DNA of 64,000 nucleotides from Bacillus tequilensis KCTC 13622 (lineage in GTDB: Bacteria; Bacillota; Bacilli; Bacillales; Bacillaceae). Shown here piece by piece: positions 1 to 64,000 of this stretch (position 1 is the first letter of the stretch; each line of letters begins with the position of its first letter). Position numbers and translations under genes: made by a program. The stretch is taken from positions 186,001-250,000 of the forward strand of contig NZ_AYTO01000008.1 in assembly GCF_000507145.1 (NCBI RefSeq). Direction: 5' to 3'. The notes under the pieces were generated by a model. That model did no database searches and was not told the DNA's origin. It saw only the letters and a program-made list of their open reading frames with translations.

Positions 1-186
1 GTGCCGGCCAAATATGTCACGTGCTGCGCGTTCGGCGGCAAAGACTTAAAAACTCTTTATATCACAACGGCAACGGAACAAATGACAGAAACAGAAAGAT
101 ACGAGCAGCCTCACGCGGGAGGATTGTTTTCAGCAAAACTGGCAACAGGCGGATATCAGCCTGTTCCATTCGCTGGAGAAGTATAA
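1..186 (+). CDS. yvrE: SMP-30/gluconolactonase-like protein, C-terminal end (partial)
   Basis: This is the last 61 codons of a gene that begins before the window. The residues VTCCAFGG...LKTLYITTA followed by GGLFSAK are the characteristic C-terminal blades of the SMP-30/regucalcin/gluconolactonase beta-propeller family, which hydrolyse lactones using a bound divalent metal. The GTG at base 1 is simply the window edge and should not be read as the start. A strong terminator follows directly. Position next to yvrD and the B12 genes matches yvrE of B. subtilis 168; the substrate is unknown. Confidence 0.8.
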   Translation: MPAKYVTCCAFGGKDLKTLYITTATEQMTETERYEQPHAGGLFSAKLATGGYQPVPFAGEV

Positions 187-218
187 AAAAACGCATCCGA
201 AAGACGGATGCGTTTTTT
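186..218. terminator. Bidirectional terminator between yvrE and yvrD
   Basis: Perfect 8-bp GC-rich stem cgcatccg / cggatgcg with an AAAGA-type loop, flanked by A6 on the left and T6 on the right, so it can end transcription from both convergent genes. Confidence 0.9.
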
Positions 219-223
219 GCATA

Positions 224-1015
224 TTACAGAGAACGAATAATGCCGCCTTCGACGCGCTGTGCCGTGCCGTTAATGGCAGATGCAGCGTCAGACGCGAGAA
301 ATACGATCGTGTTGGCGACTTCTTCTGCTGTCGCATATCGCTGAATAAGAGAAGTCGGTTCATTGACTTTAAAATAGTCTTTGATGAATGTATCTGTATC
401 CTGTCCTGCAGCTTGTGCCGCGCCTTCCATATAGGATGCCACGCCCTCTGTCCAAGTAGGCCCTGGAAGCACTGAGTTTACCGTCACATTTGTGCCTTTC
501 GTCATTTCTGCCATTCCTCTTGAAAGGCTGATCAGCGCCGTTTTTGTCATTGAGTATGGAATCATTGTTGGTAGCGGTTTGACACCTGCTTCGCTTGCAA
601 TGTTTAAAATGCGGCCGCTGTTTTTGGCAAGCATTTTGGGAAGGAAGTGACGGCTTGTCCGAACCGCACTCATCACATTCACTTCAAAATATTGATTCCA
701 CTCCTCATCTGTCACATCGGCAAAGTCTTTTACCTCGAAGAAACCAAGGTTGTTGACAAGGATATCGATATCACCGATTTCATTGACTTTTTCAATAACA
801 GCCGCGGCTTCATCTGTTTTTGACAAATCGGCAGCCGCGCCGTGCACCGTTCCATATGAAGAAAGCTCTTCAACTGCGCGATTGACAGTTTCCTGTTTGC
901 GTCCGTTGACAATGACTGCCGCACCTTCTTGCAGAAAGCTTTTTGCTGCGGCTTTCCCGATACCTGAAGTTGAGCCTGTGATTAAGACGAGTTTGTCTCT
1001 TAGCTGTAAATCCAT
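224..1015 (-). CDS. yvrD: Short-chain dehydrogenase/reductase YvrD
   Basis: A 263-residue NAD(P)-dependent oxidoreductase of the classical SDR family. Visible motifs: TGSTSGIG cofactor-binding turn near the N-terminus, NNLG near residue 90, and the catalytic YSMTK (YxxxK) near residue 160, preceded by the serine in NIASEAG. The reading frame is open upstream to 1096, but the ATG at 1015 (MDLQLRDK) is chosen because a gaaaaagga ribosome binding site lies just upstream and it gives the normal SDR N-terminus. Substrate unknown. It is divergent from the cobalamin riboswitch operon and convergent with yvrE. Confidence 0.9.
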   Translation of the reverse strand: MDLQLRDKLVLITGSTSGIGKAAAKSFLQEGAAVIVNGRKQETVNRAVEELSSYGTVHGAAADLSKTDEAAAVIEKVNEIGDIDILVNNLGFFEVKDFADVTDEEWNQYFEVNVMSAVRTSRHFLPKMLAKNSGRILNIASEAGVKPLPTMIPYSMTKTALISLSRGMAEMTKGTNVTVNSVLPGPTWTEGVASYMEGAAQAAGQDTDTFIKDYFKVNEPTSLIQRYATAEEVANTIVFLASDAASAINGTAQRVEGGIIRSL

Positions 1016-1149
1016 AAGAATCATTCCTTTTTCTAGATGATGATATAAGTATACAAGATCAAATTTAGTGTTTACGAGGATTTTGCTTTCATACACACCT
1101 CAAGGGGAAAGCCGTTCGGAACGCATATACAAGCCTGTCGGTCATATAG

Positions 1150-1391
1150 TATAATTACTCCGAAAAAAGGATACCAATGTCAAATAGGTGCCGGTCCGTG
1201 AACAACAGCCGGCTTAATAGGGAAACCGGTAAAAGCCGGTGCGGTCCCGCCACTGTAATTGGCTATAGCGCCAAGAGCCAGGATACCTGCCTGTTTGATC
1301 AGCACGAAGTCTGCGAGGACAGATGATGTGTAAACAATAGGCTTTTTTGTGTTGTTTACAGCATCTTTACCGTCGTAGAGATGCTTTTTTT
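1150..1391 (+). promoter_or_regulatory. Cobalamin (B12) riboswitch with promoter -10 and terminator
   Basis: The 5' leader of btuF carries the conserved cobalamin aptamer: a ggtgccg...gggaa(a) segment from about 1186, paired gccgg/ccggt arms, the B12 box gccactg at 1250-1256, and ccaagagccaggatacctgcc. A tataat -10 box lies at 1150-1155 without a convincing -35. Downstream are two consecutive hairpins: tgtaaacaa/ttgtttaca (1329-1360) and a terminator gcatct.../...agatgc followed by T7 (1361-1391). The agatg at 1321-1325 can pair with catct of the terminator, which suggests an antiterminator. Known logic for this class: bound adenosylcobalamin switches the downstream genes off. Confidence 0.93.
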
Positions 1392-1413
1392 AATTCACTT
1401 AGGAGGAAAGGTT

Positions 1414-2358
1414 ATGAAAAAATCAGCCCGAATATGGACTGCGCTTTTGCTCGCTGCTGTTATGCTGGCAGGCTGCGGAAATACTGCGGATCAAAAGGAT
1501 TCCAAGGCAAAGCAAAAGACAGGAGCGTTCCCTGTCACGATTGATGATGCGTCCAATCAAGATGTGACCATCAAAAAGGAGCCGAAAAAGATTGTTTCAT
1601 TAATGCCGAGCAACACAGAAATTACATACGCTCTCGGTCTCGGTGACAAAGTGGTCGGCGTCACCTCAAACGATACATATCCAAAGGAAGTCAAAAAGGT
1701 TGAGAAAGTCGGAGACATGAATGTAAACGTTGAAAAAGTCATTTCTCTAAAGCCGGATCTCGTCCTTGCCCATGAGTCTTCCATGGCAGCGTCAGCGGAC
1801 GCCATCAAACAGCTGAAGGATGCGGGCATTACCGTGCTGACTGTCAATGACGCACAATCATTTTCCGAGGTGTACAAATCAATCGAAATGATCGGAGAAG
1901 CTGCCGGTGCAGAGAAAAAAGCCGATCAGCTCGTGAAAAACATGAAATCAGATTTGCGGGATATTCAAGAAAAAGCGAAAACCATTTCAAAAAACGAGGA
2001 GAAAAGCGTATTTATCGAGGTTTCTCCGGACCCTGACATTTACACAACCGGAAAAGACACGTTTATGAATGAAATGCTGAATGTCATCCATGCTAAAAAC
2101 GCAGCAGCGGACCAAACAGGCTGGGTGCAAATGACAGACGAGGCGATCGTAAAACATAATCCTGATGCTATCGTGACGACAGACGGAGTGAAAGCGAAAG
2201 CAGTGGAAAAACGCGATGGCTGGAGCGAAATCAATGCTGTGAAACATCATCGTGTGTATGATGTGGATCCTGATCTTGTGACACGTTCCGGTCCCCGTCT
2301 GATCGAAGGGGTCGAAGAACTTGCGGAAAGCATTTACCCGGATACATTTAAGGAATAA
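1414..2358 (+). CDS. btuF (yvrC): Vitamin B12 ABC transporter substrate-binding lipoprotein
   Basis: A 314-residue periplasmic-binding-type lipoprotein that captures corrinoids at the outer face of the membrane. It has a lipoprotein signal peptide with lipobox LAGC (Cys21), followed by a BtuF/FepB-type fold with the typical VSLMPSNTEITYALGLGDKVVGVT start and KPDLVLAHE segment. The ATG at 1414 is used (aggagg 1401-1406); the frame is open from 1381. The gene lies directly under the cobalamin riboswitch and overlaps btuC, so the substrate assignment rests on both family and riboswitch. Confidence 0.93.
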   Translation: MKKSARIWTALLLAAVMLAGCGNTADQKDSKAKQKTGAFPVTIDDASNQDVTIKKEPKKIVSLMPSNTEITYALGLGDKVVGVTSNDTYPKEVKKVEKVGDMNVNVEKVISLKPDLVLAHESSMAASADAIKQLKDAGITVLTVNDAQSFSEVYKSIEMIGEAAGAEKKADQLVKNMKSDLRDIQEKAKTISKNEEKSVFIEVSPDPDIYTTGKDTFMNEMLNVIHAKNAAADQTGWVQMTDEAIVKHNPDAIVTTDGVKAKAVEKRDGWSEINAVKHHRVYDVDPDLVTRSGPRLIEGVEELAESIYPDTFKE

Positions 2359-3382
2359 TCGTTACGCCGCATATTTCATCAGTATTTCATTTTTAGCTGT
2401 AAGCATCGTCTTAGGCATTTCTTGCGGAAGCCTGCAAATTCCCATCCCCGCTATCTTTCGTGTCTTTTGGCATGAAGGCTTCGGCGGCTCTATCGGCTCT
2501 GATGACCCGATGTACACCAATATTATGATGAATATCAGACTGCCGAGAGTTATGCTGGCCGCCCTTGTGGGGGCGGCTCTTTCTATCGCAGGGACCGCTT
2601 TTCAGGGGCTGCTGAAAAATCCGCTTGCTGATCCATATACGATCGGTGTTTCATCCGGTGCTTCCGTCGGAGCGGTTGTGACCTTGTTCTTTGGCCTGAG
2701 GCTTCCTGTGATCGGAGGATTTACACTCCCGGTTGTGAGCGTGGCCGCGGCACTTGTCACAATTGCTGCGGTGCTTTCCTTCAGCCGTCTCGTTCATGCT
2801 TCAATGTCTGTTTCGACCCTCATTTTAACAGGGGTTATCATCAACTCATTTTTGGGCGCATTGATTTCTCTTATCATCGCCCTGACAGGTGACAACCTGC
2901 TGCCGATTGTGCATTGGCTGCTTGGCAGCGTCTCCATGCGGGGCTGGAGCTATGTGGTTTTGTTTCTCCCGTTTTTTCTTTTGGGAACCATTGTATTGAT
3001 CATAAACGGCCGAGAGCTGAATGTGATGACATATGGAGAAGACAAAGCAAAACTTCTCGGAGTCAGCGTTCAGCAGAGAAAAGTGCTGATTTTAATAGCC
3101 GGCTCTCTTTTGACGGGAAGCGCTGTGGCTGTGTCGGGCACAATCGGTTTTGTCGGCCTTGTGATTCCGCATATCACAAGACTTTTGTGGGGAACGGACC
3201 ATCGGCATTTACTGCCGCTGTCCGCCTTGCTCGGAGCAGGCTTTCTCGTTTTAGCCGATTTGCTTTCCAGAACGATCATTGAGCCGATTGAACTGCCGAT
3301 TGGAATTATTACGTCCTTGGCGGGGGCGCCAGTTTTCGCCCTTATTTTAATTCGGCAGCACCGCGGGGGGAAACGATTATGA
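2321..3382 (+). CDS. btuC (yvrB): Vitamin B12 ABC transporter permease
   Basis: A 353-residue FecCD/BtuC-family permease with about ten membrane segments. Landmarks are RLPRVMLAALVGAALSIAGTAFQGLLKNPLADPYTIGVSSGAS near the N-terminus and GTIGFVGLVIPHITR, the loop that docks the ATPase. Translation appears to start at TTG 2321, inside the end of btuF (38-nt overlap), with aagggg about 9 nt upstream; no better start exists before the first membrane helix. This deep overlap implies translational coupling with btuF. It ends in an ATGA overlap with btuD. Confidence 0.9.
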   Translation: MRKAFTRIHLRNNRYAAYFISISFLAVSIVLGISCGSLQIPIPAIFRVFWHEGFGGSIGSDDPMYTNIMMNIRLPRVMLAALVGAALSIAGTAFQGLLKNPLADPYTIGVSSGASVGAVVTLFFGLRLPVIGGFTLPVVSVAAALVTIAAVLSFSRLVHASMSVSTLILTGVIINSFLGALISLIIALTGDNLLPIVHWLLGSVSMRGWSYVVLFLPFFLLGTIVLIINGRELNVMTYGEDKAKLLGVSVQQRKVLILIAGSLLTGSAVAVSGTIGFVGLVIPHITRLLWGTDHRHLLPLSALLGAGFLVLADLLSRTIIEPIELPIGIITSLAGAPVFALILIRQHRGGKRL

Positions 3383-4710
3383 TGAAGGCAGAAGGGCTGT
3401 CGGGAGGATATGGAGACAGCAAGCTGATCAACAATGTCAGTTTCACAGTGGAGAAGGGAGAATTCCTCGGTATTCTCGGCCCTAATGGAAGCGGAAAGAC
3501 CACGCTTTTGCACCTGCTGACAGGGACGCTGCCAGCCAAGGAAGGCAGCGTTTATTTGGCTGGCAGACCGCTTGCGGACTATAAACCGAAAAAACTGGCG
3601 CAAATCATGGCCGTTCTGCCGCAAAAAACGGATCAAGCCTTTACCTTTACCGTCAAAGAAACTGTAGCCTTCGGGAGATATCCATTCCAAACAGGATTAT
3701 TCAGACAGCATACTAAAAAAGATGAAGCCATTGTACAGGAAGCAATGGAGCAAACAGGAGTAGCCGCTTTTGCGCAAAAATCGATCCGTGAACTAAGCGG
3801 AGGGGAGCAGCAGCGGGTGTATTTGGCCCAAGCATTGGCGCAGCAGCCGCATATTTTATTTTTGGACGAGCCGACCAATTTTCTTGACCTGGCTTATCAA
3901 AAAGACCTGCTTGACCTCATCAGACGCCTGACAAGAGAAAACGGAATGGCAGCTGTCAGTGTTTTTCATGATCTGAACACAGCCAGCCTGTACTGTGATG
4001 AGCTCCTGTTTATGAAAAACGGTACAGCCGGGCCTAAGCAAAAACCGGAATATGCTGTCACCGAGCATCATATAAAGGCGGTGTACGATACAGATGTCAC
4101 CGCATTGGTTCATCAGAGCTCATCTAAACCGATGATTGTGATTCAGCCTGAAAAAGACAGCGTACAGCCGCGGCCTATCTTATTTGAAGCATTGCTGCAA
4201 GCTGGGTGCGATAATATTCTCCTGCAAACGGAAACCCCGCTTCGCACCCTGTCCTCAGCGCCTCTCGGTGCAGGGTTTTCATGGAGCAGGGCGCTGATTC
4301 ATAAACAGCTGCCACCCCAGTCGGATCCGATAGAAGGGCTGACGGGCTATTTATCTGAAAACGGTTTTCGTCTGCAGGAAACGTGTGCTATGGCTTCTCC
4401 GGGACGGCTTGACCGTTATGTATATCGAACATATGAAGATGGAGATTTATCCGTTTTCATCTGCGTCATGAGCGGCTTTTCAATATGGATTTTGATCAAT
4501 GGTTATGCCGCAGATCAATTCTTCGTCAAAGCTCTGATGAACGCCGAGGCAGAACGAGTGAAAGCGCTGGGAGACCGACGGGCAGAGGGGGATATTCTCA
4601 TCGCCGCGACGCAAACTCAGCAATCCGAAAACACAGAACGGCGGCTGAATCAATTGATACAGAAAGGGACAGCTGAATGTGTAAAAGAGGCTGCAGAGCT
4701 GTTTGAATAA
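3379..4710 (+). CDS. btuD (yvrA): B12 ABC transporter ATPase fused to adenosylcobinamide amidohydrolase (CbiZ)-like domain
   Basis: A 443-residue two-domain protein. Residues 1 to about 240 are a FepC/BtuD-type ABC ATPase with Walker A GPNGSGKT, signature LSGGEQQR and Walker B ILFLDEPT. Residues from about 255 to 443 resemble the CbiZ family (LSSAPLGAGFSW region, and a terminal DILIAATQTQ segment), which removes the lower ligand loop of pseudocobamides so the cobinamide can be rebuilt. Fusion of import ATPase and remodelling enzyme fits a salvage role. It overlaps btuC by 4 nt. The ATPase assignment is certain; the CbiZ activity is inferred from similarity I recognise by eye. Confidence 0.85.
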   Translation: MMKAEGLSGGYGDSKLINNVSFTVEKGEFLGILGPNGSGKTTLLHLLTGTLPAKEGSVYLAGRPLADYKPKKLAQIMAVLPQKTDQAFTFTVKETVAFGRYPFQTGLFRQHTKKDEAIVQEAMEQTGVAAFAQKSIRELSGGEQQRVYLAQALAQQPHILFLDEPTNFLDLAYQKDLLDLIRRLTRENGMAAVSVFHDLNTASLYCDELLFMKNGTAGPKQKPEYAVTEHHIKAVYDTDVTALVHQSSSKPMIVIQPEKDSVQPRPILFEALLQAGCDNILLQTETPLRTLSSAPLGAGFSWSRALIHKQLPPQSDPIEGLTGYLSENGFRLQETCAMASPGRLDRYVYRTYEDGDLSVFICVMSGFSIWILINGYAADQFFVKALMNAEAERVKALGDRRAEGDILIAATQTQQSENTERRLNQLIQKGTAECVKEAAELFE

Positions 4711-4731
4711 GTCTGTAAAGGAGACATATGG

Positions 4732-5313
4732 ATGAAACTATATACAAAAACAGGCGATAAAGGACAAACGAGCCTAGTCGGAGGCAGAACGGACAAGGAC
4801 AGCCTACGCGTCGAAAGCTATGGCACGATTGACGAGCTGAACAGCTTTGTCGGACTTGCTTTGGCAGAGCTTTCCGGGCAGCCCGGCTTTGAAGATTTGA
4901 CAGCCGAGCTGCTGAACATCCAGCATGAGCTGTTTGACTGCGGAGGCGATCTGGCGATAGTCACAGAAAGCAAAGACTATAAACTAACAGAAGAATCCGT
5001 TTCCTTTCTAGAAATGCGGATTGATGCCTACACAGCAGAGGCGCCAGAGCTGAAGAAATTTATTCTTCCAGGCGGATCGAAGGGGGCTTCGCTTCTCCAT
5101 GCGGCACGAACCATTACAAGGCGGGCGGAGCGCCGAGTGACGGCGCTGATGAAATCAGAGGAGATCCATGAAACAGTGCTGCGTTATCTGAATCGCCTGT
5201 CCGACTATTTCTTTGCAGCCGCGCGGGTTGTGAATGTGAGAAGCGGCATTGACGATGTGGAATATGAAAGAAGTGCTATTGTGTTTCGGGACCGAAACAG
5301 CAGTGAATCATAA
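4732..5313 (+). CDS. yvqK: PduO-type cob(I)alamin adenosyltransferase
   Basis: A 193-residue PduO-type ATP:corrinoid adenosyltransferase, which attaches the 5'-deoxyadenosyl group to reduced cobalamin. The N-terminal MKLYTKTGDKGQTSLVGG is the ATP-binding motif of this family, followed by RVESYGTIDELNSF, and the C-terminal RRAERR...LNRLSDYFFAAAR helix is the conserved corrinoid/ATP site. ATG 4732 has aaaggag upstream. It is the last gene of the riboswitch operon, 21 nt after btuD, and completes an import, remodelling and activation set. Confidence 0.95.
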   Translation: MKLYTKTGDKGQTSLVGGRTDKDSLRVESYGTIDELNSFVGLALAELSGQPGFEDLTAELLNIQHELFDCGGDLAIVTESKDYKLTEESVSFLEMRIDAYTAEAPELKKFILPGGSKGASLLHAARTITRRAERRVTALMKSEEIHETVLRYLNRLSDYFFAAARVVNVRSGIDDVEYERSAIVFRDRNSSES

Positions 5314-5325
5314 AAAAAGAAAACG

Positions 5326-5361
5326 AAAGCCGGCGTGTTCAAATGCATGCCGGCTTTTTTT
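5326..5361 (+). terminator. Terminator of the B12 operon
   Basis: Stem aaagccggcgtg / catgccggcttt with an 8-nt loop and a T7 tail, immediately after yvqK. Confidence 0.92.
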
Positions 5362-5488
5362 GTTTTTCATTCTGTCACTATCCCATTTTACGACAAAAAA
5401 TGAACCTTATGAATTATTGACCTTAAAATGGAAAAATGAGATATTGTAACAAATGTATGTAAAAAATAGGAAGTGAGGGCTCTGATAG

Positions 5489-6757
5489 ATGGTGAAATTA
5501 ATTGAAGGTAATAGCATCTGGAAGAGAAATTTCAATTATCTTTTTTTCTCAAGAATAGTCAAGATATCCGGCGATATGTTCGCATTTAATTCAATATTAT
5601 GGTTTTTAATTTATGACGGCAAAGGTGCGATCGGGACCGCTTTATTGATTGCTGTCACCTTTTTGCCGGAAGCTGTTCTGGCGCCTGTGACGGGTCCTTT
5701 CATGAAACAGAACACGCTGAAATTTTGGATGTACTTTTCAGATCTGACAAGGGCTGCGATTGTCTTGATTATTCCTCTTTGCCATTTTGCAGGCTTTTCT
5801 CCGCTGTGGTTTGTCATGACTCTTATGATTGTGCATTCTGCTACAGGGGCTGCCTACAATCCCGCCTCCATAGCCTTAATTCCCCAAATCGTAAATGAAC
5901 AGGGCATTCAAAAAGCAAACGCTGTACTGCAATCCTCCGCTCAAATTGTCCGGCTCGGAGCTGTCACGTTATGCGGTGCTTTTCTGACATTTATCAGTCC
6001 TTCTTATACAATGCTTATCGCACTAGTTCTCTATCTGGTTTCTGGCTTTCTCGTCCTTTTTATTAAGCACACTGCGGTTGAATCTCAATCAGAGTCAGCT
6101 GCTGTTGCGCAGAGAGGCACATATATCGGCAGACTGAAACGCGGTTTTACGCTTGTCAGAAGACATCAGATTTTATATCCGCTCGCTATTTATTGTATCT
6201 TTATGAATTTTGCGGCCGCTCCTTGGGAAGCACTCTCAGCCGTTTACGTTGCGGAAGATTTAAACGGCCAGCCGATCGTGTATTCACTTTTAAAGGCCGC
6301 CACTGCCGGAGGCGCGTTTTTATTGGGATTTGTCTTGGCAAAAGTCAAAGTGAACAGGTACGGCCTGCTATTCGTAACGGCCGGCATTATTGAAGGGTTT
6401 GCTTTCTTTGTTACCGGGATGAATACCTTTTTGCCGCTCGTCTTTTTTGCTGCATTCACCTTTGGCGCCGCAGTCAGTGCTGTTAATGTTCCAGAATACA
6501 CGATTATCCAAACCTCTGTGGATAATGAGGATCAGCCGCAGGTCTACGCCGTTATACATATGATCTCAAATATATCTATACCTGCCGGAGCTGTTATTTG
6601 CGGATATGCCGCGAATGCTTTTGGTTCGGGAACAGTGATCGCTGTCGGAGGGGTTGTTGAAATTATTGCGGGTATCGGAATTTTGCTGTTCACTAAGCTG
6701 GCTAAAGCAGAACAATCCGACCTGATTAAAGAAAGGGAAGCAAGTATTCATCTGTAA
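5489..6757 (+). CDS. yvqJ: MFS transporter, macrolide-efflux type
   Basis: A 422-residue major facilitator superfamily protein with about 12 hydrophobic segments. The N-terminal NFNYLFFSRIVKISGDMFAF arrangement and an Asn-Pro rich TM4-5 region (GAAYNPASIALIPQIV) are typical of the MefA/macrolide-efflux subgroup. ATG 5489 is preceded by ggaagtgagg. It stands alone between two terminators upstream of lia. The substrate is unknown; a drug or metabolite exporter is likely from family only. Confidence 0.85.
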   Translation: MVKLIEGNSIWKRNFNYLFFSRIVKISGDMFAFNSILWFLIYDGKGAIGTALLIAVTFLPEAVLAPVTGPFMKQNTLKFWMYFSDLTRAAIVLIIPLCHFAGFSPLWFVMTLMIVHSATGAAYNPASIALIPQIVNEQGIQKANAVLQSSAQIVRLGAVTLCGAFLTFISPSYTMLIALVLYLVSGFLVLFIKHTAVESQSESAAVAQRGTYIGRLKRGFTLVRRHQILYPLAIYCIFMNFAAAPWEALSAVYVAEDLNGQPIVYSLLKAATAGGAFLLGFVLAKVKVNRYGLLFVTAGIIEGFAFFVTGMNTFLPLVFFAAFTFGAAVSAVNVPEYTIIQTSVDNEDQPQVYAVIHMISNISIPAGAVICGYAANAFGSGTVIAVGGVVEIIAGIGILLFTKLAKAEQSDLIKEREASIHL

Positions 6758-6767
6758 AAGGATTTTG

Positions 6768-6798
6768 AAACGCCATGCCTCGTGCATGGCGTTTTTTT
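6768..6798 (+). terminator. Terminator of yvqJ
   Basis: Stem aaacgccatgc / gcatggcgttt with a CTCGT loop and T7 tail. Confidence 0.92.
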
Positions 6799-6820
6799 GT
6801 GCCTATGGGTCCGGCACAAG

Positions 6821-6889
6821 ATACGACTCCGGTCTTATGTAAAAATCAACCTCTGATTCGTTTTGCGCAAAAGCCAATTTGTTTAAGAT
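6821..6889 (+). promoter_or_regulatory. LiaR box and liaI promoter
   Basis: An imperfect 7-4-7 inverted repeat atacgac-tccg-gtcttat lies at 6821-6838, the size and place described for the LiaR operator of B. subtilis. A sigma-A-like promoter follows: ttttgc (6861-6866), 17-bp spacer, taagat (6884-6889). The box sits just upstream of the -35, the usual place for a response-regulator activator. It should drive liaIH strongly under cell-wall antibiotic stress. Confidence 0.85.
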
Positions 6890-6919
6890 GAAGACAAGGA
6901 AAACGAAAGGAGGATCTGC

Positions 6920-7300
6920 ATGAAGATAAACATGAAAACGATAGGCGGATTCTTATTCATTGTATTTGGGATCTCCGTCTTTTTTGGAGGAGGAAGCTTC
7001 GGCTTTATCATCCCGCTCGCAATCGGGAGCTTGATGACATACGCAGGAATCAAAAGGTTTGCCGCAGGAAAAACCATCACGGGAATCATCTTGGGCGGTA
7101 TCGGAGTGATCATGCTCATCTGCTCACTTCCGTTTGTCGTCGGAATCGCGCTGGCGGCCGCTATGGTGTATTACGGCTGGAAGCTGATGAAAAACGGATC
7201 AGCGGATAACGGTGTAGCATCTTTTGATCCTGAACCGGCTTCGGCTGCATACCAATCTCACTTTGATGACGAATGGGAAGAATTTTTGAAGAAAAAATAA
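6920..7300 (+). CDS. liaI: LiaI, membrane anchor protein of the Lia stress response
   Basis: A 126-residue small membrane protein with about three hydrophobic segments in its first 90 residues (FLFIVFGISVFF, IIPLAIGSLMTYAGI, IILGGIGVIMLICSLPFVVGIALAAA) and an acidic soluble tail ending FDDEWEEFLKKK. In the well-studied Lia system it recruits LiaH to the membrane during envelope stress. aaaggagg lies 6-13 nt before ATG 6920. First gene of the LiaR-driven operon, 26 nt before liaH. Confidence 0.93.
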   Translation: MKINMKTIGGFLFIVFGISVFFGGGSFGFIIPLAIGSLMTYAGIKRFAAGKTITGIILGGIGVIMLICSLPFVVGIALAAAMVYYGWKLMKNGSADNGVASFDPEPASAAYQSHFDDEWEEFLKKK

Positions 7301-7326
7301 TATCAGCATATTAGGAGGAATCAAGT

Positions 7327-8007
7327 ATGGTATTAAAGAGAATGAGAGACATGTTTGTTGCGTCAGTTCATGAAGGCCTTGATAAACTGGAGAACCCAAA
7401 GGTGATGCTGAATCAATATGTCCGTGATATGGAAAGCGACATTGCAAAAGCAAAACAAACCATTGTGAAACAGCACACAATTGCCTATCAATTTAAGAAA
7501 AAATATGAAGAAGCAGCTGAAGCGGCAGGCAAACGCAAAAATCAGGCACAGCTCGCATTTGACGCAGGCGAAGAAGAGCTGGCGAAAAAGGCGCTGACTG
7601 AAATGAAGTATTTAGAAGGGAAGGCTGCTGAGCATCAAGCGTCCTATGAACAAGCAGACAGTCAGCTTGCTGAGCTGAAAGAACAGCTGGCTGCACTTGA
7701 AACAAAGCTTCAGGACGTAAAGGATAAAAAACAGGCGCTGATTGCCCGTGCAAATGCGGCGAAAGCAAAAGAGCATATGAATACGACCTTTGACAAAATT
7801 GACAGCGAAAGCGCGTATCGCGAGTTTTTGCGTATTGAAAACCGTATTGAAGAAATGGAAATCCGCGCGAATTATTCAAAGTCAGCGGAAGCCGGCACAG
7901 AACTCACACGCAAAGAATTCTCAGACGATGTGGAAGCGGAGATTGAAAAAATGCGGGCCCTCTCGCTGCAAAAATCAGATCAGGCATCACAAGCAGCAAA
8001 TGAATAA
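7327..8007 (+). CDS. liaH: LiaH, PspA/IM30-family envelope stress protein
   Basis: A 226-residue member of the phage-shock protein A family. The sequence is almost entirely heptad-rich and charged, predicted as long coiled-coil helices; MLNQYVRDMESDI AKAKQ near residue 25-45 is the family's conserved first helix. Such proteins form large rings or rods that protect the cytoplasmic membrane. aggagg precedes ATG 7327. It is the main output of the LiaRS system, and the downstream hairpin should raise its level relative to liaGFSR. Confidence 0.95.
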   Translation: MVLKRMRDMFVASVHEGLDKLENPKVMLNQYVRDMESDIAKAKQTIVKQHTIAYQFKKKYEEAAEAAGKRKNQAQLAFDAGEEELAKKALTEMKYLEGKAAEHQASYEQADSQLAELKEQLAALETKLQDVKDKKQALIARANAAKAKEHMNTTFDKIDSESAYREFLRIENRIEEMEIRANYSKSAEAGTELTRKEFSDDVEAEIEKMRALSLQKSDQASQAANE

Positions 8008-8050
8008 GCGGAACAGGGAAGGATTTGCGGACAATTCCTTCCCTTCCGCG
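8008..8050 (+). terminator. Intra-operon hairpin after liaH
   Basis: Starting right after the liaH stop codon: gcggaa...gggaaggatt pairing with aattccttccc...ttccgc. It is a long stem without a T tract, so it is better read as an mRNA 3' stabiliser or partial terminator. It fits the known short liaIH transcript with occasional read-through. Confidence 0.8.
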
Positions 8051-8075
8051 CGTATCAATTCACAAGCTTTTCCTT

Positions 8076-8081
8076 TATAAT
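8076..8081 (+). promoter_or_regulatory. Candidate weak liaG promoter (-10)
   Basis: A perfect tataat 27 bp before the liaG start; no good -35 is visible. Its position agrees with the known weak constitutive promoter that supplies liaGFSR. Confidence 0.6.
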
Positions 8082-8107
8082 AGAATGACTGAGAAGGATG
8101 AAATCGA

Positions 8108-8980
8108 ATGAAAAAAATGCTGGGCAAACTGCTGATCACTGCCGGTATTCTTATATTTTTCGCCGTCGTCGTAAAAGACGTGTTTGCTGCTGGCTTGAGT
8201 TTCGTAAACGGCACGGAAGCCGATTCTGCCAGCGCATCGCCTCGGGACATTGACAGTGTGGTCATTGAGTCGGACGGCAAGAATGTCCGGATCATAGCGG
8301 AAGAGCGAAATGACATTTCGGCAGGCATTTCAAGAGACTCAGGAAAGTTATTTGTTACTGAAAACAGAAAAAAACTGGAGCTGACCGCAAAGGAAAAAGA
8401 ATTTCAATTTTTGAATGGGGCTACCCGTTCTTCCCTTGTCGTCCGTGTTCCATATGATTATAAGGGTGACCTGACGGTGCGAACCTCAAGCGGTGACGTG
8501 TCTGTGCACGGCAATCATCATCTTGTGCTTTCCGAGCTGAACGCAGTATCTGCGAGCGGAAATATAAGAGTGACGGACGTCCGCCTTCAAGATTTGAAGG
8601 TAAAGGGATCATCCGGCGATGTCACCATTTCAAATACCAACACCAAAACAGCCGGCATTGACCTAGCTTCAGGAGACACAAATCTGGCTGATGTATCAGG
8701 CTCTCTTGATGTGCAGATGACTTCAGGAAACCTTGTTGCCGCACTGAAAAAGGTAACGGGCCCTGTATCTGTCTCACTGACAAGCGGTGATGCAGATCTG
8801 AGCCTTCCCAAAAACGGCAGCTTTACAGTCAACGCGAAATCATCGAGCGGTGACGTCAGTTCGCCATATTCATTTGCTGAACCAGCACATAAAGAAGAAC
8901 ATCAAATCACAGGCTCGCAAGGAAGCGGCCGGCATCCGATCGTTATGAAAACGGACAGCGGGGATGTAACAATACGGTAG
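8108..8980 (+). CDS. liaG: LiaG, membrane-anchored DUF4097 beta-helix protein
   Basis: A 290-residue protein with an N-terminal signal anchor ([21 protein letters not shown]) and an extracytoplasmic DUF4097 'putative adhesin' domain. The domain shows repeated T/S-S-G-D/N-V turns ([58 protein letters not shown]), which point to a parallel beta-helix. Function is unknown; it is co-transcribed with the liaFSR control genes. The start is preceded by gagaagga. Confidence 0.9.
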
Positions 8981-9013
8981 CATCAGGCAGAAGAAAGGAG
9001 GCGGACACCAGGA

Positions 9014-9739
9014 ATGACAAAAAAACAGCTTCTCGGATTGATCATTGCATTATTCGGCATCAGCATGTTTTTGCAAATTATCGGAATAGGCGATCTGCTG
9101 TTTTGGCCGCTCTTTTTTCTGATTGCCGGCTATTTCTTAAAAAAATATTCCCGTGATTGGCTTGGCTCCGTCATGTACATCTTTGCCGCGTTTCTATTTT
9201 TGAAAAACCTCTTCAGCATCACCTTCAATTTATTCGGCTATGCGTTTGCCGCATTTCTGATTTACGCCGGCTACAGGCTTGTCAAAGGGAAGCCGATATT
9301 TGAACCGAATGAAAAACAGGTCAACCTCAATAAAAAAGAACATCATGAGCCGCCGAAAGATGTAAAACATCCCGACATGCGCAGCTTTTTTATCGGAGAG
9401 CTTCAGATGATGAAGCAGCCGTTTGACCTGAATGATTTAACTATTTCTGGTTTTATCGGCGATATTAAAATCGATTTATCTAAAGCAATGATTCCCGAGG
9501 GAGAAAGCACAATCGTCATTAGCGGAGTCATTGGAAATGTTGATATTTATGTCCCATCAGACCTTGAAGTGGCTGTCAGCTCGGCTGTTTTTATCGGTGA
9601 TATCAATCTGATCGGCTCGAAGAAAAGCGGATTAAGCACAAAAGTCTATGCCGCGTCATCCGATTTCAGCGAGTCGAAGCGCCGTGTCAAAGTGTCTGTT
9701 TCCTTATTTATCGGTGATGTGGATGTGAAGTACGTATGA
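9014..9739 (+). CDS. liaF: LiaF, membrane inhibitor of LiaR-mediated expression
   Basis: A 241-residue protein: about four hydrophobic segments in residues 1-95, then a soluble C-terminal domain (from about 115) with repeated FIGD/GFIGDI/FIGDVDV motifs of the LiaF C-terminal (former DUF2154) beta domain. In the family it keeps the LiaS kinase silent when the envelope is intact. aaaggagg precedes the start at 9014. It ends in an ATGA overlap with liaS, which fits stoichiometric production with the kinase. Confidence 0.94.
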   Translation: MTKKQLLGLIIALFGISMFLQIIGIGDLLFWPLFFLIAGYFLKKYSRDWLGSVMYIFAAFLFLKNLFSITFNLFGYAFAAFLIYAGYRLVKGKPIFEPNEKQVNLNKKEHHEPPKDVKHPDMRSFFIGELQMMKQPFDLNDLTISGFIGDIKIDLSKAMIPEGESTIVISGVIGNVDIYVPSDLEVAVSSAVFIGDINLIGSKKSGLSTKVYAASSDFSESKRRVKVSVSLFIGDVDVKYV

Positions 9740-10818
9740 GAAAAAAACTGCTTGCGAGTCTCCAATGGCGCGCCATCCGCATGACAACGGGAATCAGCCT
9801 GCTCCTTTTTGCCTGCTTGATTTCCTTTATGATGTTTTATTATCGGCTCGATCCGCTTGTTTTGCTGTCATCAAGCTGGTTCGGAATTCCGTTTATCCTG
9901 ATATTGCTGCTGATCAGCGTCACGGTCGGCTTTGCCTCAGGGTATATGTACGGCAATCGGCTGAAGACAAGGATTGATACATTAATTGAATCCATTTTAA
10001 CCTTTGAAAACGGCAATTTCGCTTATCGGATACCGCCGCTTGGAGATGATGAAATCGGCCTGGCCGCCGATCAGCTGAATGAAATGGCGAAGCGTGTGGA
10101 GCTTCAAGTCGCTTCCTTGCAAAAACTTTCAAATGAACGTGCGGAATGGCAGGCGCAAATGAAGAAGTCAGTCATCTCCGAAGAGCGCCAGCGGTTGGCA
10201 AGAGACCTTCATGATGCGGTCAGCCAGCAGCTCTTTGCCATATCGATGATGACAGCAGCCGTATTGGAACACGTCAAGGATGCAGATGATAAAACAGTCA
10301 AGCGGATCAAGCTGGTCGAGCATATGGCAGGTGAAGCCCAGAATGAAATGAGGGCGCTATTGCTCCATTTAAGGCCTGTTACCCTTGAAGGAAAAGGACT
10401 AAAAGAAGGACTTACAGAGCTTTTGGATGAGTTCCGCAAGAAACAGCCGCTTGATATTGAGTGGGATATTCAGGACACGGCGATATCCAAGGGTATGGAG
10501 GATCATTTGTTCAGAATCGTTCAGGAGGCCCTTTCAAACGTGTTTAGACATTCAAAAGCCTCTAAAGTATCGGTCATTTTGGGCATAAAAAACAATCAGC
10601 TCCGGCTGAAGGTGATTGATAATGGAAAAGGCTTTAAAATGGATGAGGTGAAAGCATCCTCATATGGCTTGAACTCTATGAAAGAGCGTGCAAGCGAAAT
10701 TGGCGGGGTCGCCGAAGTGATTTCAGTAGAAGGAAAAGGCACACAAATCGAAGTGAAGGTTCCGATTTTCCCGGAAGAAAAAGGAGAGAACGAACGTGAT
10801 TCGAGTATTATTGATTGA
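9736..10818 (+). CDS. liaS: LiaS sensor histidine kinase (NarL/NreB-type)
   Basis: A 360-residue intramembrane-sensing kinase. Two membrane helices (about 17-36 and 51-70) enclose a very short outside loop, followed by HAMP, a HisKA_3 dimerisation domain with phospho-acceptor His159 in ARDLHDAVSQQLF, and HATPase_c (EALSNVFRHSKA, DNGKGF, GLNSMKERA). It phosphorylates LiaR when bacitracin, vancomycin or daptomycin disturb the lipid II cycle. ATG 9736 overlaps liaF by 4 nt, and the 3' end overlaps liaR by 23 nt. Confidence 0.95.
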   Translation: MRKKLLASLQWRAIRMTTGISLLLFACLISFMMFYYRLDPLVLLSSSWFGIPFILILLLISVTVGFASGYMYGNRLKTRIDTLIESILTFENGNFAYRIPPLGDDEIGLAADQLNEMAKRVELQVASLQKLSNERAEWQAQMKKSVISEERQRLARDLHDAVSQQLFAISMMTAAVLEHVKDADDKTVKRIKLVEHMAGEAQNEMRALLLHLRPVTLEGKGLKEGLTELLDEFRKKQPLDIEWDIQDTAISKGMEDHLFRIVQEALSNVFRHSKASKVSVILGIKNNQLRLKVIDNGKGFKMDEVKASSYGLNSMKERASEIGGVAEVISVEGKGTQIEVKVPIFPEEKGENERDSSIID

Positions 10819-11431
10819 TGATCATGAAATGGTCAGAATGGGGCTCGCGGCTTTTTTAGAGGCTCAGGCCGATATTGAGGTCGTCGGAGAAGCGTCTGAC
10901 GGCAGCGAAGGCGTGCGGCTTGCTGCGGAATTGTCGCCTGATGTCATTTTAATGGACCTTGTCATGGAGGGCATGGATGGGATTGAAGCAACAAAGCAAA
11001 TTTGCCGGGAGCTTCCCGATCCGAAAATTATTGTGCTCACAAGCTTCATAGATGATGACAAAGTGTACCCGGTCATTGAAGCGGGCGCGCTCAGCTACCT
11101 ATTGAAAACCTCAAAAGCGGCTGAAATCGCCGATGCCATCCGCGCTGCAAGCAAGGGAGAGCCAAAGTTGGAATCAAAAGTGGCGGGAAAAGTATTATCC
11201 CGGCTGCGCCACTCAGGTGAAAATGCGCTCCCGCATGAATCACTGACAAAGCGGGAGCTTGAAATTCTCTGCCTGATCGCAGAAGGAAAAACAAACAAAG
11301 AATTAGGCGAGGAACTCTTTATCACCATTAAAACAGTTAAAACCCATATCACCAATATTTTATCAAAACTGGGTGTCAGTGACCGGACGCAGGCCGCGGT
11401 GTATGCACACCGGAATCATCTTGTGAAATAG
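10796..11431 (+). CDS. liaR: LiaR response regulator (NarL family)
   Basis: A 211-residue response regulator. The receiver domain has the acidic pocket IDDHE at 8-11 and phospho-accepting Asp54 (ILMDLVMEG). The C-terminal LuxR-type HTH is LTKRELEILCLIAEGKTNKEL...TVKTHITNILSKL. It starts at GTG 10796 inside liaS with gagaac-type SD sequence. It binds the 7-4-7 box before liaI. Only 7 bp separate it from the convergent gerAC stop, and no clear terminator fits there. Confidence 0.95.
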   Translation: MIRVLLIDDHEMVRMGLAAFLEAQADIEVVGEASDGSEGVRLAAELSPDVILMDLVMEGMDGIEATKQICRELPDPKIIVLTSFIDDDKVYPVIEAGALSYLLKTSKAAEIADAIRAASKGEPKLESKVAGKVLSRLRHSGENALPHESLTKRELEILCLIAEGKTNKELGEELFITIKTVKTHITNILSKLGVSDRTQAAVYAHRNHLVK

Positions 11432-11438
11432 GCGGCCG

Positions 11439-12557
11439 TTAATCGGACGCGCCTTTTGTCCCGAAGTCTCTCACAACCACATTGACGCGATAGTCTATTT
11501 CCGCCGTGCTGAAATAATCATCATCCCATTTTCTTGCGATTTTTTTCCACTTTTGAGGATAATGAATTCTGACCTCGTTTCCCAGCCCGGTTACATCCGC
11601 CTTGATATCTTTTTGCAGTTTGCCCACGAACGCGGTCACTGTTTCACGCAATTGTTTTTCCACGGTTTTTTCGATCCCTTTTATATAGGAATCCTTAAAA
11701 GAGTCTTCCTTAGGATTCCAGTCCTCGGATAACCGACCCTCAATATTGCGTGTTACGGTAAACTTGAACTTGCCGTCTTTGTAGTCTGTTTTGATCTTGC
11801 GATTGGCGGAATACACTTCATAAGAAAAAAGTTTGCCGTGATGTCTCATATCAATGACGCCGCCTTGGACAGTGCCTGTGAATAAATTAATATTTTGCAC
11901 CTCGCCCGGAGTTAAATCCCGCAGCCAAAATTTATTTTTAATGATAGAAGCACCATTGATGGCAAGCCTTCCGTTTTCCTCTCCGACATGAGGGATAAGA
12001 AACGAATCGTCAGAGGTTAAGTGTTCCGAAATTTCTCCCAGTGTAACAGGCTTCATCATTCGGATCGTCACTTTATTGTTCTCAGTCAGATCATAAATCA
12101 CATTAGACGCCGGATCACCTTCATCATTCATTTTCAATATATCTTTTGTGCGGCCATCATTAACGAATACAAACGAGCTTCTTCTTGTTCCGTTGTCTCT
12201 GACAAACTGATTAATGATTGCATCCATTCCGACATGATCAGCAATAACGTCTTTAGAAAAGAGGATGACACGCAAATGCTGAGAAAACGTGGGATTATTC
12301 TTTAATGCTGCCGTTCTCATCATTTGATGCACTGTTTCGCCCTTTGTGAAAACAATCTTAGTCGGATCAGCTGAAGATCCTTCTTTTGAGCTGATTTTTT
12401 TCGGCACGAGAATTTGCTGAGTCAGCTCTAAATTTTTATCATCAGACTTGTCTATGCCCACACCGATCACCAAGCTTAATTCCTCAATATTTTGGCTGTC
12501 CCAGCATCCGGACAGCAAAATGGTGCACATCAAGATACATATCATGCGAACGTTCAT
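11439..12557 (-). CDS. gerAC: Spore germinant receptor subunit C (lipoprotein)
   Basis: A 372-residue GerXC lipoprotein. The signal peptide ends in lipobox LLSGC (Cys18), followed by the family start WDSQNIEELSLVIGVGIDK. The rest is the three-domain GerC body. It forms the C subunit of the GerA receptor in the spore inner membrane, which senses L-alanine. Overlaps gerAB by 4 nt. Expected to be made in the forespore (sigma-G) from a promoter upstream of gerAA. Confidence 0.94.
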   Translation of the reverse strand: MNVRMICILMCTILLSGCWDSQNIEELSLVIGVGIDKSDDKNLELTQQILVPKKISSKEGSSADPTKIVFTKGETVHQMMRTAALKNNPTFSQHLRVILFSKDVIADHVGMDAIINQFVRDNGTRRSSFVFVNDGRTKDILKMNDEGDPASNVIYDLTENNKVTIRMMKPVTLGEISEHLTSDDSFLIPHVGEENGRLAINGASIIKNKFWLRDLTPGEVQNINLFTGTVQGGVIDMRHHGKLFSYEVYSANRKIKTDYKDGKFKFTVTRNIEGRLSEDWNPKEDSFKDSYIKGIEKTVEKQLRETVTAFVGKLQKDIKADVTGLGNEVRIHYPQKWKKIARKWDDDYFSTAEIDYRVNVVVRDFGTKGASD

Positions 12558-13651
12558 TTTGCTGTAATCCTCCTTTTGACCGCGACAATAAAAAAGATAA
12601 CGTAAGGAAGCAAAAACAGAAAGATGAAAATATAACCGAGATAATCGCTGTACATCATAACCTTATTGGCATCATCCGGCCACAGAGAAAAATAATAGGT
12701 TGCCGCACCGATGAGAATCAGGCTTTTCTTCGTTGATAATCCAATCGTTTTCTTCAGCCCTTTAGCTGCAAAATATCCGTAAATGACAAACGTAGTGAAA
12801 AATTGAATGATCCAGACGACCAGCAGAAAAGATTCAAACCGTTCAATGAATATGCCTTTCAGTTCAAAGGACTGAAAGAGAGAAATGGTTGGCCATATCA
12901 GTGTTTTGACCTCAGGAGCAGTCAACGCGCCAACCACGATGATGTATGTCAGGATGTACAAAAGAATCGGAATCAGAAACCCGAAAGACGCGTATCTGAA
13001 TGTCTTTTTCTTTTTCTTCATATGCTCAGGCAGAAACAGCATAATTTCCATGCCCAAAAAAGAGATCGAAACAACCGTAAGCGAGTTCGCGACAGGACCG
13101 AGACCTTCACCTAAAACGGGCCGCAAATTATCAAGGTCAAAAATCTTAAAGCTGATAGCGAATAAAACCAGCAAAATAATGATCGTAATGACCAGATAAA
13201 AAGGAAAAAGACGCGATATATCATTTAATCCTCCAACGATTAAATAAATGCCGCAGCCGATAAACGCTAAAACAATCACCTGAATCGGCGTTCTCTCCAG
13301 CAGAAAAAACTTCACTATGTCCGCCATGGCCCGGGTTTCAAAGCTGGCTACCGCGATAAAATAGCAGCAGATCAAAAGGCCGAGGAAGCTGCCGATCCAT
13401 TTGCCAAGCCCTTCCTGTAAATATTCAAACAGAGAAGGATACTGATGTTTTTTCTGAATAAGCGTATTTAAATAGATGAATAAAATGAATACAAAGCCTT
13501 CCAAAATCAGCGCAATCCAGCCGTCAGGAGTGTTTGCTTTCCCGGTCAGCGCTCTCGGTAATGTTAACAGACCGGCTCCCAGCATCGTATTTGCAATGAT
13601 AGAAACCCCCTGGAAGGTATTAAGTTTGATTTGAGTCTGTTTTTGGCTCAT
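12554..13651 (-). CDS. gerAB: Spore germinant receptor subunit B (APC-type membrane protein)
   Basis: A 365-residue GerXB integral membrane protein with about ten hydrophobic segments, member of the amino acid-polyamine-organocation fold; SIIANTMLGAGLLTLPRALTGK at 16-37 is the conserved unwound first helix. It is the probable L-alanine binding subunit. Its start lies 32 nt inside gerAA, and its end overlaps gerAC, so the three subunits are translationally linked. Confidence 0.94.
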   Translation of the reverse strand: MSQKQTQIKLNTFQGVSIIANTMLGAGLLTLPRALTGKANTPDGWIALILEGFVFILFIYLNTLIQKKHQYPSLFEYLQEGLGKWIGSFLGLLICCYFIAVASFETRAMADIVKFFLLERTPIQVIVLAFIGCGIYLIVGGLNDISRLFPFYLVITIIILLVLFAISFKIFDLDNLRPVLGEGLGPVANSLTVVSISFLGMEIMLFLPEHMKKKKKTFRYASFGFLIPILLYILTYIIVVGALTAPEVKTLIWPTISLFQSFELKGIFIERFESFLLVVWIIQFFTTFVIYGYFAAKGLKKTIGLSTKKSLILIGAATYYFSLWPDDANKVMMYSDYLGYIFIFLFLLPYVIFFIVAVKRRITAK

Positions 13652-15065
13652 TTGGATTATTCGCCTCTTTTGTTTTGTTTTTAATTGGGAGACGGATAAT
13701 GGAATCGTCCGTATTTTTCATGCTGAAAAATCCGGTTGGCGAAAAATACGGAGATCCAAAGCTCGTTTGTCTCGCTAGGTGACTATAAATCACAAGCATA
13801 AATAAGATAATCCCGTACAGCCCGAGAATAGCGGCGGAAAACATCGAAATAAAACGCAGCACCCGGAAAGACAGCCCCATTCCATATTGGGGAACGGTAA
13901 AGGATGCGAGAGCGATGACGCTGACAACGATAACCATAATCGAACTGACGAGATTCGCTTCTACAGCAGCCTGTCCGATGACAACGCCTCCAACAAGACC
14001 GATTGTCTGGCCGAGCGGGTTGGGCAGGCGGAGACCGGCTTCTCTCAACAGCTCGATGGTTACTTCCATCAGCAGAGCTTCAAATATCGGCGGAAACGGC
14101 ACATTTTCCCTGTTTGCCGAAATCGTGACGGCGAGTGCGGTCGGCAGCAGCCCTTGATGGAAGGAAACGAGTGCGATATAAATTGATGACAAAAACAAGG
14201 TAATAAAGATACTAGCAAAGCGCAGCAGCCGGATAAGAGACGCTGAAATCCAGCGTTCATAGTAATCATCCGGGGATTGCATCAGGATGCCGAGAGAAAC
14301 CGGGACCAGCAGCACAAAAGGTGAACTGTCGATCAAAATGGCCACTCGGCCGTTAAACAGGGCCGACGATACTTTGTCTGGTCTTTCTGTACTTTGAATC
14401 TGCGGAAACGGTGAATATTTATTATCTTCAATGAGCTCCTCAAGCGTTCCGCTGTCTTGGATATCCTCCAGCTGGATATTTTTCAGCCGCGCTTTTACAT
14501 CCTTTATGATGGACTTTTTTGCTTTGCCTTCAATGTACATAATGGCCGCCGGCTTCAGTTTGTTTTTGCCGATCATGATTTTTTTGGTGGTTAATTCCGG
14601 ATGAGAGGTTCTTTGTCTGATCAAAGCGAGATTTGTATTGAGATCTTCTACAAATGCAACTTTTGGGCCGCGAACGACTTTTTCAGTTGTCGGCTCTGCC
14701 AGGCTTCTTGTTTTTTTCTGTCCTGTGGTCAGGATATAGGCTTTGTCCAGTCCGTTGACAAACACGGCACAATTGCCGTTGAGAATCGACTCCACCGTTT
14801 TTTCCGCGGTCTCAACGGGTCTTGCGTCAAGCTGATCAAGGCGTTTTTTGATCTGATCAAGCGTTAAGGTCTCCTCGTCTTTGATTAAGGTTTTAATGGA
14901 TTCTGACACTTTATGCTCGTCATTCAATTCACTGAAATAGAGATAGTAAAAAACCAGTCCGTTCGCCAGCATTTTTTTGTTTTTGACCAGATCATCATTT
15001 TCTTTTAATTTTGGAAGCACCAATGCTAAATTATCATGTATATATTCCTTAAACGTGTGTTCCAA
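13620..15065 (-). CDS. gerAA: Spore germinant receptor subunit A
   Basis: A 481-residue GerXA/SpoVAF-family protein: soluble N-terminal part (1 to about 240) and a C-terminal membrane part with about five helices from SPFVLLVPVSLG onwards, including the conserved PFPPIFEALLMEVTIELLREAGLRLP segment. The frame opens at GTG 15074, but TTG 15065 is preferred: aagaggtg then lies at proper spacing and the N-terminus (LEHTFKEYIHDNL) matches the known length. It carries a Gln/Asn-rich tail ending TDSNQT. First gene of the gerA operon. Confidence 0.92.
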   Translation of the reverse strand: MEHTFKEYIHDNLALVLPKLKENDDLVKNKKMLANGLVFYYLYFSELNDEHKVSESIKTLIKDEETLTLDQIKKRLDQLDARPVETAEKTVESILNGNCAVFVNGLDKAYILTTGQKKTRSLAEPTTEKVVRGPKVAFVEDLNTNLALIRQRTSHPELTTKKIMIGKNKLKPAAIMYIEGKAKKSIIKDVKARLKNIQLEDIQDSGTLEELIEDNKYSPFPQIQSTERPDKVSSALFNGRVAILIDSSPFVLLVPVSLGILMQSPDDYYERWISASLIRLLRFASIFITLFLSSIYIALVSFHQGLLPTALAVTISANRENVPFPPIFEALLMEVTIELLREAGLRLPNPLGQTIGLVGGVVIGQAAVEANLVSSIMVIVVSVIALASFTVPQYGMGLSFRVLRFISMFSAAILGLYGIILFMLVIYSHLARQTSFGSPYFSPTGFFSMKNTDDSIIRLPIKNKTKEANNPNEPKTDSNQT

Positions 15066-15181
15066 GGAAGTCACCTCTTATCCCAGTCCTTATTAGAGGT
15101 TATCTTTTCCTGTTAAAAAAATGATATACTGTGTTAGAGTATTTCATGATGTGAGTTTTTTATGAAAGCGGAGGAGACAAA

Positions 15182-15367
15182 GTGGCACAGGTAAGGCTTG
15201 CTGGAAAACAAGAAGAAATAGAACAGCTCATCAGGTCATTTGAGAAGCACTATGATGTGTCTTATACATCAAAGGAGTATGGCAGAACGAATCCAAAGTA
15301 CAAATATTCAAAGGATTCCCGCGTATATCTTGAATTAAAATTAAAATCTGCCAAGATTGAAAAATAA
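15182..15367 (+). CDS. Small DUF3970-like protein
   Basis: A 61-residue small protein starting at GTG 15182 with gcggaggag upstream. The AQVRLAGKQEEIEQLI...YDVSYTSKEYGR pattern and the basic end match the small DUF3970 family found in Bacillus, which has no known function. A tatact -10-like box lies at 15125-15130. It is divergent from gerAA and sits before fumC. I do not recall a firm gene symbol. Confidence 0.75.
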   Translation: MAQVRLAGKQEEIEQLIRSFEKHYDVSYTSKEYGRTNPKYKYSKDSRVYLELKLKSAKIEK

Positions 15368-15394
15368 AGAGGATTTTTTATTTCACTGGCGAAT
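15368..15394 (+). promoter_or_regulatory. Sigma-H promoter of fumC
   Basis: agaggattt, an 11-bp spacer and ggcgaat match the sigma-H consensus RnAGGAwWW-N11/12-RnnGAAT. The citG/fumC gene is known to have a sigma-H promoter (P2) at this place. The -35 abuts the stop codon of the upstream small gene. Confidence 0.88.
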
Positions 15395-15433
15395 TATGAT
15401 CTAATGAAGCAACCGTTATGGAGGGATACATAA

Positions 15434-16822
15434 ATGGAATACAGAATTGAACGAGACACCATGGGAGAAGTAAAGGTTCCTGCTGATAAATTTTGGGGCG
15501 CCCAAACACAGCGAAGCAAGGAGAACTTCAAGATCGGTTCTGAAAAAATGCCGATGCGTGTTGTGAAGGCGTTTGCAATATTAAAACGAAGCACGGCGCT
15601 CGCTAATAAACGCCTCGGCAATCTGGATGCGGAAAAAGCAGAAGCGATTGCAGCGGTTTGTGATGATGTGCTCAAAGGCAAATACGATGACAACTTCCCG
15701 CTCGTCGTATGGCAGACCGGCAGCGGCACTCAAAGCAATATGAACATGAACGAAGTGGTAGCCAACCGCGCGACTGCTTTATTAAAAGAAAAGAACTCTG
15801 ACCAAACGATTCATCCAAATGATGATGTAAACCGCAGCCAAAGCTCAAACGACACATTCCCGACTGCGATGCATGTTGCCGCTGTTTTGGCTGTTTATGA
15901 GCAGCTTGTGCCTGCGCTTGATCAGCTTCGCAATACATTGGATGAAAAAGCGAAAGCATACAACGATATTGTCAAAATTGGACGCACGCATCTTCAAGAT
16001 GCTACGCCTTTGACGCTCGGACAGGAAATCAGCGGATGGGTTTACATGCTGGACCGTTCGAAGGAAATGATTTTGGAAGCGACAGATAAAATGCGTGCCC
16101 TTGCAATCGGAGGAACGGCTGTCGGAACCGGAATCAACGCTCACCCAGAGTTTGGAGAGCTTGTCTCAGAAGAGATCACAAAACTGACCGGCCAAACGTT
16201 CAGCAGCTCGCCGAATAAATTCCACGCGCTAACAAGCCATGACGAAATCACTTATGCGCATGGCGCATTAAAAGCGCTTGCGGCTGACTTAATGAAAATC
16301 GCCAACGATGTCAGATGGCTTGCAAGCGGACCTCGCTGCGGCATCGGGGAGATCGTCATTCCTGAAAATGAGCCGGGCAGCTCCATTATGCCTGGTAAAG
16401 TCAACCCGACACAAAGTGAAGCATTAACAATGATCGCAGCGCAAATCATGGGGAACGATGCAACAATCGGCTTTGCGGCAAGTCAGGGGAACTTTGAACT
16501 GAACGTGTTTAAGCCTGTGATTATTTACAATTTCCTGCAATCTGTGCAGCTGCTTAGTGACGGCATGAATTCATTCCATGATAAATGTGCTGTCGGTATT
16601 GAGCCTGACAAAGAAACGATTGAGGAAAACCTGTCAAATTCATTAATGCTTGTTACGGCGCTGAACCCGCATATCGGATATGAAAACGCGGCGAAAATCG
16701 CCAAGCTCGCTCATAAAGAGGGATTAACGCTGAAAGAAGCTGCTTTGAAGCTTGAATTGCTGACAGAGGAGCAATTTAACGAAATGGTTAAGCCTGAAGA
16801 GATGGTAAAGCCAAAGGCGTAA
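15434..16822 (+). CDS. fumC (citG): Class II fumarate hydratase
   Basis: A 462-residue fumarase that interconverts fumarate and L-malate in the TCA cycle. It carries the superfamily signature [11 protein letters not shown] near residue 318, the [14 protein letters not shown] substrate loop near residue 100 and the catalytic [10 protein letters not shown] histidine near 188. ATG 15434 follows atggaggg. The gene has its own sigma-H promoter directly upstream, so it is also raised on entry into stationary phase. Confidence 0.97.
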
Positions 16823-16828
16823 TAGAAA

Positions 16829-16862
16829 GAAAAAACGGCTGCTTTTTAAGCAGCCGTTCTTC
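16829..16862. terminator. Bidirectional terminator between fumC and yuxN
   Basis: Stem aacggctgct / agcagccgtt with a short TTTTA loop, flanked by A-rich and T-rich sides, located between the two stop codons. Confidence 0.9.
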
Positions 16863-17737
16863 TAAATATGTTGCTGTTTTAATAGGTATTTAAGCTGCTC
16901 CGCATCTTTGGCGAGAGCTTCAGACTCCGTCAGATTATGGATCATTCCTTTTATGATCGCCAGCTTCGGTGTTTTTTTCTTCATTTCTGCTTCAAGTATG
17001 TCTAAGCTCTCCGATAATTCAAGAGAGGAGTTTGTGTGTAAGCTGTTAATTTTGTCACGAAGGCTTTTCACAATCGATTCAGTCAGCGGGTCAGGCCGTC
17101 CGTGTGTAAGAGGCCCAAATAAAGAGCTTGCCTCTTCCAATGTGATGAAAGGCTTATCGTGTCGTTCAGACATGCCTTTTACCATATCATCAATTCGATT
17201 CATAATGATGTCGGCTAATTGATCCGGCTTCACACTGTAATCGAGCAAAATCATGCATTCCAGATAAATCTGGCTGATCCCCTCAATTAAGAAACAAAGC
17301 TCTGCAGTGTACGGCTCCGCTGCTTTTCCGTAAATGTTCAGCAGGCTGTCAATATGAAATTGAAGTGAGGACTGGCGGATTTTTTTTGCGCATTGCTCCA
17401 CTTCTTCTGTGTAAGGCAGGGAACCTTCCTTCATTTGCATGCTGATAAAATCCTTATGTTCAAGGATATTTTCATAGAGTACGGTCAGCTGTTTGCGGTA
17501 AGCCGTTCTCGGGCTGTCGCCCTTCGTTTTAATATTTAAAATTCGGGTAAACGTTTTATCATAATAGTAGTTCAGCATAGACAGAAGAAGCGCTTCTTTC
17601 GAAGGAAAATAAATATAAAAAGCGCCTTTAGATATTTTGCATTCTTTTGCGATTTCCTGAACTGAAGTTGAGTTGTATCCTTTTTGCGCAAATAGTTTTA
17701 AGGCTGTTTCAATAATCAGCTTTTCTTTTTCCTTCAA
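16862..17737 (-). CDS. yuxN: TetR/AcrR-family transcriptional regulator
   Basis: A 291-residue regulator. The N-terminal TetR HTH reads LIIETALKLFAQKGYNSTSVQEIAKECKISKGAFYIYFPSKEALLL, with a long C-terminal ligand and dimer region that is larger than the usual 190-residue TetR protein. The frame opens at 17770, but TTG 17737 is chosen because aaagggtgg lies 5 nt upstream; GTG 17746 is an alternative. Two related palindromes lie in the divergent region to the small gene at 17906 and are probably its operators. Ligand unknown. Confidence 0.87.
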   Translation of the reverse strand: MKEKEKLIIETALKLFAQKGYNSTSVQEIAKECKISKGAFYIYFPSKEALLLSMLNYYYDKTFTRILNIKTKGDSPRTAYRKQLTVLYENILEHKDFISMQMKEGSLPYTEEVEQCAKKIRQSSLQFHIDSLLNIYGKAAEPYTAELCFLIEGISQIYLECMILLDYSVKPDQLADIIMNRIDDMVKGMSERHDKPFITLEEASSLFGPLTHGRPDPLTESIVKSLRDKINSLHTNSSLELSESLDILEAEMKKKTPKLAIIKGMIHNLTESEALAKDAEQLKYLLKQQHI

Positions 17738-17777
17738 TGGTTCCACCCTTTCAGAGCCCGAAGGCCTCATTAGGATA

Positions 17778-17791
17778 TGACCATATAGTCA
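17778..17791. promoter_or_regulatory. Candidate YuxN operator 1
   Basis: tgaccatatagtca is a near-perfect 5-4-5 palindrome, placed between the yuxN start and an attata-type -10 of yuxN on the minus strand. It is nearly the same as the second palindrome at 17865. Confidence 0.6.
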
Positions 17792-17864
17792 CACCTTCTA
17801 TTATAAAATTAACCTTATTGTAACTTGTTTTTTTATCATGTATTATTTATATTATATATTGAGA

Positions 17865-17878
17865 TGACCGAATGGTCA
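17865..17878. promoter_or_regulatory. Candidate YuxN operator 2
   Basis: tgaccgaatggtca is a perfect 5-4-5 palindrome placed just after a tatatt -10-like box (about 17855) and 27 bp before the small gene. Half sites TGACC/GGTCA match operator 1. Confidence 0.62.
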
Positions 17879-17905
17879 AAGCTCAAGCGAAAGGGTGAAT
17901 CTAAA

Positions 17906-18070
17906 ATGAAAGAATTGGACGAAATGATCAGCCGCTTGCGAAACAGAGGAATCAAAGTGGAGAAAGTCAAATATCCGAAACAGACCTTGTCAGAGAAAAA
18001 ATGGGTTCATCAATGCAAACAGCCGCTCAAAGCAAATTACAGAGATTTTAACGGCTATTCTTTCACATAA
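17906..18070 (+). CDS. Small protein of unknown function divergent from yuxN
   Basis: A 54-residue basic protein (MKELDEMISRLRNRGIKVEKVKYPKQ...). ATG 17906 has aaagggtga upstream; the open frame reaches back to 17825 but that part has no RBS. The first third looks like an amphipathic helix; the end GYSFT is short of features. No family recognised. It is divergent from the TetR gene and probably shares its operators, so it may belong to the YuxN regulon. Confidence 0.7.
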   Translation: MKELDEMISRLRNRGIKVEKVKYPKQTLSEKKWVHQCKQPLKANYRDFNGYSFT

Positions 18071-18105
18071 AAAAATAGACTGCAAAAACATGTACAGTCT
18101 ATTTT
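18071..18105. terminator. Bidirectional terminator between the small gene and cssS
   Basis: Stem aaaatagactg / cagtctatttt; it overlaps the last codons of cssS and follows the small plus-strand gene directly. Confidence 0.85.
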
Positions 18106-19454
18106 GGCACTGCTATGCGGTAAGTTACACCCGTTTTGTCATTTTCAATTGAGATAGACGCCTTATGAAGAGTTAAAATTCGTTTTACGATGCTGAGACC
18201 AATGCCGAATTCGCCTTTCTTCCCTTTATTAAATGGCTCATATAGGCTGGAGAGCATCTCATCTTCAATATGCGGGCCGTCATTTTTAATGGTGATCACG
18301 ATATTCCGATCATCTTGTTTCATGCTGATTTCTATTTTTGTGTCAGCATAGCGGATTTGATTTTCCAGAATATTTTCGAGGAGTTTGTTCCATTGCTCCG
18401 GATCGCCCATCATCAGAATGTCTTCTTCTACATTAATTCTCCACGATAATTCTTTCCGCGCCCATTTCAGTCTTTCGATGACTTCTTCCGTCACTTCCGC
18501 GATACTGAACATATCGTACTCCACTTTTTGCTTTGCTAAATAATCCAGCTTCGTTAAATATAATAAATCCTTTATTTTTTTCTCCAGTTTAAGGGCCTCG
18601 CCTTCAATGACATCTACTGTATTTTCAAGATTTCCTTTAGGGAAAATCCCGTCTTTAATCGATTGCGTATAGCCTCTGATGACCATGACCGGCGTTTTTA
18701 AATCGTGAGAGATATTTTGCAAGAGGGTTCTTTCAGTTTCGTCCTTTTGCACAAGCTTTTGGCGCATCTCTTCAATGGTATGGCCCAATTTGCCGATCTC
18801 ATCTTTCCGGTCCACTTTCACTGGGTCATCCCAATCCTGTTCGGAAATCCGTTTGACGTGCTTTTCAAATGCCACGAGAGGCCTTGATAGGTACTTCGCA
18901 AGCCAAATGGCCGGAATCCAGCTTAATAAAATGACAACAGCTATAATAAACAGAAGCTGTTTGAATAGGGTAAAGGCCAGGTCGTCCCGATAAGAATCAA
19001 GCGCGTAAGAGAGCATCATTGCTGATTGTCCATTAACGGAGAGCCCCTTTTTAATGACAAAAAACACTTTCTCTCCATTGATATCGGCGCTGTACCGTTT
19101 CTTTTTGGCCTCCTGCTTATCGGCCAGCTTGTACACCTTATGGATAAACGAAGACGACAGAATGCTTAAATCCTTGTCTGAAGAAGCTTCTTCATTTTCT
19201 GGCAGGAGCACGTGCTGTACGGAGCGGACGGTGGTCGGCGCGGTGGCTTCTTCACTGTAATAACGCCTTTCAATTGAACCCGGCAGGCGGTACTCCGTCA
19301 GAACATGCTGCTCATTTTCAATTGTCGTATACGTTTCATTCGTAAAGAAATCGCGCAGCGTGTTTGAAAATAAGACAAGCAGTAAAAGGGATATCGCTAA
19401 CAGGATGCCGGATATGACAACCCATATTTGAAACGAGAGCGGTTTGTTTTTCAT
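18099..19454 (-). CDS. cssS: CssS sensor histidine kinase (secretion stress)
   Basis: A 451-residue membrane kinase: TM1 at about 11-29, an outside sensor domain (30-165), TM2 at about 167-187, HAMP, HisKA with His250 in LLQNISHDLKTPVMV, and HATPase_c (NILENQIRYADT, FGIGLSIVKRIL). It detects misfolded proteins at the membrane-wall interface and phosphorylates CssR. Its start overlaps cssR by 4 nt. The neighbouring htrB protease is its known target. Confidence 0.95.
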   Translation of the reverse strand: MKNKPLSFQIWVVISGILLAISLLLLVLFSNTLRDFFTNETYTTIENEQHVLTEYRLPGSIERRYYSEEATAPTTVRSVQHVLLPENEEASSDKDLSILSSSFIHKVYKLADKQEAKKKRYSADINGEKVFFVIKKGLSVNGQSAMMLSYALDSYRDDLAFTLFKQLLFIIAVVILLSWIPAIWLAKYLSRPLVAFEKHVKRISEQDWDDPVKVDRKDEIGKLGHTIEEMRQKLVQKDETERTLLQNISHDLKTPVMVIRGYTQSIKDGIFPKGNLENTVDVIEGEALKLEKKIKDLLYLTKLDYLAKQKVEYDMFSIAEVTEEVIERLKWARKELSWRINVEEDILMMGDPEQWNKLLENILENQIRYADTKIEISMKQDDRNIVITIKNDGPHIEDEMLSSLYEPFNKGKKGEFGIGLSIVKRILTLHKASISIENDKTGVTYRIAVPK

Positions 19455-20128
19455 GATGTCATCATCCTGTAGCCGAACCCGTAAATCGTCTCCACCTTCA
19501 ATTCAGGCATCTTTTTGCGCAGTCTCCGGACAAGGTCATCAACAACACGGTCCGTTCCGAAATAATCATGCCCCCATACGTTAACGAGAATATCCTCACG
19601 AGAGTATGGATGCCCTTTATGATGGATAAATAATAGCAGCAGATCAAATTCCTTCGACGTCAAATTGATGATATTTCCGTTTTCATCATAGACTTCGCGG
19701 GCATCTTCAGCGACCCGGTACGAAGAGACGGCGATTTCATTTTTTTGGACAGGCGGAGCATCTTTATAAACGAGCTGCAGCAGCTTTTGCACACGGATAA
19801 TCAGCTCCCGCGGCAGAAACGGCTTTGAAATGTAGTCATTGCTGCCAAGCTCTAAGCCAAGCACTCTGTCAATATCTGCATCTCGGGCGGAAATAAAAAT
19901 GACCGGCACGTCAGGATCTTTCGCTTTGATTTCTTTTATTAATGTATAGCCGTCGGTATCCGGCAGCATGATATCGAGAATCCACAGGTGGGGAGACGGC
20001 GTCATTTTCTTTCTGGCGTCTTCACCTTTCGTAAAAGATGTAATGTTCCAGCCCTCATTCTCTAAATACTTCGTGAGCAGTTCATTCAGGTTATCCTCAT
20101 CTTCAACTAGATAAATGGTGTATGACAA
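19451..20128 (-). CDS. cssR: CssR response regulator (OmpR family)
   Basis: A 225-residue OmpR/PhoB-type regulator: acidic pocket EDED at 9-12, phospho-acceptor Asp52 (WILDIMLPDTDG), and a winged-helix DNA-binding domain ending RVVDDLVRRLRKKM...TIYGFGYRM. It starts at TTG 20128 with aaaggatg upstream. CssR activates htrA, htrB and its own operon. Divergent from htrB, with T-rich repeats in between. Confidence 0.95.
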   Translation of the reverse strand: MSYTIYLVEDEDNLNELLTKYLENEGWNITSFTKGEDARKKMTPSPHLWILDIMLPDTDGYTLIKEIKAKDPDVPVIFISARDADIDRVLGLELGSNDYISKPFLPRELIIRVQKLLQLVYKDAPPVQKNEIAVSSYRVAEDAREVYDENGNIINLTSKEFDLLLLFIHHKGHPYSREDILVNVWGHDYFGTDRVVDDLVRRLRKKMPELKVETIYGFGYRMMTS

Positions 20129-20184
20129 GGCTCTTCACATCCTTTCAACGTCATTATAAACTAGTTTTAACATACGGCAGGACA

Positions 20185-20239
20185 TTTTCATAATTTCACA
20201 TATTCTTTTCATTTTTATCCCACAATGTTTGTTTATGAT
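20185..20239. promoter_or_regulatory. Candidate CssR sites and htrB promoter
   Basis: Hexamers ttttca at 20185-20190 and 20206-20211 are spaced 21 bp (two helix turns), with a tttcac between them. A tatgat -10 lies at 20234-20239. The array sits in the divergent region between cssR and htrB, where CssR is known to act. The exact box is inferred. Confidence 0.6.
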
Positions 20240-20284
20240 ATGTTTAAGGGAAGGAAGGAAGAAAAAGAGCGAGGAAGATGTAGG

Positions 20285-20368
20285 ATGATGAAACATATTC
20301 TATTTTGGTGCTTTGCTTTTCTCCTCATTATTGGGACAATTGAACTTGTACATGCGATGAATATGTAA
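20285..20368 (+). CDS. 27-residue hydrophobic peptide upstream of htrB
   Basis: ATG ATG at 20285/20288, stop TAA at 20366. The product (MMKHILFWCFAFLLIIGTIELVHAMNM) is a single hydrophobic helix of about 16 residues. gagga lies 9 nt before the first ATG. It lies after the htrB -10 box, so it is transcribed in the htrB leader. No similarity recognised. It could be a real microprotein or a translated leader; composition and RBS favour translation. Confidence 0.5.
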   Translation: MMKHILFWCFAFLLIIGTIELVHAMNM

Positions 20369-20404
20369 CGATAAATGAAAAATCGTTAAAGGAGTGTAAG
20401 AACC

Positions 20405-21781
20405 ATGGATTATCGACGTGATGACCAAAACGATCAACATCAAACAGAATCTTCACATACAGAACATTCGAACATAGAAAACCGGCAGCTGATTGAACAT
20501 CCTGAACAGGAATTGCTTGACGCGCCTGTTTCATATGAAGCGGGAAAGCAGGAAACAGCTTCTGCGTTAGAAATGGAAAAGAAAGAAACGGCTGTGAAAA
20601 AGGAAAAGAAACGGAGAGCCGCATGGCTGAGTCCGATTTTAGGCGGGATTATCGGCGGGGGCCTGATGCTCGGTGTCGCTCCTTATCTTCCGTCAGACCA
20701 AAATCAGGCGATCGAGACGGCTTCCGCCAATAAACAGGTGCAATCTAATAATTTTTCAACGACACCGATAACGAACGCTTCAAACGTTGCTGATATGGTA
20801 GAGGATTTAGAGCCGACGATTGTCGGCATCTCAAATATCCAAACCTCTCAAAATAACACATTCGGCACGGGTGGCGGCTCCAGTTCAGAAAGTGAAAGCG
20901 GAACCGGGTCAGGCGTCATTTTCAAAAAAGACAGCAATAAGGCGTATGTCATCACAAACAACCATGTCGTTGAAGGCGCTAATAAGCTGACTGTCACGTT
21001 ATACAATGGGGAAACGGAGACTGCCAAGCTTGTCGGCAGTGATACGATTACTGATTTGGCTGTTCTGGAAATCAACAGCAAGAACATCAAAAAAGTGGCG
21101 AGCTTCGGCGACTCTTCACAGCTGCGTACGGGTGAAAAGGTCATCGCCATCGGAAATCCGCTCGGTCAGCAGTTTTCCGGCACGGTAACACAAGGCATTA
21201 TCAGCGGACTCAACCGGACGATTGATGTGGATACAACACAAGGCACGGTGGAAATGAACGTGCTGCAAACTGACGCAGCGATCAATCCGGGGAACAGCGG
21301 AGGCCCGTTAATCAATGCAAGCGGTCAGGTCATCGGCATCAACAGTTTGAAGGTGAGCGAAAGCGGCGTGGAGTCACTTGGATTTGCGATCCCAAGCAAT
21401 GATGTCGAGCCGATTGTTGACCAGCTGCTGGCAAAAGGGAAAGTAGATCGACCATTTTTAGGCGTGCAAATGATTGATATGTCGCAAGTTCCTGAAACGT
21501 ATCAGGAAAATACACTTGGCCTGTTTGGCGATCAATTGGGCAAAGGTGTTTATGTAAAAGAAGTTCAAGGGAATTCACCAGCAGCAAAAGCCGGCATCAA
21601 ATCTGAGGATGTCATTGTCAAACTAAACGGCAAAGACGTGAAAAGCAGTGCGGATATCCGTCAGATCCTTTACAAAGACTTGAAAGTCGGAGATCAAACG
21701 ACAATCCAAGTGCTGAGAAACGGAAAAACGAAAACATTGAATGTGACATTGACCAAACAGACAGAAAGCAGCACAAGCTAA
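20405..21781 (+). CDS. htrB (yvtA): HtrB, membrane-anchored HtrA-type serine protease
   Basis: A 458-residue quality-control protease. It has a charged cytoplasmic N-terminus (1-72), one membrane segment (about 74-95), a trypsin-like domain with catalytic His187 (TNNHVVEGA), Asp217 (ITDLAVLEI) and Ser298 (NPGNSGGPL), then a C-terminal PDZ domain (about 345-445). It degrades misfolded secreted proteins outside the membrane and is induced by CssRS under secretion or heat stress. ATG 20405 has aaaggagtg upstream. Confidence 0.96.
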   Translation: MDYRRDDQNDQHQTESSHTEHSNIENRQLIEHPEQELLDAPVSYEAGKQETASALEMEKKETAVKKEKKRRAAWLSPILGGIIGGGLMLGVAPYLPSDQNQAIETASANKQVQSNNFSTTPITNASNVADMVEDLEPTIVGISNIQTSQNNTFGTGGGSSSESESGTGSGVIFKKDSNKAYVITNNHVVEGANKLTVTLYNGETETAKLVGSDTITDLAVLEINSKNIKKVASFGDSSQLRTGEKVIAIGNPLGQQFSGTVTQGIISGLNRTIDVDTTQGTVEMNVLQTDAAINPGNSGGPLINASGQVIGINSLKVSESGVESLGFAIPSNDVEPIVDQLLAKGKVDRPFLGVQMIDMSQVPETYQENTLGLFGDQLGKGVYVKEVQGNSPAAKAGIKSEDVIVKLNGKDVKSSADIRQILYKDLKVGDQTTIQVLRNGKTKTLNVTLTKQTESSTS

Positions 21782-21789
21782 TAAGAAAA

Positions 21790-21826
21790 TAAAAAGCTGA
21801 ACCCGAAAAGGGTTCAGCTTTTTTTA
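21790..21826. terminator. Bidirectional terminator between htrB and mrgA
   Basis: Stem aaaagctgaaccc / gggttcagctttt with a GAAAA loop and T7 tail, just before the mrgA stop codon. Confidence 0.93.
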
Positions 21827-22285
21827 TCCTAAGTAGGCGGAAAGCATCCATACTTGTTTGTCCACTTCATCAATTAATCCGACAAACAAGTCCGCTGTTG
21901 CATTGTCTTGATTTTCTTCAGCTAGGCCGATCACGAATTTAGATTCGCTGCTGATTTGTTTGTAGTCGTTTACCAATGCTTGTACCATTTCTGACGCTGA
22001 CGTTTCATTTCCGCCGTCTGTGATAGATGCATGCTCAATGTATTCTTTCATTGTGGCAACAGGCTGCCCGCCGATCGCCAGCAGGCGCTCTGCGATGGTA
22101 TCGACTGTTTCCGCTGCATGGTCATACAGTTCTTCAAATTTCTCGTGCAATGTAAAGAAATGCGGTCCTTTCACATACCAGTGAAAGCGGTGGAGCTTAG
22201 CGTATAAAAGAAACCAGTTTGATAATTGCGTGTTCATTGAATTCTCAACTAATGTTTGGTTTGTTTTTGCGTTTTCAGTTTTCAT
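21824..22285 (-). CDS. mrgA: MrgA, Dps-family DNA-binding ferritin-like protein
   Basis: A 153-residue Dps protein. The ferroxidase-site residues typical of Dps are visible: [44 protein letters not shown]. Dps dodecamers oxidise and store iron with peroxide and coat DNA. A PerR box lies upstream, and a tataat -10 (22319-22324, minus) with ttgatt at 22341-22346 forms the promoter. Induced by hydrogen peroxide and metal starvation in B. subtilis. Confidence 0.96.
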
Positions 22286-22353
22286 AAGATAACGTCCTCC
22301 TTGTGATCTGTTAATATAATTATACCATATATTAATTAAAAATCAATACTAAA

Positions 22354-22368
22354 TTATAATAATTATAA
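22354..22368 (-). promoter_or_regulatory. PerR box of mrgA
   Basis: ttataataattataa is a perfect 7-1-7 match to the PerR consensus TTATAATnATTATAA. It lies just upstream of the -35 of the mrgA promoter and 6 bp from the yusZ stop codon. Confidence 0.95.
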
Positions 22369-22374
22369 TTTAGG

Positions 22375-23217
22375 TTAGTTGAATAGTTTTTTCTTCAGGA
22401 TAGACTCCCACGCAGACCAAGGGAATAGCGACCGGAATAACAGGGTGAGCTTGATGCCTTTTCCGATTGGGTAACGGAATTTCTTTACGTGCTGTTTTGT
22501 TGCCAAATGATAAATGAGGTCGGCAACCTCTTGGGGGTCCCCGCTTTCATCGGCGTTTTTTTCGACGTAGGAAAGAATTTTTTTATAGTATTGATGATAG
22601 GCTGAATCGTCTGCAGGCACCGACATATAATTTGATAATGAGGTTGACCAGATCGATGTCTTGTATGAGCCCGGTTCGATTAAAGCGGTTTCGATACCGA
22701 ATGGAAGCAGCTCGATACGCAGGCTTTCAGAAAAACCCTCTAATGCATGCTTGGACGCCGCATAAGGCGACAGCGCAGGGAATCCGGTCAGTCCGCTGAT
22801 GCTGCTCACGTTTATAATCTTTGCGCCGCCGTGCTTTCTTATGTAAGGCAGCACAGTTTTTGTCACATGGATGACTCCAAAGACATTCGTTTCAAATTGC
22901 TGTCTGAAATGTTCCATCGGCACATCCTCGACAAATCCGCCGTAAGCCGTTCCGGCGTTGTTGACGAGAAGATCAATGGGAGCGTAAGCACTCATAGCTT
23001 TCCCGAATAAGGCAATGGATTGTTCATCTGTGACGTCGAGAGCGGTTATGTGAATAGAATCTGACACATTGTGTGCTGCGGCCAATTCCCGCAGCTGTTC
23101 AGCTTTCTCAGGCTGTCTTGTTGTGGCAATCACGAAAAATGACTTGGCGAGCTTTACTGCCGCCAGCTGACCAAAGCCTTTTGACGCTCCAGTTACGATT
23201 GCGATTTTTTTATGCAT
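22375..23217 (-). CDS. yusZ: Short-chain dehydrogenase YusZ
   Basis: A 280-residue classical SDR enzyme: TGASKGFG cofactor loop near residue 13, NNAG near 88, catalytic Ser in NVSSISG and YAASK (YxxxK) near 152. The frame is open from 23256, but ATG 23217 lies 6 nt after aggagg; ATG 23220 would leave only 3 nt. Substrate unknown. It lies upstream of mrgA on the same strand without a terminator between, so read-through into mrgA is possible although mrgA has its own PerR-controlled promoter. Confidence 0.9.
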   Translation of the reverse strand: MHKKIAIVTGASKGFGQLAAVKLAKSFFVIATTRQPEKAEQLRELAAAHNVSDSIHITALDVTDEQSIALFGKAMSAYAPIDLLVNNAGTAYGGFVEDVPMEHFRQQFETNVFGVIHVTKTVLPYIRKHGGAKIINVSSISGLTGFPALSPYAASKHALEGFSESLRIELLPFGIETALIEPGSYKTSIWSTSLSNYMSVPADDSAYHQYYKKILSYVEKNADESGDPQEVADLIYHLATKQHVKKFRYPIGKGIKLTLLFRSLFPWSAWESILKKKLFN

Positions 23218-23292
23218 CATATACCTCCTAAATGATCTGTTACAGCTATTGTACATTCATATACGGAAAAAGACGCCTATAAAAGAAATTTT

Positions 23293-23321
23293 TATACAAT
23301 AATTCAGAATTGTTCTATAAT
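23293..23321 (+). promoter_or_regulatory. Candidate promoter of yusX
   Basis: tataca (23293-23298), 17-bp spacer, tataat (23316-23321), about 30 bp before the yusX start. Confidence 0.6.
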
Positions 23322-23351
23322 AAAACGAAAGAAGGAAAGGGGTTTTGTGTT

Positions 23352-25148
23352 ATGGCGCTGCAAGGGGTAGACCAGAGGTGGGATCTGGATTCATTTTTTA
23401 AGGGCGGGAGCCACTCAGAAGAATTCAAGAGATATATTGAGGAGCTGTCACAAAGTCTCTCTGCATTTCAAGATAGGACTGATGCGTTTCAGGCGCCAGA
23501 ATCGCCCGAAGAGGCTGAAGGGCTGACGGCATTGCTTGCTGTATTCGAACAGACATCTGTCATGCTTCAGCAGGCCGGCGCTTTTGTCGCTTGCCTTCAG
23601 GCCCAGAATATCAATGATCAGAAGGCTATAGAGCATCAGTCACTTATGAACCGGCTTTCCGCAGATTTTCAATCGTCACTCGTTACATTAGATCATAAAC
23701 TTGTGGCCATTGATCAAGATGTGTGGAATGAATTGTTAACAAAACCGGGATTACGCGATGTATCATACATATTAAATGAAAGAAGACAGCGGGTTGCCGA
23801 AAAGCTCAGCCCGGATAAAGAAAAGCTGATTGGAAACCTCGCGGTGGACGGATACCACGCTTGGAGCGACTTATACAATATGGTTGTCGGAAAAATGACG
23901 ATCCCGTATGAGGAAAACGGTGTGAACAAGCAGTTGTCTGTCGGCCAGGCTGAAAATGTGATGGATCATCAAGACCGCGCTGTCAGAAAAACAATATATG
24001 AACGTTTGCATCAAGCTTGGGAAAGCAAGCAGGATGTGTTCAGCAGCACGCTTAATCATTTGGCGGGATTCCGGCTTGAAACCTATAAAGCGCGGGGCTG
24101 GGAGAACGTCTTGAAGGAGCCGCTGCAGATCAACAGGATGAAAAAAGAAACACTTGATATGATGTGGCAGGTCATCACTGAAAACAAGCAGCCGTTCGTT
24201 CAGTTTCTGAACCGGAAAGCCTCGATGCTCGGCCTTGAAAAACTCAGCTGGTACGATGTTGAGGCGCCGATCGGGTCTGACGGAAAAGCCTATACTTATG
24301 ATGAAGCCGCAAATGTCATCATCAGCCAGTTTTCAACGTTTGGCAAAAAGCTGTCCTCTTTCACTGAAAAAGCGTTTCGGGACCGTTGGATAGAAGCGGA
24401 AGACAGGAGCGGAAAAAGAGTCGGCGGCTTTTGCACGAGCTTTCCTGACAGCGGAGAATCGCGGATTTTCATGACATTTTCGGGAAGTGCCTCAAATGTC
24501 TCAACGCTTGCACATGAGCTTGGGCACGCATTCCATCAGGAATCAATGCTCAATGTCAGGCCGTTAAATCGGTCCTATGCCATGAATGTCGCAGAAACGG
24601 CTTCAACGTTTGCAGAGATGATTGTGGCGGATGCGGCTGTCCAGCAGGCGGAGACGAAGGAAGAAAAGCTCGTCCTTCTTGAAGATAAAGTGCAAAGAAG
24701 CGTTGCGTTTTTCATGAATATCCATGCAAGATTCTTATTCGAAACGAGATTTTATGAAGAACGAAAGCGTGGAGTGGTTCCGGCCGGCCGTTTGAATGAG
24801 CTGATGGAAGAGGCGCAAAAAGAAGCATATTGCAATGCGTTAGGAGAATACCATCCGCTCTTTTGGGCGTCAAAGCTTCACTTTCACATCACGAGGGTGC
24901 CGTTTTACAATTTTCCTTATACGTTCGGCTACCTGTTTTCTCTCGGTATTTACGCAATGGCGCTTGAGGAAAAAAACGCGTTTGAAGAGAAGTATATTGC
25001 ACTGTTGCGGGATACAGCTTCTATGACTGTGGAAGATTTGGCGATGAAGCATTTGGGCGCTGATATTACGAAGCGCGATTTCTGGGAAAATGCCATCAAG
25101 CTGGCCGTTCGTGATGCGGAAGCCTTTTTGCAAATGACAGAATCTTAA
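23352..25148 (+). CDS. yusX: M3-family oligoendopeptidase (PepF-like)
   Basis: A 598-residue zinc metallopeptidase of the M3/PepF family. The zinc motif HELGH is at residues 388-392 of the chosen product, inside TLAHELGHAFHQ, and the third ligand Glu lies in ETASTFAEM. Such enzymes cleave short peptides in the cytoplasm. ATG 23352 is used (aggaaagggg upstream); the frame opens at 23310. Monocistronic, with a terminator downstream. Confidence 0.93.
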   Translation: MALQGVDQRWDLDSFFKGGSHSEEFKRYIEELSQSLSAFQDRTDAFQAPESPEEAEGLTALLAVFEQTSVMLQQAGAFVACLQAQNINDQKAIEHQSLMNRLSADFQSSLVTLDHKLVAIDQDVWNELLTKPGLRDVSYILNERRQRVAEKLSPDKEKLIGNLAVDGYHAWSDLYNMVVGKMTIPYEENGVNKQLSVGQAENVMDHQDRAVRKTIYERLHQAWESKQDVFSSTLNHLAGFRLETYKARGWENVLKEPLQINRMKKETLDMMWQVITENKQPFVQFLNRKASMLGLEKLSWYDVEAPIGSDGKAYTYDEAANVIISQFSTFGKKLSSFTEKAFRDRWIEAEDRSGKRVGGFCTSFPDSGESRIFMTFSGSASNVSTLAHELGHAFHQESMLNVRPLNRSYAMNVAETASTFAEMIVADAAVQQAETKEEKLVLLEDKVQRSVAFFMNIHARFLFETRFYEERKRGVVPAGRLNELMEEAQKEAYCNALGEYHPLFWASKLHFHITRVPFYNFPYTFGYLFSLGIYAMALEEKNAFEEKYIALLRDTASMTVEDLAMKHLGADITKRDFWENAIKLAVRDAEAFLQMTES

Positions 25149-25152
25149 AGAT

Positions 25153-25182
25153 AAGCCGTGGCGTTATATGCCTCGGCTTTTT
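25153..25182 (+). terminator. Terminator of yusX
   Basis: Stem aagccg-ggc / gcc-cggctt with a single bulge on each side, followed by T5. Confidence 0.75.
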
Positions 25183-25256
25183 AAATTCTTCCCTGAATGA
25201 GGATTTCATTCTCTGGATATACCTAAAACAAATGGAATCCTACAGGGGGGAAACAT

Positions 25257-25694
25257 ATGCATTTGATCAGAGCAGCCGGGGCTGTTTGTCTCGCAGTGGT
25301 TCTGATTGCGGGCTGCCGTCTCAATGAAGAACAACAGCAGGCAGAAGGAGAACATTCAGCCGTCACTCAACTGAAGTCCGTTCCTTACAGCAATTTCTCG
25401 CTTCGTGTGAGCTACGGGGATGGTGAGCATAATCGGTATGAAGGAATCTATACAAAAAACGGGACTCAGGAAACAGCGGAAATCCAGGATAAACTCTCTG
25501 GCATAACTCAGGAGGGAGAAGAAGCATTAGATGAGATGAAAATGATCCTGAGCGAGCTTTCCGTGAATGACCAAATGGCTGAAACAGAAGTGATTCACAG
25601 TGTGCTGGCAGCGTTTAATCTGGACAGCCATTTTGATCATATCGACTTAAAGCTGAAGCTGAAAAACGGTTCGGTGAGAGAAATCAAGAAATAA
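25257..25694 (+). CDS. yusW: YusW-family lipoprotein
   Basis: A 145-residue lipoprotein with signal peptide and lipobox LIAGC (Cys20). The mature part is hydrophilic, with SVPYSNFSLRVSYGDGEHNRYEG and FDHIDLKLKLKNGS strands, and matches the small YusW-like family of Bacillaceae. Function unknown. aggggggaaac precedes ATG 25257. It is followed after about 50 bp by the Fur-controlled yusV promoter and is probably not part of that unit. Confidence 0.85.
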   Translation: MHLIRAAGAVCLAVVLIAGCRLNEEQQQAEGEHSAVTQLKSVPYSNFSLRVSYGDGEHNRYEGIYTKNGTQETAEIQDKLSGITQEGEEALDEMKMILSELSVNDQMAETEVIHSVLAAFNLDSHFDHIDLKLKLKNGSVREIKK

Positions 25695-25741
25695 CCATGT
25701 GATTAAAAACCATAAACGCCAATGATGTCCAAAATACTAAT

Positions 25742-25779
25742 TGAAAATGATTTTCAAAGTCAGTGTTTTCTGCTACAAT
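25742..25779 (+). promoter_or_regulatory. Fur box and promoter of yusV
   Basis: tgaaaatgattttca (25742-25756) is a perfect 7-1-7 inverted repeat matching the Fur box TGAtAATnATTnTCA. It overlaps the -35 of a promoter with tacaat at 25774-25779. Iron-bound Fur should block transcription here. Confidence 0.92.
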
Positions 25780-25904
25780 GAGGGATATATAACCATATCA
25801 AATGGCTGAATCACTTGCATTGATGACAATTGACTTTAAACGACGCATGTATATAGAAAACGTGCAATACATAGTGCTGCTAAAGCCAGCAAAAAGGAGC
25901 GGTT

Positions 25905-26732
25905 ATGGGTATGAGTGCAATTTCTACAGAAACGCTGAGCTTAGGATACGGGGATGCCGTTATTATTGATGAGTTGAATTTAACAATTCCCAAAGGTGAA
26001 ATTACCGTATTTATTGGCAGCAACGGCTGCGGAAAATCGACACTTTTACGTTCATTAGCGCGTCTGATGAAGCCGAGAGGCGGTTCAGTGCTCCTGGAAG
26101 GAAGAGCGATTGCCAAGCTTCCGACGAAGGAAGTCGCAAAAGAGCTCGCCATCTTGCCGCAGGGGCCTTCGGCTCCAGAGGGGCTGACCGTGCATCAGCT
26201 TGTAAAGCAAGGAAGATATCCTTACCAAAATTGGCTGAAACAGTGGTCAAAAGAGGATGAGGCAGCGGTTGAGAGAGCGCTTAAAGCAACAAAACTTGAA
26301 GACCTGGCTGACCGCGCCGTCGATTCTTTGTCAGGCGGACAGCGCCAGCGGGCTTGGATCGCGATGACGCTTGCGCAGGAAACGGATATTATCCTTCTGG
26401 ATGAACCGACAACGTATTTGGACATGACGCACCAAATCGAAATTCTTGATTTGCTGTTTGAGCTGAATGAGACGGAAGAGCGGACGATTGTCATGGTTCT
26501 CCATGACTTAAACTTGGCGTGCCGCTATGCGCATCATCTTGTGGCTATAAAAGATAAACGTATTTATGCTGAAGGCCGTCCGGAAGAGGTCATTACTTGT
26601 GACCTTGTGCAAAATGTGTTTTCGATGAACTGTCAGGTCACACAGGACCCGCTGTTCGGAACGCCTCTTTGCATCCCTCATGGCAGGGGCAGATGCATTG
26701 TCCAGGAAGCGGCTCTTACATCACATGGATAA
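25905..26732 (+). CDS. yusV: Siderophore ABC transporter ATPase YusV
   Basis: A 275-residue FecE/FepC-type ATPase: Walker [11 protein letters not shown]-loop [14 protein letters not shown], signature LSGGQRQR and Walker [13 protein letters not shown]. No permease or binding protein is next to it; in B. subtilis YusV is known as the shared ATPase for the Feu, Yfi and related iron-siderophore importers encoded elsewhere. ATG 25905 follows aaaaaggagcgg. The Fur box gives iron-starvation control. The leader of about 125 nt contains no convincing structure. Confidence 0.94.
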
Positions 26733-26737
26733 TACGT

Positions 26738-26780
26738 CAGCGAAGGAGCTTTCACTGTAGAAAGCTCCTTGCTGTTTTTT
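26738..26780 (+). terminator. Terminator of yusV
   Basis: Stem cagc-aaggagctttc / gaaagctcctt-gctg with an ACTGTA loop and T6. yusU starts 17 bp later, so it is reached by read-through or an unseen promoter. Confidence 0.9.
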
Positions 26781-26796
26781 GAAAGGAAGATGGAAA

Positions 26797-27042
26797 ATGG
26801 AACAAAAACTTCAGGAGCAGCTGGATGGATTGCTGGAGAAGTATACTGAGCTTCTGCTTGGTGAAACAAGCAATGAGCTAAAAGAAGAAGTAAAGCAATG
26901 GGTTTTATACACGCATATCGCCAAAAGCATGCCCCCGCTCGCCAAGCATTGGAATGCAACATATCCTGACGGGAAGCAGGGCATTAAAGATATCATTCAG
27001 CATATTAAGGAATTAAATGAAGCGCATCGAAACAAACAATAG
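26797..27042 (+). CDS. yusU: YusU, small DUF2573 protein
   Basis: An 81-residue, mostly helical acidic-basic protein (EQKLQEQLDGLLEKYTELLLGET, HIAKSMPPLAKHWNATYPDGK) of the DUF2573 family. No catalytic motif seen; function unknown. ATG 26797 has gaaaggaag upstream; an in-frame ATG at 26779 lies within the upstream terminator and is rejected. It is bounded by terminators on both sides. Confidence 0.85.
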   Translation: MEQKLQEQLDGLLEKYTELLLGETSNELKEEVKQWVLYTHIAKSMPPLAKHWNATYPDGKQGIKDIIQHIKELNEAHRNKQ

Positions 27043-27044
27043 CT

Positions 27045-27082
27045 AAAAAAGCAGTCTGCCAATCACAGCAGACTGCTTTTTT
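27045..27082. terminator. Bidirectional terminator between yusU and yusT
   Basis: Stem aaaaagcagtctgc / gcagactgcttttt with a short loop, overlapping the yusT stop codon region. Confidence 0.92.
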
Positions 27083-27950
27083 GTGATGCTGACGTTTTTT
27101 CGGGCAAGAAGGAATCCATAAATGTCCGCAGCGCGCTGCTGATAAACGAATCTTTTCGGACAATAAATTCTGTTTTCATCTGTCTGAGAGCTTCAGGCAG
27201 CGGGTACAATCGAATCGTCCCTTCAGCCGCGTGTTTCTGCACAACCGTTCTCGGCAGCAGCGAGATGCCAAGACCTGCTGTAACCCCGCCGATAATCGCT
27301 TCAAGCGTTCCAAATTCCATAATGACTGGCTGTGTGACACCGACAGAGCGCAGCCATTTTTCAAGTGTCTCGCGATACGAACAGCCTGTGCTGTAAACGA
27401 GAATCGGTTTTGTAATGGCGTCCTCTTCACTAGAGACGGAAGCAGCCGAAACCATTACCGGCTCTTCCTCAAATGCAGGATAGGATTCGAGCTCAGGATG
27501 ATTGCATTCGCATCCGATAAAGGCGCCATCCAATTCATAGCGAAGAACCTGATCAAGGAGAAATTGTGTATGTCCTGTTGTTAAAGACAGCTGGACGTTT
27601 GGGTGCTCTGCATAATAAGAAGCCAGAAGCTTCGGAAGCCTTACTGCGGCGGTTGTCTGAGTGGAGCCGATCATAAGCGGTCCGCTTGGTTCGACGGAGG
27701 ATGAGAGTGCTTTAGACGCTTCATCCAGCAGACCGATAATTTTATTGGTGTAGTCCAGCAGCAGCTTTCCGCTTGCGGAAAGCGTCATGCCCCGATTATG
27801 GCGCAAAAACAGCATGGTGCCCAGCTCAGCTTCCAATTGCTGAATTCTGGCCGTGACATTCGATTGCACATAGCCAAGCTGCCGGGCCGCTTTTGTAATG
27901 GAGCCTTCGCGGGCTACCATTTGAAACACACGTAAATCTCCGCTTTCCAT
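27063..27950 (-). CDS. yusT: LysR-family transcriptional regulator YusT
   Basis: A 295-residue LysR regulator: N-terminal winged HTH (LRVFQMVAREGSITKAARQLGYVQSNVTARIQQLEAELGTMLFLR) and a periplasmic-binding-like effector domain from about residue 90. gaggaatg precedes ATG 27950. It is divergent from the yusRS dehydrogenase and yusQ tautomerase genes with a perfect inverted repeat between them, so these are its likely targets, as usual for LysR genes. Effector unknown. Confidence 0.9.
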   Translation of the reverse strand: MESGDLRVFQMVAREGSITKAARQLGYVQSNVTARIQQLEAELGTMLFLRHNRGMTLSASGKLLLDYTNKIIGLLDEASKALSSSVEPSGPLMIGSTQTTAAVRLPKLLASYYAEHPNVQLSLTTGHTQFLLDQVLRYELDGAFIGCECNHPELESYPAFEEEPVMVSAASVSSEEDAITKPILVYSTGCSYRETLEKWLRSVGVTQPVIMEFGTLEAIIGGVTAGLGISLLPRTVVQKHAAEGTIRLYPLPEALRQMKTEFIVRKDSFISSALRTFMDSFLPEKTSASQKSSLL

Positions 27951-27970
27951 TTTGCATTCCTCCGTTCGTT

Positions 27971-27993
27971 TGCTATCAATCTAAGTGATAGCA
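27971..27993. promoter_or_regulatory. Candidate YusT (LysR) operator
   Basis: Perfect inverted repeat tgctatca-N7-tgatagca, a T-N11-A type LysR site, centred about 30 bp from the yusT start and 100 bp from the divergent dehydrogenase start. Confidence 0.68.
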
Positions 27994-28083
27994 AGTATCT
28001 TTAACAATCATTATACGTAACACCAAACCTGGATTACAATGGAATCAGCAAGAAAATTTCATAAACGGCAAGGAGTGGCGGCA

Positions 28084-28824
28084 ATGAATGTCATGAACAA
28101 AATAGCTCTCGTAACAGGGGGCGGCACAGGAATCGGAAGAGCAGCCAGCATGGAATTGGCAAAACGCGGAGCGATTGTTGCGGTGAATTATTCACGCTCG
28201 CAATCCGAAGCGGAGGAAACAGTAGAAATGATTAAAAAAGATCGCGGGCAAGCTTTTGCCATCCAAGCGAATGTATCCAAAAACAGCGAAGTGCAGGATA
28301 TGGTTCAATCGATTGTGAAAACATACGGCACCATTGATATTTTAATCAACAATGCCAGCATTACAAGGCATATTCCAATGGAGGACCTTGAAGCTGCGAC
28401 AGAAGACATCTGGGATGAGCTTTACGCTGTCAATGTGAAAGGGATGTTTTTTTGCGCGCGGGCAGCGGTTCCTTTCATGAAAAAAAGCAAGGCCGGGGCG
28501 ATCGTAAATGTCGGCAGCATCGCAGGGGTAACCGGTGCGGGTTCATCTATGCCTTACGCAGTGTCAAAATCGGCGGTACACGGCTTAACGAAATCTTTGG
28601 CGCACGCCTTAGCGCCTGAAATCAGAGTGAGCGGTGTAGCACCGGGAGCTGTCGCAACGAGATGGTGGGCCGGCCGGGAAGAAAAAATGAAAAGTATGAT
28701 CGGCACTTTGTTGCTGCAGCGTATTGCTGAACCGGATGATGTCGCCAAATTGATTTGTTCGCTTGTTGAACAGGAATCGCTCACAGGTCAAATCATCACA
28801 ATTGACAGCGGACAGACGCTGTAA
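28084..28824 (+). CDS. Intact short-chain dehydrogenase (YusR/YusS equivalent)
   Basis: A 246-residue FabG-like SDR enzyme: TGGGTGIG cofactor loop, NNAS near residue 88, catalytic NVGSIAG serine and YAVSK (YxxxK). ATG 28084 follows aaggagtgg; the frame opens at 28039. It is one uninterrupted reading frame. From memory, strain 168 carries this as two adjacent fragments (yusR and yusS), so the gene here looks like the ancestral full form. Next to the tautomerase yusQ (16 nt), probably one operon under YusT. Confidence 0.88.
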   Translation: MNVMNKIALVTGGGTGIGRAASMELAKRGAIVAVNYSRSQSEAEETVEMIKKDRGQAFAIQANVSKNSEVQDMVQSIVKTYGTIDILINNASITRHIPMEDLEAATEDIWDELYAVNVKGMFFCARAAVPFMKKSKAGAIVNVGSIAGVTGAGSSMPYAVSKSAVHGLTKSLAHALAPEIRVSGVAPGAVATRWWAGREEKMKSMIGTLLLQRIAEPDDVAKLICSLVEQESLTGQIITIDSGQTL

Positions 28825-28840
28825 GAGAGGAGATGCGGGG

Positions 28841-29224
28841 ATGCCATTTGTACAAATTCATTTACGGGCGGGGAGAAGCGAAGCGTGGCTTCAAAAACTA
28901 AGCAGGACCATTCATCAATCAATGACTGAAGAAATCAATGTGCCGGAAGATGACTATTTTCAAGTCATCAGGCAATATGAAAACAGCGAATTTTTTTATG
29001 ATCCGTCTTATCTGCAGGTCGAGCGTACCGATGAGCTGATATACATTCATTTTACGTTGAAACATTCAAGAACAACTGACCAGAAAAAAGCGCTTTACCG
29101 GTCAATCGCAAGTCGGATTCATACCAAGCTTGGTGTAAGAAAAGAAGATGTGTTTATCATGCTGGCTGGAAATCAGGATGAGGATTGGTCCTTCGGAAAT
29201 GGCAGGGCTCAGATGATCGAATAA
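28841..29224 (+). CDS. yusQ: Tautomerase-superfamily protein YusQ
   Basis: A 127-residue member of the tautomerase/MIF superfamily. The initiator Met is followed by Pro (MPFVQIHLRAGRS), the residue that becomes the catalytic N-terminal proline. The C-terminal VFIMLAGNQDEDWSFGNG matches the long two-unit tautomerases. agaggaga precedes ATG 28841. It follows the dehydrogenase gene closely, suggesting a shared catabolic step. Substrate unknown. Confidence 0.9.
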   Translation: MPFVQIHLRAGRSEAWLQKLSRTIHQSMTEEINVPEDDYFQVIRQYENSEFFYDPSYLQVERTDELIYIHFTLKHSRTTDQKKALYRSIASRIHTKLGVRKEDVFIMLAGNQDEDWSFGNGRAQMIE

Positions 29225-29229
29225 GAAAA

Positions 29230-29254
29230 CCCCGCGGATTTGGGACCCGCGGGG
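29230..29254 (-). terminator. Terminator of yusP (possibly also yusQ)
   Basis: Stem ccccgcgg / ccgcgggg with a 9-nt loop. The T-rich side (ttttctt) is on the minus strand, favouring termination of yusP. Confidence 0.85.
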
Positions 29255-29261
29255 TGCTCTA

Positions 29262-31353
<2,092 letters not shown>

Positions 31354-31373
31354 GTTCATTTCCCCTCTATTAC

Positions 31374-31384
31374 ATACACTGTAT
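31374..31384. promoter_or_regulatory. Candidate YusO operator
   Basis: atacactgtat is a near-perfect palindrome (atac/gtat arms) in an AT-rich stretch 20 bp before the yusO start, a usual place for MarR autorepression. Confidence 0.5.
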
Positions 31385-31463
31385 ATATATTTTGATGACA
31401 AAATAGTTAATGCTTATTAAATATAAATAAGCATAAATGAAAAGTCAACTGTTTTTTCCCCAT

Positions 31464-31505
31464 AAAAAAAGGATAGATGCCCGAACGCGCATCGTATCCT
31501 TTTTG
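31464..31505 (-). terminator. Terminator of the yusN coat unit
   Basis: Stem aaaaggata-atgc / gcat-tatcctttt, with A7 on the left giving a T tract on the minus strand. Confidence 0.82.
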
Positions 31506-31514
31506 CTGATGCTG

Positions 31515-31847
31515 TTATTGCTGGTAAGGAGACTGCTGCTGAATGGTCTGCTGGAACTTTTGATAGGACTGCTGCAGCTTTTGGGCATCCTCCGCTTCAA
31601 CAGAATACCATCCATATTGGAACATGAGGTCATATAGTTTTCTTTGCGCTTTTTGTGACTCATCAAAAATGGATTGAATATCCTGATAAAGAGACTCGTG
31701 GCTGAATTCGTGCAAGGCTGTGCAATAAGCTGTTGTCATGTATTTTTCCGTTGACAGCAGTTCATTGACGAAATCTCTGTCATTCATCTCCGAAGTTGTC
31801 GGTACGGGTGTCTGCGGGTTGCTGATTTTCTGATTTTGCTGATTCAT
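31515..31847 (-). CDS. yusN: Spore coat F-like protein YusN
   Basis: A 110-residue protein of the CotF-like family: acidic helix DRDFVNELLSTEKYMTTAYCTALHEFSHESLYQDIQSIFDESQKAQRKLYDLMFQYGWY with a Gln-rich tail (QQTIQQQSPYQQ). Such proteins are found in the spore coat or inner spore and are made in sporulation. It lies 12 nt after a second, similar coat gene on the same strand. Confidence 0.87.
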   Translation of the reverse strand: MNQQNQKISNPQTPVPTTSEMNDRDFVNELLSTEKYMTTAYCTALHEFSHESLYQDIQSIFDESQKAQRKLYDLMFQYGWYSVEAEDAQKLQQSYQKFQQTIQQQSPYQQ

Positions 31848-31859
31848 TCTGGCGCCTCC

Positions 31860-32105
31860 TTATTGGATATAACCGGACTGCTGCTGGTCCGGCTGCAGGT
31901 GCTTTACAATTCTTTGATAGTGATCATGGTGCATGTGTCCGACACGGTCGAGTTCTTGCTTTAATGTTTGATCCTGGCACTGCTGCGCCATGAAATGCGC
32001 TTTTTTCATCGCGAGCAAATTCCAGTTCAGCATGTCATTGAGATACAAATGATCCTTTGTCGAAATAACGGAAGGCGGCATTTGAGCTTGCTGCTGATTG
32101 TCCAT
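31860..32105 (-). CDS. Small coat-like protein paired with yusN
   Basis: An 81-residue protein (MDNQQQAQMPPSVISTKDHLYLNDMLNWNLLAMKKAHFMAQQ...). KDHLYLNDMLNWNL followed by a His-rich helix and a Gln-rich tail resembles the CotF-like family of YusN. ATG 32105 follows aaaggaggatc; the frame opens at 32132. Probably one sporulation operon with yusN. It is divergent from fadM. No secure symbol. Confidence 0.83.
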   Translation of the reverse strand: MDNQQQAQMPPSVISTKDHLYLNDMLNWNLLAMKKAHFMAQQCQDQTLKQELDRVGHMHHDHYQRIVKHLQPDQQQSGYIQ

Positions 32106-32199
32106 TGTGATCCTCCTTTGATTTCTGTTCATTTTATAGTTTCCTTCAGTCTGGGAGTTATATACAGGTGTTTTGAAGATGACGGCGGGAGGGAGTCGG

Positions 32200-33108
32200 A
32201 TGTTAAGACATGTGTTTTTATTTTTTTCTCAAAATAAAACACTTACCAAGTTCGCAAAAGCATACGGAACGCGGTTCGGCGCACAAAGATTTGTCGCAGG
32301 GGAAACAATTGACTCGGCGGTTAAGGCCGTCAAAAGGCTAAACAGATCTGGTTTATGCGCAACGATTGATTATTTAGGCGAGTATGCAGCTTCGGAAAAA
32401 GAAGCAAATCAAGTCGCCGAGGAATGCAAGAAAGCCATTCGAGCCATTGCCGAATACCAATTGGATTCAGAGCTTTCATTAAAACTGACCTCGATCGGGC
32501 TTGATCTTTCAGAAGAACTCGCTCTTACTCATTTGCGCGACATTCTTTCCGTTGCGAAGCAATATGATGTTGCTGTGACCATTGATATGGAAGACTATTC
32601 TCATTATGAACAGACACTTTCTATTTACAGGAAATGCAAACAGGAATTTGAGAAGCTCGGCACGGTCATACAGGCGTATCTGTACCGGGCGGCAGAAGAC
32701 ATTAGAAACATGTGTGACATAAAGCCGAATCTCAGACTTGTGAAAGGCGCGTATAAAGAATCTGCGGCTGTAGCGTTTCCCGACAAAAAAGGAACAGACC
32801 TTCATTTTCAAAACTTAATCAAGCTGCAGCTGTTAAGCGGGAACTACACGGCTGTCGCCACACATGACGATGACATCATTGCATGTACGAAACAGCTTGT
32901 CGCCGAGCATCAAATCCCCGCGTCGCAATTTGAGTTTCAAATGCTATACGGCATCAGGCCGGAGCGCCAGAAGGAACTTGCCAAGGAAGGGTACAGAATG
33001 CGTGTGTATGTCCCATATGGAACGGACTGGTTCAGCTACTTTATGAGAAGGATTGCCGAACGGCCCGCCAATGCAGCGTTTGTGCTAAAAGGGATCTTGA
33101 AAAAGTGA
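32200..33108 (+). CDS. fadM: Proline dehydrogenase-type flavoenzyme FadM (YusM)
   Basis: A 302-residue FAD-dependent proline dehydrogenase fold (PutA/PRODH family). Visible conserved blocks: SLKLTSIGLD, VTIDMEDYSHYEQTL, IQAYLYRAAED, RLVKGAYKE and the C-terminal FEFQMLYGIRPE...RVYVPYGTDWFSYFMRRIAERPAN, the FAD/proline site. ATG 32200 follows gggaggga. The name comes from its place next to the fatty-acid genes; the actual substrate is probably proline, and the link with beta-oxidation is by neighbourhood only. Confidence 0.9.
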   Translation: MLRHVFLFFSQNKTLTKFAKAYGTRFGAQRFVAGETIDSAVKAVKRLNRSGLCATIDYLGEYAASEKEANQVAEECKKAIRAIAEYQLDSELSLKLTSIGLDLSEELALTHLRDILSVAKQYDVAVTIDMEDYSHYEQTLSIYRKCKQEFEKLGTVIQAYLYRAAEDIRNMCDIKPNLRLVKGAYKESAAVAFPDKKGTDLHFQNLIKLQLLSGNYTAVATHDDDIIACTKQLVAEHQIPASQFEFQMLYGIRPERQKELAKEGYRMRVYVPYGTDWFSYFMRRIAERPANAAFVLKGILKK

Positions 33109-33133
33109 AAGCAGCCGCGAAGGAGCAGCTGCA

Positions 33134-33280
33134 TTATGATTGTTCCATGTTCTGTTTTTTATACTGCTGATTTTGACTTGTCCGTTTTCCGCCGCCGTAA
33201 TGCTGGGTCGGACCGGCGTCTCCTTTTACGCTCGCCGCGCTGACTGCCGCTGAAGACGGATTTTTTTTCTCTCGCACCAT
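33134..33280 (-). CDS. yuzL: YuzL-like small protein
   Basis: A 48-residue basic protein (MVREKKNPSSAAVSAASVKGD..., then GPTQHYGGGKRTSQNQQYKKQ) with ggaggtgaaggg just before ATG 33280. Its small size, SSAAVSA and GGGK segments match the YuzL-like family of Bacillus, which resembles small spore proteins. Function unknown. It lies between fadM and fadN on the opposite strand; a weak gcagc/gctgc stem separates it from fadM. Confidence 0.82.
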   Translation of the reverse strand: MVREKKNPSSAAVSAASVKGDAGPTQHYGGGKRTSQNQQYKKQNMEQS

Positions 33281-33349
33281 TCCCTTCACCTCCGGATTTA
33301 AGTTGCCCGTCTTTTATAGGCTTCATTCAAAAAAATAACAAATTAGCTA

Positions 33350-33378
33350 TTGAAGTCGAACCGGAAATCTTTTAAGAT
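33350..33378 (+). promoter_or_regulatory. fadNAE promoter
   Basis: ttgaag (33350-33355), exactly 17 bp, taagat (33373-33378): a good sigma-A promoter about 77 bp before the fadN start. Confidence 0.8.
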
Positions 33379-33416
33379 GAAAGAAGAAACGGGTTTCATT
33401 TTTTTTGGTCAAAAAA

Positions 33417-33434
33417 TGAATGATTATTCATTCA
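33417..33434. promoter_or_regulatory. FadR operator of fadNAE
   Basis: tgaatgattattcattca is a perfect match to the B. subtilis FadR consensus TGAATGAMTANTCATTCA. It lies about 30 bp downstream of the predicted transcription start, so FadR would act as a block; long-chain acyl-CoA releases it. Confidence 0.95.
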
Positions 33435-33454
33435 ATGTTCAAGGGGGATATCTC

Positions 33455-35815
33455 ATGCACAAACACATTCGGAAGGCAGCCGTTTTAGGATCGGGGGTAA
33501 TGGGTTCCGGGATTGCGGCGCATTTGGCTAATATCGGAATTCCTGTCCTGCTGCTTGATATTGTGCCGAACGATTTGACAAAGGAAGAGGAAAAAAGGGG
33601 ACTGACAAAGGACAGTCCGGAGGTTCGCAGCAGGCTGAGCCGGCAGGCGTTGAAAAAACTGCTGAAACAAAAACCCGCTCCCCTCACATCAGCGAAAAAT
33701 ACGTCCTATATCACGCCAGGCAATCTGGAGGATGATGCAGCAAAGCTGAAAGAAGCAGATTGGATTATTGAAGTCGTTGTCGAAAACCTTGAAGTCAAAA
33801 AGCAAATTTTTACGCTTGTGGATGAATACCGGAAGCCAGGAAGCATTGTCTCAAGCAATACATCCGGCATATCAGTTCAGGAAATGGCTGAGGGCCGGTC
33901 GGATGATTTTAAAGCCCATTTTCTCGGAACGCACTTTTTTAATCCTGCCCGTTATTTAAAACTGCTGGAGATCATTCCGATTCAGGAAACGGACCCTGAT
34001 ATTTTGAAGTTTATGACGGCGTTTGGTGAAAATGTCCTCGGAAAAGGTGTTGTCACAGCAAAGGACACACCGAACTTTATCGCGAATCGCATCGGCACGT
34101 ACGGGCTTCTCGTCACAGTTCAAGAAATGCTGAAAGGCGGCTATCAGGTTGGGGAAGTCGATTCGATCACAGGTCCGCTGATCGGCAGACCGAAAAGCGC
34201 GACCTTCAGAACGCTTGATGTGGTCGGACTCGATACATTCGCTCACGTGGCCCGAAATGTGTATGACAAAGCGGACGGAAAAGAAAAAGATATGTTCCGC
34301 TTGCCAAGCTTCATGAACGATATGCTTCAGAAAGGATGGATCGGAAGCAAGGCCGGACAAGGCTTTTATAAAAAAGAAGGAAAAACGATTTATGAGCTTG
34401 ATCCATTGACGCTTACTTATGGCGAGCGGACAAAAATGAAATCACCGGCGCTTGAAGCGGCAAAACAGGTAAAAGGGACAAAAGCCAAATTGAAAGCGCT
34501 TATTTATTCCGATGACAGAGCCGGCAGACTGCTGTGGAATATCACATCTCAAACCTTGCTTTACTCAGCCGAGCTGCTTGGCGAGATTGCCGATGATATT
34601 CATGCGATTGACCAAGCCATGAAGTGGGGATTCGGCTGGGAGCTGGGCCCGTTTGAAATGTGGGATGCCATCGGCCTCAAGCAGTCGGCGGAAAAGCTTG
34701 GAGCTGAAATGCCCGGCTGGATTAAAGACATGCTGGACAAAGGAAATGAAACCTTTTACATCAGAGAGAACGGAACGGTATTTTATTATGACCGCGGCGA
34801 ATACAGAGCCGTGAAAGAAAACAAAAAACGGATTCATTTACAAGCGCTCAAGGAAACAAACAGCGTGATTGAAAAAAACAGCGGAGCAAGCCTGATCGAC
34901 CTTGGAGATGATGTGGCCCTGCTTGAATTTCATTCAAAAAGCAATGCCATCGGCCTCGACATCATCCAAATGATCAACAAGGCGTTAGAGGAAACAGAGC
35001 GGAACTATAAAGGGCTTGTCATCGGCAACCAAGGAAAAAATTTCTGTGTCGGCGCGAATCTCGCCATGATCTTAATGGAAGTCCAGGATGACAACTTTTT
35101 GGAAGTTGACTTCGTGATACGCCGTTTTCAGGAGACGATGATGAAAATCAAATACAGCGCAAAACCGGTTGTCGCTGCGCCATTTGGCATGACGCTCGGC
35201 GGAGGAACGGAAGTATGCCTGCCGGCCGCTCGTATTCAAGCAGCAAGCGAAGCCTATATGGGCCTTGTGGAAGCGGGTGTCGGCCTCATCCCTGGCGGAG
35301 GAGGAAACAAAGAGCTGTACATCAACCATCTACGCCGCGGTCTTGATCCGATGAATGCGGCAATGAAAACATTTGAAACGATTGCAATGGCGAAAGTGTC
35401 CGCTTCCGCCCAAGAGGCCCGTGAGATGAACATCTTAAAAGAAACGGACCATATCAGCGTGAATCAGGATCACCTGCTGTACGATGCGAAGCAGCTTGCC
35501 GCATCTTTATACGATACCGGCTGGCGCACGCCTGTAAAAGAAAAGGTCAAGGTGCCGGGAGAAACCGGTTATGCGGCACTCTTGCTTGGCGCTGAGCAGA
35601 TGAAACTGTCCGGCTATATATCTGAGCATGATTTCAACATCGCGAAAAAACTCGCTTATGTCATAGCCGGCGGAAAAGTGCCGTTTGGCACAGAGGTTGA
35701 TGAAGAGTATTTATTGGAAATCGAGAGAGAAGCGTTTTTGAGTTTGGCAGGAGAGGCGAAATCTCAAGCGAGAATGCAGCATATGCTTGTGAAAGGTAAA
35801 CCTTTACGGAATTAG
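33455..35815 (+). CDS. fadN: FadN, bifunctional 3-hydroxyacyl-CoA dehydrogenase/enoyl-CoA hydratase
   Basis: A 786-residue two-enzyme protein of fatty acid beta-oxidation. N-terminal NAD-binding fold GSGVMGSGIAAHLA, then the hydroxyacyl-CoA dehydrogenase region with THFFNPARYLKLLEI, and a C-terminal crotonase domain (about 500-690) with oxyanion-hole GKNFCVGANL and catalytic Glu in GLVEAGVGLIPGGGG. ATG 33455 follows aaggggg; the frame opens much earlier at 33350. First gene of the FadR-controlled operon, 10 nt before fadA. Confidence 0.96.
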   Translation: MHKHIRKAAVLGSGVMGSGIAAHLANIGIPVLLLDIVPNDLTKEEEKRGLTKDSPEVRSRLSRQALKKLLKQKPAPLTSAKNTSYITPGNLEDDAAKLKEADWIIEVVVENLEVKKQIFTLVDEYRKPGSIVSSNTSGISVQEMAEGRSDDFKAHFLGTHFFNPARYLKLLEIIPIQETDPDILKFMTAFGENVLGKGVVTAKDTPNFIANRIGTYGLLVTVQEMLKGGYQVGEVDSITGPLIGRPKSATFRTLDVVGLDTFAHVARNVYDKADGKEKDMFRLPSFMNDMLQKGWIGSKAGQGFYKKEGKTIYELDPLTLTYGERTKMKSPALEAAKQVKGTKAKLKALIYSDDRAGRLLWNITSQTLLYSAELLGEIADDIHAIDQAMKWGFGWELGPFEMWDAIGLKQSAEKLGAEMPGWIKDMLDKGNETFYIRENGTVFYYDRGEYRAVKENKKRIHLQALKETNSVIEKNSGASLIDLGDDVALLEFHSKSNAIGLDIIQMINKALEETERNYKGLVIGNQGKNFCVGANLAMILMEVQDDNFLEVDFVIRRFQETMMKIKYSAKPVVAAPFGMTLGGGTEVCLPAARIQAASEAYMGLVEAGVGLIPGGGGNKELYINHLRRGLDPMNAAMKTFETIAMAKVSASAQEAREMNILKETDHISVNQDHLLYDAKQLAASLYDTGWRTPVKEKVKVPGETGYAALLLGAEQMKLSGYISEHDFNIAKKLAYVIAGGKVPFGTEVDEEYLLEIEREAFLSLAGEAKSQARMQHMLVKGKPLRN

Positions 35816-35825
35816 GAGGGAGCTT

Positions 35826-37001
35826 ATGAAAGAAGCAGTCATTGTGTCAGGTGCAAGGACACCGGTTGGGAAAGCCAAAAAAGGATCGCTGGCCGCCGTT
35901 CGTCCGGATGATTTAGGAGCGATTTGCGTGAAGGAAACACTGAAGCGGGCAGGCGGCTACGAAGGCAATATTGACGACTTGATTATCGGCTGTGCAACAC
36001 CTGAAGCGGAACAGGGGCTCAATATGGCGAGAAACATCGGCGCGCTCGCGGGACTGCCGTATACGGTTCCGGCGATTACAGTCAATCGCTACTGCTCTTC
36101 AGGTCTTCAGTCCATCGCATATGCGGCAGAAAAAATTATGCTTGGTGCCTACGATACAGCGATTGCCGGGGGAGCAGAATCCATGTCACAGGTTCCGATG
36201 ATGGGGCATGTCACCCGTCCGAACCTAGCGTTGGCAGAACAGGCGCCGGAATATTATATGAGCATGGGACATACAGCTGAGCAGGTCGCGAAAAAATACG
36301 GCGTCTCACGTGAGGATCAGGACGCATTTGCCGTTCGCAGCCACCAGAATGCGGCCAAAGCCCTTGCAGAAGGGAAATTTAAAGATGAGATAGTACCTGT
36401 CGAAGTGACGGTGACAGAAATCGGAGAAAATCATAAGCCGCAGGAAAAACAATTTGTGTTTTCTCAGGATGAAGGTGTTCGCCCGCAAACGACCACAGAG
36501 GTTTTAGCGACATTGCGTCCGGCTTTTTCTGTTGATGGAACAGTTACTGCCGGCAATTCCTCGCAAACGAGTGACGGAGCGGCAGCTGTCATGCTGATGG
36601 ATCGGGAAAAAGCTGATGCGCTTGGCTTGGCGCCGCTTGTGAAATTCCGCTCCTTTACGGTAGGCGGCGTGCCGCCGGAGGTGATGGGCATCGGACCGGT
36701 GGAAGCCATTCCGCGCGCCTTAAAGCTTGCCGGGCTGCAGCTGCAGGATATCGGCTTGTTTGAACTGAACGAAGCTTTCGCATCACAGGCCATTCAAGTG
36801 ATCAGGGAACTGGGAATTGATGAAGGAAAAGTGAATGTCAACGGGGGCGCCATCGCGCTTGGGCACCCGCTTGGCTGTACGGGCACAAAGCTTACACTTT
36901 CACTCATTCATGAAATGAAGCGGAGAAACGAGCAGTTTGGAGTCGTCACAATGTGTATTGGCGGCGGGATGGGAGCGGCCGGTGTATTTGAATTATGCTA
37001 A
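35826..37001 (+). CDS. fadA: Acetyl-CoA acyltransferase (3-ketoacyl-CoA thiolase)
   Basis: A 391-residue thiolase that releases acetyl-CoA in the last step of each beta-oxidation turn. Nucleophile Cys90 (NRYCSSGLQSIA), the His of GGAIALGHPLGCTG and the second catalytic Cys in TMCIGGGMGAAG are all present. aggaggg precedes ATG 35826. It lies between fadN and fadE; its end is 14 nt before the fadE start. Confidence 0.97.
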   Translation: MKEAVIVSGARTPVGKAKKGSLAAVRPDDLGAICVKETLKRAGGYEGNIDDLIIGCATPEAEQGLNMARNIGALAGLPYTVPAITVNRYCSSGLQSIAYAAEKIMLGAYDTAIAGGAESMSQVPMMGHVTRPNLALAEQAPEYYMSMGHTAEQVAKKYGVSREDQDAFAVRSHQNAAKALAEGKFKDEIVPVEVTVTEIGENHKPQEKQFVFSQDEGVRPQTTTEVLATLRPAFSVDGTVTAGNSSQTSDGAAAVMLMDREKADALGLAPLVKFRSFTVGGVPPEVMGIGPVEAIPRALKLAGLQLQDIGLFELNEAFASQAIQVIRELGIDEGKVNVNGGAIALGHPLGCTGTKLTLSLIHEMKRRNEQFGVVTMCIGGGMGAAGVFELC

Positions 37002-37015
37002 AGGGGGAAAAACAA

Positions 37016-38800
37016 ATGGTGAAAAAAGCGGCTGAAGTACAAAAAGGCGGCGGATTTTTAATCGACGATGTCACATACGATCAAATGTATACACCGGAGG
37101 ATTTCACTGACGAGCATAAAATGATTGCAAAAACAACAGAGGATTACATCGAGCAAGATGTTCTCCCTCATATAGATGAAATCGAAAACCACCAATTCGA
37201 GCATTCTGTCAGACTGTTGAAGAAGGCCGGCGAACTAGGGCTGCTTGGCGCTGATGTGCCAGAGGAATACGGAGGGCTCGGCCTTGATAAAATCAGCTCC
37301 GCACTCATTACGGAAAAATTTTCGCGTGCGGGAAGCTTTTCGCTTTCTTATGGCGCGCATGTCGGCATCGGTTCCTTGCCGATCGTCTTTTTCGGATCAG
37401 AAGAGCAAAAGAAAACGTATTTGCCCGGGCTTGCTTCAGGCGAAAAGATCGCGGCTTATGCGTTGACTGAACCCGGATCCGGGTCTGATGCGCTGGGAGC
37501 AAAAACAACAGCCGTGCTGAATGAAGCGGGGACGCATTACGTATTAACCGGTGAAAAACAGTGGATTACCAACTCTGCCTTTGCTGATGTATTTGTCGTT
37601 TACGCGAAGGTGGACGGCGACAAATTCTCAGCCTTTATTGTAGAAAAAGATTTCCCGGGCGTATCCACAGGTCCGGAAGAAAAGAAAATGGGGATCAAAG
37701 GATCATCGACAAGAACCCTTATTTTAGATCAGGCTGAAGTGCCAAAAGAAAACCTGCTCGGAGAAATCGGCAAAGGGCATGTCATCGCCTTTAATATTTT
37801 GAATATCGGCCGCTATAAGCTGGCGGTTGGCACGATTGGAGCATCTAAGCGGGTGATTGAGCTGTCTGCAGCATACGCAAATCAGCGCCGCCAATTTAAA
37901 ACGCCGATTGCGGGCTTTTCGCTGACACAGGAAAAAATCGCGACAATGGCATCAAGGCTTTACGCGATGGAAAGCTCTGTGTACAGAACCGTCGGGCTGT
38001 TTGAAGACAATATGAGCCAGTTTACGGCCGAAGACCTCAAGGACGGCCGGCAAATCGCCAAGTCAATTGCAGAATACGCCATCGAATGCTCTCTGAATAA
38101 AGTATTCGGATCCGAGACGCTTGATTATATCGTAGATGAAGGCGTGCAGATTCATGGCGGCTACGGTTTTATGCAGGAATACGAAGTAGAGAGAGCCTAT
38201 CGGGATTCAAGGATCAATCGGATTTTTGAAGGCACAAACGAAATCAACCGGTTAATCGTGCCAAGCACTTTCCTGAAAAAAGCGTTAAAAGGCGAGCTGC
38301 CTCTATTCGAAAAAGCGAAGGCGCTCCAAGAAGAACTCATGATGCTTATGCCGGAAGAGCCGGGCAGCGGCGTTTTAGAGCAGGAGAAATATATCGTCAA
38401 GCAAGCCAAAAAAATCGCGCTGTTCGCCGCCGGTCTCGCCGCGCAAAAATACGGAAAAGCCATCGATCGCGAACAAGAAATTCTCGTCAACGTCGCGGAT
38501 ATCGTCAGCAATGTATACGCAATGGAATCCGCCGTACTCAGAACGGAAAAGGCCATTGCCGCCCAAGGAGAAGAAAAAGCGGCGCAAAAGGTGCTGTATA
38601 CTGAAATTTTCGTTCAGGAAGCTTTTAACGAAATTGAAGCGCACGCGAAGGAATCCCTTATCGCAATAGAAGAAGGAGATTCACTCCGCATGATGCTTTC
38701 CGCTCTTCGCAAGCTGACGCGCGTAACGCCTAAAAACGTCATTCAGAAAAAACGCGAAGCGGCAGCGGGCGTTTTTGAGGCTGAAAAATATATTGTCTGA
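37016..38800 (+). CDS. fadE: Acyl-CoA dehydrogenase FadE
   Basis: A 594-residue acyl-CoA dehydrogenase for the first oxidation step. Standard domain (about 30-410) with AYALTEPGSGSDALG, QWITNSAFADVFVVYAKV and the FAD-proximal HGGYGFMQEYEVERAYRDSRINRIFEGTNEINR signature, followed by a longer C-terminal helical extension of about 170 residues, as in VLCAD-like bacterial enzymes. ATG 37016 is chosen (aaaggggg upstream) over the earlier 36995. Last gene of the fadNAE operon. Confidence 0.96.
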   Translation: MVKKAAEVQKGGGFLIDDVTYDQMYTPEDFTDEHKMIAKTTEDYIEQDVLPHIDEIENHQFEHSVRLLKKAGELGLLGADVPEEYGGLGLDKISSALITEKFSRAGSFSLSYGAHVGIGSLPIVFFGSEEQKKTYLPGLASGEKIAAYALTEPGSGSDALGAKTTAVLNEAGTHYVLTGEKQWITNSAFADVFVVYAKVDGDKFSAFIVEKDFPGVSTGPEEKKMGIKGSSTRTLILDQAEVPKENLLGEIGKGHVIAFNILNIGRYKLAVGTIGASKRVIELSAAYANQRRQFKTPIAGFSLTQEKIATMASRLYAMESSVYRTVGLFEDNMSQFTAEDLKDGRQIAKSIAEYAIECSLNKVFGSETLDYIVDEGVQIHGGYGFMQEYEVERAYRDSRINRIFEGTNEINRLIVPSTFLKKALKGELPLFEKAKALQEELMMLMPEEPGSGVLEQEKYIVKQAKKIALFAAGLAAQKYGKAIDREQEILVNVADIVSNVYAMESAVLRTEKAIAAQGEEKAAQKVLYTEIFVQEAFNEIEAHAKESLIAIEEGDSLRMMLSALRKLTRVTPKNVIQKKREAAAGVFEAEKYIV

Positions 38801-38806
38801 TTGTCC

Positions 38807-38834
38807 AAAAGCTCCGCATGCGCGGAGCTTTTTT
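38807..38834 (+). terminator. Terminator of fadNAE
   Basis: Stem aaaagctccgc / gcggagctttt with an ATGC loop and T6. Confidence 0.93.
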
Positions 38835-38908
38835 AAGGAGCACAGTTTTAGGCTTTTAAAACAAACTGTGTTAAAATAACCTCGATTATTTTATTGAGGG
38901 GGAAGAAG

Positions 38909-39265
38909 ATGTCGTTAACTTTTTACTGGTACCCTAAATGCGGAACGTGCCGCAAAGCAAAGAAATGGCTTGAAGAGCATGGAAAAGAAATCAACGAAAT
39001 ACATATTGCAGAGCAGCCTCCAAGCAAAGAAGAACTAAAAGCGCTTTATGAAAAAAGCGGGCTGGATCTCAAGAAATTTTTCAACACGAGCGGCATGAAA
39101 TACCGCGAACTGAATCTAAAGGAAAAGCTGTATCACATGTCAGAGGACGAACAGCTTGAACTGCTGGCTTCAGACGGAATGCTGATCAAACGCCCTCTTA
39201 CAACAGACGGCGAAAAAGTGACAGTCGGTTTTAAAGAAGACCAATTTGAAGAAAACTGGGCTTAA
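38909..39265 (+). CDS. yusI: ArsC/Spx-family thioredoxin-fold protein YusI
   Basis: A 118-residue ArsC/Spx-family protein with a CxxC redox motif (Cys11-Gly-Thr-Cys14 in YPKCGTCRKAK) and the family's conserved KFFNTSG...LIKRPL segment. Unlike true arsenate reductases no arsenic genes are near. ATG 38909 follows gaggggg; the frame opens at 38894. It lies directly before gcvH. Exact role unknown. Confidence 0.88.
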   Translation: MSLTFYWYPKCGTCRKAKKWLEEHGKEINEIHIAEQPPSKEELKALYEKSGLDLKKFFNTSGMKYRELNLKEKLYHMSEDEQLELLASDGMLIKRPLTTDGEKVTVGFKEDQFEENWA

Positions 39266-39331
39266 TGTCAATTTTTTTTGAAAAGTGTGGTATCTTCTTA
39301 TTGTAGTGCTGTAAAAAATGGAGGGATTCAA

Positions 39332-39715
39332 TTGAGCATACCTAAAGATTTGCGTTACTCAGGAGAACACGAGTGGGTTAAAGTTGAGGGAGAAAAAGCC
39401 AGAATCGGAATTACGCATTTTGCCCAGTCCGAGCTAGGCGACATCGTGTTTGTCGAGCTTCCTGAAGTTGGCGCTGAAATCAAAGCGGACGAGCCATTCG
39501 GCAGTGTTGAATCCGTTAAAACGGTATCTGAGCTTTATGCACCGATTAACGGAACTGTTGTGGAAGTAAACGAAGATCTTGATGACAGTCCGGAATTCGT
39601 CAACGAATCTCCGTACGAAAAAGCATGGATGATCGTCATTGAGCCGTCTGACGCTTCTGAAATTGAAAAACTGATGACAGCAGAGCAATACGAAGAGATG
39701 ACACAAGAAGACTAA
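39332..39715 (+). CDS. gcvH: Glycine cleavage system H protein
   Basis: A 127-residue lipoyl-carrier protein. The lipoyl-lysine Lys63 lies in [15 protein letters not shown], the classic H-protein motif. Start TTG 39332 is preferred (ggaggg 10 nt upstream, N-terminus [14 protein letters not shown]); the longer frame from 39278 lacks an RBS. In B. subtilis GcvH also serves as the obligatory intermediate in lipoyl transfer to the 2-oxoacid dehydrogenases. The other gcv genes are not here. Confidence 0.96.
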
Positions 39716-39770
39716 AATAGGATAGCTGTGAAGGCAATTGGACACGCTAACGGTGTAGGAGGTGTCCAAT

Positions 39771-40007
39771 ATGGCTTTCAGCAAACAAAAGCTCGATGTC
39801 ACCAATGATGTGACAGGCCGCTTTCAAAATGGCCGGCTCTCGTTATATCATGATAATGAGATGATCGGGCAAATGACAAGCATGGATGAATATGAGCTTA
39901 AATCCGGTTATTCCTTTGAAAATGAGAAATTTTATAAAACAGCCGATGTGGTCTCAGGAAACGATGAAAAATACGTGGATTGTGACTATGAAAACGGCTG
40001 GTGTTAA
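39771..40007 (+). CDS. yusG: YusG, small DUF2553 protein
   Basis: A 78-residue acidic protein (MAFSKQKLDVTNDVTGRFQNGRLSLYHDNEMIGQ..., ending YVDCDYENGWC) of the DUF2553 family with two Cys in the tail. aggaggtgt precedes ATG 39771. Function unknown. It lies between gcvH and the TOPRIM gene, all on the plus strand. Confidence 0.85.
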   Translation: MAFSKQKLDVTNDVTGRFQNGRLSLYHDNEMIGQMTSMDEYELKSGYSFENEKFYKTADVVSGNDEKYVDCDYENGWC

Positions 40008-40079
40008 TGTTGGCGGTGAATTTCACTGCCTTCTTTTTACAATCTGAACGTTTCAAATTTGGCGCAGCAGGTGATGAAA

Positions 40080-40442
40080 ATGGATGAGCAGGAAAAGGTG
40101 ATGATTGTCGAAGGGAAATCAGATAAAGAGAAAGTTGAAAGTGTGCTGAATGAACCAGTGCGCATCATCTGCACAAACGGAACAATCAGCCAGCTGAAGC
40201 TTGAGGAATTGGCTGATGAGCTTTACGATAAAGACGTCTATATATTAGTTGATGCTGATGAATCAGGCGAGAAATTAAGAAAACAGCTGAAAAGAGAATT
40301 TAATGACGCCTGCCATTTGCATATCGACAGAGCCTATAAGGAAGTAGAGGCTGCACCGAGACACCATGTCGCTTCTGTGCTGCTCCGCGCAAATCTGAAT
40401 GTCCATACTATTTTTCTTGAAAGAAAGTCCCGAGGTGTATAG
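40080..40442 (+). CDS. yusF: TOPRIM-domain protein YusF
   Basis: A 120-residue stand-alone TOPRIM domain of the OLD/M5-like small primase family. The metal-binding Glu is in VMIVEGKSDKEKV and the DxD motif in YILVDADESGEKL. TOPRIM proteins act on RNA or DNA phosphodiester bonds. The ATG at 40080 lies 6 nt after aggtg; upstream starts (40059 TTG, 40071 GTG) are possible. One base separates it from yusE. Confidence 0.82.
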   Translation: MDEQEKVMIVEGKSDKEKVESVLNEPVRIICTNGTISQLKLEELADELYDKDVYILVDADESGEKLRKQLKREFNDACHLHIDRAYKEVEAAPRHHVASVLLRANLNVHTIFLERKSRGV

Positions 40443-40443
40443 C

Positions 40444-40764
40444 ATGAAAGAACTTCAAGAACATGAGCTAGAGCACATCGCAGATGATGTGTATCTCCTA
40501 TATTTATATACTCCGTTTTGCGGCACCTGCCAGCTTGCAAGCAAAATGCTGACAGTGGTGAAAGAGATGCTGCCTGATGTCGCCTTCTATCAAAACAATG
40601 TCAATTATTCTCCGACATTTGCAAAAGCGTATCAAATTGAGAGCGTCCCTTGCTTTCTGCTGTTTAAAGGCGGAAAAGTGGTTGAAAGAGGATACGCGTT
40701 TCATTCTGTTTCTTATTTATATGAGCTGATTAAACAAAAATCATCTTCCGCATCCCATTTATGA
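40444..40764 (+). CDS. yusE: Thioredoxin-like protein YusE
   Basis: A 106-residue thioredoxin-fold protein with active site Cys26-Gly-Thr-Cys29 (YTPFCGTCQLASKM) and the cis-Pro loop SVPCFLLFKGG. gaggtg lies before ATG 40444, which follows the yusF stop by one base. A possible thiol-disulfide exchange role is known only by family. Confidence 0.9.
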   Translation: MKELQEHELEHIADDVYLLYLYTPFCGTCQLASKMLTVVKEMLPDVAFYQNNVNYSPTFAKAYQIESVPCFLLFKGGKVVERGYAFHSVSYLYELIKQKSSSASHL

Positions 40765-40870
40765 CATATTTCTCGACGTATTCCAATGAAATTGTCGTTC
40801 GTTTTATAAAGGGGTTCTTGCGCAGAAAGAGAAATGTGTATGTATGACCAACAAATAGGAGGTTGTACAT

Positions 40871-41215
40871 ATGGAGAAAGCGGAAGTTTTAGAAGATGAG
40901 TACCAGCATCTGTTTTTAAAACCCCTTTTGAATGCTTCAGCATTGCTCATTACCTTCCAAGGAGAAACAGAAGCCTTAACCGTCTCAATAAACGAACAGG
41001 GAGAAATGAAAAAAATTTCTCCGCCTCAAACGTCCAACCTGACCTTTTACGGAAACCAAGCGGAAATCATTCATTTATTGCACGGAGACATTTCCCTCCA
41101 GCACTTGATCCAGAGGGGAAGCCTTAAAGTAAAGGGGTCATTCAGAGCCCTGCTGAAACTCGAGGCCATTCTCTGGCTGACGAACGGATTTTTTCAGAGG
41201 ATTTTGAAGAATTGA
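40871..41215 (+). CDS. yusD: SCP2 sterol-carrier-like protein YusD
   Basis: A 114-residue protein with the SCP2 fold pattern: ALLITFQGETEALTVSINEQGEM and NLTFYGNQAEIIHLLHGDISLQHLIQRGSLKVKGSFRALLKLEAIL. SCP2 domains bind hydrophobic ligands. aggaggttgt precedes ATG 40871. Lies before the S-box leader but is not part of the metNPQ unit. Function unknown. Confidence 0.85.
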   Translation: MEKAEVLEDEYQHLFLKPLLNASALLITFQGETEALTVSINEQGEMKKISPPQTSNLTFYGNQAEIIHLLHGDISLQHLIQRGSLKVKGSFRALLKLEAILWLTNGFFQRILKN

Positions 41216-41262
41216 AAAATAAAAAATTATTATAATAGTAAAAGTTGACATCATTTATTTTA

Positions 41263-41292
41263 TTGACATTTGCTGATTCGCCGTGCTATTCT
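41263..41292 (+). promoter_or_regulatory. metNPQ promoter
   Basis: ttgaca (41263-41268), 18-bp spacer, tattct (41287-41292), about 30 bp before the riboswitch aptamer. Confidence 0.78.
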
Positions 41293-41327
41293 ACATTAAG
41301 AATTTCCGGACGAAAAAGACTATATAT

Positions 41328-41490
41328 TTCTCTTATCAAGAGAGGTGGAGGGAAGTGCCCTATGAAGCCCGGCAACCATCAACACTGTTGAAATGGTGCC
41401 AATTCACACGAAGCGTTCAGCTTTGAAAGATGAGAGAAAGGCGTTTTATATAAGCCTTTCTGCTCACATGTGCAGAAAGGCTTTTCTTTT
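41328..41490 (+). promoter_or_regulatory. SAM-I (S-box) riboswitch with terminator
   Basis: Classic S-box: ctcttatcaagagaggtggaggga, then ccctatgaagcccggcaacc (split here as positions 41358-41378) and the aatggtgccaattc pairing, closing with gatgagag at 41429-41436. The expression platform is a perfect stem aagcctttctgc / gcagaaaggctt followed by T-rich sequence (41452-41490). Known logic: SAM binding favours the terminator, so metNPQ is on when methionine is short. Confidence 0.97.
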
Positions 41491-41541
41491 GCAGAAAAAC
41501 CCGGAAGATTTCTTAGAATAGTGTTAAGGCAGGTGATTGCT

Positions 41542-42567
41542 TTGATCAATCTTCAAGATGTTTCAAAAGTTTACAAGTCGAAACATGGAGATGTCAATGC
41601 TGTCCAAAATGTCTCGCTTTCCATTAAAAAAGGTGAGATTTTTGGAATTATAGGATATAGCGGAGCTGGTAAAAGTTCCTTAATCCGTCTGCTGAACGGC
41701 CTTGAGAAACCAACCTCAGGAACCGTGGAAGTGGCGGGAACTAAAATTAATGAAGTAAACGGACGCGGTTTAAGAAAAGCACGCCATGAAATCAGCATGA
41801 TTTTCCAGCATTTCAACTTGCTTTGGTCGCGGACCGTCAGAGAGAATATCATGTTTCCTTTAGAAATTGCCGGGATCAAAAAGAGCGAACGGATTAAGCG
41901 TGCCAATGAACTGATTAAACTGGTAGGTTTAGAAGGAAAAGAAAAAACATATCCGTCTCAGCTGAGCGGCGGGCAAAAGCAGCGTGTCGGCATCGCCCGA
42001 GCGCTTGCAAACAATCCGAAGGTTCTCCTTTGTGATGAAGCGACATCAGCGTTAGATCCACAAACGACAGATTCAATTTTGGATTTATTGTCCGATATTA
42101 ATGAAAGACTCGGCTTGACGATTGTGCTGATTACACACGAAATGCATGTCATCCGCAAAATCTGCAACAGAGTCGCCGTCATGGAAAACGGAAGGGTTGT
42201 AGAAGAAGGCGAAGTTCTCGACGTCTTCAAAAATCCGAAAGAAGACATGACAAAACGATTTGTTCAGCAGGTGACAGAGCCGGAAGAAACGAAAGAAACG
42301 CTTCAGCATCTTCTTGATGAAACAGCATCAGGAAAAACGGTTCAGCTCACATTTGTCGGTGATTCGGCTGAACAGCCTCTGATTACAGAAATGATCAGAA
42401 ACTTCAATGTCAGTGTCAATATTCTGCAGGGGAAAATCACGCAGACGAAGGATGGAGCTTACGGTTCATTATTCATCCACATTGACGGAGACGAGGAAGA
42501 AGTGCAAAACGTGATCCGGTTCATTAATGACAAACAGGTAAAAGCAGAGGTGATCACGAATGTTTGA
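41542..42567 (+). CDS. metN: Methionine ABC transporter ATPase
   Basis: A 341-residue MetN ATPase: Walker A GYSGAGKSS, signature LSGGQKQR, Walker B VLLCDEATSALDP, and a C-terminal NIL domain (about 265-341) that senses methionine for trans-inhibition. Start TTG 41542 follows aggtgattgc and gives the standard N-terminus (INLQDVSKVY). Overlaps metP by 8 nt. Controlled by the S-box upstream. Confidence 0.96.
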   Translation: MINLQDVSKVYKSKHGDVNAVQNVSLSIKKGEIFGIIGYSGAGKSSLIRLLNGLEKPTSGTVEVAGTKINEVNGRGLRKARHEISMIFQHFNLLWSRTVRENIMFPLEIAGIKKSERIKRANELIKLVGLEGKEKTYPSQLSGGQKQRVGIARALANNPKVLLCDEATSALDPQTTDSILDLLSDINERLGLTIVLITHEMHVIRKICNRVAVMENGRVVEEGEVLDVFKNPKEDMTKRFVQQVTEPEETKETLQHLLDETASGKTVQLTFVGDSAEQPLITEMIRNFNVSVNILQGKITQTKDGAYGSLFIHIDGDEEEVQNVIRFINDKQVKAEVITNV

Positions 42568-43228
42568 AAAGTATTTCCCGAATGTTGATTTAACTGAATT
42601 GTGGAACGCGACATATGAAACACTGTATATGACGCTGATTTCATTGGTGTTTGCTTTTGTCATCGGGGTGATCCTCGGCTTGCTGCTTTTCCTGACAAGC
42701 AAAGGGAGCCTCTGGCAGAATAAAGCTGTCAACTCTGTAATTGCAGCCATTGTCAATATATTCAGATCGATTCCATTCCTCATTTTAATTATTTTATTAT
42801 TAGGTTTTACGAAATTTTTAGTGGGCACGATCTTAGGGCCAAACGCCGCATTGCCGGCGCTGGTGATCGGCTCGGCACCATTTTACGCGCGCCTTGCTGA
42901 AATCGCATTGCGCGAGGTTGACAAAGGTGTGATTGAAGCCGCTAAATCAATGGGCGCTAAAACGTCTACGATTATTTTCAAAGTGCTGCTTCCGGAGTCT
43001 ATGCCGGCTCTTATTTCAGGCATCACGGTTACGGCCATCGCTTTGATCGGCTCAACGGCTATTGCCGGAGCCATCGGTTCAGGCGGCCTTGGAAACCTTG
43101 CGTATGTAGAAGGATATCAGTCTAATAATGCTGATGTGACCTTCGTTGCTACTGTGTTTATTTTAATCATCGTGTTTATTATTCAAATCATCGGTGATGT
43201 AATAACAAATATTATAGATAAACGATAA
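42560..43228 (+). CDS. metP: Methionine ABC transporter permease
   Basis: A 222-residue MetI-type permease with five membrane segments. The ATPase-docking EAA loop is EVDKGVIEAAKSMGAKTSTIIFKVLLPESMPALISG. Overlaps metN and is followed by metQ after 13 nt. Confidence 0.96.
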   Translation: MFEKYFPNVDLTELWNATYETLYMTLISLVFAFVIGVILGLLLFLTSKGSLWQNKAVNSVIAAIVNIFRSIPFLILIILLLGFTKFLVGTILGPNAALPALVIGSAPFYARLAEIALREVDKGVIEAAKSMGAKTSTIIFKVLLPESMPALISGITVTAIALIGSTAIAGAIGSGGLGNLAYVEGYQSNNADVTFVATVFILIIVFIIQIIGDVITNIIDKR

Positions 43229-43241
43229 GGGAGGATTTACA

Positions 43242-44066
43242 TTGAAAAAGCTATTTTTAGGTGCATTACTGCTTGTATTTGCAGGAGTTCTGGCTGCCTG
43301 CGGTTCGAATAACGGCGCTGAATCCGGCAAGAAAGACATTGTCGTTGCGGCGACAAAAACACCGCATGCGGAAATTTTAAAAGAAGCTGAACCATTGTTG
43401 AAAGAAAAAGGCTACACGCTGAAAGTGAAAGTGCTTAGTGATTACAAGATGTACAACAAAGCTTTAGCTGATAAAGAAGTGGATGCGAACTACTTCCAGC
43501 ACATTCCTTACCTTGAGCAAGAAATGAAAGAAAACACAGATTACAAACTTGTGAATGCCGGCGCTGTTCACCTAGAGCCATTTGGTATTTACTCTAAAAC
43601 ATACAAATCGCTAAAAGATCTTCCAAACGGAGCGACAATTATCCTGACAAACAACGTCGCTGAACAAGGCCGGATGCTTGCAATGCTTGAAAACGCAGGA
43701 TTAATCACGCTTGATTCTAAAGTGGAAACAGTTGACGCAACATTGAAAGACATTAAGAAAAACCCGAAAAATCTTGAATTCAAAAAAGTAGCGCCTGAAT
43801 TAACGGCAAAAGCATATGAAAACAAAGAAGGAGACGCGGCCTTCATTAATGTGAACTATGCGATCCAAAATAAATTAAATCCTAAAAAAGACGCGATTGA
43901 AGTAGAATCAACGAAAAACAACCCATACGCTAACATCGTCGCCGTTAGAAAAGGCGACGAAGACTCTGCTAAAATCAAAGCGCTGATGGAAGTTCTTCAC
44001 TCTAAAAAGATCAAAGACTTCATCGAGAAAAAATACGACGGAGCTGTGCTTCCTGTATCTGAATAA
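43242..44066 (+). CDS. metQ: Methionine-binding lipoprotein
   Basis: A 274-residue NlpA/MetQ-family lipoprotein with lipobox VLAAC (Cys20). The mature part begins with IVVAATKTPHAEILKEAEPLLKEKGYTLKVKVLSDYKMYNKAL and contains DANYFQHIPYLEQ, the conserved binding core for D- and L-methionine. Starts at TTG 43242 with gggagga upstream. Ends just before a strong terminator that is later repeated exactly. Confidence 0.96.
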   Translation: MKKLFLGALLLVFAGVLAACGSNNGAESGKKDIVVAATKTPHAEILKEAEPLLKEKGYTLKVKVLSDYKMYNKALADKEVDANYFQHIPYLEQEMKENTDYKLVNAGAVHLEPFGIYSKTYKSLKDLPNGATIILTNNVAEQGRMLAMLENAGLITLDSKVETVDATLKDIKKNPKNLEFKKVAPELTAKAYENKEGDAAFINVNYAIQNKLNPKKDAIEVESTKNNPYANIVAVRKGDEDSAKIKALMEVLHSKKIKDFIEKKYDGAVLPVSE

Positions 44067-44068
44067 GC

Positions 44069-44097
44069 TTGAAACCCCGGATGAGAAATCCGGGGTT
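44069..44097 (+). terminator. Terminator of metNPQ (copy 1 of a 29-bp repeat)
   Basis: Stem aaccccggat / atccggggtt with a GAGAA loop. The same 29 bp occur again at 44266-44294. Confidence 0.88.
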
Positions 44098-44106
44098 CGA
44101 TTATTG

Positions 44107-44299
44107 ACAAAGCCCTAAAACTAAGTTTTAGGGCTTTGTTATCTTTTCAGCGTGAATGAAAACCCTTGAAGTCTAGGAAGGCCGAGCATTGGAGCGGAGC
44201 GAATGTTTTAATTCGTGAGCACCAACGCGCAGGTCTGACAACGAATGCGAGGGTTTGCTGACACGTTGAAACCCCGGATGAGAAATCCGGGGTTTTTTT
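44107..44299. repeat. About 190-bp structured repeat-like element
   Basis: This non-coding stretch starts with a perfect 15-bp hairpin (acaaagccctaaaac / gttttagggctttgt, loop TAA) and ends with the second copy of the metQ-type terminator plus T7. In between, aaacccttg (44160-44168) can pair with cgagggttt (44248-44256), enclosing a cgaat/attcg hairpin and ggagcggagcg and gcgcaggtctgac segments that look conserved. Size and structure resemble the roughly 190-bp element reported as repeated about ten times in the 168 genome; identity with it is a guess. Confidence 0.6.
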
Positions 44300-44362
44300 C
44301 GGGTATTTTCCTAAAAGCTGTTCATAATAAAAAGGAATGTTAAACAGATGGAGGGAATCTCT

Positions 44363-44725
44363 TTGAATCAAGACAGAGGAAGCATGCAGGACGCGCTAAA
44401 ACAGTATAAATTAGGTTTAGGCACATTTGAACAAAAGATGCCTCTGATGGGAAGAAAGTATAACGAATTTACTGAACAATGCTTTGCCGGCAATTCTCTG
44501 ACTGAAAGAGAAAAGCAGCTGATTGCACTCGGAATCGCCATCAATGCCCAAGATGAATATTGCATGATCTATCATACGAAGGGCTGTCTTGATGAGGGAG
44601 CAACAGAAGAAAACATTCTCGAAGCGGTCAGTGTGGCAGCGGCATTTGGAGGCGGCGCGGCACTCAGCCAAGGTGTGACAGTTGTTCAGCAGTGCATAGA
44701 GGAATTCGGAAACACTACGCATTAA
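44363..44725 (+). CDS. yurZ: Carboxymuconolactone decarboxylase/AhpD-like protein YurZ
   Basis: A 120-residue AhpD-like protein. The core [57 protein letters not shown] matches the carboxymuconolactone decarboxylase family, but the usual CxxC is represented by a single Cys (EYCMIYH), so peroxidase-type function is doubtful. TTG 44363 follows ggaggg by 7 nt; the frame opens at 44348. Confidence 0.87.
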
Positions 44726-44869
44726 GAGAAGGAATTTTCCGAAAAACCATTCTCATTTGATCTAAAAGGGTGCTTTCGTTCCAACGGCCGTTATTTCAAG
44801 CCATATCCTTTTTGCGGCCTCCATCGCAGCGCTGATACAATAGAAGCAAATATGTGAAAGGATTGATTC

Positions 44870-45055
44870 ATTATTTGCAGCAGCCAGGACAGACTGAACC
44901 TCGATTATACGTCAGAAATGGAAAAAGCGATGCAGCTGTCTCACGGAATTGGATACGAGGAGTACGGACGCCGGCTGGAAACAAGACTGAAAGTAGAGCG
45001 GCAGAGAGAGCTTGATTATGAAAAAAGCAAGCGGATTTCTGCGGGTGCTTATTGA
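44870..45055 (+). CDS. Small protein with apparent ATT start
   Basis: A frame of 61 codons ending with TGA at 45053-45055. Product: IICSSQDRLNLDYTSEMEK, then AMQLSHGIGYEEYGRRLETR and LKVERQRELDYEKSKRISAGAY, highly charged and helical. There is no ATG, GTG or TTG before Met17, but aaagga (44857-44862) lies 7 nt before ATT 44870, so ATT initiation (or start at the internal ATG) is possible. A stop just upstream excludes a longer frame. No family recognised. Confidence 0.5.
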   Translation: MICSSQDRLNLDYTSEMEKAMQLSHGIGYEEYGRRLETRLKVERQRELDYEKSKRISAGAY

Positions 45056-45070
45056 GAAAATCAATCTTTT

Positions 45071-45099
45071 AAAAAAGGGTGGGAATCCACTCTTTTTCT
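45071..45099 (+). terminator. Terminator after the small ORF
   Basis: Stem aaagggtgg / ccactcttt (one G-U pair), GAAT loop, T5 tail. Confidence 0.75.
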
Positions 45100-45167
45100 T
45101 TTTCAATCGCTTTAATAAAGTGCCGATCTTTGTTAAACTTGAGGAATGTGCAAGGCACGATAAAAAG

Positions 45168-45196
45168 TTGTATTTACTTTTCATTTGTTATAAAAT
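45168..45196 (+). promoter_or_regulatory. sufCDSUB promoter
   Basis: ttgtat (45168-45173), 17-bp spacer, taaaat (45191-45196), about 50 bp before sufC. Confidence 0.75.
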
Positions 45197-45247
45197 TAGA
45201 ATGAGAATAATTTGAGAATAATGATTATATATTTTGGAGGTATAGAT

Positions 45248-46033
45248 ATGGCTGCTTCAACATTAACGATCAAAGATCTTCACGTTGAAATCGAAGGGAA
45301 AGAGATCTTAAAGGGTGTAAACCTTGAAATAAAAGGCGGAGAGTTCCACGCGGTAATGGGACCGAACGGGACTGGTAAATCCACTCTGTCAGCTGCTATT
45401 ATGGGGCATCCTAAATATGAAGTAACAAAAGGCAGCATCACGCTTGACGGTAAAGACGTACTGGAGATGGAAGTGGACGAGCGTGCGCAGGCGGGCTTAT
45501 TCCTTGCGATGCAGTACCCAAGTGAAATCAGCGGTGTGACAAATGCCGACTTCCTTCGTTCAGCAATCAACGCGCGCAGAGAAGAAGGCGATGAAATTTC
45601 TCTTATGAAATTCATCCGCAAAATGGACGAAAACATGGAGTTCCTTGAAATGGACCCTGAAATGGCTCAGCGCTATCTTAACGAAGGCTTCTCAGGCGGG
45701 GAGAAAAAACGCAACGAAATCCTTCAGTTAATGATGATTGAACCTAAAATCGCCATCCTTGATGAAATCGACTCAGGTCTTGATATTGACGCTCTGAAAG
45801 TTGTATCTAAAGGGATCAACAAAATGCGCAGCGAAAACTTCGGCTGCCTGATGATCACTCACTATCAGCGCCTGTTGAACTACATCACTCCGGACGTTGT
45901 CCACGTGATGATGCAAGGCCGCGTTGTCAAATCCGGCGGTGCAGAGCTTGCACAGCGTCTAGAAGCAGAAGGTTATGACTGGATCAAACAAGAACTTGGC
46001 ATTGAAGACGAAACTGTAGGCCAAGAAGCGTAA
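45248..46033 (+). CDS. sufC: SufC, Fe-S assembly ATPase
   Basis: A 261-residue ABC-type ATPase of the SUF system: Walker A GPNGTGKST, signature FSGGEKKRNEI and Walker B IAILDEIDSGLD, the latter characteristic of SufC. It forms the SufBCD scaffold complex in the cytoplasm. ATG 45248 follows tggaggt; the frame opens at 45212. First gene of the operon, 17 nt before sufD. Confidence 0.97.
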   Translation: MAASTLTIKDLHVEIEGKEILKGVNLEIKGGEFHAVMGPNGTGKSTLSAAIMGHPKYEVTKGSITLDGKDVLEMEVDERAQAGLFLAMQYPSEISGVTNADFLRSAINARREEGDEISLMKFIRKMDENMEFLEMDPEMAQRYLNEGFSGGEKKRNEILQLMMIEPKIAILDEIDSGLDIDALKVVSKGINKMRSENFGCLMITHYQRLLNYITPDVVHVMMQGRVVKSGGAELAQRLEAEGYDWIKQELGIEDETVGQEA

Positions 46034-46050
46034 GCGTTAGGGGGATTAAT

Positions 46051-49017
<2,967 letters not shown>

Positions 49018-49037
49018 AAGGATTGGAGTGAAAATGG

Positions 49038-50435
49038 ATGGCTAAAAAAATGCCTGATATTGGTGAATACAAGTATGGTTTTCACGACAAAGACGTTTCC
49101 ATTTTCCGTTCAGAGCGCGGATTGACAAAAGAAATCGTAGAAGAAATTTCTCGCATGAAAGAAGAGCCTCAATGGATGCTTGATTTCCGCTTGAAATCAC
49201 TTGAGCATTTCTACAATATGCCGATGCCTCAATGGGGCGGAGATTTAAACTCACTGAACTTTGACGAAATTACGTACTACGTAAAACCGTCTGAGCGTTC
49301 AGAGCGTTCTTGGGATGAAGTTCCTGAAGAAATTAAGCAAACATTCGACAAGCTCGGTATTCCAGAAGCTGAACAAAAATACCTCGCGGGTGTTTCTGCT
49401 CAGTACGAATCTGAGGTTGTATACCACAACATGAAAGAAGACCTTGAAGCGCAAGGCATCGTCTTTAAAGACACTGACAGCGCGCTGAAAGAAAACGAAG
49501 ATATTTTCCGTGAGCACTGGGCAAAAGTGATCCCGCCGACTGATAACAAGTTTGCGGCGCTTAACTCAGCTGTTTGGTCCGGCGGATCTTTCATCTACGT
49601 GCCTAAAGGCGTAAAGGTTGAAACACCGCTTCAAGCTTACTTCCGTATCAACTCTGAAAACATGGGTCAGTTCGAACGTACGCTGATTATCGTTGACGAA
49701 GAAGCAAGCGTTCATTACGTGGAAGGCTGTACTGCGCCTGTTTACACAACAAACTCACTTCACAGTGCGGTTGTTGAGATCATCGTCAAAAAAGGCGGCT
49801 ATTGCCGTTATACAACGATCCAAAACTGGGCAAACAACGTTTACAACCTTGTCACAAAGCGTACGATTTGTGAAGAAAACGCAACAATGGAATGGATCGA
49901 CGGCAACATCGGTTCTAAACTGACAATGAAATATCCGGCTTGTATCCTAAAAGGCGAAGGCGCGCGCGGTATGACGCTTTCTATCGCTCTTGCGGGTAAA
50001 GGCCAGCATCAGGATGCGGGTGCGAAAATGATTCACCTTGCACCAAACACATCATCCACAATCGTATCAAAATCGATTTCAAAACAAGGCGGAAAAGTAA
50101 CGTACCGCGGAATCGTCCACTTCGGACGCAAAGCGGAAGGCGCCCGCTCTAACATCGAGTGCGATACGCTCATTATGGATAACAAATCAACTTCAGACAC
50201 CATTCCTTACAATGAAATCTTAAATGATAACATTTCATTGGAGCACGAAGCGAAAGTGTCTAAAGTATCTGAAGAGCAGCTCTTCTACTTGATGAGCCGC
50301 GGTATTTCCGAAGAAGAAGCGACTGAAATGATCGTAATGGGCTTCATCGAGCCATTCACAAAAGAACTCCCGATGGAATACGCAGTTGAAATGAACCGTT
50401 TGATTAAGTTCGAAATGGAAGGTTCAATAGGATAA
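49038..50435 (+). CDS. sufB: SufB, Fe-S scaffold subunit
   Basis: A 465-residue SufB scaffold. Recognised by [49 protein letters not shown] and [23 protein letters not shown] with the conserved Cys near residue 375, followed by the shared [20 protein letters not shown] block. aaaggattgg lies upstream. Last gene of the operon; the downstream terminator marks the end of the conserved backbone. Confidence 0.97.
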
Positions 50436-50444
50436 CTAACGATT

Positions 50445-50470
50445 AACCCTTGTTTATCAAGGGTTTTTCT
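50445..50470 (+). terminator. Terminator of sufCDSUB
   Basis: Stem aacccttg / caagggtt with a TTTAT loop and T5 tail. Confidence 0.88.
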
Positions 50471-50924
50471 TATTTTTGATACGTGCCAAGTTTCTGTCAT
50501 GCCAACTTTTTGCCAAGCTTTTATTATCTTGACATGTAAGATGCGAATTTTGCAAGTTTATCCTGTTCGATTTTTTTCATTACATGATGGTTTCACTTGT
50601 TGTTTTTATGCCCCAATCTTTTCGATACATAAAGCAGGGAAGGGATGCACCTGATATTAAGCACCAAGACAGTGTGTGTCTGAAAGCAGGTAAGTCCCTA
50701 TATTCGACCCCCGAAGCTTTATGGTAGTTCTGTTCTATTACAGCTATTTAATGTAGCTGCTCTTTATATTGAATTAACGGGGCAGGATAGTTGAAGGAGA
50801 AAGGTTTGTAACATAAACTAAATATGTACATAAATATGGAAGGATTGCTAGAAAAAAACCTATATCTGGTTCAATAATTAAGAGATAAGGAAACATTTTC
50901 TGGAAGGGATGAAAGGGAATTATT
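50471..50924. other. 454-bp AT-rich non-coding stretch at the left side of the insertion
   Basis: No convincing gene. It holds three direct repeats of tgccaa(g/c)(t/c)tt at 50484, 50500 and 50511, small hairpins agaca/tgtct (around 50672-50686) and cagcta/tagctg (around 50741-50759), and an A-rich run up to the RBS of the next gene. No clear promoter pair was found, although tatatt and taataat segments are frequent near the end. Confidence 0.6.
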
Positions 50925-51263
50925 ATGAGTGAAACAATGCAGCGGATTAATCAATTTAGAGATGAGCGCAACTGGCGGCAATTTCATAATGAAAAAGATC
51001 TGGCCATTTCCATCTCTTTAGAAGCGAATGAATTATTGGAATTATTTCAATGGAAAACACCAGAGGAAACCAAGGGAAATCCTGAGCGACTTAAGGAAGA
51101 ACTGGCAGATGTGCTGATTTACTCTTATATGATGGCTGATAATCTAGGATTTGATATTGATGAAATCATCGCCGAAAAATTAAATAAAAATGCCCGAAAA
51201 TATCCAGTTCCCAAAAGCTTTGGTCAAAAAAAGAAATATAATGAACTGGATGAGGTGGATTAA
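50925..51263 (+). CDS. MazG-like nucleotide pyrophosphohydrolase
   Basis: A 112-residue all-alpha NTP pyrophosphohydrolase of the MazG/RS21-C6 type. The metal-binding ExxE...ExxD pattern is Glu33-Glu36 (SLEANELLELFQW) and Glu59-Asp62 (KEELADVLIYSYMMADNLGFD), as in dCTPase/MazG-like proteins. Such enzymes cleave (d)NTPs to (d)NMP and pyrophosphate. aaaggg precedes ATG 50925. It is three bases before the nuclease-helicase gene, so the two must act together. Its DNA is visibly AT-richer than suf and yurR, suggesting transfer. Confidence 0.87.
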   Translation: MSETMQRINQFRDERNWRQFHNEKDLAISISLEANELLELFQWKTPEETKGNPERLKEELADVLIYSYMMADNLGFDIDEIIAEKLNKNARKYPVPKSFGQKKKYNELDEVD

Positions 51264-51266
51264 GCA

Positions 51267-53021
51267 ATGGCTAAGTACAAATGTATAACATTGAAAGTGA
51301 AAAATGGAGAATTGGATGGTATCGATAGACTTCGTCAGCCTGAACAAAATATCCTTAAAAATGGCAATGTCGTTTATATCTATAAAGGGTCGAAGTCGAA
51401 AAAGATTTACATTGGACAAACGAAACAATTTACTGTGCGGAATAAGCAACACTACAATGGTGAAGATAAAAGATTTAATAATGCAGATTTCGACCAAGTG
51501 ATTATTCTTTGTTCAGTCTATTTAGATGGTGGTACAGCTTTATATGATGTCGAAAGCCAGCTAATCACATACTTTAAGGCGGAGAATTCAAACTCTAGAA
51601 AGCAACTGGTTCATTATGACAATGAGGACATTATTAATGGAAATAAGGGTATCAGCGTCAATGCCTACCGAGACCAAGAAAAGGTTGCTTCAGAAGTTGT
51701 TTTGCCTTTTTGGGAAAACGAGCTATACCCTAATGGATGGGTAAGCACACCGACTTTAAAGAAGTTGCGCAATGAAGCACTGGTCAAATATAGCCCAATC
51801 AAAGTAATAACAGAACAGCAAATGGACATTCTTGATGAGATTGAATCAAATCCTGATATAAGCTTTGTGATTAATGGTGATGCAGGTACTGGCAAAACCG
51901 TGCTGCTGACTCATTTGGTCGCTAAGCTGTTGAATGATAAACCTAATCATAGAATAGCAGTTGTTTTGCAGCCTAACTGGATTAAAACGGCAAAGCAAAT
52001 TTTTAGAGTATATGGAATGAACAACAGTAACCTGACACTTGCTACTTCGACAAAGTTGATTAATGACGATGAAAATTATGATATTGTAATTGTTGACGAA
52101 TCTCATAAGCTTTCCAGAAAATTTTCAAAGCAAATGGCATCTTTTAATAGTGTGTATAAAGGAAGATTTGCACAGGATGAGAACCACTTAGAGTGCTTAA
52201 AAAAATTAGGTCGTCAAATTGTGTTAATGTATGATGTATTGCAAGCTATTCGCCCAGCCAATATGACACGTTCGCAATTTAAGGAAGCAACCATAGATTT
52301 TGAAAAGAGATACTTAACAACGCAATTTAGAATTCAAGCTCCAAAAGGCAAGAACTATACATCAGAGGATTTCGTAAATGGCATAAAATATCTTTTGTAT
52401 AAGGATACAGGTCTATTAGAACAAGAAGAAACGAATTTTAACCCGAATTTTAACAGAGCGGTTTTTCATGATAATGATGCAGATGCTTATTTTGGATATT
52501 TTGAAACAGAACCTTTAAAGAATTTGATTGATTGGGTAGAAGAAGACAGAAATTTCAATCCTGAACACATAAACCGCGTGCTAGGTGGATTAGTTGAACC
52601 TTGGAAGCAGGCTGATGGCAAAGACCAGTCAATCACTCATTGGCATGAAGGGAATATCAAACGAAGATGGAATTCTACTCAAGAAAATTGGGTTTTTTCA
52701 GAGGATGCCGATGCCGAAGATCAGATTGGCTCTGTCTTCGCAGTTCAGGGAATCGATTTGAATAAAGTCGGTGTTTTAATCGGCAATGATCTGCAAGTCG
52801 ACGCAAAGGGTCGGTTATTCGGCAATCCAGAGAATTTTCATAATGCAAACGGCAAGTTCTCAAAAGACGATGAAAGCCCTAAAAATGCACAAGAGTTTAC
52901 CTTATTTGTGTTGAACATTTACTATATTTTGATGACTAGAGGAATTGACGGGATTCGTCTGGGATTCTGGAAGAATGAAGCGTTTAAAAAGTATATGAAG
53001 GAAATATTGGAGATTAAATAA
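51267..53021 (+). CDS. GIY-YIG nuclease-DUF2075 helicase-like fusion protein
   Basis: A 584-residue protein with two domains. Residues about 34-105 form a GIY-YIG-type nuclease: VYIYKG, IYIGQT (47-52), Arg58 and His62 in VRNKQHY and metal-binding Glu96 (YDVESQLITYF). Residues about 180-580 are a DUF2075/SF1-like P-loop NTPase: Walker A GDAGTGKT (204-211), Walker B DIVIVDESH (DESH 277-280), the SVFAVQGIDL motif and a terminal YYILMTRGIDGIRLG arginine-finger motif. gaggtgg precedes ATG 51267. The family has no assigned function that I know; association with a MazG-like gene suggests defence. Confidence 0.85.
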   Translation: MAKYKCITLKVKNGELDGIDRLRQPEQNILKNGNVVYIYKGSKSKKIYIGQTKQFTVRNKQHYNGEDKRFNNADFDQVIILCSVYLDGGTALYDVESQLITYFKAENSNSRKQLVHYDNEDIINGNKGISVNAYRDQEKVASEVVLPFWENELYPNGWVSTPTLKKLRNEALVKYSPIKVITEQQMDILDEIESNPDISFVINGDAGTGKTVLLTHLVAKLLNDKPNHRIAVVLQPNWIKTAKQIFRVYGMNNSNLTLATSTKLINDDENYDIVIVDESHKLSRKFSKQMASFNSVYKGRFAQDENHLECLKKLGRQIVLMYDVLQAIRPANMTRSQFKEATIDFEKRYLTTQFRIQAPKGKNYTSEDFVNGIKYLLYKDTGLLEQEETNFNPNFNRAVFHDNDADAYFGYFETEPLKNLIDWVEEDRNFNPEHINRVLGGLVEPWKQADGKDQSITHWHEGNIKRRWNSTQENWVFSEDADAEDQIGSVFAVQGIDLNKVGVLIGNDLQVDAKGRLFGNPENFHNANGKFSKDDESPKNAQEFTLFVLNIYYILMTRGIDGIRLGFWKNEAFKKYMKEILEIK

Positions 53022-53286
53022 GTAACTGATACTTTGCATGTTCGAATTTTTACAACTATTAACTAGTATTCTCAGGACTTATCTTTTTTAGGATGGGCTG
53101 GGTTATTTGGGCCAAGTCACAATAGCTGTCTTCGACGATACATGCGGTAGCCGCCTTATTCAAATTGTACAGGAGTAATCAATGCATGAAATAACCATAT
53201 TTCTAAACGATTTATTGGTGAGTTATAATCAAAAATTATAACTGTATTATTTACGATTAATTAAGGTTCAATCGGTTAATTTTTCA
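53022..53286. other. 265-bp AT-rich stretch at the right side of the insertion, with a possible gene remnant
   Basis: No complete gene. One frame, 53092-53178, runs 28 codons between stops (DGLGYLGQVTIAVFDDTCGS, then RLIQIVQE) and looks protein-like but has no start; it may be the tail of a lost gene. The remainder is AT-rich with an ataattttt-type stretch (attataactg near 53236). Confidence 0.45.
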
Positions 53287-53326
53287 TAAAAAAGGACGTG
53301 ACTGGTTTTCAGTTGCGTCCTTTTTG
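53287..53326. terminator. Terminator at the right end of the insertion
   Basis: Stem aaaaggacg-gact / agt-gcgtcctttt with a small mismatch, flanked by A6 and T5; works in both directions. Confidence 0.8.
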
Positions 53327-53336
53327 TATGCAGAAG

Positions 53337-53368
53337 AAAAACCGCAGGCCGAGGGGCGCGCGGTTTTT
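53337..53368 (-). terminator. Terminator of sspG-yurS
   Basis: Stem aaaaaccgc / gcggttttt with a GC-rich 14-nt loop, overlapping the yurS stop; the T tract serves the minus strand. Confidence 0.82.
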
Positions 53369-53639
53369 ACTCTTCATTCTCCGGATTGATGACTTGCTTT
53401 ACAGATGTGCCATTGTGATACCCATTGTTCATCTCTCGTAATCGCGTATAAGCCGTGTCAAATTCCTCTTTTGTCATCTGCTTTGCGGCTAAGGCAGAGC
53501 ACAAAATGGCAAAGGCGATTGGCATTGTATCAATGTGGATGTCGATATGGACCTCTGAGTTGCCGCTGTTTTTGATCACGGATTCAGTAGCGGGTATCTC
53601 TTGAGTGTGTCTGTTGATAGGAATGATGTTTTCGTTCAT
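53367..53639 (-). CDS. yurS: YurS, small spore-associated protein
   Basis: A 90-residue protein (MNENIIPINRHTQEIPATES...). Residues 23-38 (IKNSGNSEVHIDIHID) closely resemble the core of SspG encoded just upstream, after which it continues with MPIAFAILCSALAAKQMTKEEFDTAY. Its ATG 53639 shares a base with the sspG stop (TAATG), so the two are translationally coupled. Function unknown; a sporulation role follows from the coupling. Confidence 0.85.
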   Translation of the reverse strand: MNENIIPINRHTQEIPATESVIKNSGNSEVHIDIHIDTMPIAFAILCSALAAKQMTKEEFDTAYTRLREMNNGYHNGTSVKQVINPENEE

Positions 53640-53791
53640 TACTCTTCCCCGTCTTGTGTCTGAGTCTGAGTCTGTGCCTGATCCTGATCTGTGTTCACGT
53701 TGACGACGACACTTGAATTGCCGCTGTTTTGGACTCTTGCGCCTGCCGCATCGCGTCTGTTTTCTTCATTTTCATGATTATTTTCGCTCAT
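53639..53791 (-). CDS. sspG: Minor small acid-soluble spore protein SspG
   Basis: A 50-residue acidic, Gln/Asn-rich protein (MSENNHENEENRRDAAGARV, then QNSGNSSVVVNVNTDQDQ and a Q/T repeat tail). Recognised as SspG, a minor SASP made late in sporulation. aaaggatgatacc precedes ATG 53791. The tail is a short TQ repeat that may vary by slippage. Confidence 0.9.
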   Translation of the reverse strand: MSENNHENEENRRDAAGARVQNSGNSSVVVNVNTDQDQAQTQTQTQDGEE

Positions 53792-53949
53792 GGTATCATC
53801 CTTTCTCTATTGATAGTGACAGAATATTCGATAGGAGAGTAAAGAGATTGGACGAACTTCGCGTTTTTTTCATATTGAGGCAATGGGTCGAAGTAAAGCA
53901 CTCGATTTGGTAAAATGAATAGACATTATAATAGAAAAGGTGTTTTTAT

Positions 53950-55068
53950 ATGAAATCGTACATCATCGTCGGCGCAGGGATTCTCGGCGCGTCGACTGCT
54001 TACCATCTTGTCAAACGGGGTGCCAGGGTCACGGTGATCGACCGGAAGGAACCTGGACAAGCGACCGATGCGGCGGCCGGAATCGTCTGTCCTTGGCTGT
54101 CGCAGCGCCGCAATCAGGATTGGTATCAGCTTGCTAAGGGAGGAGCACGGTACTATACGGATTTAATCCATCAATTGGAAGAGGACGGCGAAACAGATAC
54201 GGGATACAAGCGTGTCGGTGCGATCAGCATTCATACGGATGCGGTGAAGCTCGATAAGATGGAGGAGCGGGCGTATAAGAGGCGGGAGGACGCGCCGGAA
54301 ATCGGTGAGATTACCCGCTTGTCCGCGAGTGAAACGAAAAAGCTGTTTCCGATTTTAGCTGATGGCTATGAATCGGTTCATATCAGCGGTGCCGCCCGGG
54401 TGAACGGAAGAGCGCTGTGCCGGTCGCTTTTAAGCGCTGCTAAGAAACGAGGCGCAGAGATCATCAAAGGAAACGCGTCCTTGCTTTTTGAAAATGGAAC
54501 GGTTACCGGTGTGCAAACAGACACACAGCGGTTTGCGGCGGACGCGGTGATTGTGACTGCGGGGGCATGGGCCAATGAGATCATGAAGCCTCTTGGCATT
54601 CACTTTCAAGTGTCCTTTCAGAAGGCGCAGATTATGCATTTTGAAAGGACGGATGCGGACACAGGATCATGGCCGGTTGTGATTCCGCCAAACGATCAGT
54701 ACATTCTTTCATTTGATAACGGCAGGATTGTAGCCGGCGCCACACACGAAAACGATGCCGATCTTGATGATTTGCGTGTGACGGCCGGAGGGCAGCACGA
54801 GGTATTGAGCAAAGCGCTAACCGCAGCACCGGGGCTTGCAGACAGTGCTGTGATTGAAGCAAGAGTGGGCTTTAGGCCATTTACACCGGGGTTTCTGCCG
54901 GTTGCAGGGGCTGTACCAGGCGTTGGAGGCCTTTTTGCCGCTAATGGTTTAGGCGCCTCGGGATTAACGATGGGGCCGTTCCTGGGTTCAGAGCTCGCAA
55001 AGCTCGTTCTCGGAAAGCAGACTGAAATCGACCTTAGCCCGTATGATCCAGCCGGAGCGCTTGCATAA
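53950..55068 (+). CDS. yurR: FAD-dependent amino-acid oxidase-like protein YurR
   Basis: A 372-residue DAO/glycine-oxidase family flavoprotein: FAD-binding GAGILGASTAYHLVKRGARVTVID (GxGxxG at 8-13) and the C-terminal GFRPFTPGFLPVAG and GLFAANGLGASGLTMGPFLG FAD/substrate block. It probably oxidises an amine or amino acid; substrate unknown. aaaaggtg precedes ATG 53950. Divergent from sspG. Confidence 0.9.
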   Translation: MKSYIIVGAGILGASTAYHLVKRGARVTVIDRKEPGQATDAAAGIVCPWLSQRRNQDWYQLAKGGARYYTDLIHQLEEDGETDTGYKRVGAISIHTDAVKLDKMEERAYKRREDAPEIGEITRLSASETKKLFPILADGYESVHISGAARVNGRALCRSLLSAAKKRGAEIIKGNASLLFENGTVTGVQTDTQRFAADAVIVTAGAWANEIMKPLGIHFQVSFQKAQIMHFERTDADTGSWPVVIPPNDQYILSFDNGRIVAGATHENDADLDDLRVTAGGQHEVLSKALTAAPGLADSAVIEARVGFRPFTPGFLPVAGAVPGVGGLFAANGLGASGLTMGPFLGSELAKLVLGKQTEIDLSPYDPAGALA

Positions 55069-55169
55069 TAAGTAAAAGCATAACAAACAAATAGTATAAA
55101 GCTGTTCTAGCTTTTCTTTTCTGTCTGTGTTAGCATTAATCTTAATGAAAAAGAGGACGTGAACTTATT

Positions 55170-55544
55170 TTGATAAAAATTGATATACCCGCACCGAATG
55201 TCACCATCACCGAACGACAGCAGTCAGCAAATGAGAACGAGCCGAAAATAAAGGCGATTTACGGCTTCATCGACTTTCACCAGATCCCAAGGGATAAAGG
55301 CGGCATTTTTATGTTTTACAACATTCATGACGAGCTGCTGTTTGTTGGGAAAGCGAGAAAGCTAAGACAGAGAATTAAGAAGCATTTTGAAGACAATGTC
55401 TCACCGATCAAGCATCATAGAGACGAAGTATATAAAATTGAAGTATGTGTCGTTGATGATCCAATGGAAAGAGAGATTTACGAAACGTATGCGATCAATA
55501 CCCTTCAGTCGAAATACAACATTGAGAAAGTATTTTATAAATAA
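55170..55544 (+). CDS. yurQ: GIY-YIG nuclease-like protein YurQ
   Basis: A 124-residue UvrC-type GIY-YIG domain: GIFMFYNIHDELLFVGKARKLRQRIKKHF with the GIY replaced by FMF and YIG by FVG, catalytic Arg conserved, and the metal-ligand Glu in MEREIYETYAI. TTG 55170 has aagaggacgtg upstream. Function unknown; part of the conserved backbone and not closely similar to the GIY-YIG domain of the insertion gene. Confidence 0.88.
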   Translation: MIKIDIPAPNVTITERQQSANENEPKIKAIYGFIDFHQIPRDKGGIFMFYNIHDELLFVGKARKLRQRIKKHFEDNVSPIKHHRDEVYKIEVCVVDDPMEREIYETYAINTLQSKYNIEKVFYK

Positions 55545-55546
55545 GG

Positions 55547-55576
55547 AAAACCGGAGCCCTCAAGGCTCCGGTTTTA
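55547..55576 (+). terminator. Terminator of yurQ
   Basis: Stem aaaaccggagcc / ggctccggtttt with a CTCAA loop. Confidence 0.92.
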
Positions 55577-55582
55577 TTGTTG

Positions 55583-55855
55583 TTACAGTGCCAGCCACAG
55601 CACCGCGATGTGTACGATCAGCAGAAAGTATACAACGAGGAATAACTGGACGACCCGTTTTCTGAATAACATACAGACAACCATAAGCACGGGAAAAATC
55701 AGAACGCCGGCCGTTTTATTGATAGCTGTATTCGGACGGTTCGACACGTCATAGTGAATGGCCATATCAGCAGGAAGCAACGGATAAAACACAATCGACA
55801 GAATAAAGGCGAGAGCCACCGCTCCCCACAGCACCTTATCATTCATCAAAAACAT
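55583..55855 (-). CDS. Short SdpI/DUF1648-like membrane protein
   Basis: A 90-residue protein with three hydrophobic segments (LWGAVALAFILSIVFYPLLP, AGVLIFPVLMVVCMLF, VVQLFLVVYFLLIVHIAVLWL). LPADMAIHYDVSNRPNTAINK matches the DUF1648 motif (LPxxxPxHWxxxGxP) at the start of SdpI-type immunity proteins, but the C-terminal SdpI half is missing, so it is either a short family member or truncated. aaaggagtg precedes ATG 55855. I do not recall it from 168 at this place. Confidence 0.75.
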   Translation of the reverse strand: MFLMNDKVLWGAVALAFILSIVFYPLLPADMAIHYDVSNRPNTAINKTAGVLIFPVLMVVCMLFRKRVVQLFLVVYFLLIVHIAVLWLAL

Positions 55856-55939
55856 ATGAACACTCCTTTTTTACATATAATAGTATTTTAGTGTAAAAAA
55901 GTTTATTTTTCAGTGTTTTTCTAATGCTGTCGCTTATGA

Positions 55940-56035
55940 GTATGTGTAAACGCGGCAGCCGCCGAAGAAGATTTTGATTTAGGCAAAGAGCAGCTCATCG
56001 CTAATGTCGTGGACCGCATTAATGCGCAGCACTGA
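55940..56035 (+). pseudogene. C-terminal remnant of an unidentified gene
   Basis: After a stop at 55937-55939, 31 codons read VCVNAAAAEEDFDLGKEQ, then LIANVVDRINAQH, ending at TGA 56033-56035, directly followed by a strong plus-strand terminator. There is no start or RBS. It looks like the tail of a deleted plus-strand gene, possibly an oxidoreductase, but the fragment is too short to assign. Confidence 0.5.
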
Positions 56036-56047
56036 AGCTGAAGGAAG

Positions 56048-56080
56048 AAACGCTAATGAAATCGGCCTTAGCGTTTTTTT
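56048..56080 (+). terminator. Terminator after the remnant
   Basis: Stem aaacgctaa / ttagcgttt with a 12-nt loop and T7 on the plus strand; overlaps the MerR stop codon. Confidence 0.85.
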
Positions 56081-56994
56081 ATTTGCAGCATCTCTTTTAA
56101 ATATGCCTCTGAATCAAAGCCGAGCTCCTTGTCGGCTTCTTTTTTCAGTTCAAGCTGAAGTCGCACGTATTTGTCATATGTCGGACTGAGCTTTTGAAGG
56201 AGATTGCTGAAAGGCGAACCCGCCTTAAGCGCCGGCAGATCAGAAGCGGATTCCCCGACCTTGATCAGGTTTTCTCTGTATTCTTCATCTGTCTGCACTC
56301 TTTTTACGAGCTGAATGATTGTGTTTTTATGAGTGTCCCAAGTAGCGGGGTCTCTCTCCAACATCCGCTCGATGAATTGGTCATGCTGGGCTTTGTGCTG
56401 CTGGAGCTGAGCAGGATCCTCCCTGCCGACCAGCTGCATAATCGGGTGTGCGGCCGGCACTTCTTCCATATCATCCAATACTTTAATAAGCTCCGCCCAT
56501 GTCGTTTTTTTCTCATCTGTATCAATAGAAAAGTCGAGGAACGGTTCAAACAGCGCGGCGATAAATTTTCCGAAATCTCCCGGGAACAGTTTTTTCAGCT
56601 GAAGCCCCATATACTTCGGTTCGTCTATTTGGACTTCGCCGATGTCATGTAAAATGGAATCGACATTTTCTGCACCCTCCACGCGTTTGAGCAGCAGTTC
56701 GGTGAGTTTCCGTTCCTGCTCAAGCCCTTCAATCTGCCGGCTGAGCTTTTGATGCTGCTGCTGCAGTATCTCATGCAGGCTGCTGCCCTCTAAGAGGAAC
56801 GCTTTAATATCGCTTACGGATAGTGCCAGCATTCGGAGGGCGGCAATCATTTTCAGTGTATTTACGTCCTTTGCGGAATACTCACGGTATCCGTTATCAG
56901 GGTTTTTGCTGACAGTAATTAAACCTTCCTGCTCATAATATTTGATGGCTTTTTTCGTGAGACCCGTCTGCCGGGCAGCTTCTTTTATATTCAT
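56068..56994 (-). CDS. MerR-family transcriptional regulator
   Basis: A 308-residue regulator: N-terminal MerR HTH (MNIKEAARQTGLTKKAIKYYEQEGLITVSKNPDNGYREYSAKDVNTLKMI), then a long coiled-coil (HEILQQQHQKLSRQIEGLEQERKLTELLLKRV) and a 180-residue C-terminal effector domain that I do not recognise. agggagtg precedes ATG 56994. Its promoter has the 19-bp spacer typical of MerR-activated promoters. It lies between the conserved yurQ and frlB genes and seems to be strain-variable. Confidence 0.87.
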   Translation of the reverse strand: MNIKEAARQTGLTKKAIKYYEQEGLITVSKNPDNGYREYSAKDVNTLKMIAALRMLALSVSDIKAFLLEGSSLHEILQQQHQKLSRQIEGLEQERKLTELLLKRVEGAENVDSILHDIGEVQIDEPKYMGLQLKKLFPGDFGKFIAALFEPFLDFSIDTDEKKTTWAELIKVLDDMEEVPAAHPIMQLVGREDPAQLQQHKAQHDQFIERMLERDPATWDTHKNTIIQLVKRVQTDEEYRENLIKVGESASDLPALKAGSPFSNLLQKLSPTYDKYVRLQLELKKEADKELGFDSEAYLKEMLQIKKR

Positions 56995-57016
56995 TCTGTA
57001 TCACTCCCTGCTTTTC

Positions 57017-57047
57017 ATTCTAAACGTGTCTCTAAGGGGCAGGTCAA
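57017..57047 (-). promoter_or_regulatory. MerR-type promoter with 19-bp spacer
   Basis: On the minus strand: ttgacc, 19-bp spacer, tagaat. The spacer holds the imperfect dyad tgcccc-tta-gagaca. The overlong spacer with a central dyad is the hallmark of MerR-activated promoters, implying autoregulation. Confidence 0.75.
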
Positions 57048-57105
57048 GAGAGTGTGGGAATTAAGACGATCTCGTTTTACATTTTAGAAATTTCTGAAAA
57101 TAATA

Positions 57106-57166
57106 TTGACAATCATCGCTGCGGACCTTAATATAACAATATATAATGTTATATAACGTTATATAA
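57106..57166 (+). promoter_or_regulatory. frlB promoter and FrlR operator
   Basis: Consensus promoter ttgaca (57106-57111), 17 bp, taatat (57129-57134). Directly downstream a perfect 18-bp palindrome ttatataacgttatataa (57149-57166) covers the start region. Its TTATA..TATAA halves match those of the other two palindromes in the frl region, so it is the likely FrlR site. Confidence 0.8.
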
Positions 57167-57187
57167 TAAAAATAAGGAGTGAAGGAT

Positions 57188-58174
57188 TTGAGTCAGGCTA
57201 CAGCAAAAGTAAATCGCGAGGTTCAAGCTTTCTTGCAGGATTTGAAAGGGAAAACCATTGACCATGTATTCTTTGTCGCATGCGGAGGGTCTTCGGCCAT
57301 TATGTATCCGAGTAAATATGTGTTTGACAGGGAGTCAAAATCAATCAGCTCAGACCTTTACAGCGCCAACGAATTTATCCAGCGCAACCCTGTTCAGCTT
57401 GGTGAAAAGTCGCTTGTTATTTTGTGCTCGCATTCGGGAAATACCCCGGAAACAGTTAAAGCTGCTTCGTTTGCGAGGGGCAAAGGCGCACTTACGATTG
57501 CGATGACGTATAAACCGGAGTCTCCTTTAGCACAGGAAGGGCAATATGTTGCCCAGTATGATTGGGGTGATGAGGCGCTTGCGATCAATACGAACTATGG
57601 CGTACTGTATCAAATCGTTTTCGGCATCCTGCAAGTTTTAGAAAACAACACGAAATTTGAGCAGGCCATTGAAGGCTTAGACCAACTACAGGCTGTGTAT
57701 GAAGAAGCCCTTAAGCAGGAAGCTGACAACGCAAAGCAATTTGCAAAAGCTCATGAAAAAGAAAGCATCATTTACACAATGGCAAGCGGTGCAAACTACG
57801 GTGTCGCTTACTCCTACAGCATCTGCATTCTCATGGAAATGCAATGGATTCATTCCCACGCCATTCATGCCGGAGAATATTTTCACGGACCGTTCGAAAT
57901 CATTGATGAATCCGTGCCGTTTATTATCCTGCTCGGCTTAGACGAAACAAGACCTCTTGAAGAGCGGGCGCTTACCTTCTCGAAAAAGTATGGCAAAAAA
58001 CTCACTGTGCTTGATGCCGCATCTTACGATTTCACTGCAATTGACGATTCAGTTAAAGGCTACCTTGCCCCGCTCGTTCTTAACCGTGTGCTGAGACGCT
58101 ATGCGGACGAGCTGGCAGAGGCGAGAAATCATCCTTTATCGCATAGAAGATATATGTGGAAAGTTGAATATTGA
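57188..58174 (+). CDS. frlB (yurP): FrlB fructosamine deglycase
   Basis: A 328-residue SIS-domain protein. FVACGGSSAIM near residue 30 and LCSHSGNTPETVKAA near residue 75 are the sugar-phosphate-binding loops. It splits fructosamine 6-phosphates into glucose 6-phosphate and the free amino acid, allowing use of Amadori products. TTG 57188 is chosen (aaggag 8 nt upstream); GTG 57179 is less well spaced. First gene of the frl operon, controlled by FrlR and, as known for 168, CodY. Confidence 0.95.
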   Translation: MSQATAKVNREVQAFLQDLKGKTIDHVFFVACGGSSAIMYPSKYVFDRESKSISSDLYSANEFIQRNPVQLGEKSLVILCSHSGNTPETVKAASFARGKGALTIAMTYKPESPLAQEGQYVAQYDWGDEALAINTNYGVLYQIVFGILQVLENNTKFEQAIEGLDQLQAVYEEALKQEADNAKQFAKAHEKESIIYTMASGANYGVAYSYSICILMEMQWIHSHAIHAGEYFHGPFEIIDESVPFIILLGLDETRPLEERALTFSKKYGKKLTVLDAASYDFTAIDDSVKGYLAPLVLNRVLRRYADELAEARNHPLSHRRYMWKVEY

Positions 58175-58197
58175 TCTGAAAACGAGGAACCATTATG

Positions 58198-58235
58198 CAT
58201 TAGACTATAATGTTATATAACATTATAGTCTAATG
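58198..58235. promoter_or_regulatory. 38-bp perfect palindrome before frlO
   Basis: A perfect palindrome: half site cattagactataatgttat, then its exact reverse complement. It lies between frlB and frlO, 20 bp before the frlO TTG. It can be a second FrlR site, and in RNA a long hairpin that separates the frlB message from frlO. Confidence 0.8.
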
Positions 58236-58254
58236 TCCAGAGGAGGCCAACCCT

Positions 58255-59523
58255 TTGAAGAAAATGTTGTTGTTTTTGATCATTGCAGCTGTCAGTATGC
58301 TCACCATTGCGGGCTGTTCGAGCCAGAGCAGTTCAGCGGATGGAAAGGTGACATTGAAATTGTTCCACAGATGGCCGAAGGAGCCGGAAAAAAGTTATTT
58401 TGAAGCGGTTGTGAAGGAATTTGAAAAAGAGCATCCGGATATCGACATTCAAATTGAAGCCGTTTTGAATGATTCCTATAAAGACAAAATTAAGGTTATG
58501 CTGGGAACCACCAGCCCTCCAGACATTTACTTCTCTTGGAGCGACGAGTTTGCTTTTAAATTCATCAGAGGGAATAAAGCACTTGATCTCTCATCCTACT
58601 ACAAAGATGATACAGATTGGTCATCACAGCTCGTTCAATCGCAAATTACACCATTTACTTATGAAAACAAACAATATGGCGTGCCGTGGCAAATGGACGC
58701 TAAATCATTCTTCTATAATAAAGACATTTTTCAAAAGCTGAACCTTGCTCCGCCGAAGACATGGGATGAATTAATCGATGTGTCAAAGAAGCTGAAAGAA
58801 AATGGCTACACACCGATCAGCTTTGGAACAAAGGCGACTTGGACAATCTCGCACTATATCGGCACGCTCAATCAGCGGATGGTCGATGAAAAAACCCGGG
58901 AAAAGGACTATAACGCCAAAACGGGTGAATTTACCGATGAAGGCTATGTAAAAGCACTTGAAAAGCTTCAGGAGCTGATGCCTTACTTCAATAAACATGT
59001 AAACTCCGTCGACCACGAATATGTAAGACAGCAATTTAAGAGCGGAAAGTCGGCGATGATCTATGCGGAAACAGCGGAAATCAAGCTGGTTGAACCGGTG
59101 AATCTGGGGATGTTCCCATTCCCTGAAATCAGCGGGCAAAAAGGATCTTCAGAAGCGTTAACGGGAGCGCCGGAAGGGTTCATGATCTCCTCAAAAACAA
59201 AACATCCAAAGGAAGCGATGGAATTTTTGCAGTTTCTGACGTCGAAAAAAATGGGTGAAAAGCTCGTCAAAGATGTCGGAAAATACAGTGCGGTGCAAGG
59301 AACGGCAACTGAAGAAAACTCTACAGCCGTCCAGCGTGAAGCCGTTCAGCATATTGTTGATGCCAAATCAATGGTTCCGTGGTTTGATATGGATGTCGAT
59401 GTTGAAGTCGCAGATGCGTACTTGACGAGCGTCCAGCAAATGCTTGGCGGCGACATGACACCGGAGCAGGTGATGAAGGCCGTTCAAAAAGCAGCGAAGC
59501 AAGTGAGGGCGCAAGCTGAATAA
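58255..59523 (+). CDS. frlO (yurO): Fructosamine ABC transporter substrate-binding lipoprotein
   Basis: A 422-residue family 1 solute-binding lipoprotein. Signal peptide with lipobox IAGC (Cys21); [29 protein letters not shown] and [22 protein letters not shown] are typical of sugar binders. TTG 58255 follows aggagg by 8 nt. Captures fructosamino acids for import by FrlNM. A hairpin after the gene would keep its mRNA level above the permeases. Confidence 0.93.
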
Positions 59524-59526
59524 ATC

Positions 59527-59557
59527 AAAGAAAAGGTGAAGCTTGCACCTTTTCTTT
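59527..59557 (+). terminator. Intra-operon hairpin after frlO
   Basis: Stem aaagaaaaggtg / caccttttcttt with a 7-nt loop in the frlO-frlN gap; a likely attenuator or stabiliser. Confidence 0.8.
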
Positions 59558-59579
59558 TGAAAAAGGAGATGAGATATCC

Positions 59580-60458
59580 TTGGTCAATCAGAATAAAATA
59601 ACCCCCTATTTGTTTTTGGTGCCCGCTCTCGTTTTTTTACTTTTCGTTTATATCCCGATTTTTGAGAATGTCTTCCTCAGCTTGTTTCAGTGGAGCTCTT
59701 TTTCTCCCGAAAAAACGTTTATCGGCTTGAAAAACTATGTGGAACTGTTTCACGATCCTGTCTTCTACCAGGCGCTTTCCAATAATGTGCTTTACGCCGT
59801 GATCTCCATTGTATGCCAGGTATTTGGCGGTTTGATTTTGGCGGCGGTGCTTGAGGATAAGCTGGTCAGAAAATGGTCGCCGTTTTTTCGCATCGTTTTC
59901 TTTTTGCCGGTCGTCATCTCTATGACGGTGATCGCGCTTTTGTTTGATTTTATTTACAACCCTGAGACGGGGCTTTTGAATCAGCTGCTTCAAGCGGTAG
60001 GTCTTGATCAGCTGACGAGGGCTTGGCTTGGGGAGGACAGCACGGCTATGCTTTCTGTTATTTTTGTGTCCCAATGGCAATCTGTCGGTTATATTGCGAT
60101 GCTGTACATTGTGTCAATTCAAAAAATACCGGATGAACTGTATGAAGCGGCCCGGCTTGACGGCGCGGGGAAAATTCAGCAGTTTTTTCACATTACCGTT
60201 CCCCAGACGAAAGAGATATCATTTGTTGCGGTCGTCATGACGCTGACCGGCGCATTTACGGTATTTAATGAGCCGTACATCTTGACAGGCGGCGGGCCGG
60301 GCAACGCTTCAGAAGTTTTAAGCACGTTTTTATATAAAAGCGCCTTTACAAAGGATATGATGGGCTATGCCTCAGCGATTGCTACCGTTGTGTTAATCAT
60401 TACCCTCGCATTGTCGCTCATGCAAATGAAGTTTTTCAAAACCGGAAAGGAGGAGTAA
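59580..60458 (+). CDS. frlN (yurN): Fructosamine ABC transporter permease
   Basis: A 292-residue MalF-type permease with six membrane helices. The EAA loop is ELYEAARLDGAGKIQQFFHITVPQTK. Start TTG 59580 with aaaggagatg upstream. Pairs with FrlM encoded 3 nt downstream. Confidence 0.93.
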   Translation: MVNQNKITPYLFLVPALVFLLFVYIPIFENVFLSLFQWSSFSPEKTFIGLKNYVELFHDPVFYQALSNNVLYAVISIVCQVFGGLILAAVLEDKLVRKWSPFFRIVFFLPVVISMTVIALLFDFIYNPETGLLNQLLQAVGLDQLTRAWLGEDSTAMLSVIFVSQWQSVGYIAMLYIVSIQKIPDELYEAARLDGAGKIQQFFHITVPQTKEISFVAVVMTLTGAFTVFNEPYILTGGGPGNASEVLSTFLYKSAFTKDMMGYASAIATVVLIITLALSLMQMKFFKTGKEE

Positions 60459-60461
60459 CAG

Positions 60462-61364
60462 ATGCTGCCTCAGAAGAAGACAGATTCGTTCAGACTGGAG
60501 CCTGTGCCTGACCGGCACATTGAGGAGAAAAGAAAGCCTATCCGAAAATGGTACATTGGAGAAACGTCTGTGTGGCTGTTTCTGTTTCTTTATCTGATTG
60601 CGATCGCCTATCCGCTTCTATGGATGGTGATGAGCGCTTTTAAAAACTCAGATGATATTTTTGAGCACAGCTGGTCGCTGCCGTCTTCGTGGCATCCGGA
60701 GAACTTTGTGTCCGCCTGGAATCAGGGGATTTCTTCTTATTTTATGAACAGTGTCATTGTCACGGCGCTGACGTGTGTGATCACTGTCTTTATCAGTGCA
60801 TGGGCGGCGTATGGACTTTCCCGGTTTGAGTTTAAAGGAAAAGGATTCTTTTTGGTGCTTTGTCTTGGCGGATTGATGCTGACGCCGCAGGTCAGTCTTG
60901 TGCCGCTTTATTCTATTATTCAGTCGCTTGGCTTGTACAATACGTATTGGGCGTTGATATTGCCGTATGCGGCTTACCGGATTCCATTCACCATCATTTT
61001 GATCCGCTCTTATTTTCTTTCTATTTCCAAAGAATTGGAGGAGGCGGCTTATTTAGATGGGTGTACGAGTTTCGGAGTATTTTTCAGAATTTTCTTACCA
61101 ATGAGTGTGCCGATTCTGGTAACCTCCGGCATTTTGACGGCTTACCATACGTGGAATGAGTTTATGTTTGCGATTATTTTCATAGATGATGAGAATTTGC
61201 GGACCATTCCAGCCGGACTGATGCAGTTCAGAGACGCGCTGCAGACAGATTGGGGCGTCCTGCTGGCGGGATTAACGATTTCAGCCGCGCCGATTATTAT
61301 TCTATTTTTATTGATGCAGAAATACTTTGTCCGCGGGATTGCAAGCGGAAGTGTAAAAGGATAA
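60462..61364 (+). CDS. frlM (yurM): Fructosamine ABC transporter permease
   Basis: A 300-residue MalG-type permease with six membrane helices after a 40-residue charged cytoplasmic N-terminus. The EAA loop is ELEEAAYLDGCTSFGVFFRIFLPMS. ggaaaggagg lies before ATG 60462. Partner of FrlN; energised by FrlP, encoded beyond frlR. Confidence 0.93.
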   Translation: MLPQKKTDSFRLEPVPDRHIEEKRKPIRKWYIGETSVWLFLFLYLIAIAYPLLWMVMSAFKNSDDIFEHSWSLPSSWHPENFVSAWNQGISSYFMNSVIVTALTCVITVFISAWAAYGLSRFEFKGKGFFLVLCLGGLMLTPQVSLVPLYSIIQSLGLYNTYWALILPYAAYRIPFTIILIRSYFLSISKELEEAAYLDGCTSFGVFFRIFLPMSVPILVTSGILTAYHTWNEFMFAIIFIDDENLRTIPAGLMQFRDALQTDWGVLLAGLTISAAPIIILFLLMQKYFVRGIASGSVKG

Positions 61365-61377
61365 AGGAGGAAGCGAA

Positions 61378-62232
61378 ATGAAATTGATAGCGGTTGGAGA
61401 TAACGTTGTCGATTACTATCAGGACCAAGAAACGTTCTATCCGGGAGGAAATGCCTTGAATGTCGCTGTGCTCGCCAAGCGGCTCGGGCATGAGGCTTCA
61501 TATATCGGAATCGTCGGCAATGACGAAGCAGCGGCACATCTTTTGAACGTACTGAAATTGGAGCAGGTTAATGCTGAGTATATCCGCCAAGCGCACGGAG
61601 AAAACGGGATGGCCATTGTCACCCTTGATGAACAAGGGGATCGTATTTTTGTCAGATCAAATAAAGGCGGTATTCAGTCCCGGCTCCGCCTCGTGTTTCA
61701 GGAGAAAGATCTGGCCTTTATCAGCGGGCATGATCTGCTGCATACGAGTGTGTACAGCCGGCTTGAAAACGATCTTCCGCAGTTGTGCGGGCTGATCCCG
61801 GTCTCCTTTGATTTTTCAACTAATCGGGAGGATGATTATTTGAGGAAGGTCTGTCCTTATGTGACGTATGCGTTTTTTTCAGGAAGCGATCTGAACGAGT
61901 CGGAGTGCGGCGAGCTTGCTGAAAAAGCTCATGGGTATGGAGCGAAATTCGTTTGTCTGACTCGCGGGGGCGAGGGAGCAATCCTGTCTGCGGGTGACCG
62001 AATCTATCATCAGCCGATTGTGGAAACTGATATAATAGACACACTTGGAGCGGGAGATTCTTTTATAGCTGGTTTTCTGACTGCCTTTTGTGGGAAGCAG
62101 GACATAATGTCCGCTTTGCGCCAAGCGGCGGAAACGGCTGCGAAAACATGCGGCGTGTACGGGGCTTTCGGCTATGGCCATCCTTTTCGTTTTGAGGACG
62201 GGGGAAGCAGTGAAAAAACGAGAATACTATAA
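61378..62232 (+). CDS. frlD (yurL): Fructosamine kinase (PfkB family)
   Basis: A 284-residue ribokinase/PfkB-family sugar kinase. The N-terminal GGNALNVAVLAKRLG and the C-terminal signature DTLGAGDSFIAGFLTAF (catalytic Asp in GAGD) are both intact. It phosphorylates fructosamino acids at C6 to give the FrlB substrate. aaaggagg precedes ATG 61378. Last gene of the operon; the terminator overlaps its end. Confidence 0.95.
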   Translation: MKLIAVGDNVVDYYQDQETFYPGGNALNVAVLAKRLGHEASYIGIVGNDEAAAHLLNVLKLEQVNAEYIRQAHGENGMAIVTLDEQGDRIFVRSNKGGIQSRLRLVFQEKDLAFISGHDLLHTSVYSRLENDLPQLCGLIPVSFDFSTNREDDYLRKVCPYVTYAFFSGSDLNESECGELAEKAHGYGAKFVCLTRGGEGAILSAGDRIYHQPIVETDIIDTLGAGDSFIAGFLTAFCGKQDIMSALRQAAETAAKTCGVYGAFGYGHPFRFEDGGSSEKTRIL

Positions 62233-62250
62233 GCAGTGTCTCGTTTTTTA
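62213..62250. terminator. Bidirectional terminator between frlD and frlR
   Basis: Stem aaaaacgaga / tctcgttttt with a 15-nt loop containing the frlD stop codon. Confidence 0.85.
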
Positions 62251-62256
62251 TACCTG

Positions 62257-62985
62257 TTATGTGTAGGGACTGTTGATGGTAAAAGTGACACGGTTTGTGT
62301 GCATCAAAAACAGTGAGCAGTAGATTGGCTGGTCATTTGATGTAAAAGCCGTTTTATCAATTTCAAACAGTGCGTCCCCGATATCGCAATCCAGGTATTT
62401 GCTTTCCTCCTGCTGGGCATATACGACATTTAATAGCTTCGTATTGTGAGTCGGAACAACTTGGTATTGCTGTCTTAAAATATCATGCATAGACACGCCG
62501 TCAGCAATAAAGGTATCAATAGCGGGAAACAAATCCAGCGGATAATGTGTCACTTCAAAGGTGAGCGGCTGATCATCATTATATAAAATCCGTTTTAATT
62601 CAACGACAGGGCACTCGGGATTGATTTGCAGTTTTTCGGCAATGGGTTTTGCCGCCGGAATGATCTCATGAGACAGCACACGATGCTTCGGTTTTTTGCC
62701 GGTTGATTCCATAAACTCCGAGTAGCCGTTTACTGCGATCAGCTCTCGTTTTAATTTGGGGCTTTTAACGAACGTTCCTTTTCCCTGCTGCCTGATCAGA
62801 TAGCCTTCTTCAACTAAATCGAGAATGGCTTTTCTGACGGTAATGCGGCTGACATTATACTTGCTGCAAAGCTCGTTTTCGGTAGGCAGTTTGGCGGTTG
62901 GGGAATACACGCCCTTTTTGATGTCATCAGTGATGATTTGTTTTAGCTGAATGTATAAAGGTGTAGAACTTCCGTTGTTTAACAA
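62257..62985 (-). CDS. frlR (yurK): FrlR, GntR/HutC-family regulator
   Basis: A 242-residue GntR regulator of the HutC subfamily: winged HTH (KLPTENELCSKYNVSRITVRKAILDLVEEGYLIRQQGKGTFV) and a UTRA ligand domain from about residue 85. TTG 62985 follows aaaggagg; the frame opens at 63045. It represses frlB, frlO and frlP units; a near-perfect palindrome lies at its own promoter. Glucosamine- or fructosamine-phosphate-like ligands are probable. Confidence 0.93.
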   Translation of the reverse strand: MLNNGSSTPLYIQLKQIITDDIKKGVYSPTAKLPTENELCSKYNVSRITVRKAILDLVEEGYLIRQQGKGTFVKSPKLKRELIAVNGYSEFMESTGKKPKHRVLSHEIIPAAKPIAEKLQINPECPVVELKRILYNDDQPLTFEVTHYPLDLFPAIDTFIADGVSMHDILRQQYQVVPTHNTKLLNVVYAQQEESKYLDCDIGDALFEIDKTAFTSNDQPIYCSLFLMHTNRVTFTINSPYT

Positions 62986-63023
62986 AGGGTAGCCTCCTTT
63001 TAACCTATTATTCATATTATAAT

Positions 63024-63043
63024 GTATTATGACGTTATAATAC
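63024..63043. promoter_or_regulatory. FrlR operator in the frlR-frlP gap
   Basis: gtattatgacgttataatac is a 20-bp palindrome with one mismatch, with the same TTATA/TATAA flavour as the frlB operator. Likely gives autoregulation and control of frlP. Confidence 0.72.
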
Positions 63044-63161
63044 AAATTTACATTTTATTTTAGAAATATAGCAAAAATGGGAATCGATTACTCTAAAAAT
63101 AACAGAAAGACCGAGTTGTTTCCAGTGACGAAATAACAGATCAAAAGATAGGGGGATTCTG

Positions 63162-64000
63162 ATGGCTTCATTAACATTTGAACATGTCAAAAAATCATAT
63201 CACTCACAATTAACGGTGAAGGACTTTGATTTAGATGTAAAGGATAAGGAGCTTTTGGTGCTGGTGGGGCCGTCAGGATGCGGAAAATCGACCACGCTGC
63301 GGATGGTGGCGGGACTGGAAAGCATTTCTGAAGGAACCCTTCTTATTGATGGGGAGCGAGTCAATGATCTCCCCCCGAAAGAACGTGACATCGCGATGGT
63401 ATTCCAAAACTATGCGCTTTATCCGCATATGACGGTTTTTGATAATATGGCGTTTGGATTAAAGCTCAGAAAGATGTCGAAACAGGAAATCACCGAGCGG
63501 GTTCAAGCGGCAGCTCGAATTTTAGAGATTGAGCATTTGCTGAAGAGAAAACCAAAGGCGCTCTCCGGCGGGCAGCGGCAAAGGGTGGCGCTTGGCAGAT
63601 CGATTGTGAGGGAGCCAAAGGTCTTTTTAATGGACGAGCCGCTTTCCAATCTGGACGCGAAGCTGAGAGTGGCGATGCGGACAGAAATCAGCAAGCTGCA
63701 CCAGCGTTTAGAGGCCACCATTATTTATGTCACGCATGACCAGACCGAGGCGATGACAATGGGTGATCGGATTGTCGTGATGAATGAAGGGGAAATCCAG
63801 CAGGTGGCGAAGCCTCATGACATTTATCATTACCCGGCAAATCTGTTTGTCGCAGGCTTCATTGGCTCACCCGGAATGAACTTTTTGAAAGGCATGATTG
63901 AAGAGCAGCATGGCGAGCTGTTTTTCACAACTCCTTCGATCCGGCTTCATATTCCTGAAGGAAAAGCGAAGCGGCTGAAGGAGAAGGGATACGCCGGAGA
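63162..64000 (+). CDS. frlP (yurJ): Sugar ABC transporter ATPase FrlP (YurJ), partial at window end
   Basis: The first 279 codons of an MsmX/MalK-type ATPase; the 3' end lies beyond the window. [14 protein letters not shown] start, Walker [10 protein letters not shown], signature LSGGQRQR, Walker [13 protein letters not shown] and switch THDQTEAM; a C-terminal regulatory OB-type region begins near residue 235. ATG 63162 follows taggggg. It is the energy-coupling partner for FrlNM; related ATPases in B. subtilis can serve several importers. Confidence 0.93.

Follow-up and report, generated by a model that had tools for sequence, protein, structure and literature searches.

The window, a stretch of 64,000 nucleotides from Bacillus tequilensis KCTC 13622, carries two ORFs on the + strand at 50925-51263 (112 aa) and 51267-53021 (584 aa), with three bases between them, both where the earlier note had placed them. 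The first encodes a predicted MazG-like (DCTPP1-type) nucleoside triphosphate pyrophosphohydrolase, and the second a fusion of a GIY-YIG nuclease with an SF1 (PF09848) helicase. The pair lies in an inserted element of ~2.83 kb (50436-53262), flanked by sufB on one side and by a 90-aa gene (53367-53639) on the other. The GC content of the insert is 35.9% as against 44.9% for the window. At the 2.8-kb scale it is the AT-richest part of the window, none of 306 sliding windows being as low in GC, which agrees with the claim that the two genes are AT-richer than their neighbors.

The integrative element at sufB

The ends of the insert are defined by empty sites and by a repeat. In three relatives (L096, L097 and L104), the insert is absent and the gap between sufB and the 90-aa gene is 95, 96 and 118 bp; when the window is aligned to L096 by blastn, the left match stops at 50435 and the right match restarts at 53263. 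A 17-bp direct repeat is found at both ends by blastn and a repeat scan. The left, attL-like copy (50419-50435, + strand) is the 3' end of sufB including the stop codon; it has 2 mismatches to the right, attR-like copy (53263-53279, + strand), which has exactly the sequence of the native sufB 3' end at the three empty sites. By chance, 3.5 kb should hold 0.003 copies of the 17-bp repeat with two or fewer mismatches (single-base shuffles). A terminator-like hairpin read by eye, AACCCTTG...CAAGGGTT followed by a T run (50445-50469, + strand), is also present in Neobacillus L009. Since the insert starts at 50436, this "sufB terminator" arrived with the insert; an apparent native sufB terminator, also seen by eye, is on the right side. 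Thus the pair was inserted downstream of sufB as claimed, between sufB and the 90-aa gene, but the sufB terminator does not form its left border. Three TGCCAA repeats follow at 50484, 50500 and 50511 (50484-50516, repeat scan), similar ones being visible in L009; these are possible integrase arm-type sites. Next to them, on the - strand, a phage-type tyrosine integrase has left a piece of its C-terminal part, in two frames (50527-50732). The L009 integrase (387 aa) matches this remnant in tblastn at 50697-50527 (55.7% over 61 columns, 1.8e-9) and at 50732-50589 (56% over 50 columns, 5.6e-6).

In Neobacillus dielmonensis (L009), the same repeats (at 604 and 17580) bound a ~17-kb island at sufB. 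The MazG-helicase pair of the window is found in the island as well, together with a complete tyrosine integrase, an HTH protein resembling a repressor, and DUF5906 and MrcB_N/HNH proteins. The window matches it at 80% over 50316-50732 and at 90% over 50890-53014, and from this likeness the element of the window looks like an internally deleted island with little left besides the pair. The repeats, the empty sites and the integrase, a remnant here and whole in L009, identify a site-specific integrative element at sufB; by these sequence comparisons, the pair is cargo of an element that inserts at the sufB 3' end.

Other cargo is found at the same site. sufB is present in all 44 genomes of the genus, and of the 43 others, 42 were read downstream of it (G035, with a contig end near, was omitted, and two of the stretches are short). 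The next gene lies 95-118 bp after sufB in three genomes and 657-6949 bp after it in seven, and was not found within the stretch in 32. A second repeat copy (two or fewer mismatches) occurs in six of the 42 flanks (L102, L105, L119, L122, L128 and L129). Between the repeats, L102 has Shedu (SduA, 4.7e-137) and a remnant of an integrase, L105 an LXG protein, L119 a type I R-M set, and L122 and L128 type IIG R-M sets, that of L128 recognized by near-identical sequence. A copy with 3 mismatches follows an OLD-like protein (7.4e-57) in L101, and another is found in L126. Relatives of the L009 integrase, whole or partial, are present in 9 of the 42 flanks. In Bacillus genomes, defense cassettes (R-M, Shedu, OLD and this pair) seem to plug in at the 3' end of sufB.

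The two proteins and their known relatives

The 112-aa protein matches PF12643 MazG-like (2.8e-26; 92 bits, cut-off 27) and, as a second family, PF03819 MazG (1.8e-6). The nearest solved structures by sequence are 4qgp (2e-18) and dCTP pyrophosphatase 1 (DCTPP1/RS21-C6, 1.1e-16). dUTPases (2.5e-6 at best) and DR2231 (0.01) match more weakly, and the kinship is closer to 4qgp/DCTPP1 than to other solved NTP pyrophosphohydrolases; what differs here is that the MazG-like gene adjoins a nuclease-helicase. The ExxE/ExxD metal site read earlier is real: the ligands E33, E36, E59 and D62 are conserved in 72 of 73 MazG rows (window included), the other row having a gap, and two tryptophans are kept as well (W17 in 72 and W43 in 71 of the 73). 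With dN/dS of 0.07-0.13 against four close relatives, the gene is under purifying selection. A search of PADLOC-DB 2.0.0 with the protein returned 0 families at E 1. MazG-like and DCTPP1-type enzymes are also known as plain house-cleaning enzymes in other organisms, and dCTP pyrophosphatases act on 5-modified dCTPs. The protein is probably a DCTPP1-type dNTP pyrophosphatase; a preference for dCTP is our best guess, from sequence kinship only.

The 584-aa protein joins a GIY-YIG domain (residues 35-105; 51369-51581) to an SF1 helicase domain (residues 200-564; 51864-52958) with the motifs Walker A GDAGTGKT, DESH, QG and TRG. The PF01541 GIY-YIG match is modest (1.1e-6; 29.3 bits, cut-off 22.6). 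PF09848, which the Pfam copy used names SLFN-g3_helicase and which was formerly DUF2075, is matched at 1.6e-39 (136.6 bits, cut-off 24) over profile positions 4-349 of 354. The GIY-YIG/DUF2075 architecture proposed earlier is therefore borne out by both Pfam matches and by the catalytic residues, which are kept throughout the alignment of 81 intact rows (window included; 6 split or short rows of 87 were removed). Y37, Y48, G50, R58, E96 and N124 are invariant, and we assume for Y37, Y48, R58, E96 and N124 the usual catalytic roles of Tyr, Tyr, Arg, Glu and Asn in GIY-YIG enzymes. In the helicase part K210, D277, E278, Q326, R355 and Q494 are kept in all 81 rows. H62 and R558 are each present in 80. 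AlphaFold2 (five models, 63 sequences) gave a mean pLDDT of 85.2, and SF1 helicases take the top Foldseek ranks: Dna2 (2.1e-10), Upf1, SLFN11 (5.4e-8) and Dda (1.4e-7). Purifying selection is seen here too (dN/dS 0.16-0.25 vs four close relatives), the GIY-YIG end evolving faster (dN 0.12-0.14) than the helicase core (dN 0.05-0.07). Both enzymes look intact.

Several known systems share parts of this design. In PADLOC-DB 2.0.0, the helicase protein matches 14 families, every match being partial, and there is no one system whose models match both proteins. Nhi and AbiO (PDLC02372, PDLC02350) likewise combine a nuclease and a helicase in one protein. The Nhi model (5.6e-14) aligns residues 181-335 with positions 183-308 of 470, and the AbiO model (2.6e-13) residues 181-305 with positions 179-275 of 468. 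Membership was rejected since the matches are partial and not full-length. The pair also differs in having a nuclease of the GIY-YIG type and, in most relatives, a conserved pyrophosphohydrolase partner. According to passages of PMC12904381, Nhi restricts phage by DNA nicking and unwinding. By analogy, the protein of the pair may work in the same way, cutting and unwinding invader DNA. The Schlafen group 3 proteins (SLFN11 and SLFN14, C-terminal helicase) share the PF09848 domain and, in SLFN11, the fold, but here GIY-YIG replaces the Schlafen core and a MazG-like partner gene is present; Schlafen membership was rejected because no Schlafen core (AlbA_2-type) domain is among the Pfam matches at E 0.001. 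Hachiman (HamAB) and Gabija (GajAB) follow the same nuclease and helicase logic, but neither DUF1837 nor OLD/TOPRIM nor UvrD was found in the two proteins by the Pfam or PADLOC scans. Defenses that deplete dNTPs also exist (dCTP deaminase, dGTPase; Clover). They resemble the pair in having a nucleotide-pool enzyme in a defense setting and differ in that the enzyme here is of the all-alpha NTP pyrophosphohydrolase class and is joined to a nuclease-helicase.

The statement of the earlier note that no characterized system has this make-up holds for PADLOC 2.0 and for the literature matches listed. Among the full-text matches listed, no paper joins DUF2075 with GIY-YIG or with MazG; none of the papers on DUF2075 concerns defense by its title, and the passages drawn from PMC12904381, PMC10853773 and PMC7641849 name no such pair. 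A description elsewhere is possible because the literature searched covers few subscription papers and PADLOC dates from 2023. Nuclease-helicase immunity is a known kind; its combination with a MazG-like partner is probably undescribed.

Distribution, pairing and neighbors

Relatives of the helicase protein come from Bacillota, Bacteroidota, Patescibacteria lineages, several candidate phyla, others, and a Methanobrevibacter bin. In the tree, the family falls into clades A and B, which are ~30% identical to each other. Clade A, to which the window belongs, includes Bacilli, Clostridia, Anaeroplasma and one Bacteroidetes bin, as well as the Methanobrevibacter bin (L023), where the helicase gene is split and 62% identical; clade B includes many phyla. 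The window's own type occurs at E 1e-30 in one of the 44 genus genomes, its own, so the pair is not a housekeeping unit present in all relatives. Clade-B helicase matches, some of them broken, occur in 12 of the 44, and MazG-like matches also in 12. In eight of these genomes (L163, L164, L166-L171), the clade-B helicase has a MazG ORF of ~105-117 aa as its neighbor; an internal stop is marked in two such matches (G020 and G041), both counted among the eight. Pieces of MazG lie beside it in G012 and G031 and none in G013, and G028 has MazG with no helicase at E 1e-30. On the tree, the two largest labeled phyla require 7 (Bacillota) and 5 (Bacteroidota) label changes, and the window's copy is 85% identical to Paenibacillus copies. 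Together with the patchiness, we read this as horizontal transfer of the pair, the label changes alone being no proof. Among plasmid and phage proteins, close relatives turned up on one plasmid and on one contig of a phage collection, the other hits being weak; a scan of viral contigs gave one relative. Neither the Lysinibacillus plasmid nor the viral-collection contig carries a whole MazG gene.

The pairing was followed at 87 loci: the best 80 of 421 relatives from a profile search of genome contigs with a six-protein alignment, many of them metagenome bins, plus L001-L007. A MazG-like gene is found at 73 of these loci (window included) and is missing at 14, and in 69 it lies within 150 bp of the helicase by stop-to-stop ORF borders. 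The pairing thus recurs in distant genomes, as had been predicted, and its absence elsewhere, which would have spoken against a system, is excluded. Among the 69 close pairs, MazG is upstream on the same strand in 52, downstream on the same strand in 14 and on the opposite strand in 3; gene order changes between loci and the partnership persists. The two frames overlap in some relatives (L139, L140). MazG is farther away in L023 (222 bp), L071 (480), L021 (678) and L022 (1250); in L021 and L071 the helicase gene is split and its first piece is closer to MazG. Control DNA of 220 kb, in 20 stretches at places chosen by the authors on 20 family-carrying contigs, contained no match to a MazG-like protein or a family helicase at E 1e-4. 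Distances between the MazG proteins correlate with those between the helicases (Mantel r 0.55, n=70; clade A 0.89, n=11; clade B 0.63, n=59), and none of 2000 permutations reached the observed r; linked inheritance alone would also yield this correlation, which does not separate function from linkage.

The partner is not equally well kept in the two clades. MazG is present at 59 of 62 intact clade B loci and at 11 of 19 intact clade A loci, being absent from 8; the clade A rows excluded as split or short are L021 and L023 with MazG and L025 and L026 without it. On the Lysinibacillus plasmid (L005), MazG is reduced to its final 27 residues (E 2e-4), which stop 6 bp short of the start of the helicase gene; a 10-residue remnant in L007 (E 0.89) is not significant alone. 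Pairing in both clades and the L005 remnant indicate that the pairing is old and MazG can be lost, and the 8 intact loci without it mean that the helicase-nuclease cannot strictly need MazG.

Further genes accompany the pair at some loci. A second PF09848 helicase with a different N-half adjoins or lies near it in seven clade A loci (L006, L013, L016, where it is split, L021, a fragment, L023, L024 and L025); in clade B, L078 has one 3 kb away. Five of the N-halves share an invariant R-x-D ... E-L-K motif. Pfam named no domain there; the L023 model (pLDDT 74.0) has a helix-strand order that we take to be that of PD-(D/E)xK nucleases. A Ham1-family gene (PF01725, 3.7e-13) lies directly 3' of the helicase in two of the 87 loci (L006 and L021), the two proteins being 98% identical. 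The window locus has neither a second helicase nor Ham1.

The wider neighborhood was sampled at 20 of 26 loci on long contigs (five were dropped as the contig number was not known, and one for its small contig). Up to 3 ORFs of at least 110 aa were taken from each side, leaving out MazG, the family helicases and one second-helicase fragment (L016), which gave 114 proteins, trimmed at 500 aa. These matched 155 PADLOC families at E 1e-10, as against 37 for 114 of 117 control genes, which came from the same 20 contigs, one 11-kb stretch per contig; the tally is a rough measure because families and not proteins are counted and related models overlap. Among the first 25 families listed for each set, the neighbor matches include viperin, HamA, HamB, Drt5, type IV and type I restriction enzymes and UzuA, and the control matches AbiLi, SoFic, AriA, a ZorB-like protein and mad3. 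By this measure, more defense families lie near the pair than in control DNA, in line with the enrichment expected of such a pair.

Function of the pair

The best explanation, to which we give a probability of roughly 0.62, is a mobile two-gene anti-phage or anti-invader module at sufB, with a nuclease-helicase core and a dNTP pyrophosphatase partner as the proposed mechanism. That the pair serves defense of some kind is highly probable. Immunity is the best reading because the two genes stay paired, occur patchily and on mobile DNA, have decayed in some genomes and lie near defense genes. In the proposed mechanism, the GIY-YIG-SF1 protein would be the core, an ATP-driven translocase loading on foreign or replicating DNA, which the N-terminal GIY-YIG nuclease would cut. 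The MazG-like gene three bases upstream, presumably co-transcribed with the helicase gene, would supply a partner enzyme that splits a deoxynucleoside triphosphate to the monophosphate, dCTP or a modified dCTP being the best guess. Its action may deprive the damaged invader of nucleotides for replication and repair, or clear away modified nucleotides, so that the two proteins would cooperate in protecting the cell from phages. Draining of dCTP and removal of modified dCTP are not separable by sequence. The earlier interpretation thus stands in its domains, catalytic sites, pairing, patchiness and defense setting; its abortive response, in which MazG would drain nucleotides, is a hypothetical form of the mechanism. 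The obligatory two-part scheme is weakened by the intact clade A loci that have no MazG.

Outside immunity, the pair might be a DNA repair or stress module in which the helicase processes damaged host DNA (UvrC- or Dna2-like) and MazG cleans the nucleotide pool. The presence of Dna2 and further repair or RNA helicases among the Foldseek neighbors would suit this, as would the house-cleaning role of DCTPP1-type enzymes. A function needed by the host is, however, expected to be vertical and stable, whereas the type is confined to one genome of the genus, its relatives are on an integrative island and a plasmid, phylum labels change repeatedly on the tree, and the neighbors match far more PADLOC families than the control genes. 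A housekeeping or repair unit was rejected as patchy and on mobile DNA, and this account is unlikely. Very improbable is a toxin-antitoxin-like pair in which the MazG-like protein would keep the helicase-nuclease in check or make it harmless. The tight coupling, three bases here and overlapping frames in L139 and L140, is what such a pair would have, but intact helicases occur without a nearby MazG in 8 of 19 clade A loci, and L005 retains just the end of MazG although an antitoxin should not go first; an antitoxin role was rejected on the absence of MazG beside intact helicases.

Other alternatives lie closer to immunity. The MazG-like enzyme could counter DNA modification by removing the modified dCTP (or dUTP) of a phage, so that progeny DNA with ordinary bases becomes cleavable by the GIY-YIG helicase. 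The nearest solved relatives, which include dCTP pyrophosphatases with activity on 5-modified dCTPs, are consistent with this; it would explain how the nuclease could act alone against unmodified phages at the clade A loci without MazG, and would account for the Ham1-family pyrophosphatase gene behind the helicase in L006 and L021. It is nevertheless unlikely; Pfam finds no modified-base recognition domain in the nuclease-helicase, and the Ham1 association comes from two of the 87 loci with almost the same protein. A function that serves the element, helping the island or plasmid against rival elements and not the host against phages, is quite improbable. The pair is cargo of an integrase-bearing island and has relatives on the Lysinibacillus plasmid and the viral-collection contig, but relatives of the L009 integrase, the one family counted, were found within 10 kb in just five other of the 87 loci (L001, a remnant, L011, L025, L072 and, weakly, L012). 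This account overlaps with defense because defense systems are often carried for competition between elements.

The defense module proposed here can be extended, speculatively, into a two-level immune system of many phyla and an archaeal bin. A DCTPP1-type enzyme would strip (modified) dCTP, leaving phage DNA unprotected or unmade, and the GIY-YIG nuclease-helicase would destroy the DNA; a PD-(D/E)xK-type nuclease-helicase would be a third component in some lineages. As a whole this picture is unlikely.

To our knowledge, nucleotide-pool control and nuclease-helicase restriction are mostly known separately. If defensive, the pair would link the two directly. It would then be an immune system that seems not to have been described before, shared by Bacillota, Bacteroidota, several candidate phyla and a Methanobrevibacter bin. 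The sufB 3' end is a simple place to seek more defense cassettes.

Genes adjoining the pair

In the family loci L006, L013, L016, L021, L023, L024, L025 (clade A, the helicase clade of the window) and L078, a further PF09848 helicase with a PD-(D/E)xK-like N-terminal half adjoins the MazG-helicase pair or lies near it; a three-gene version of the pair is therefore suggested in those loci. Other genes lie immediately 3' of the GIY-YIG helicase: a Ham1-family pyrophosphatase gene in L006 (6965-7459) and L021 (5660-6151), which come from a gut contig and Roseburia inulinivorans, a GP88 (PF17338) gene in L015 (11704-12552), and in L022 a gene (11785-13083) that looks by eye like a radical-SAM gene. 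The window also encodes a single-domain GIY-YIG protein of 124 aa (55170-55544, + strand; match 1.9e-12). It lies ~2 kb downstream, beyond the insert, and is separate from the pair, of which it is not a member.

Neighbours on the plasmid and in Bacillus relatives

On the Lysinibacillus plasmid (L005), genes annotated as nucleotidyltransferase, E2/UBC and Mov34/MPN (12104-16226) lie near the MazG-less helicase; our guess is that these form a CBASS- or Bil-like set. Among Bacillus relatives, L138 has a DndB gene near a broken copy, with MBL-fold and protease-like genes, judged by eye, also nearby, and L140 has a caspase-domain gene near a clade-B pair.

The sufB 3' end as an insertion site

Genus relatives L101, L102, L105, L119, L122 and L128 carry other cassettes at the site of the window insert, the 3' end of sufB. 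The cassettes contain OLD-like, Shedu, LXG protein, type I R-M and type IIG R-M genes, and beyond them the 17-bp repeat occurs a second time. Integrase relatives or pieces are present in 9 of the 42 sufB flanks of the genus. In Neobacillus (L009), a 17-kb integrase-bearing island (604-17580) at sufB has the MazG-helicase pair in common with the window. It also encodes MrcB_N/HNH proteins and a DUF5906 protein, and is likely a fuller form of the window's element.
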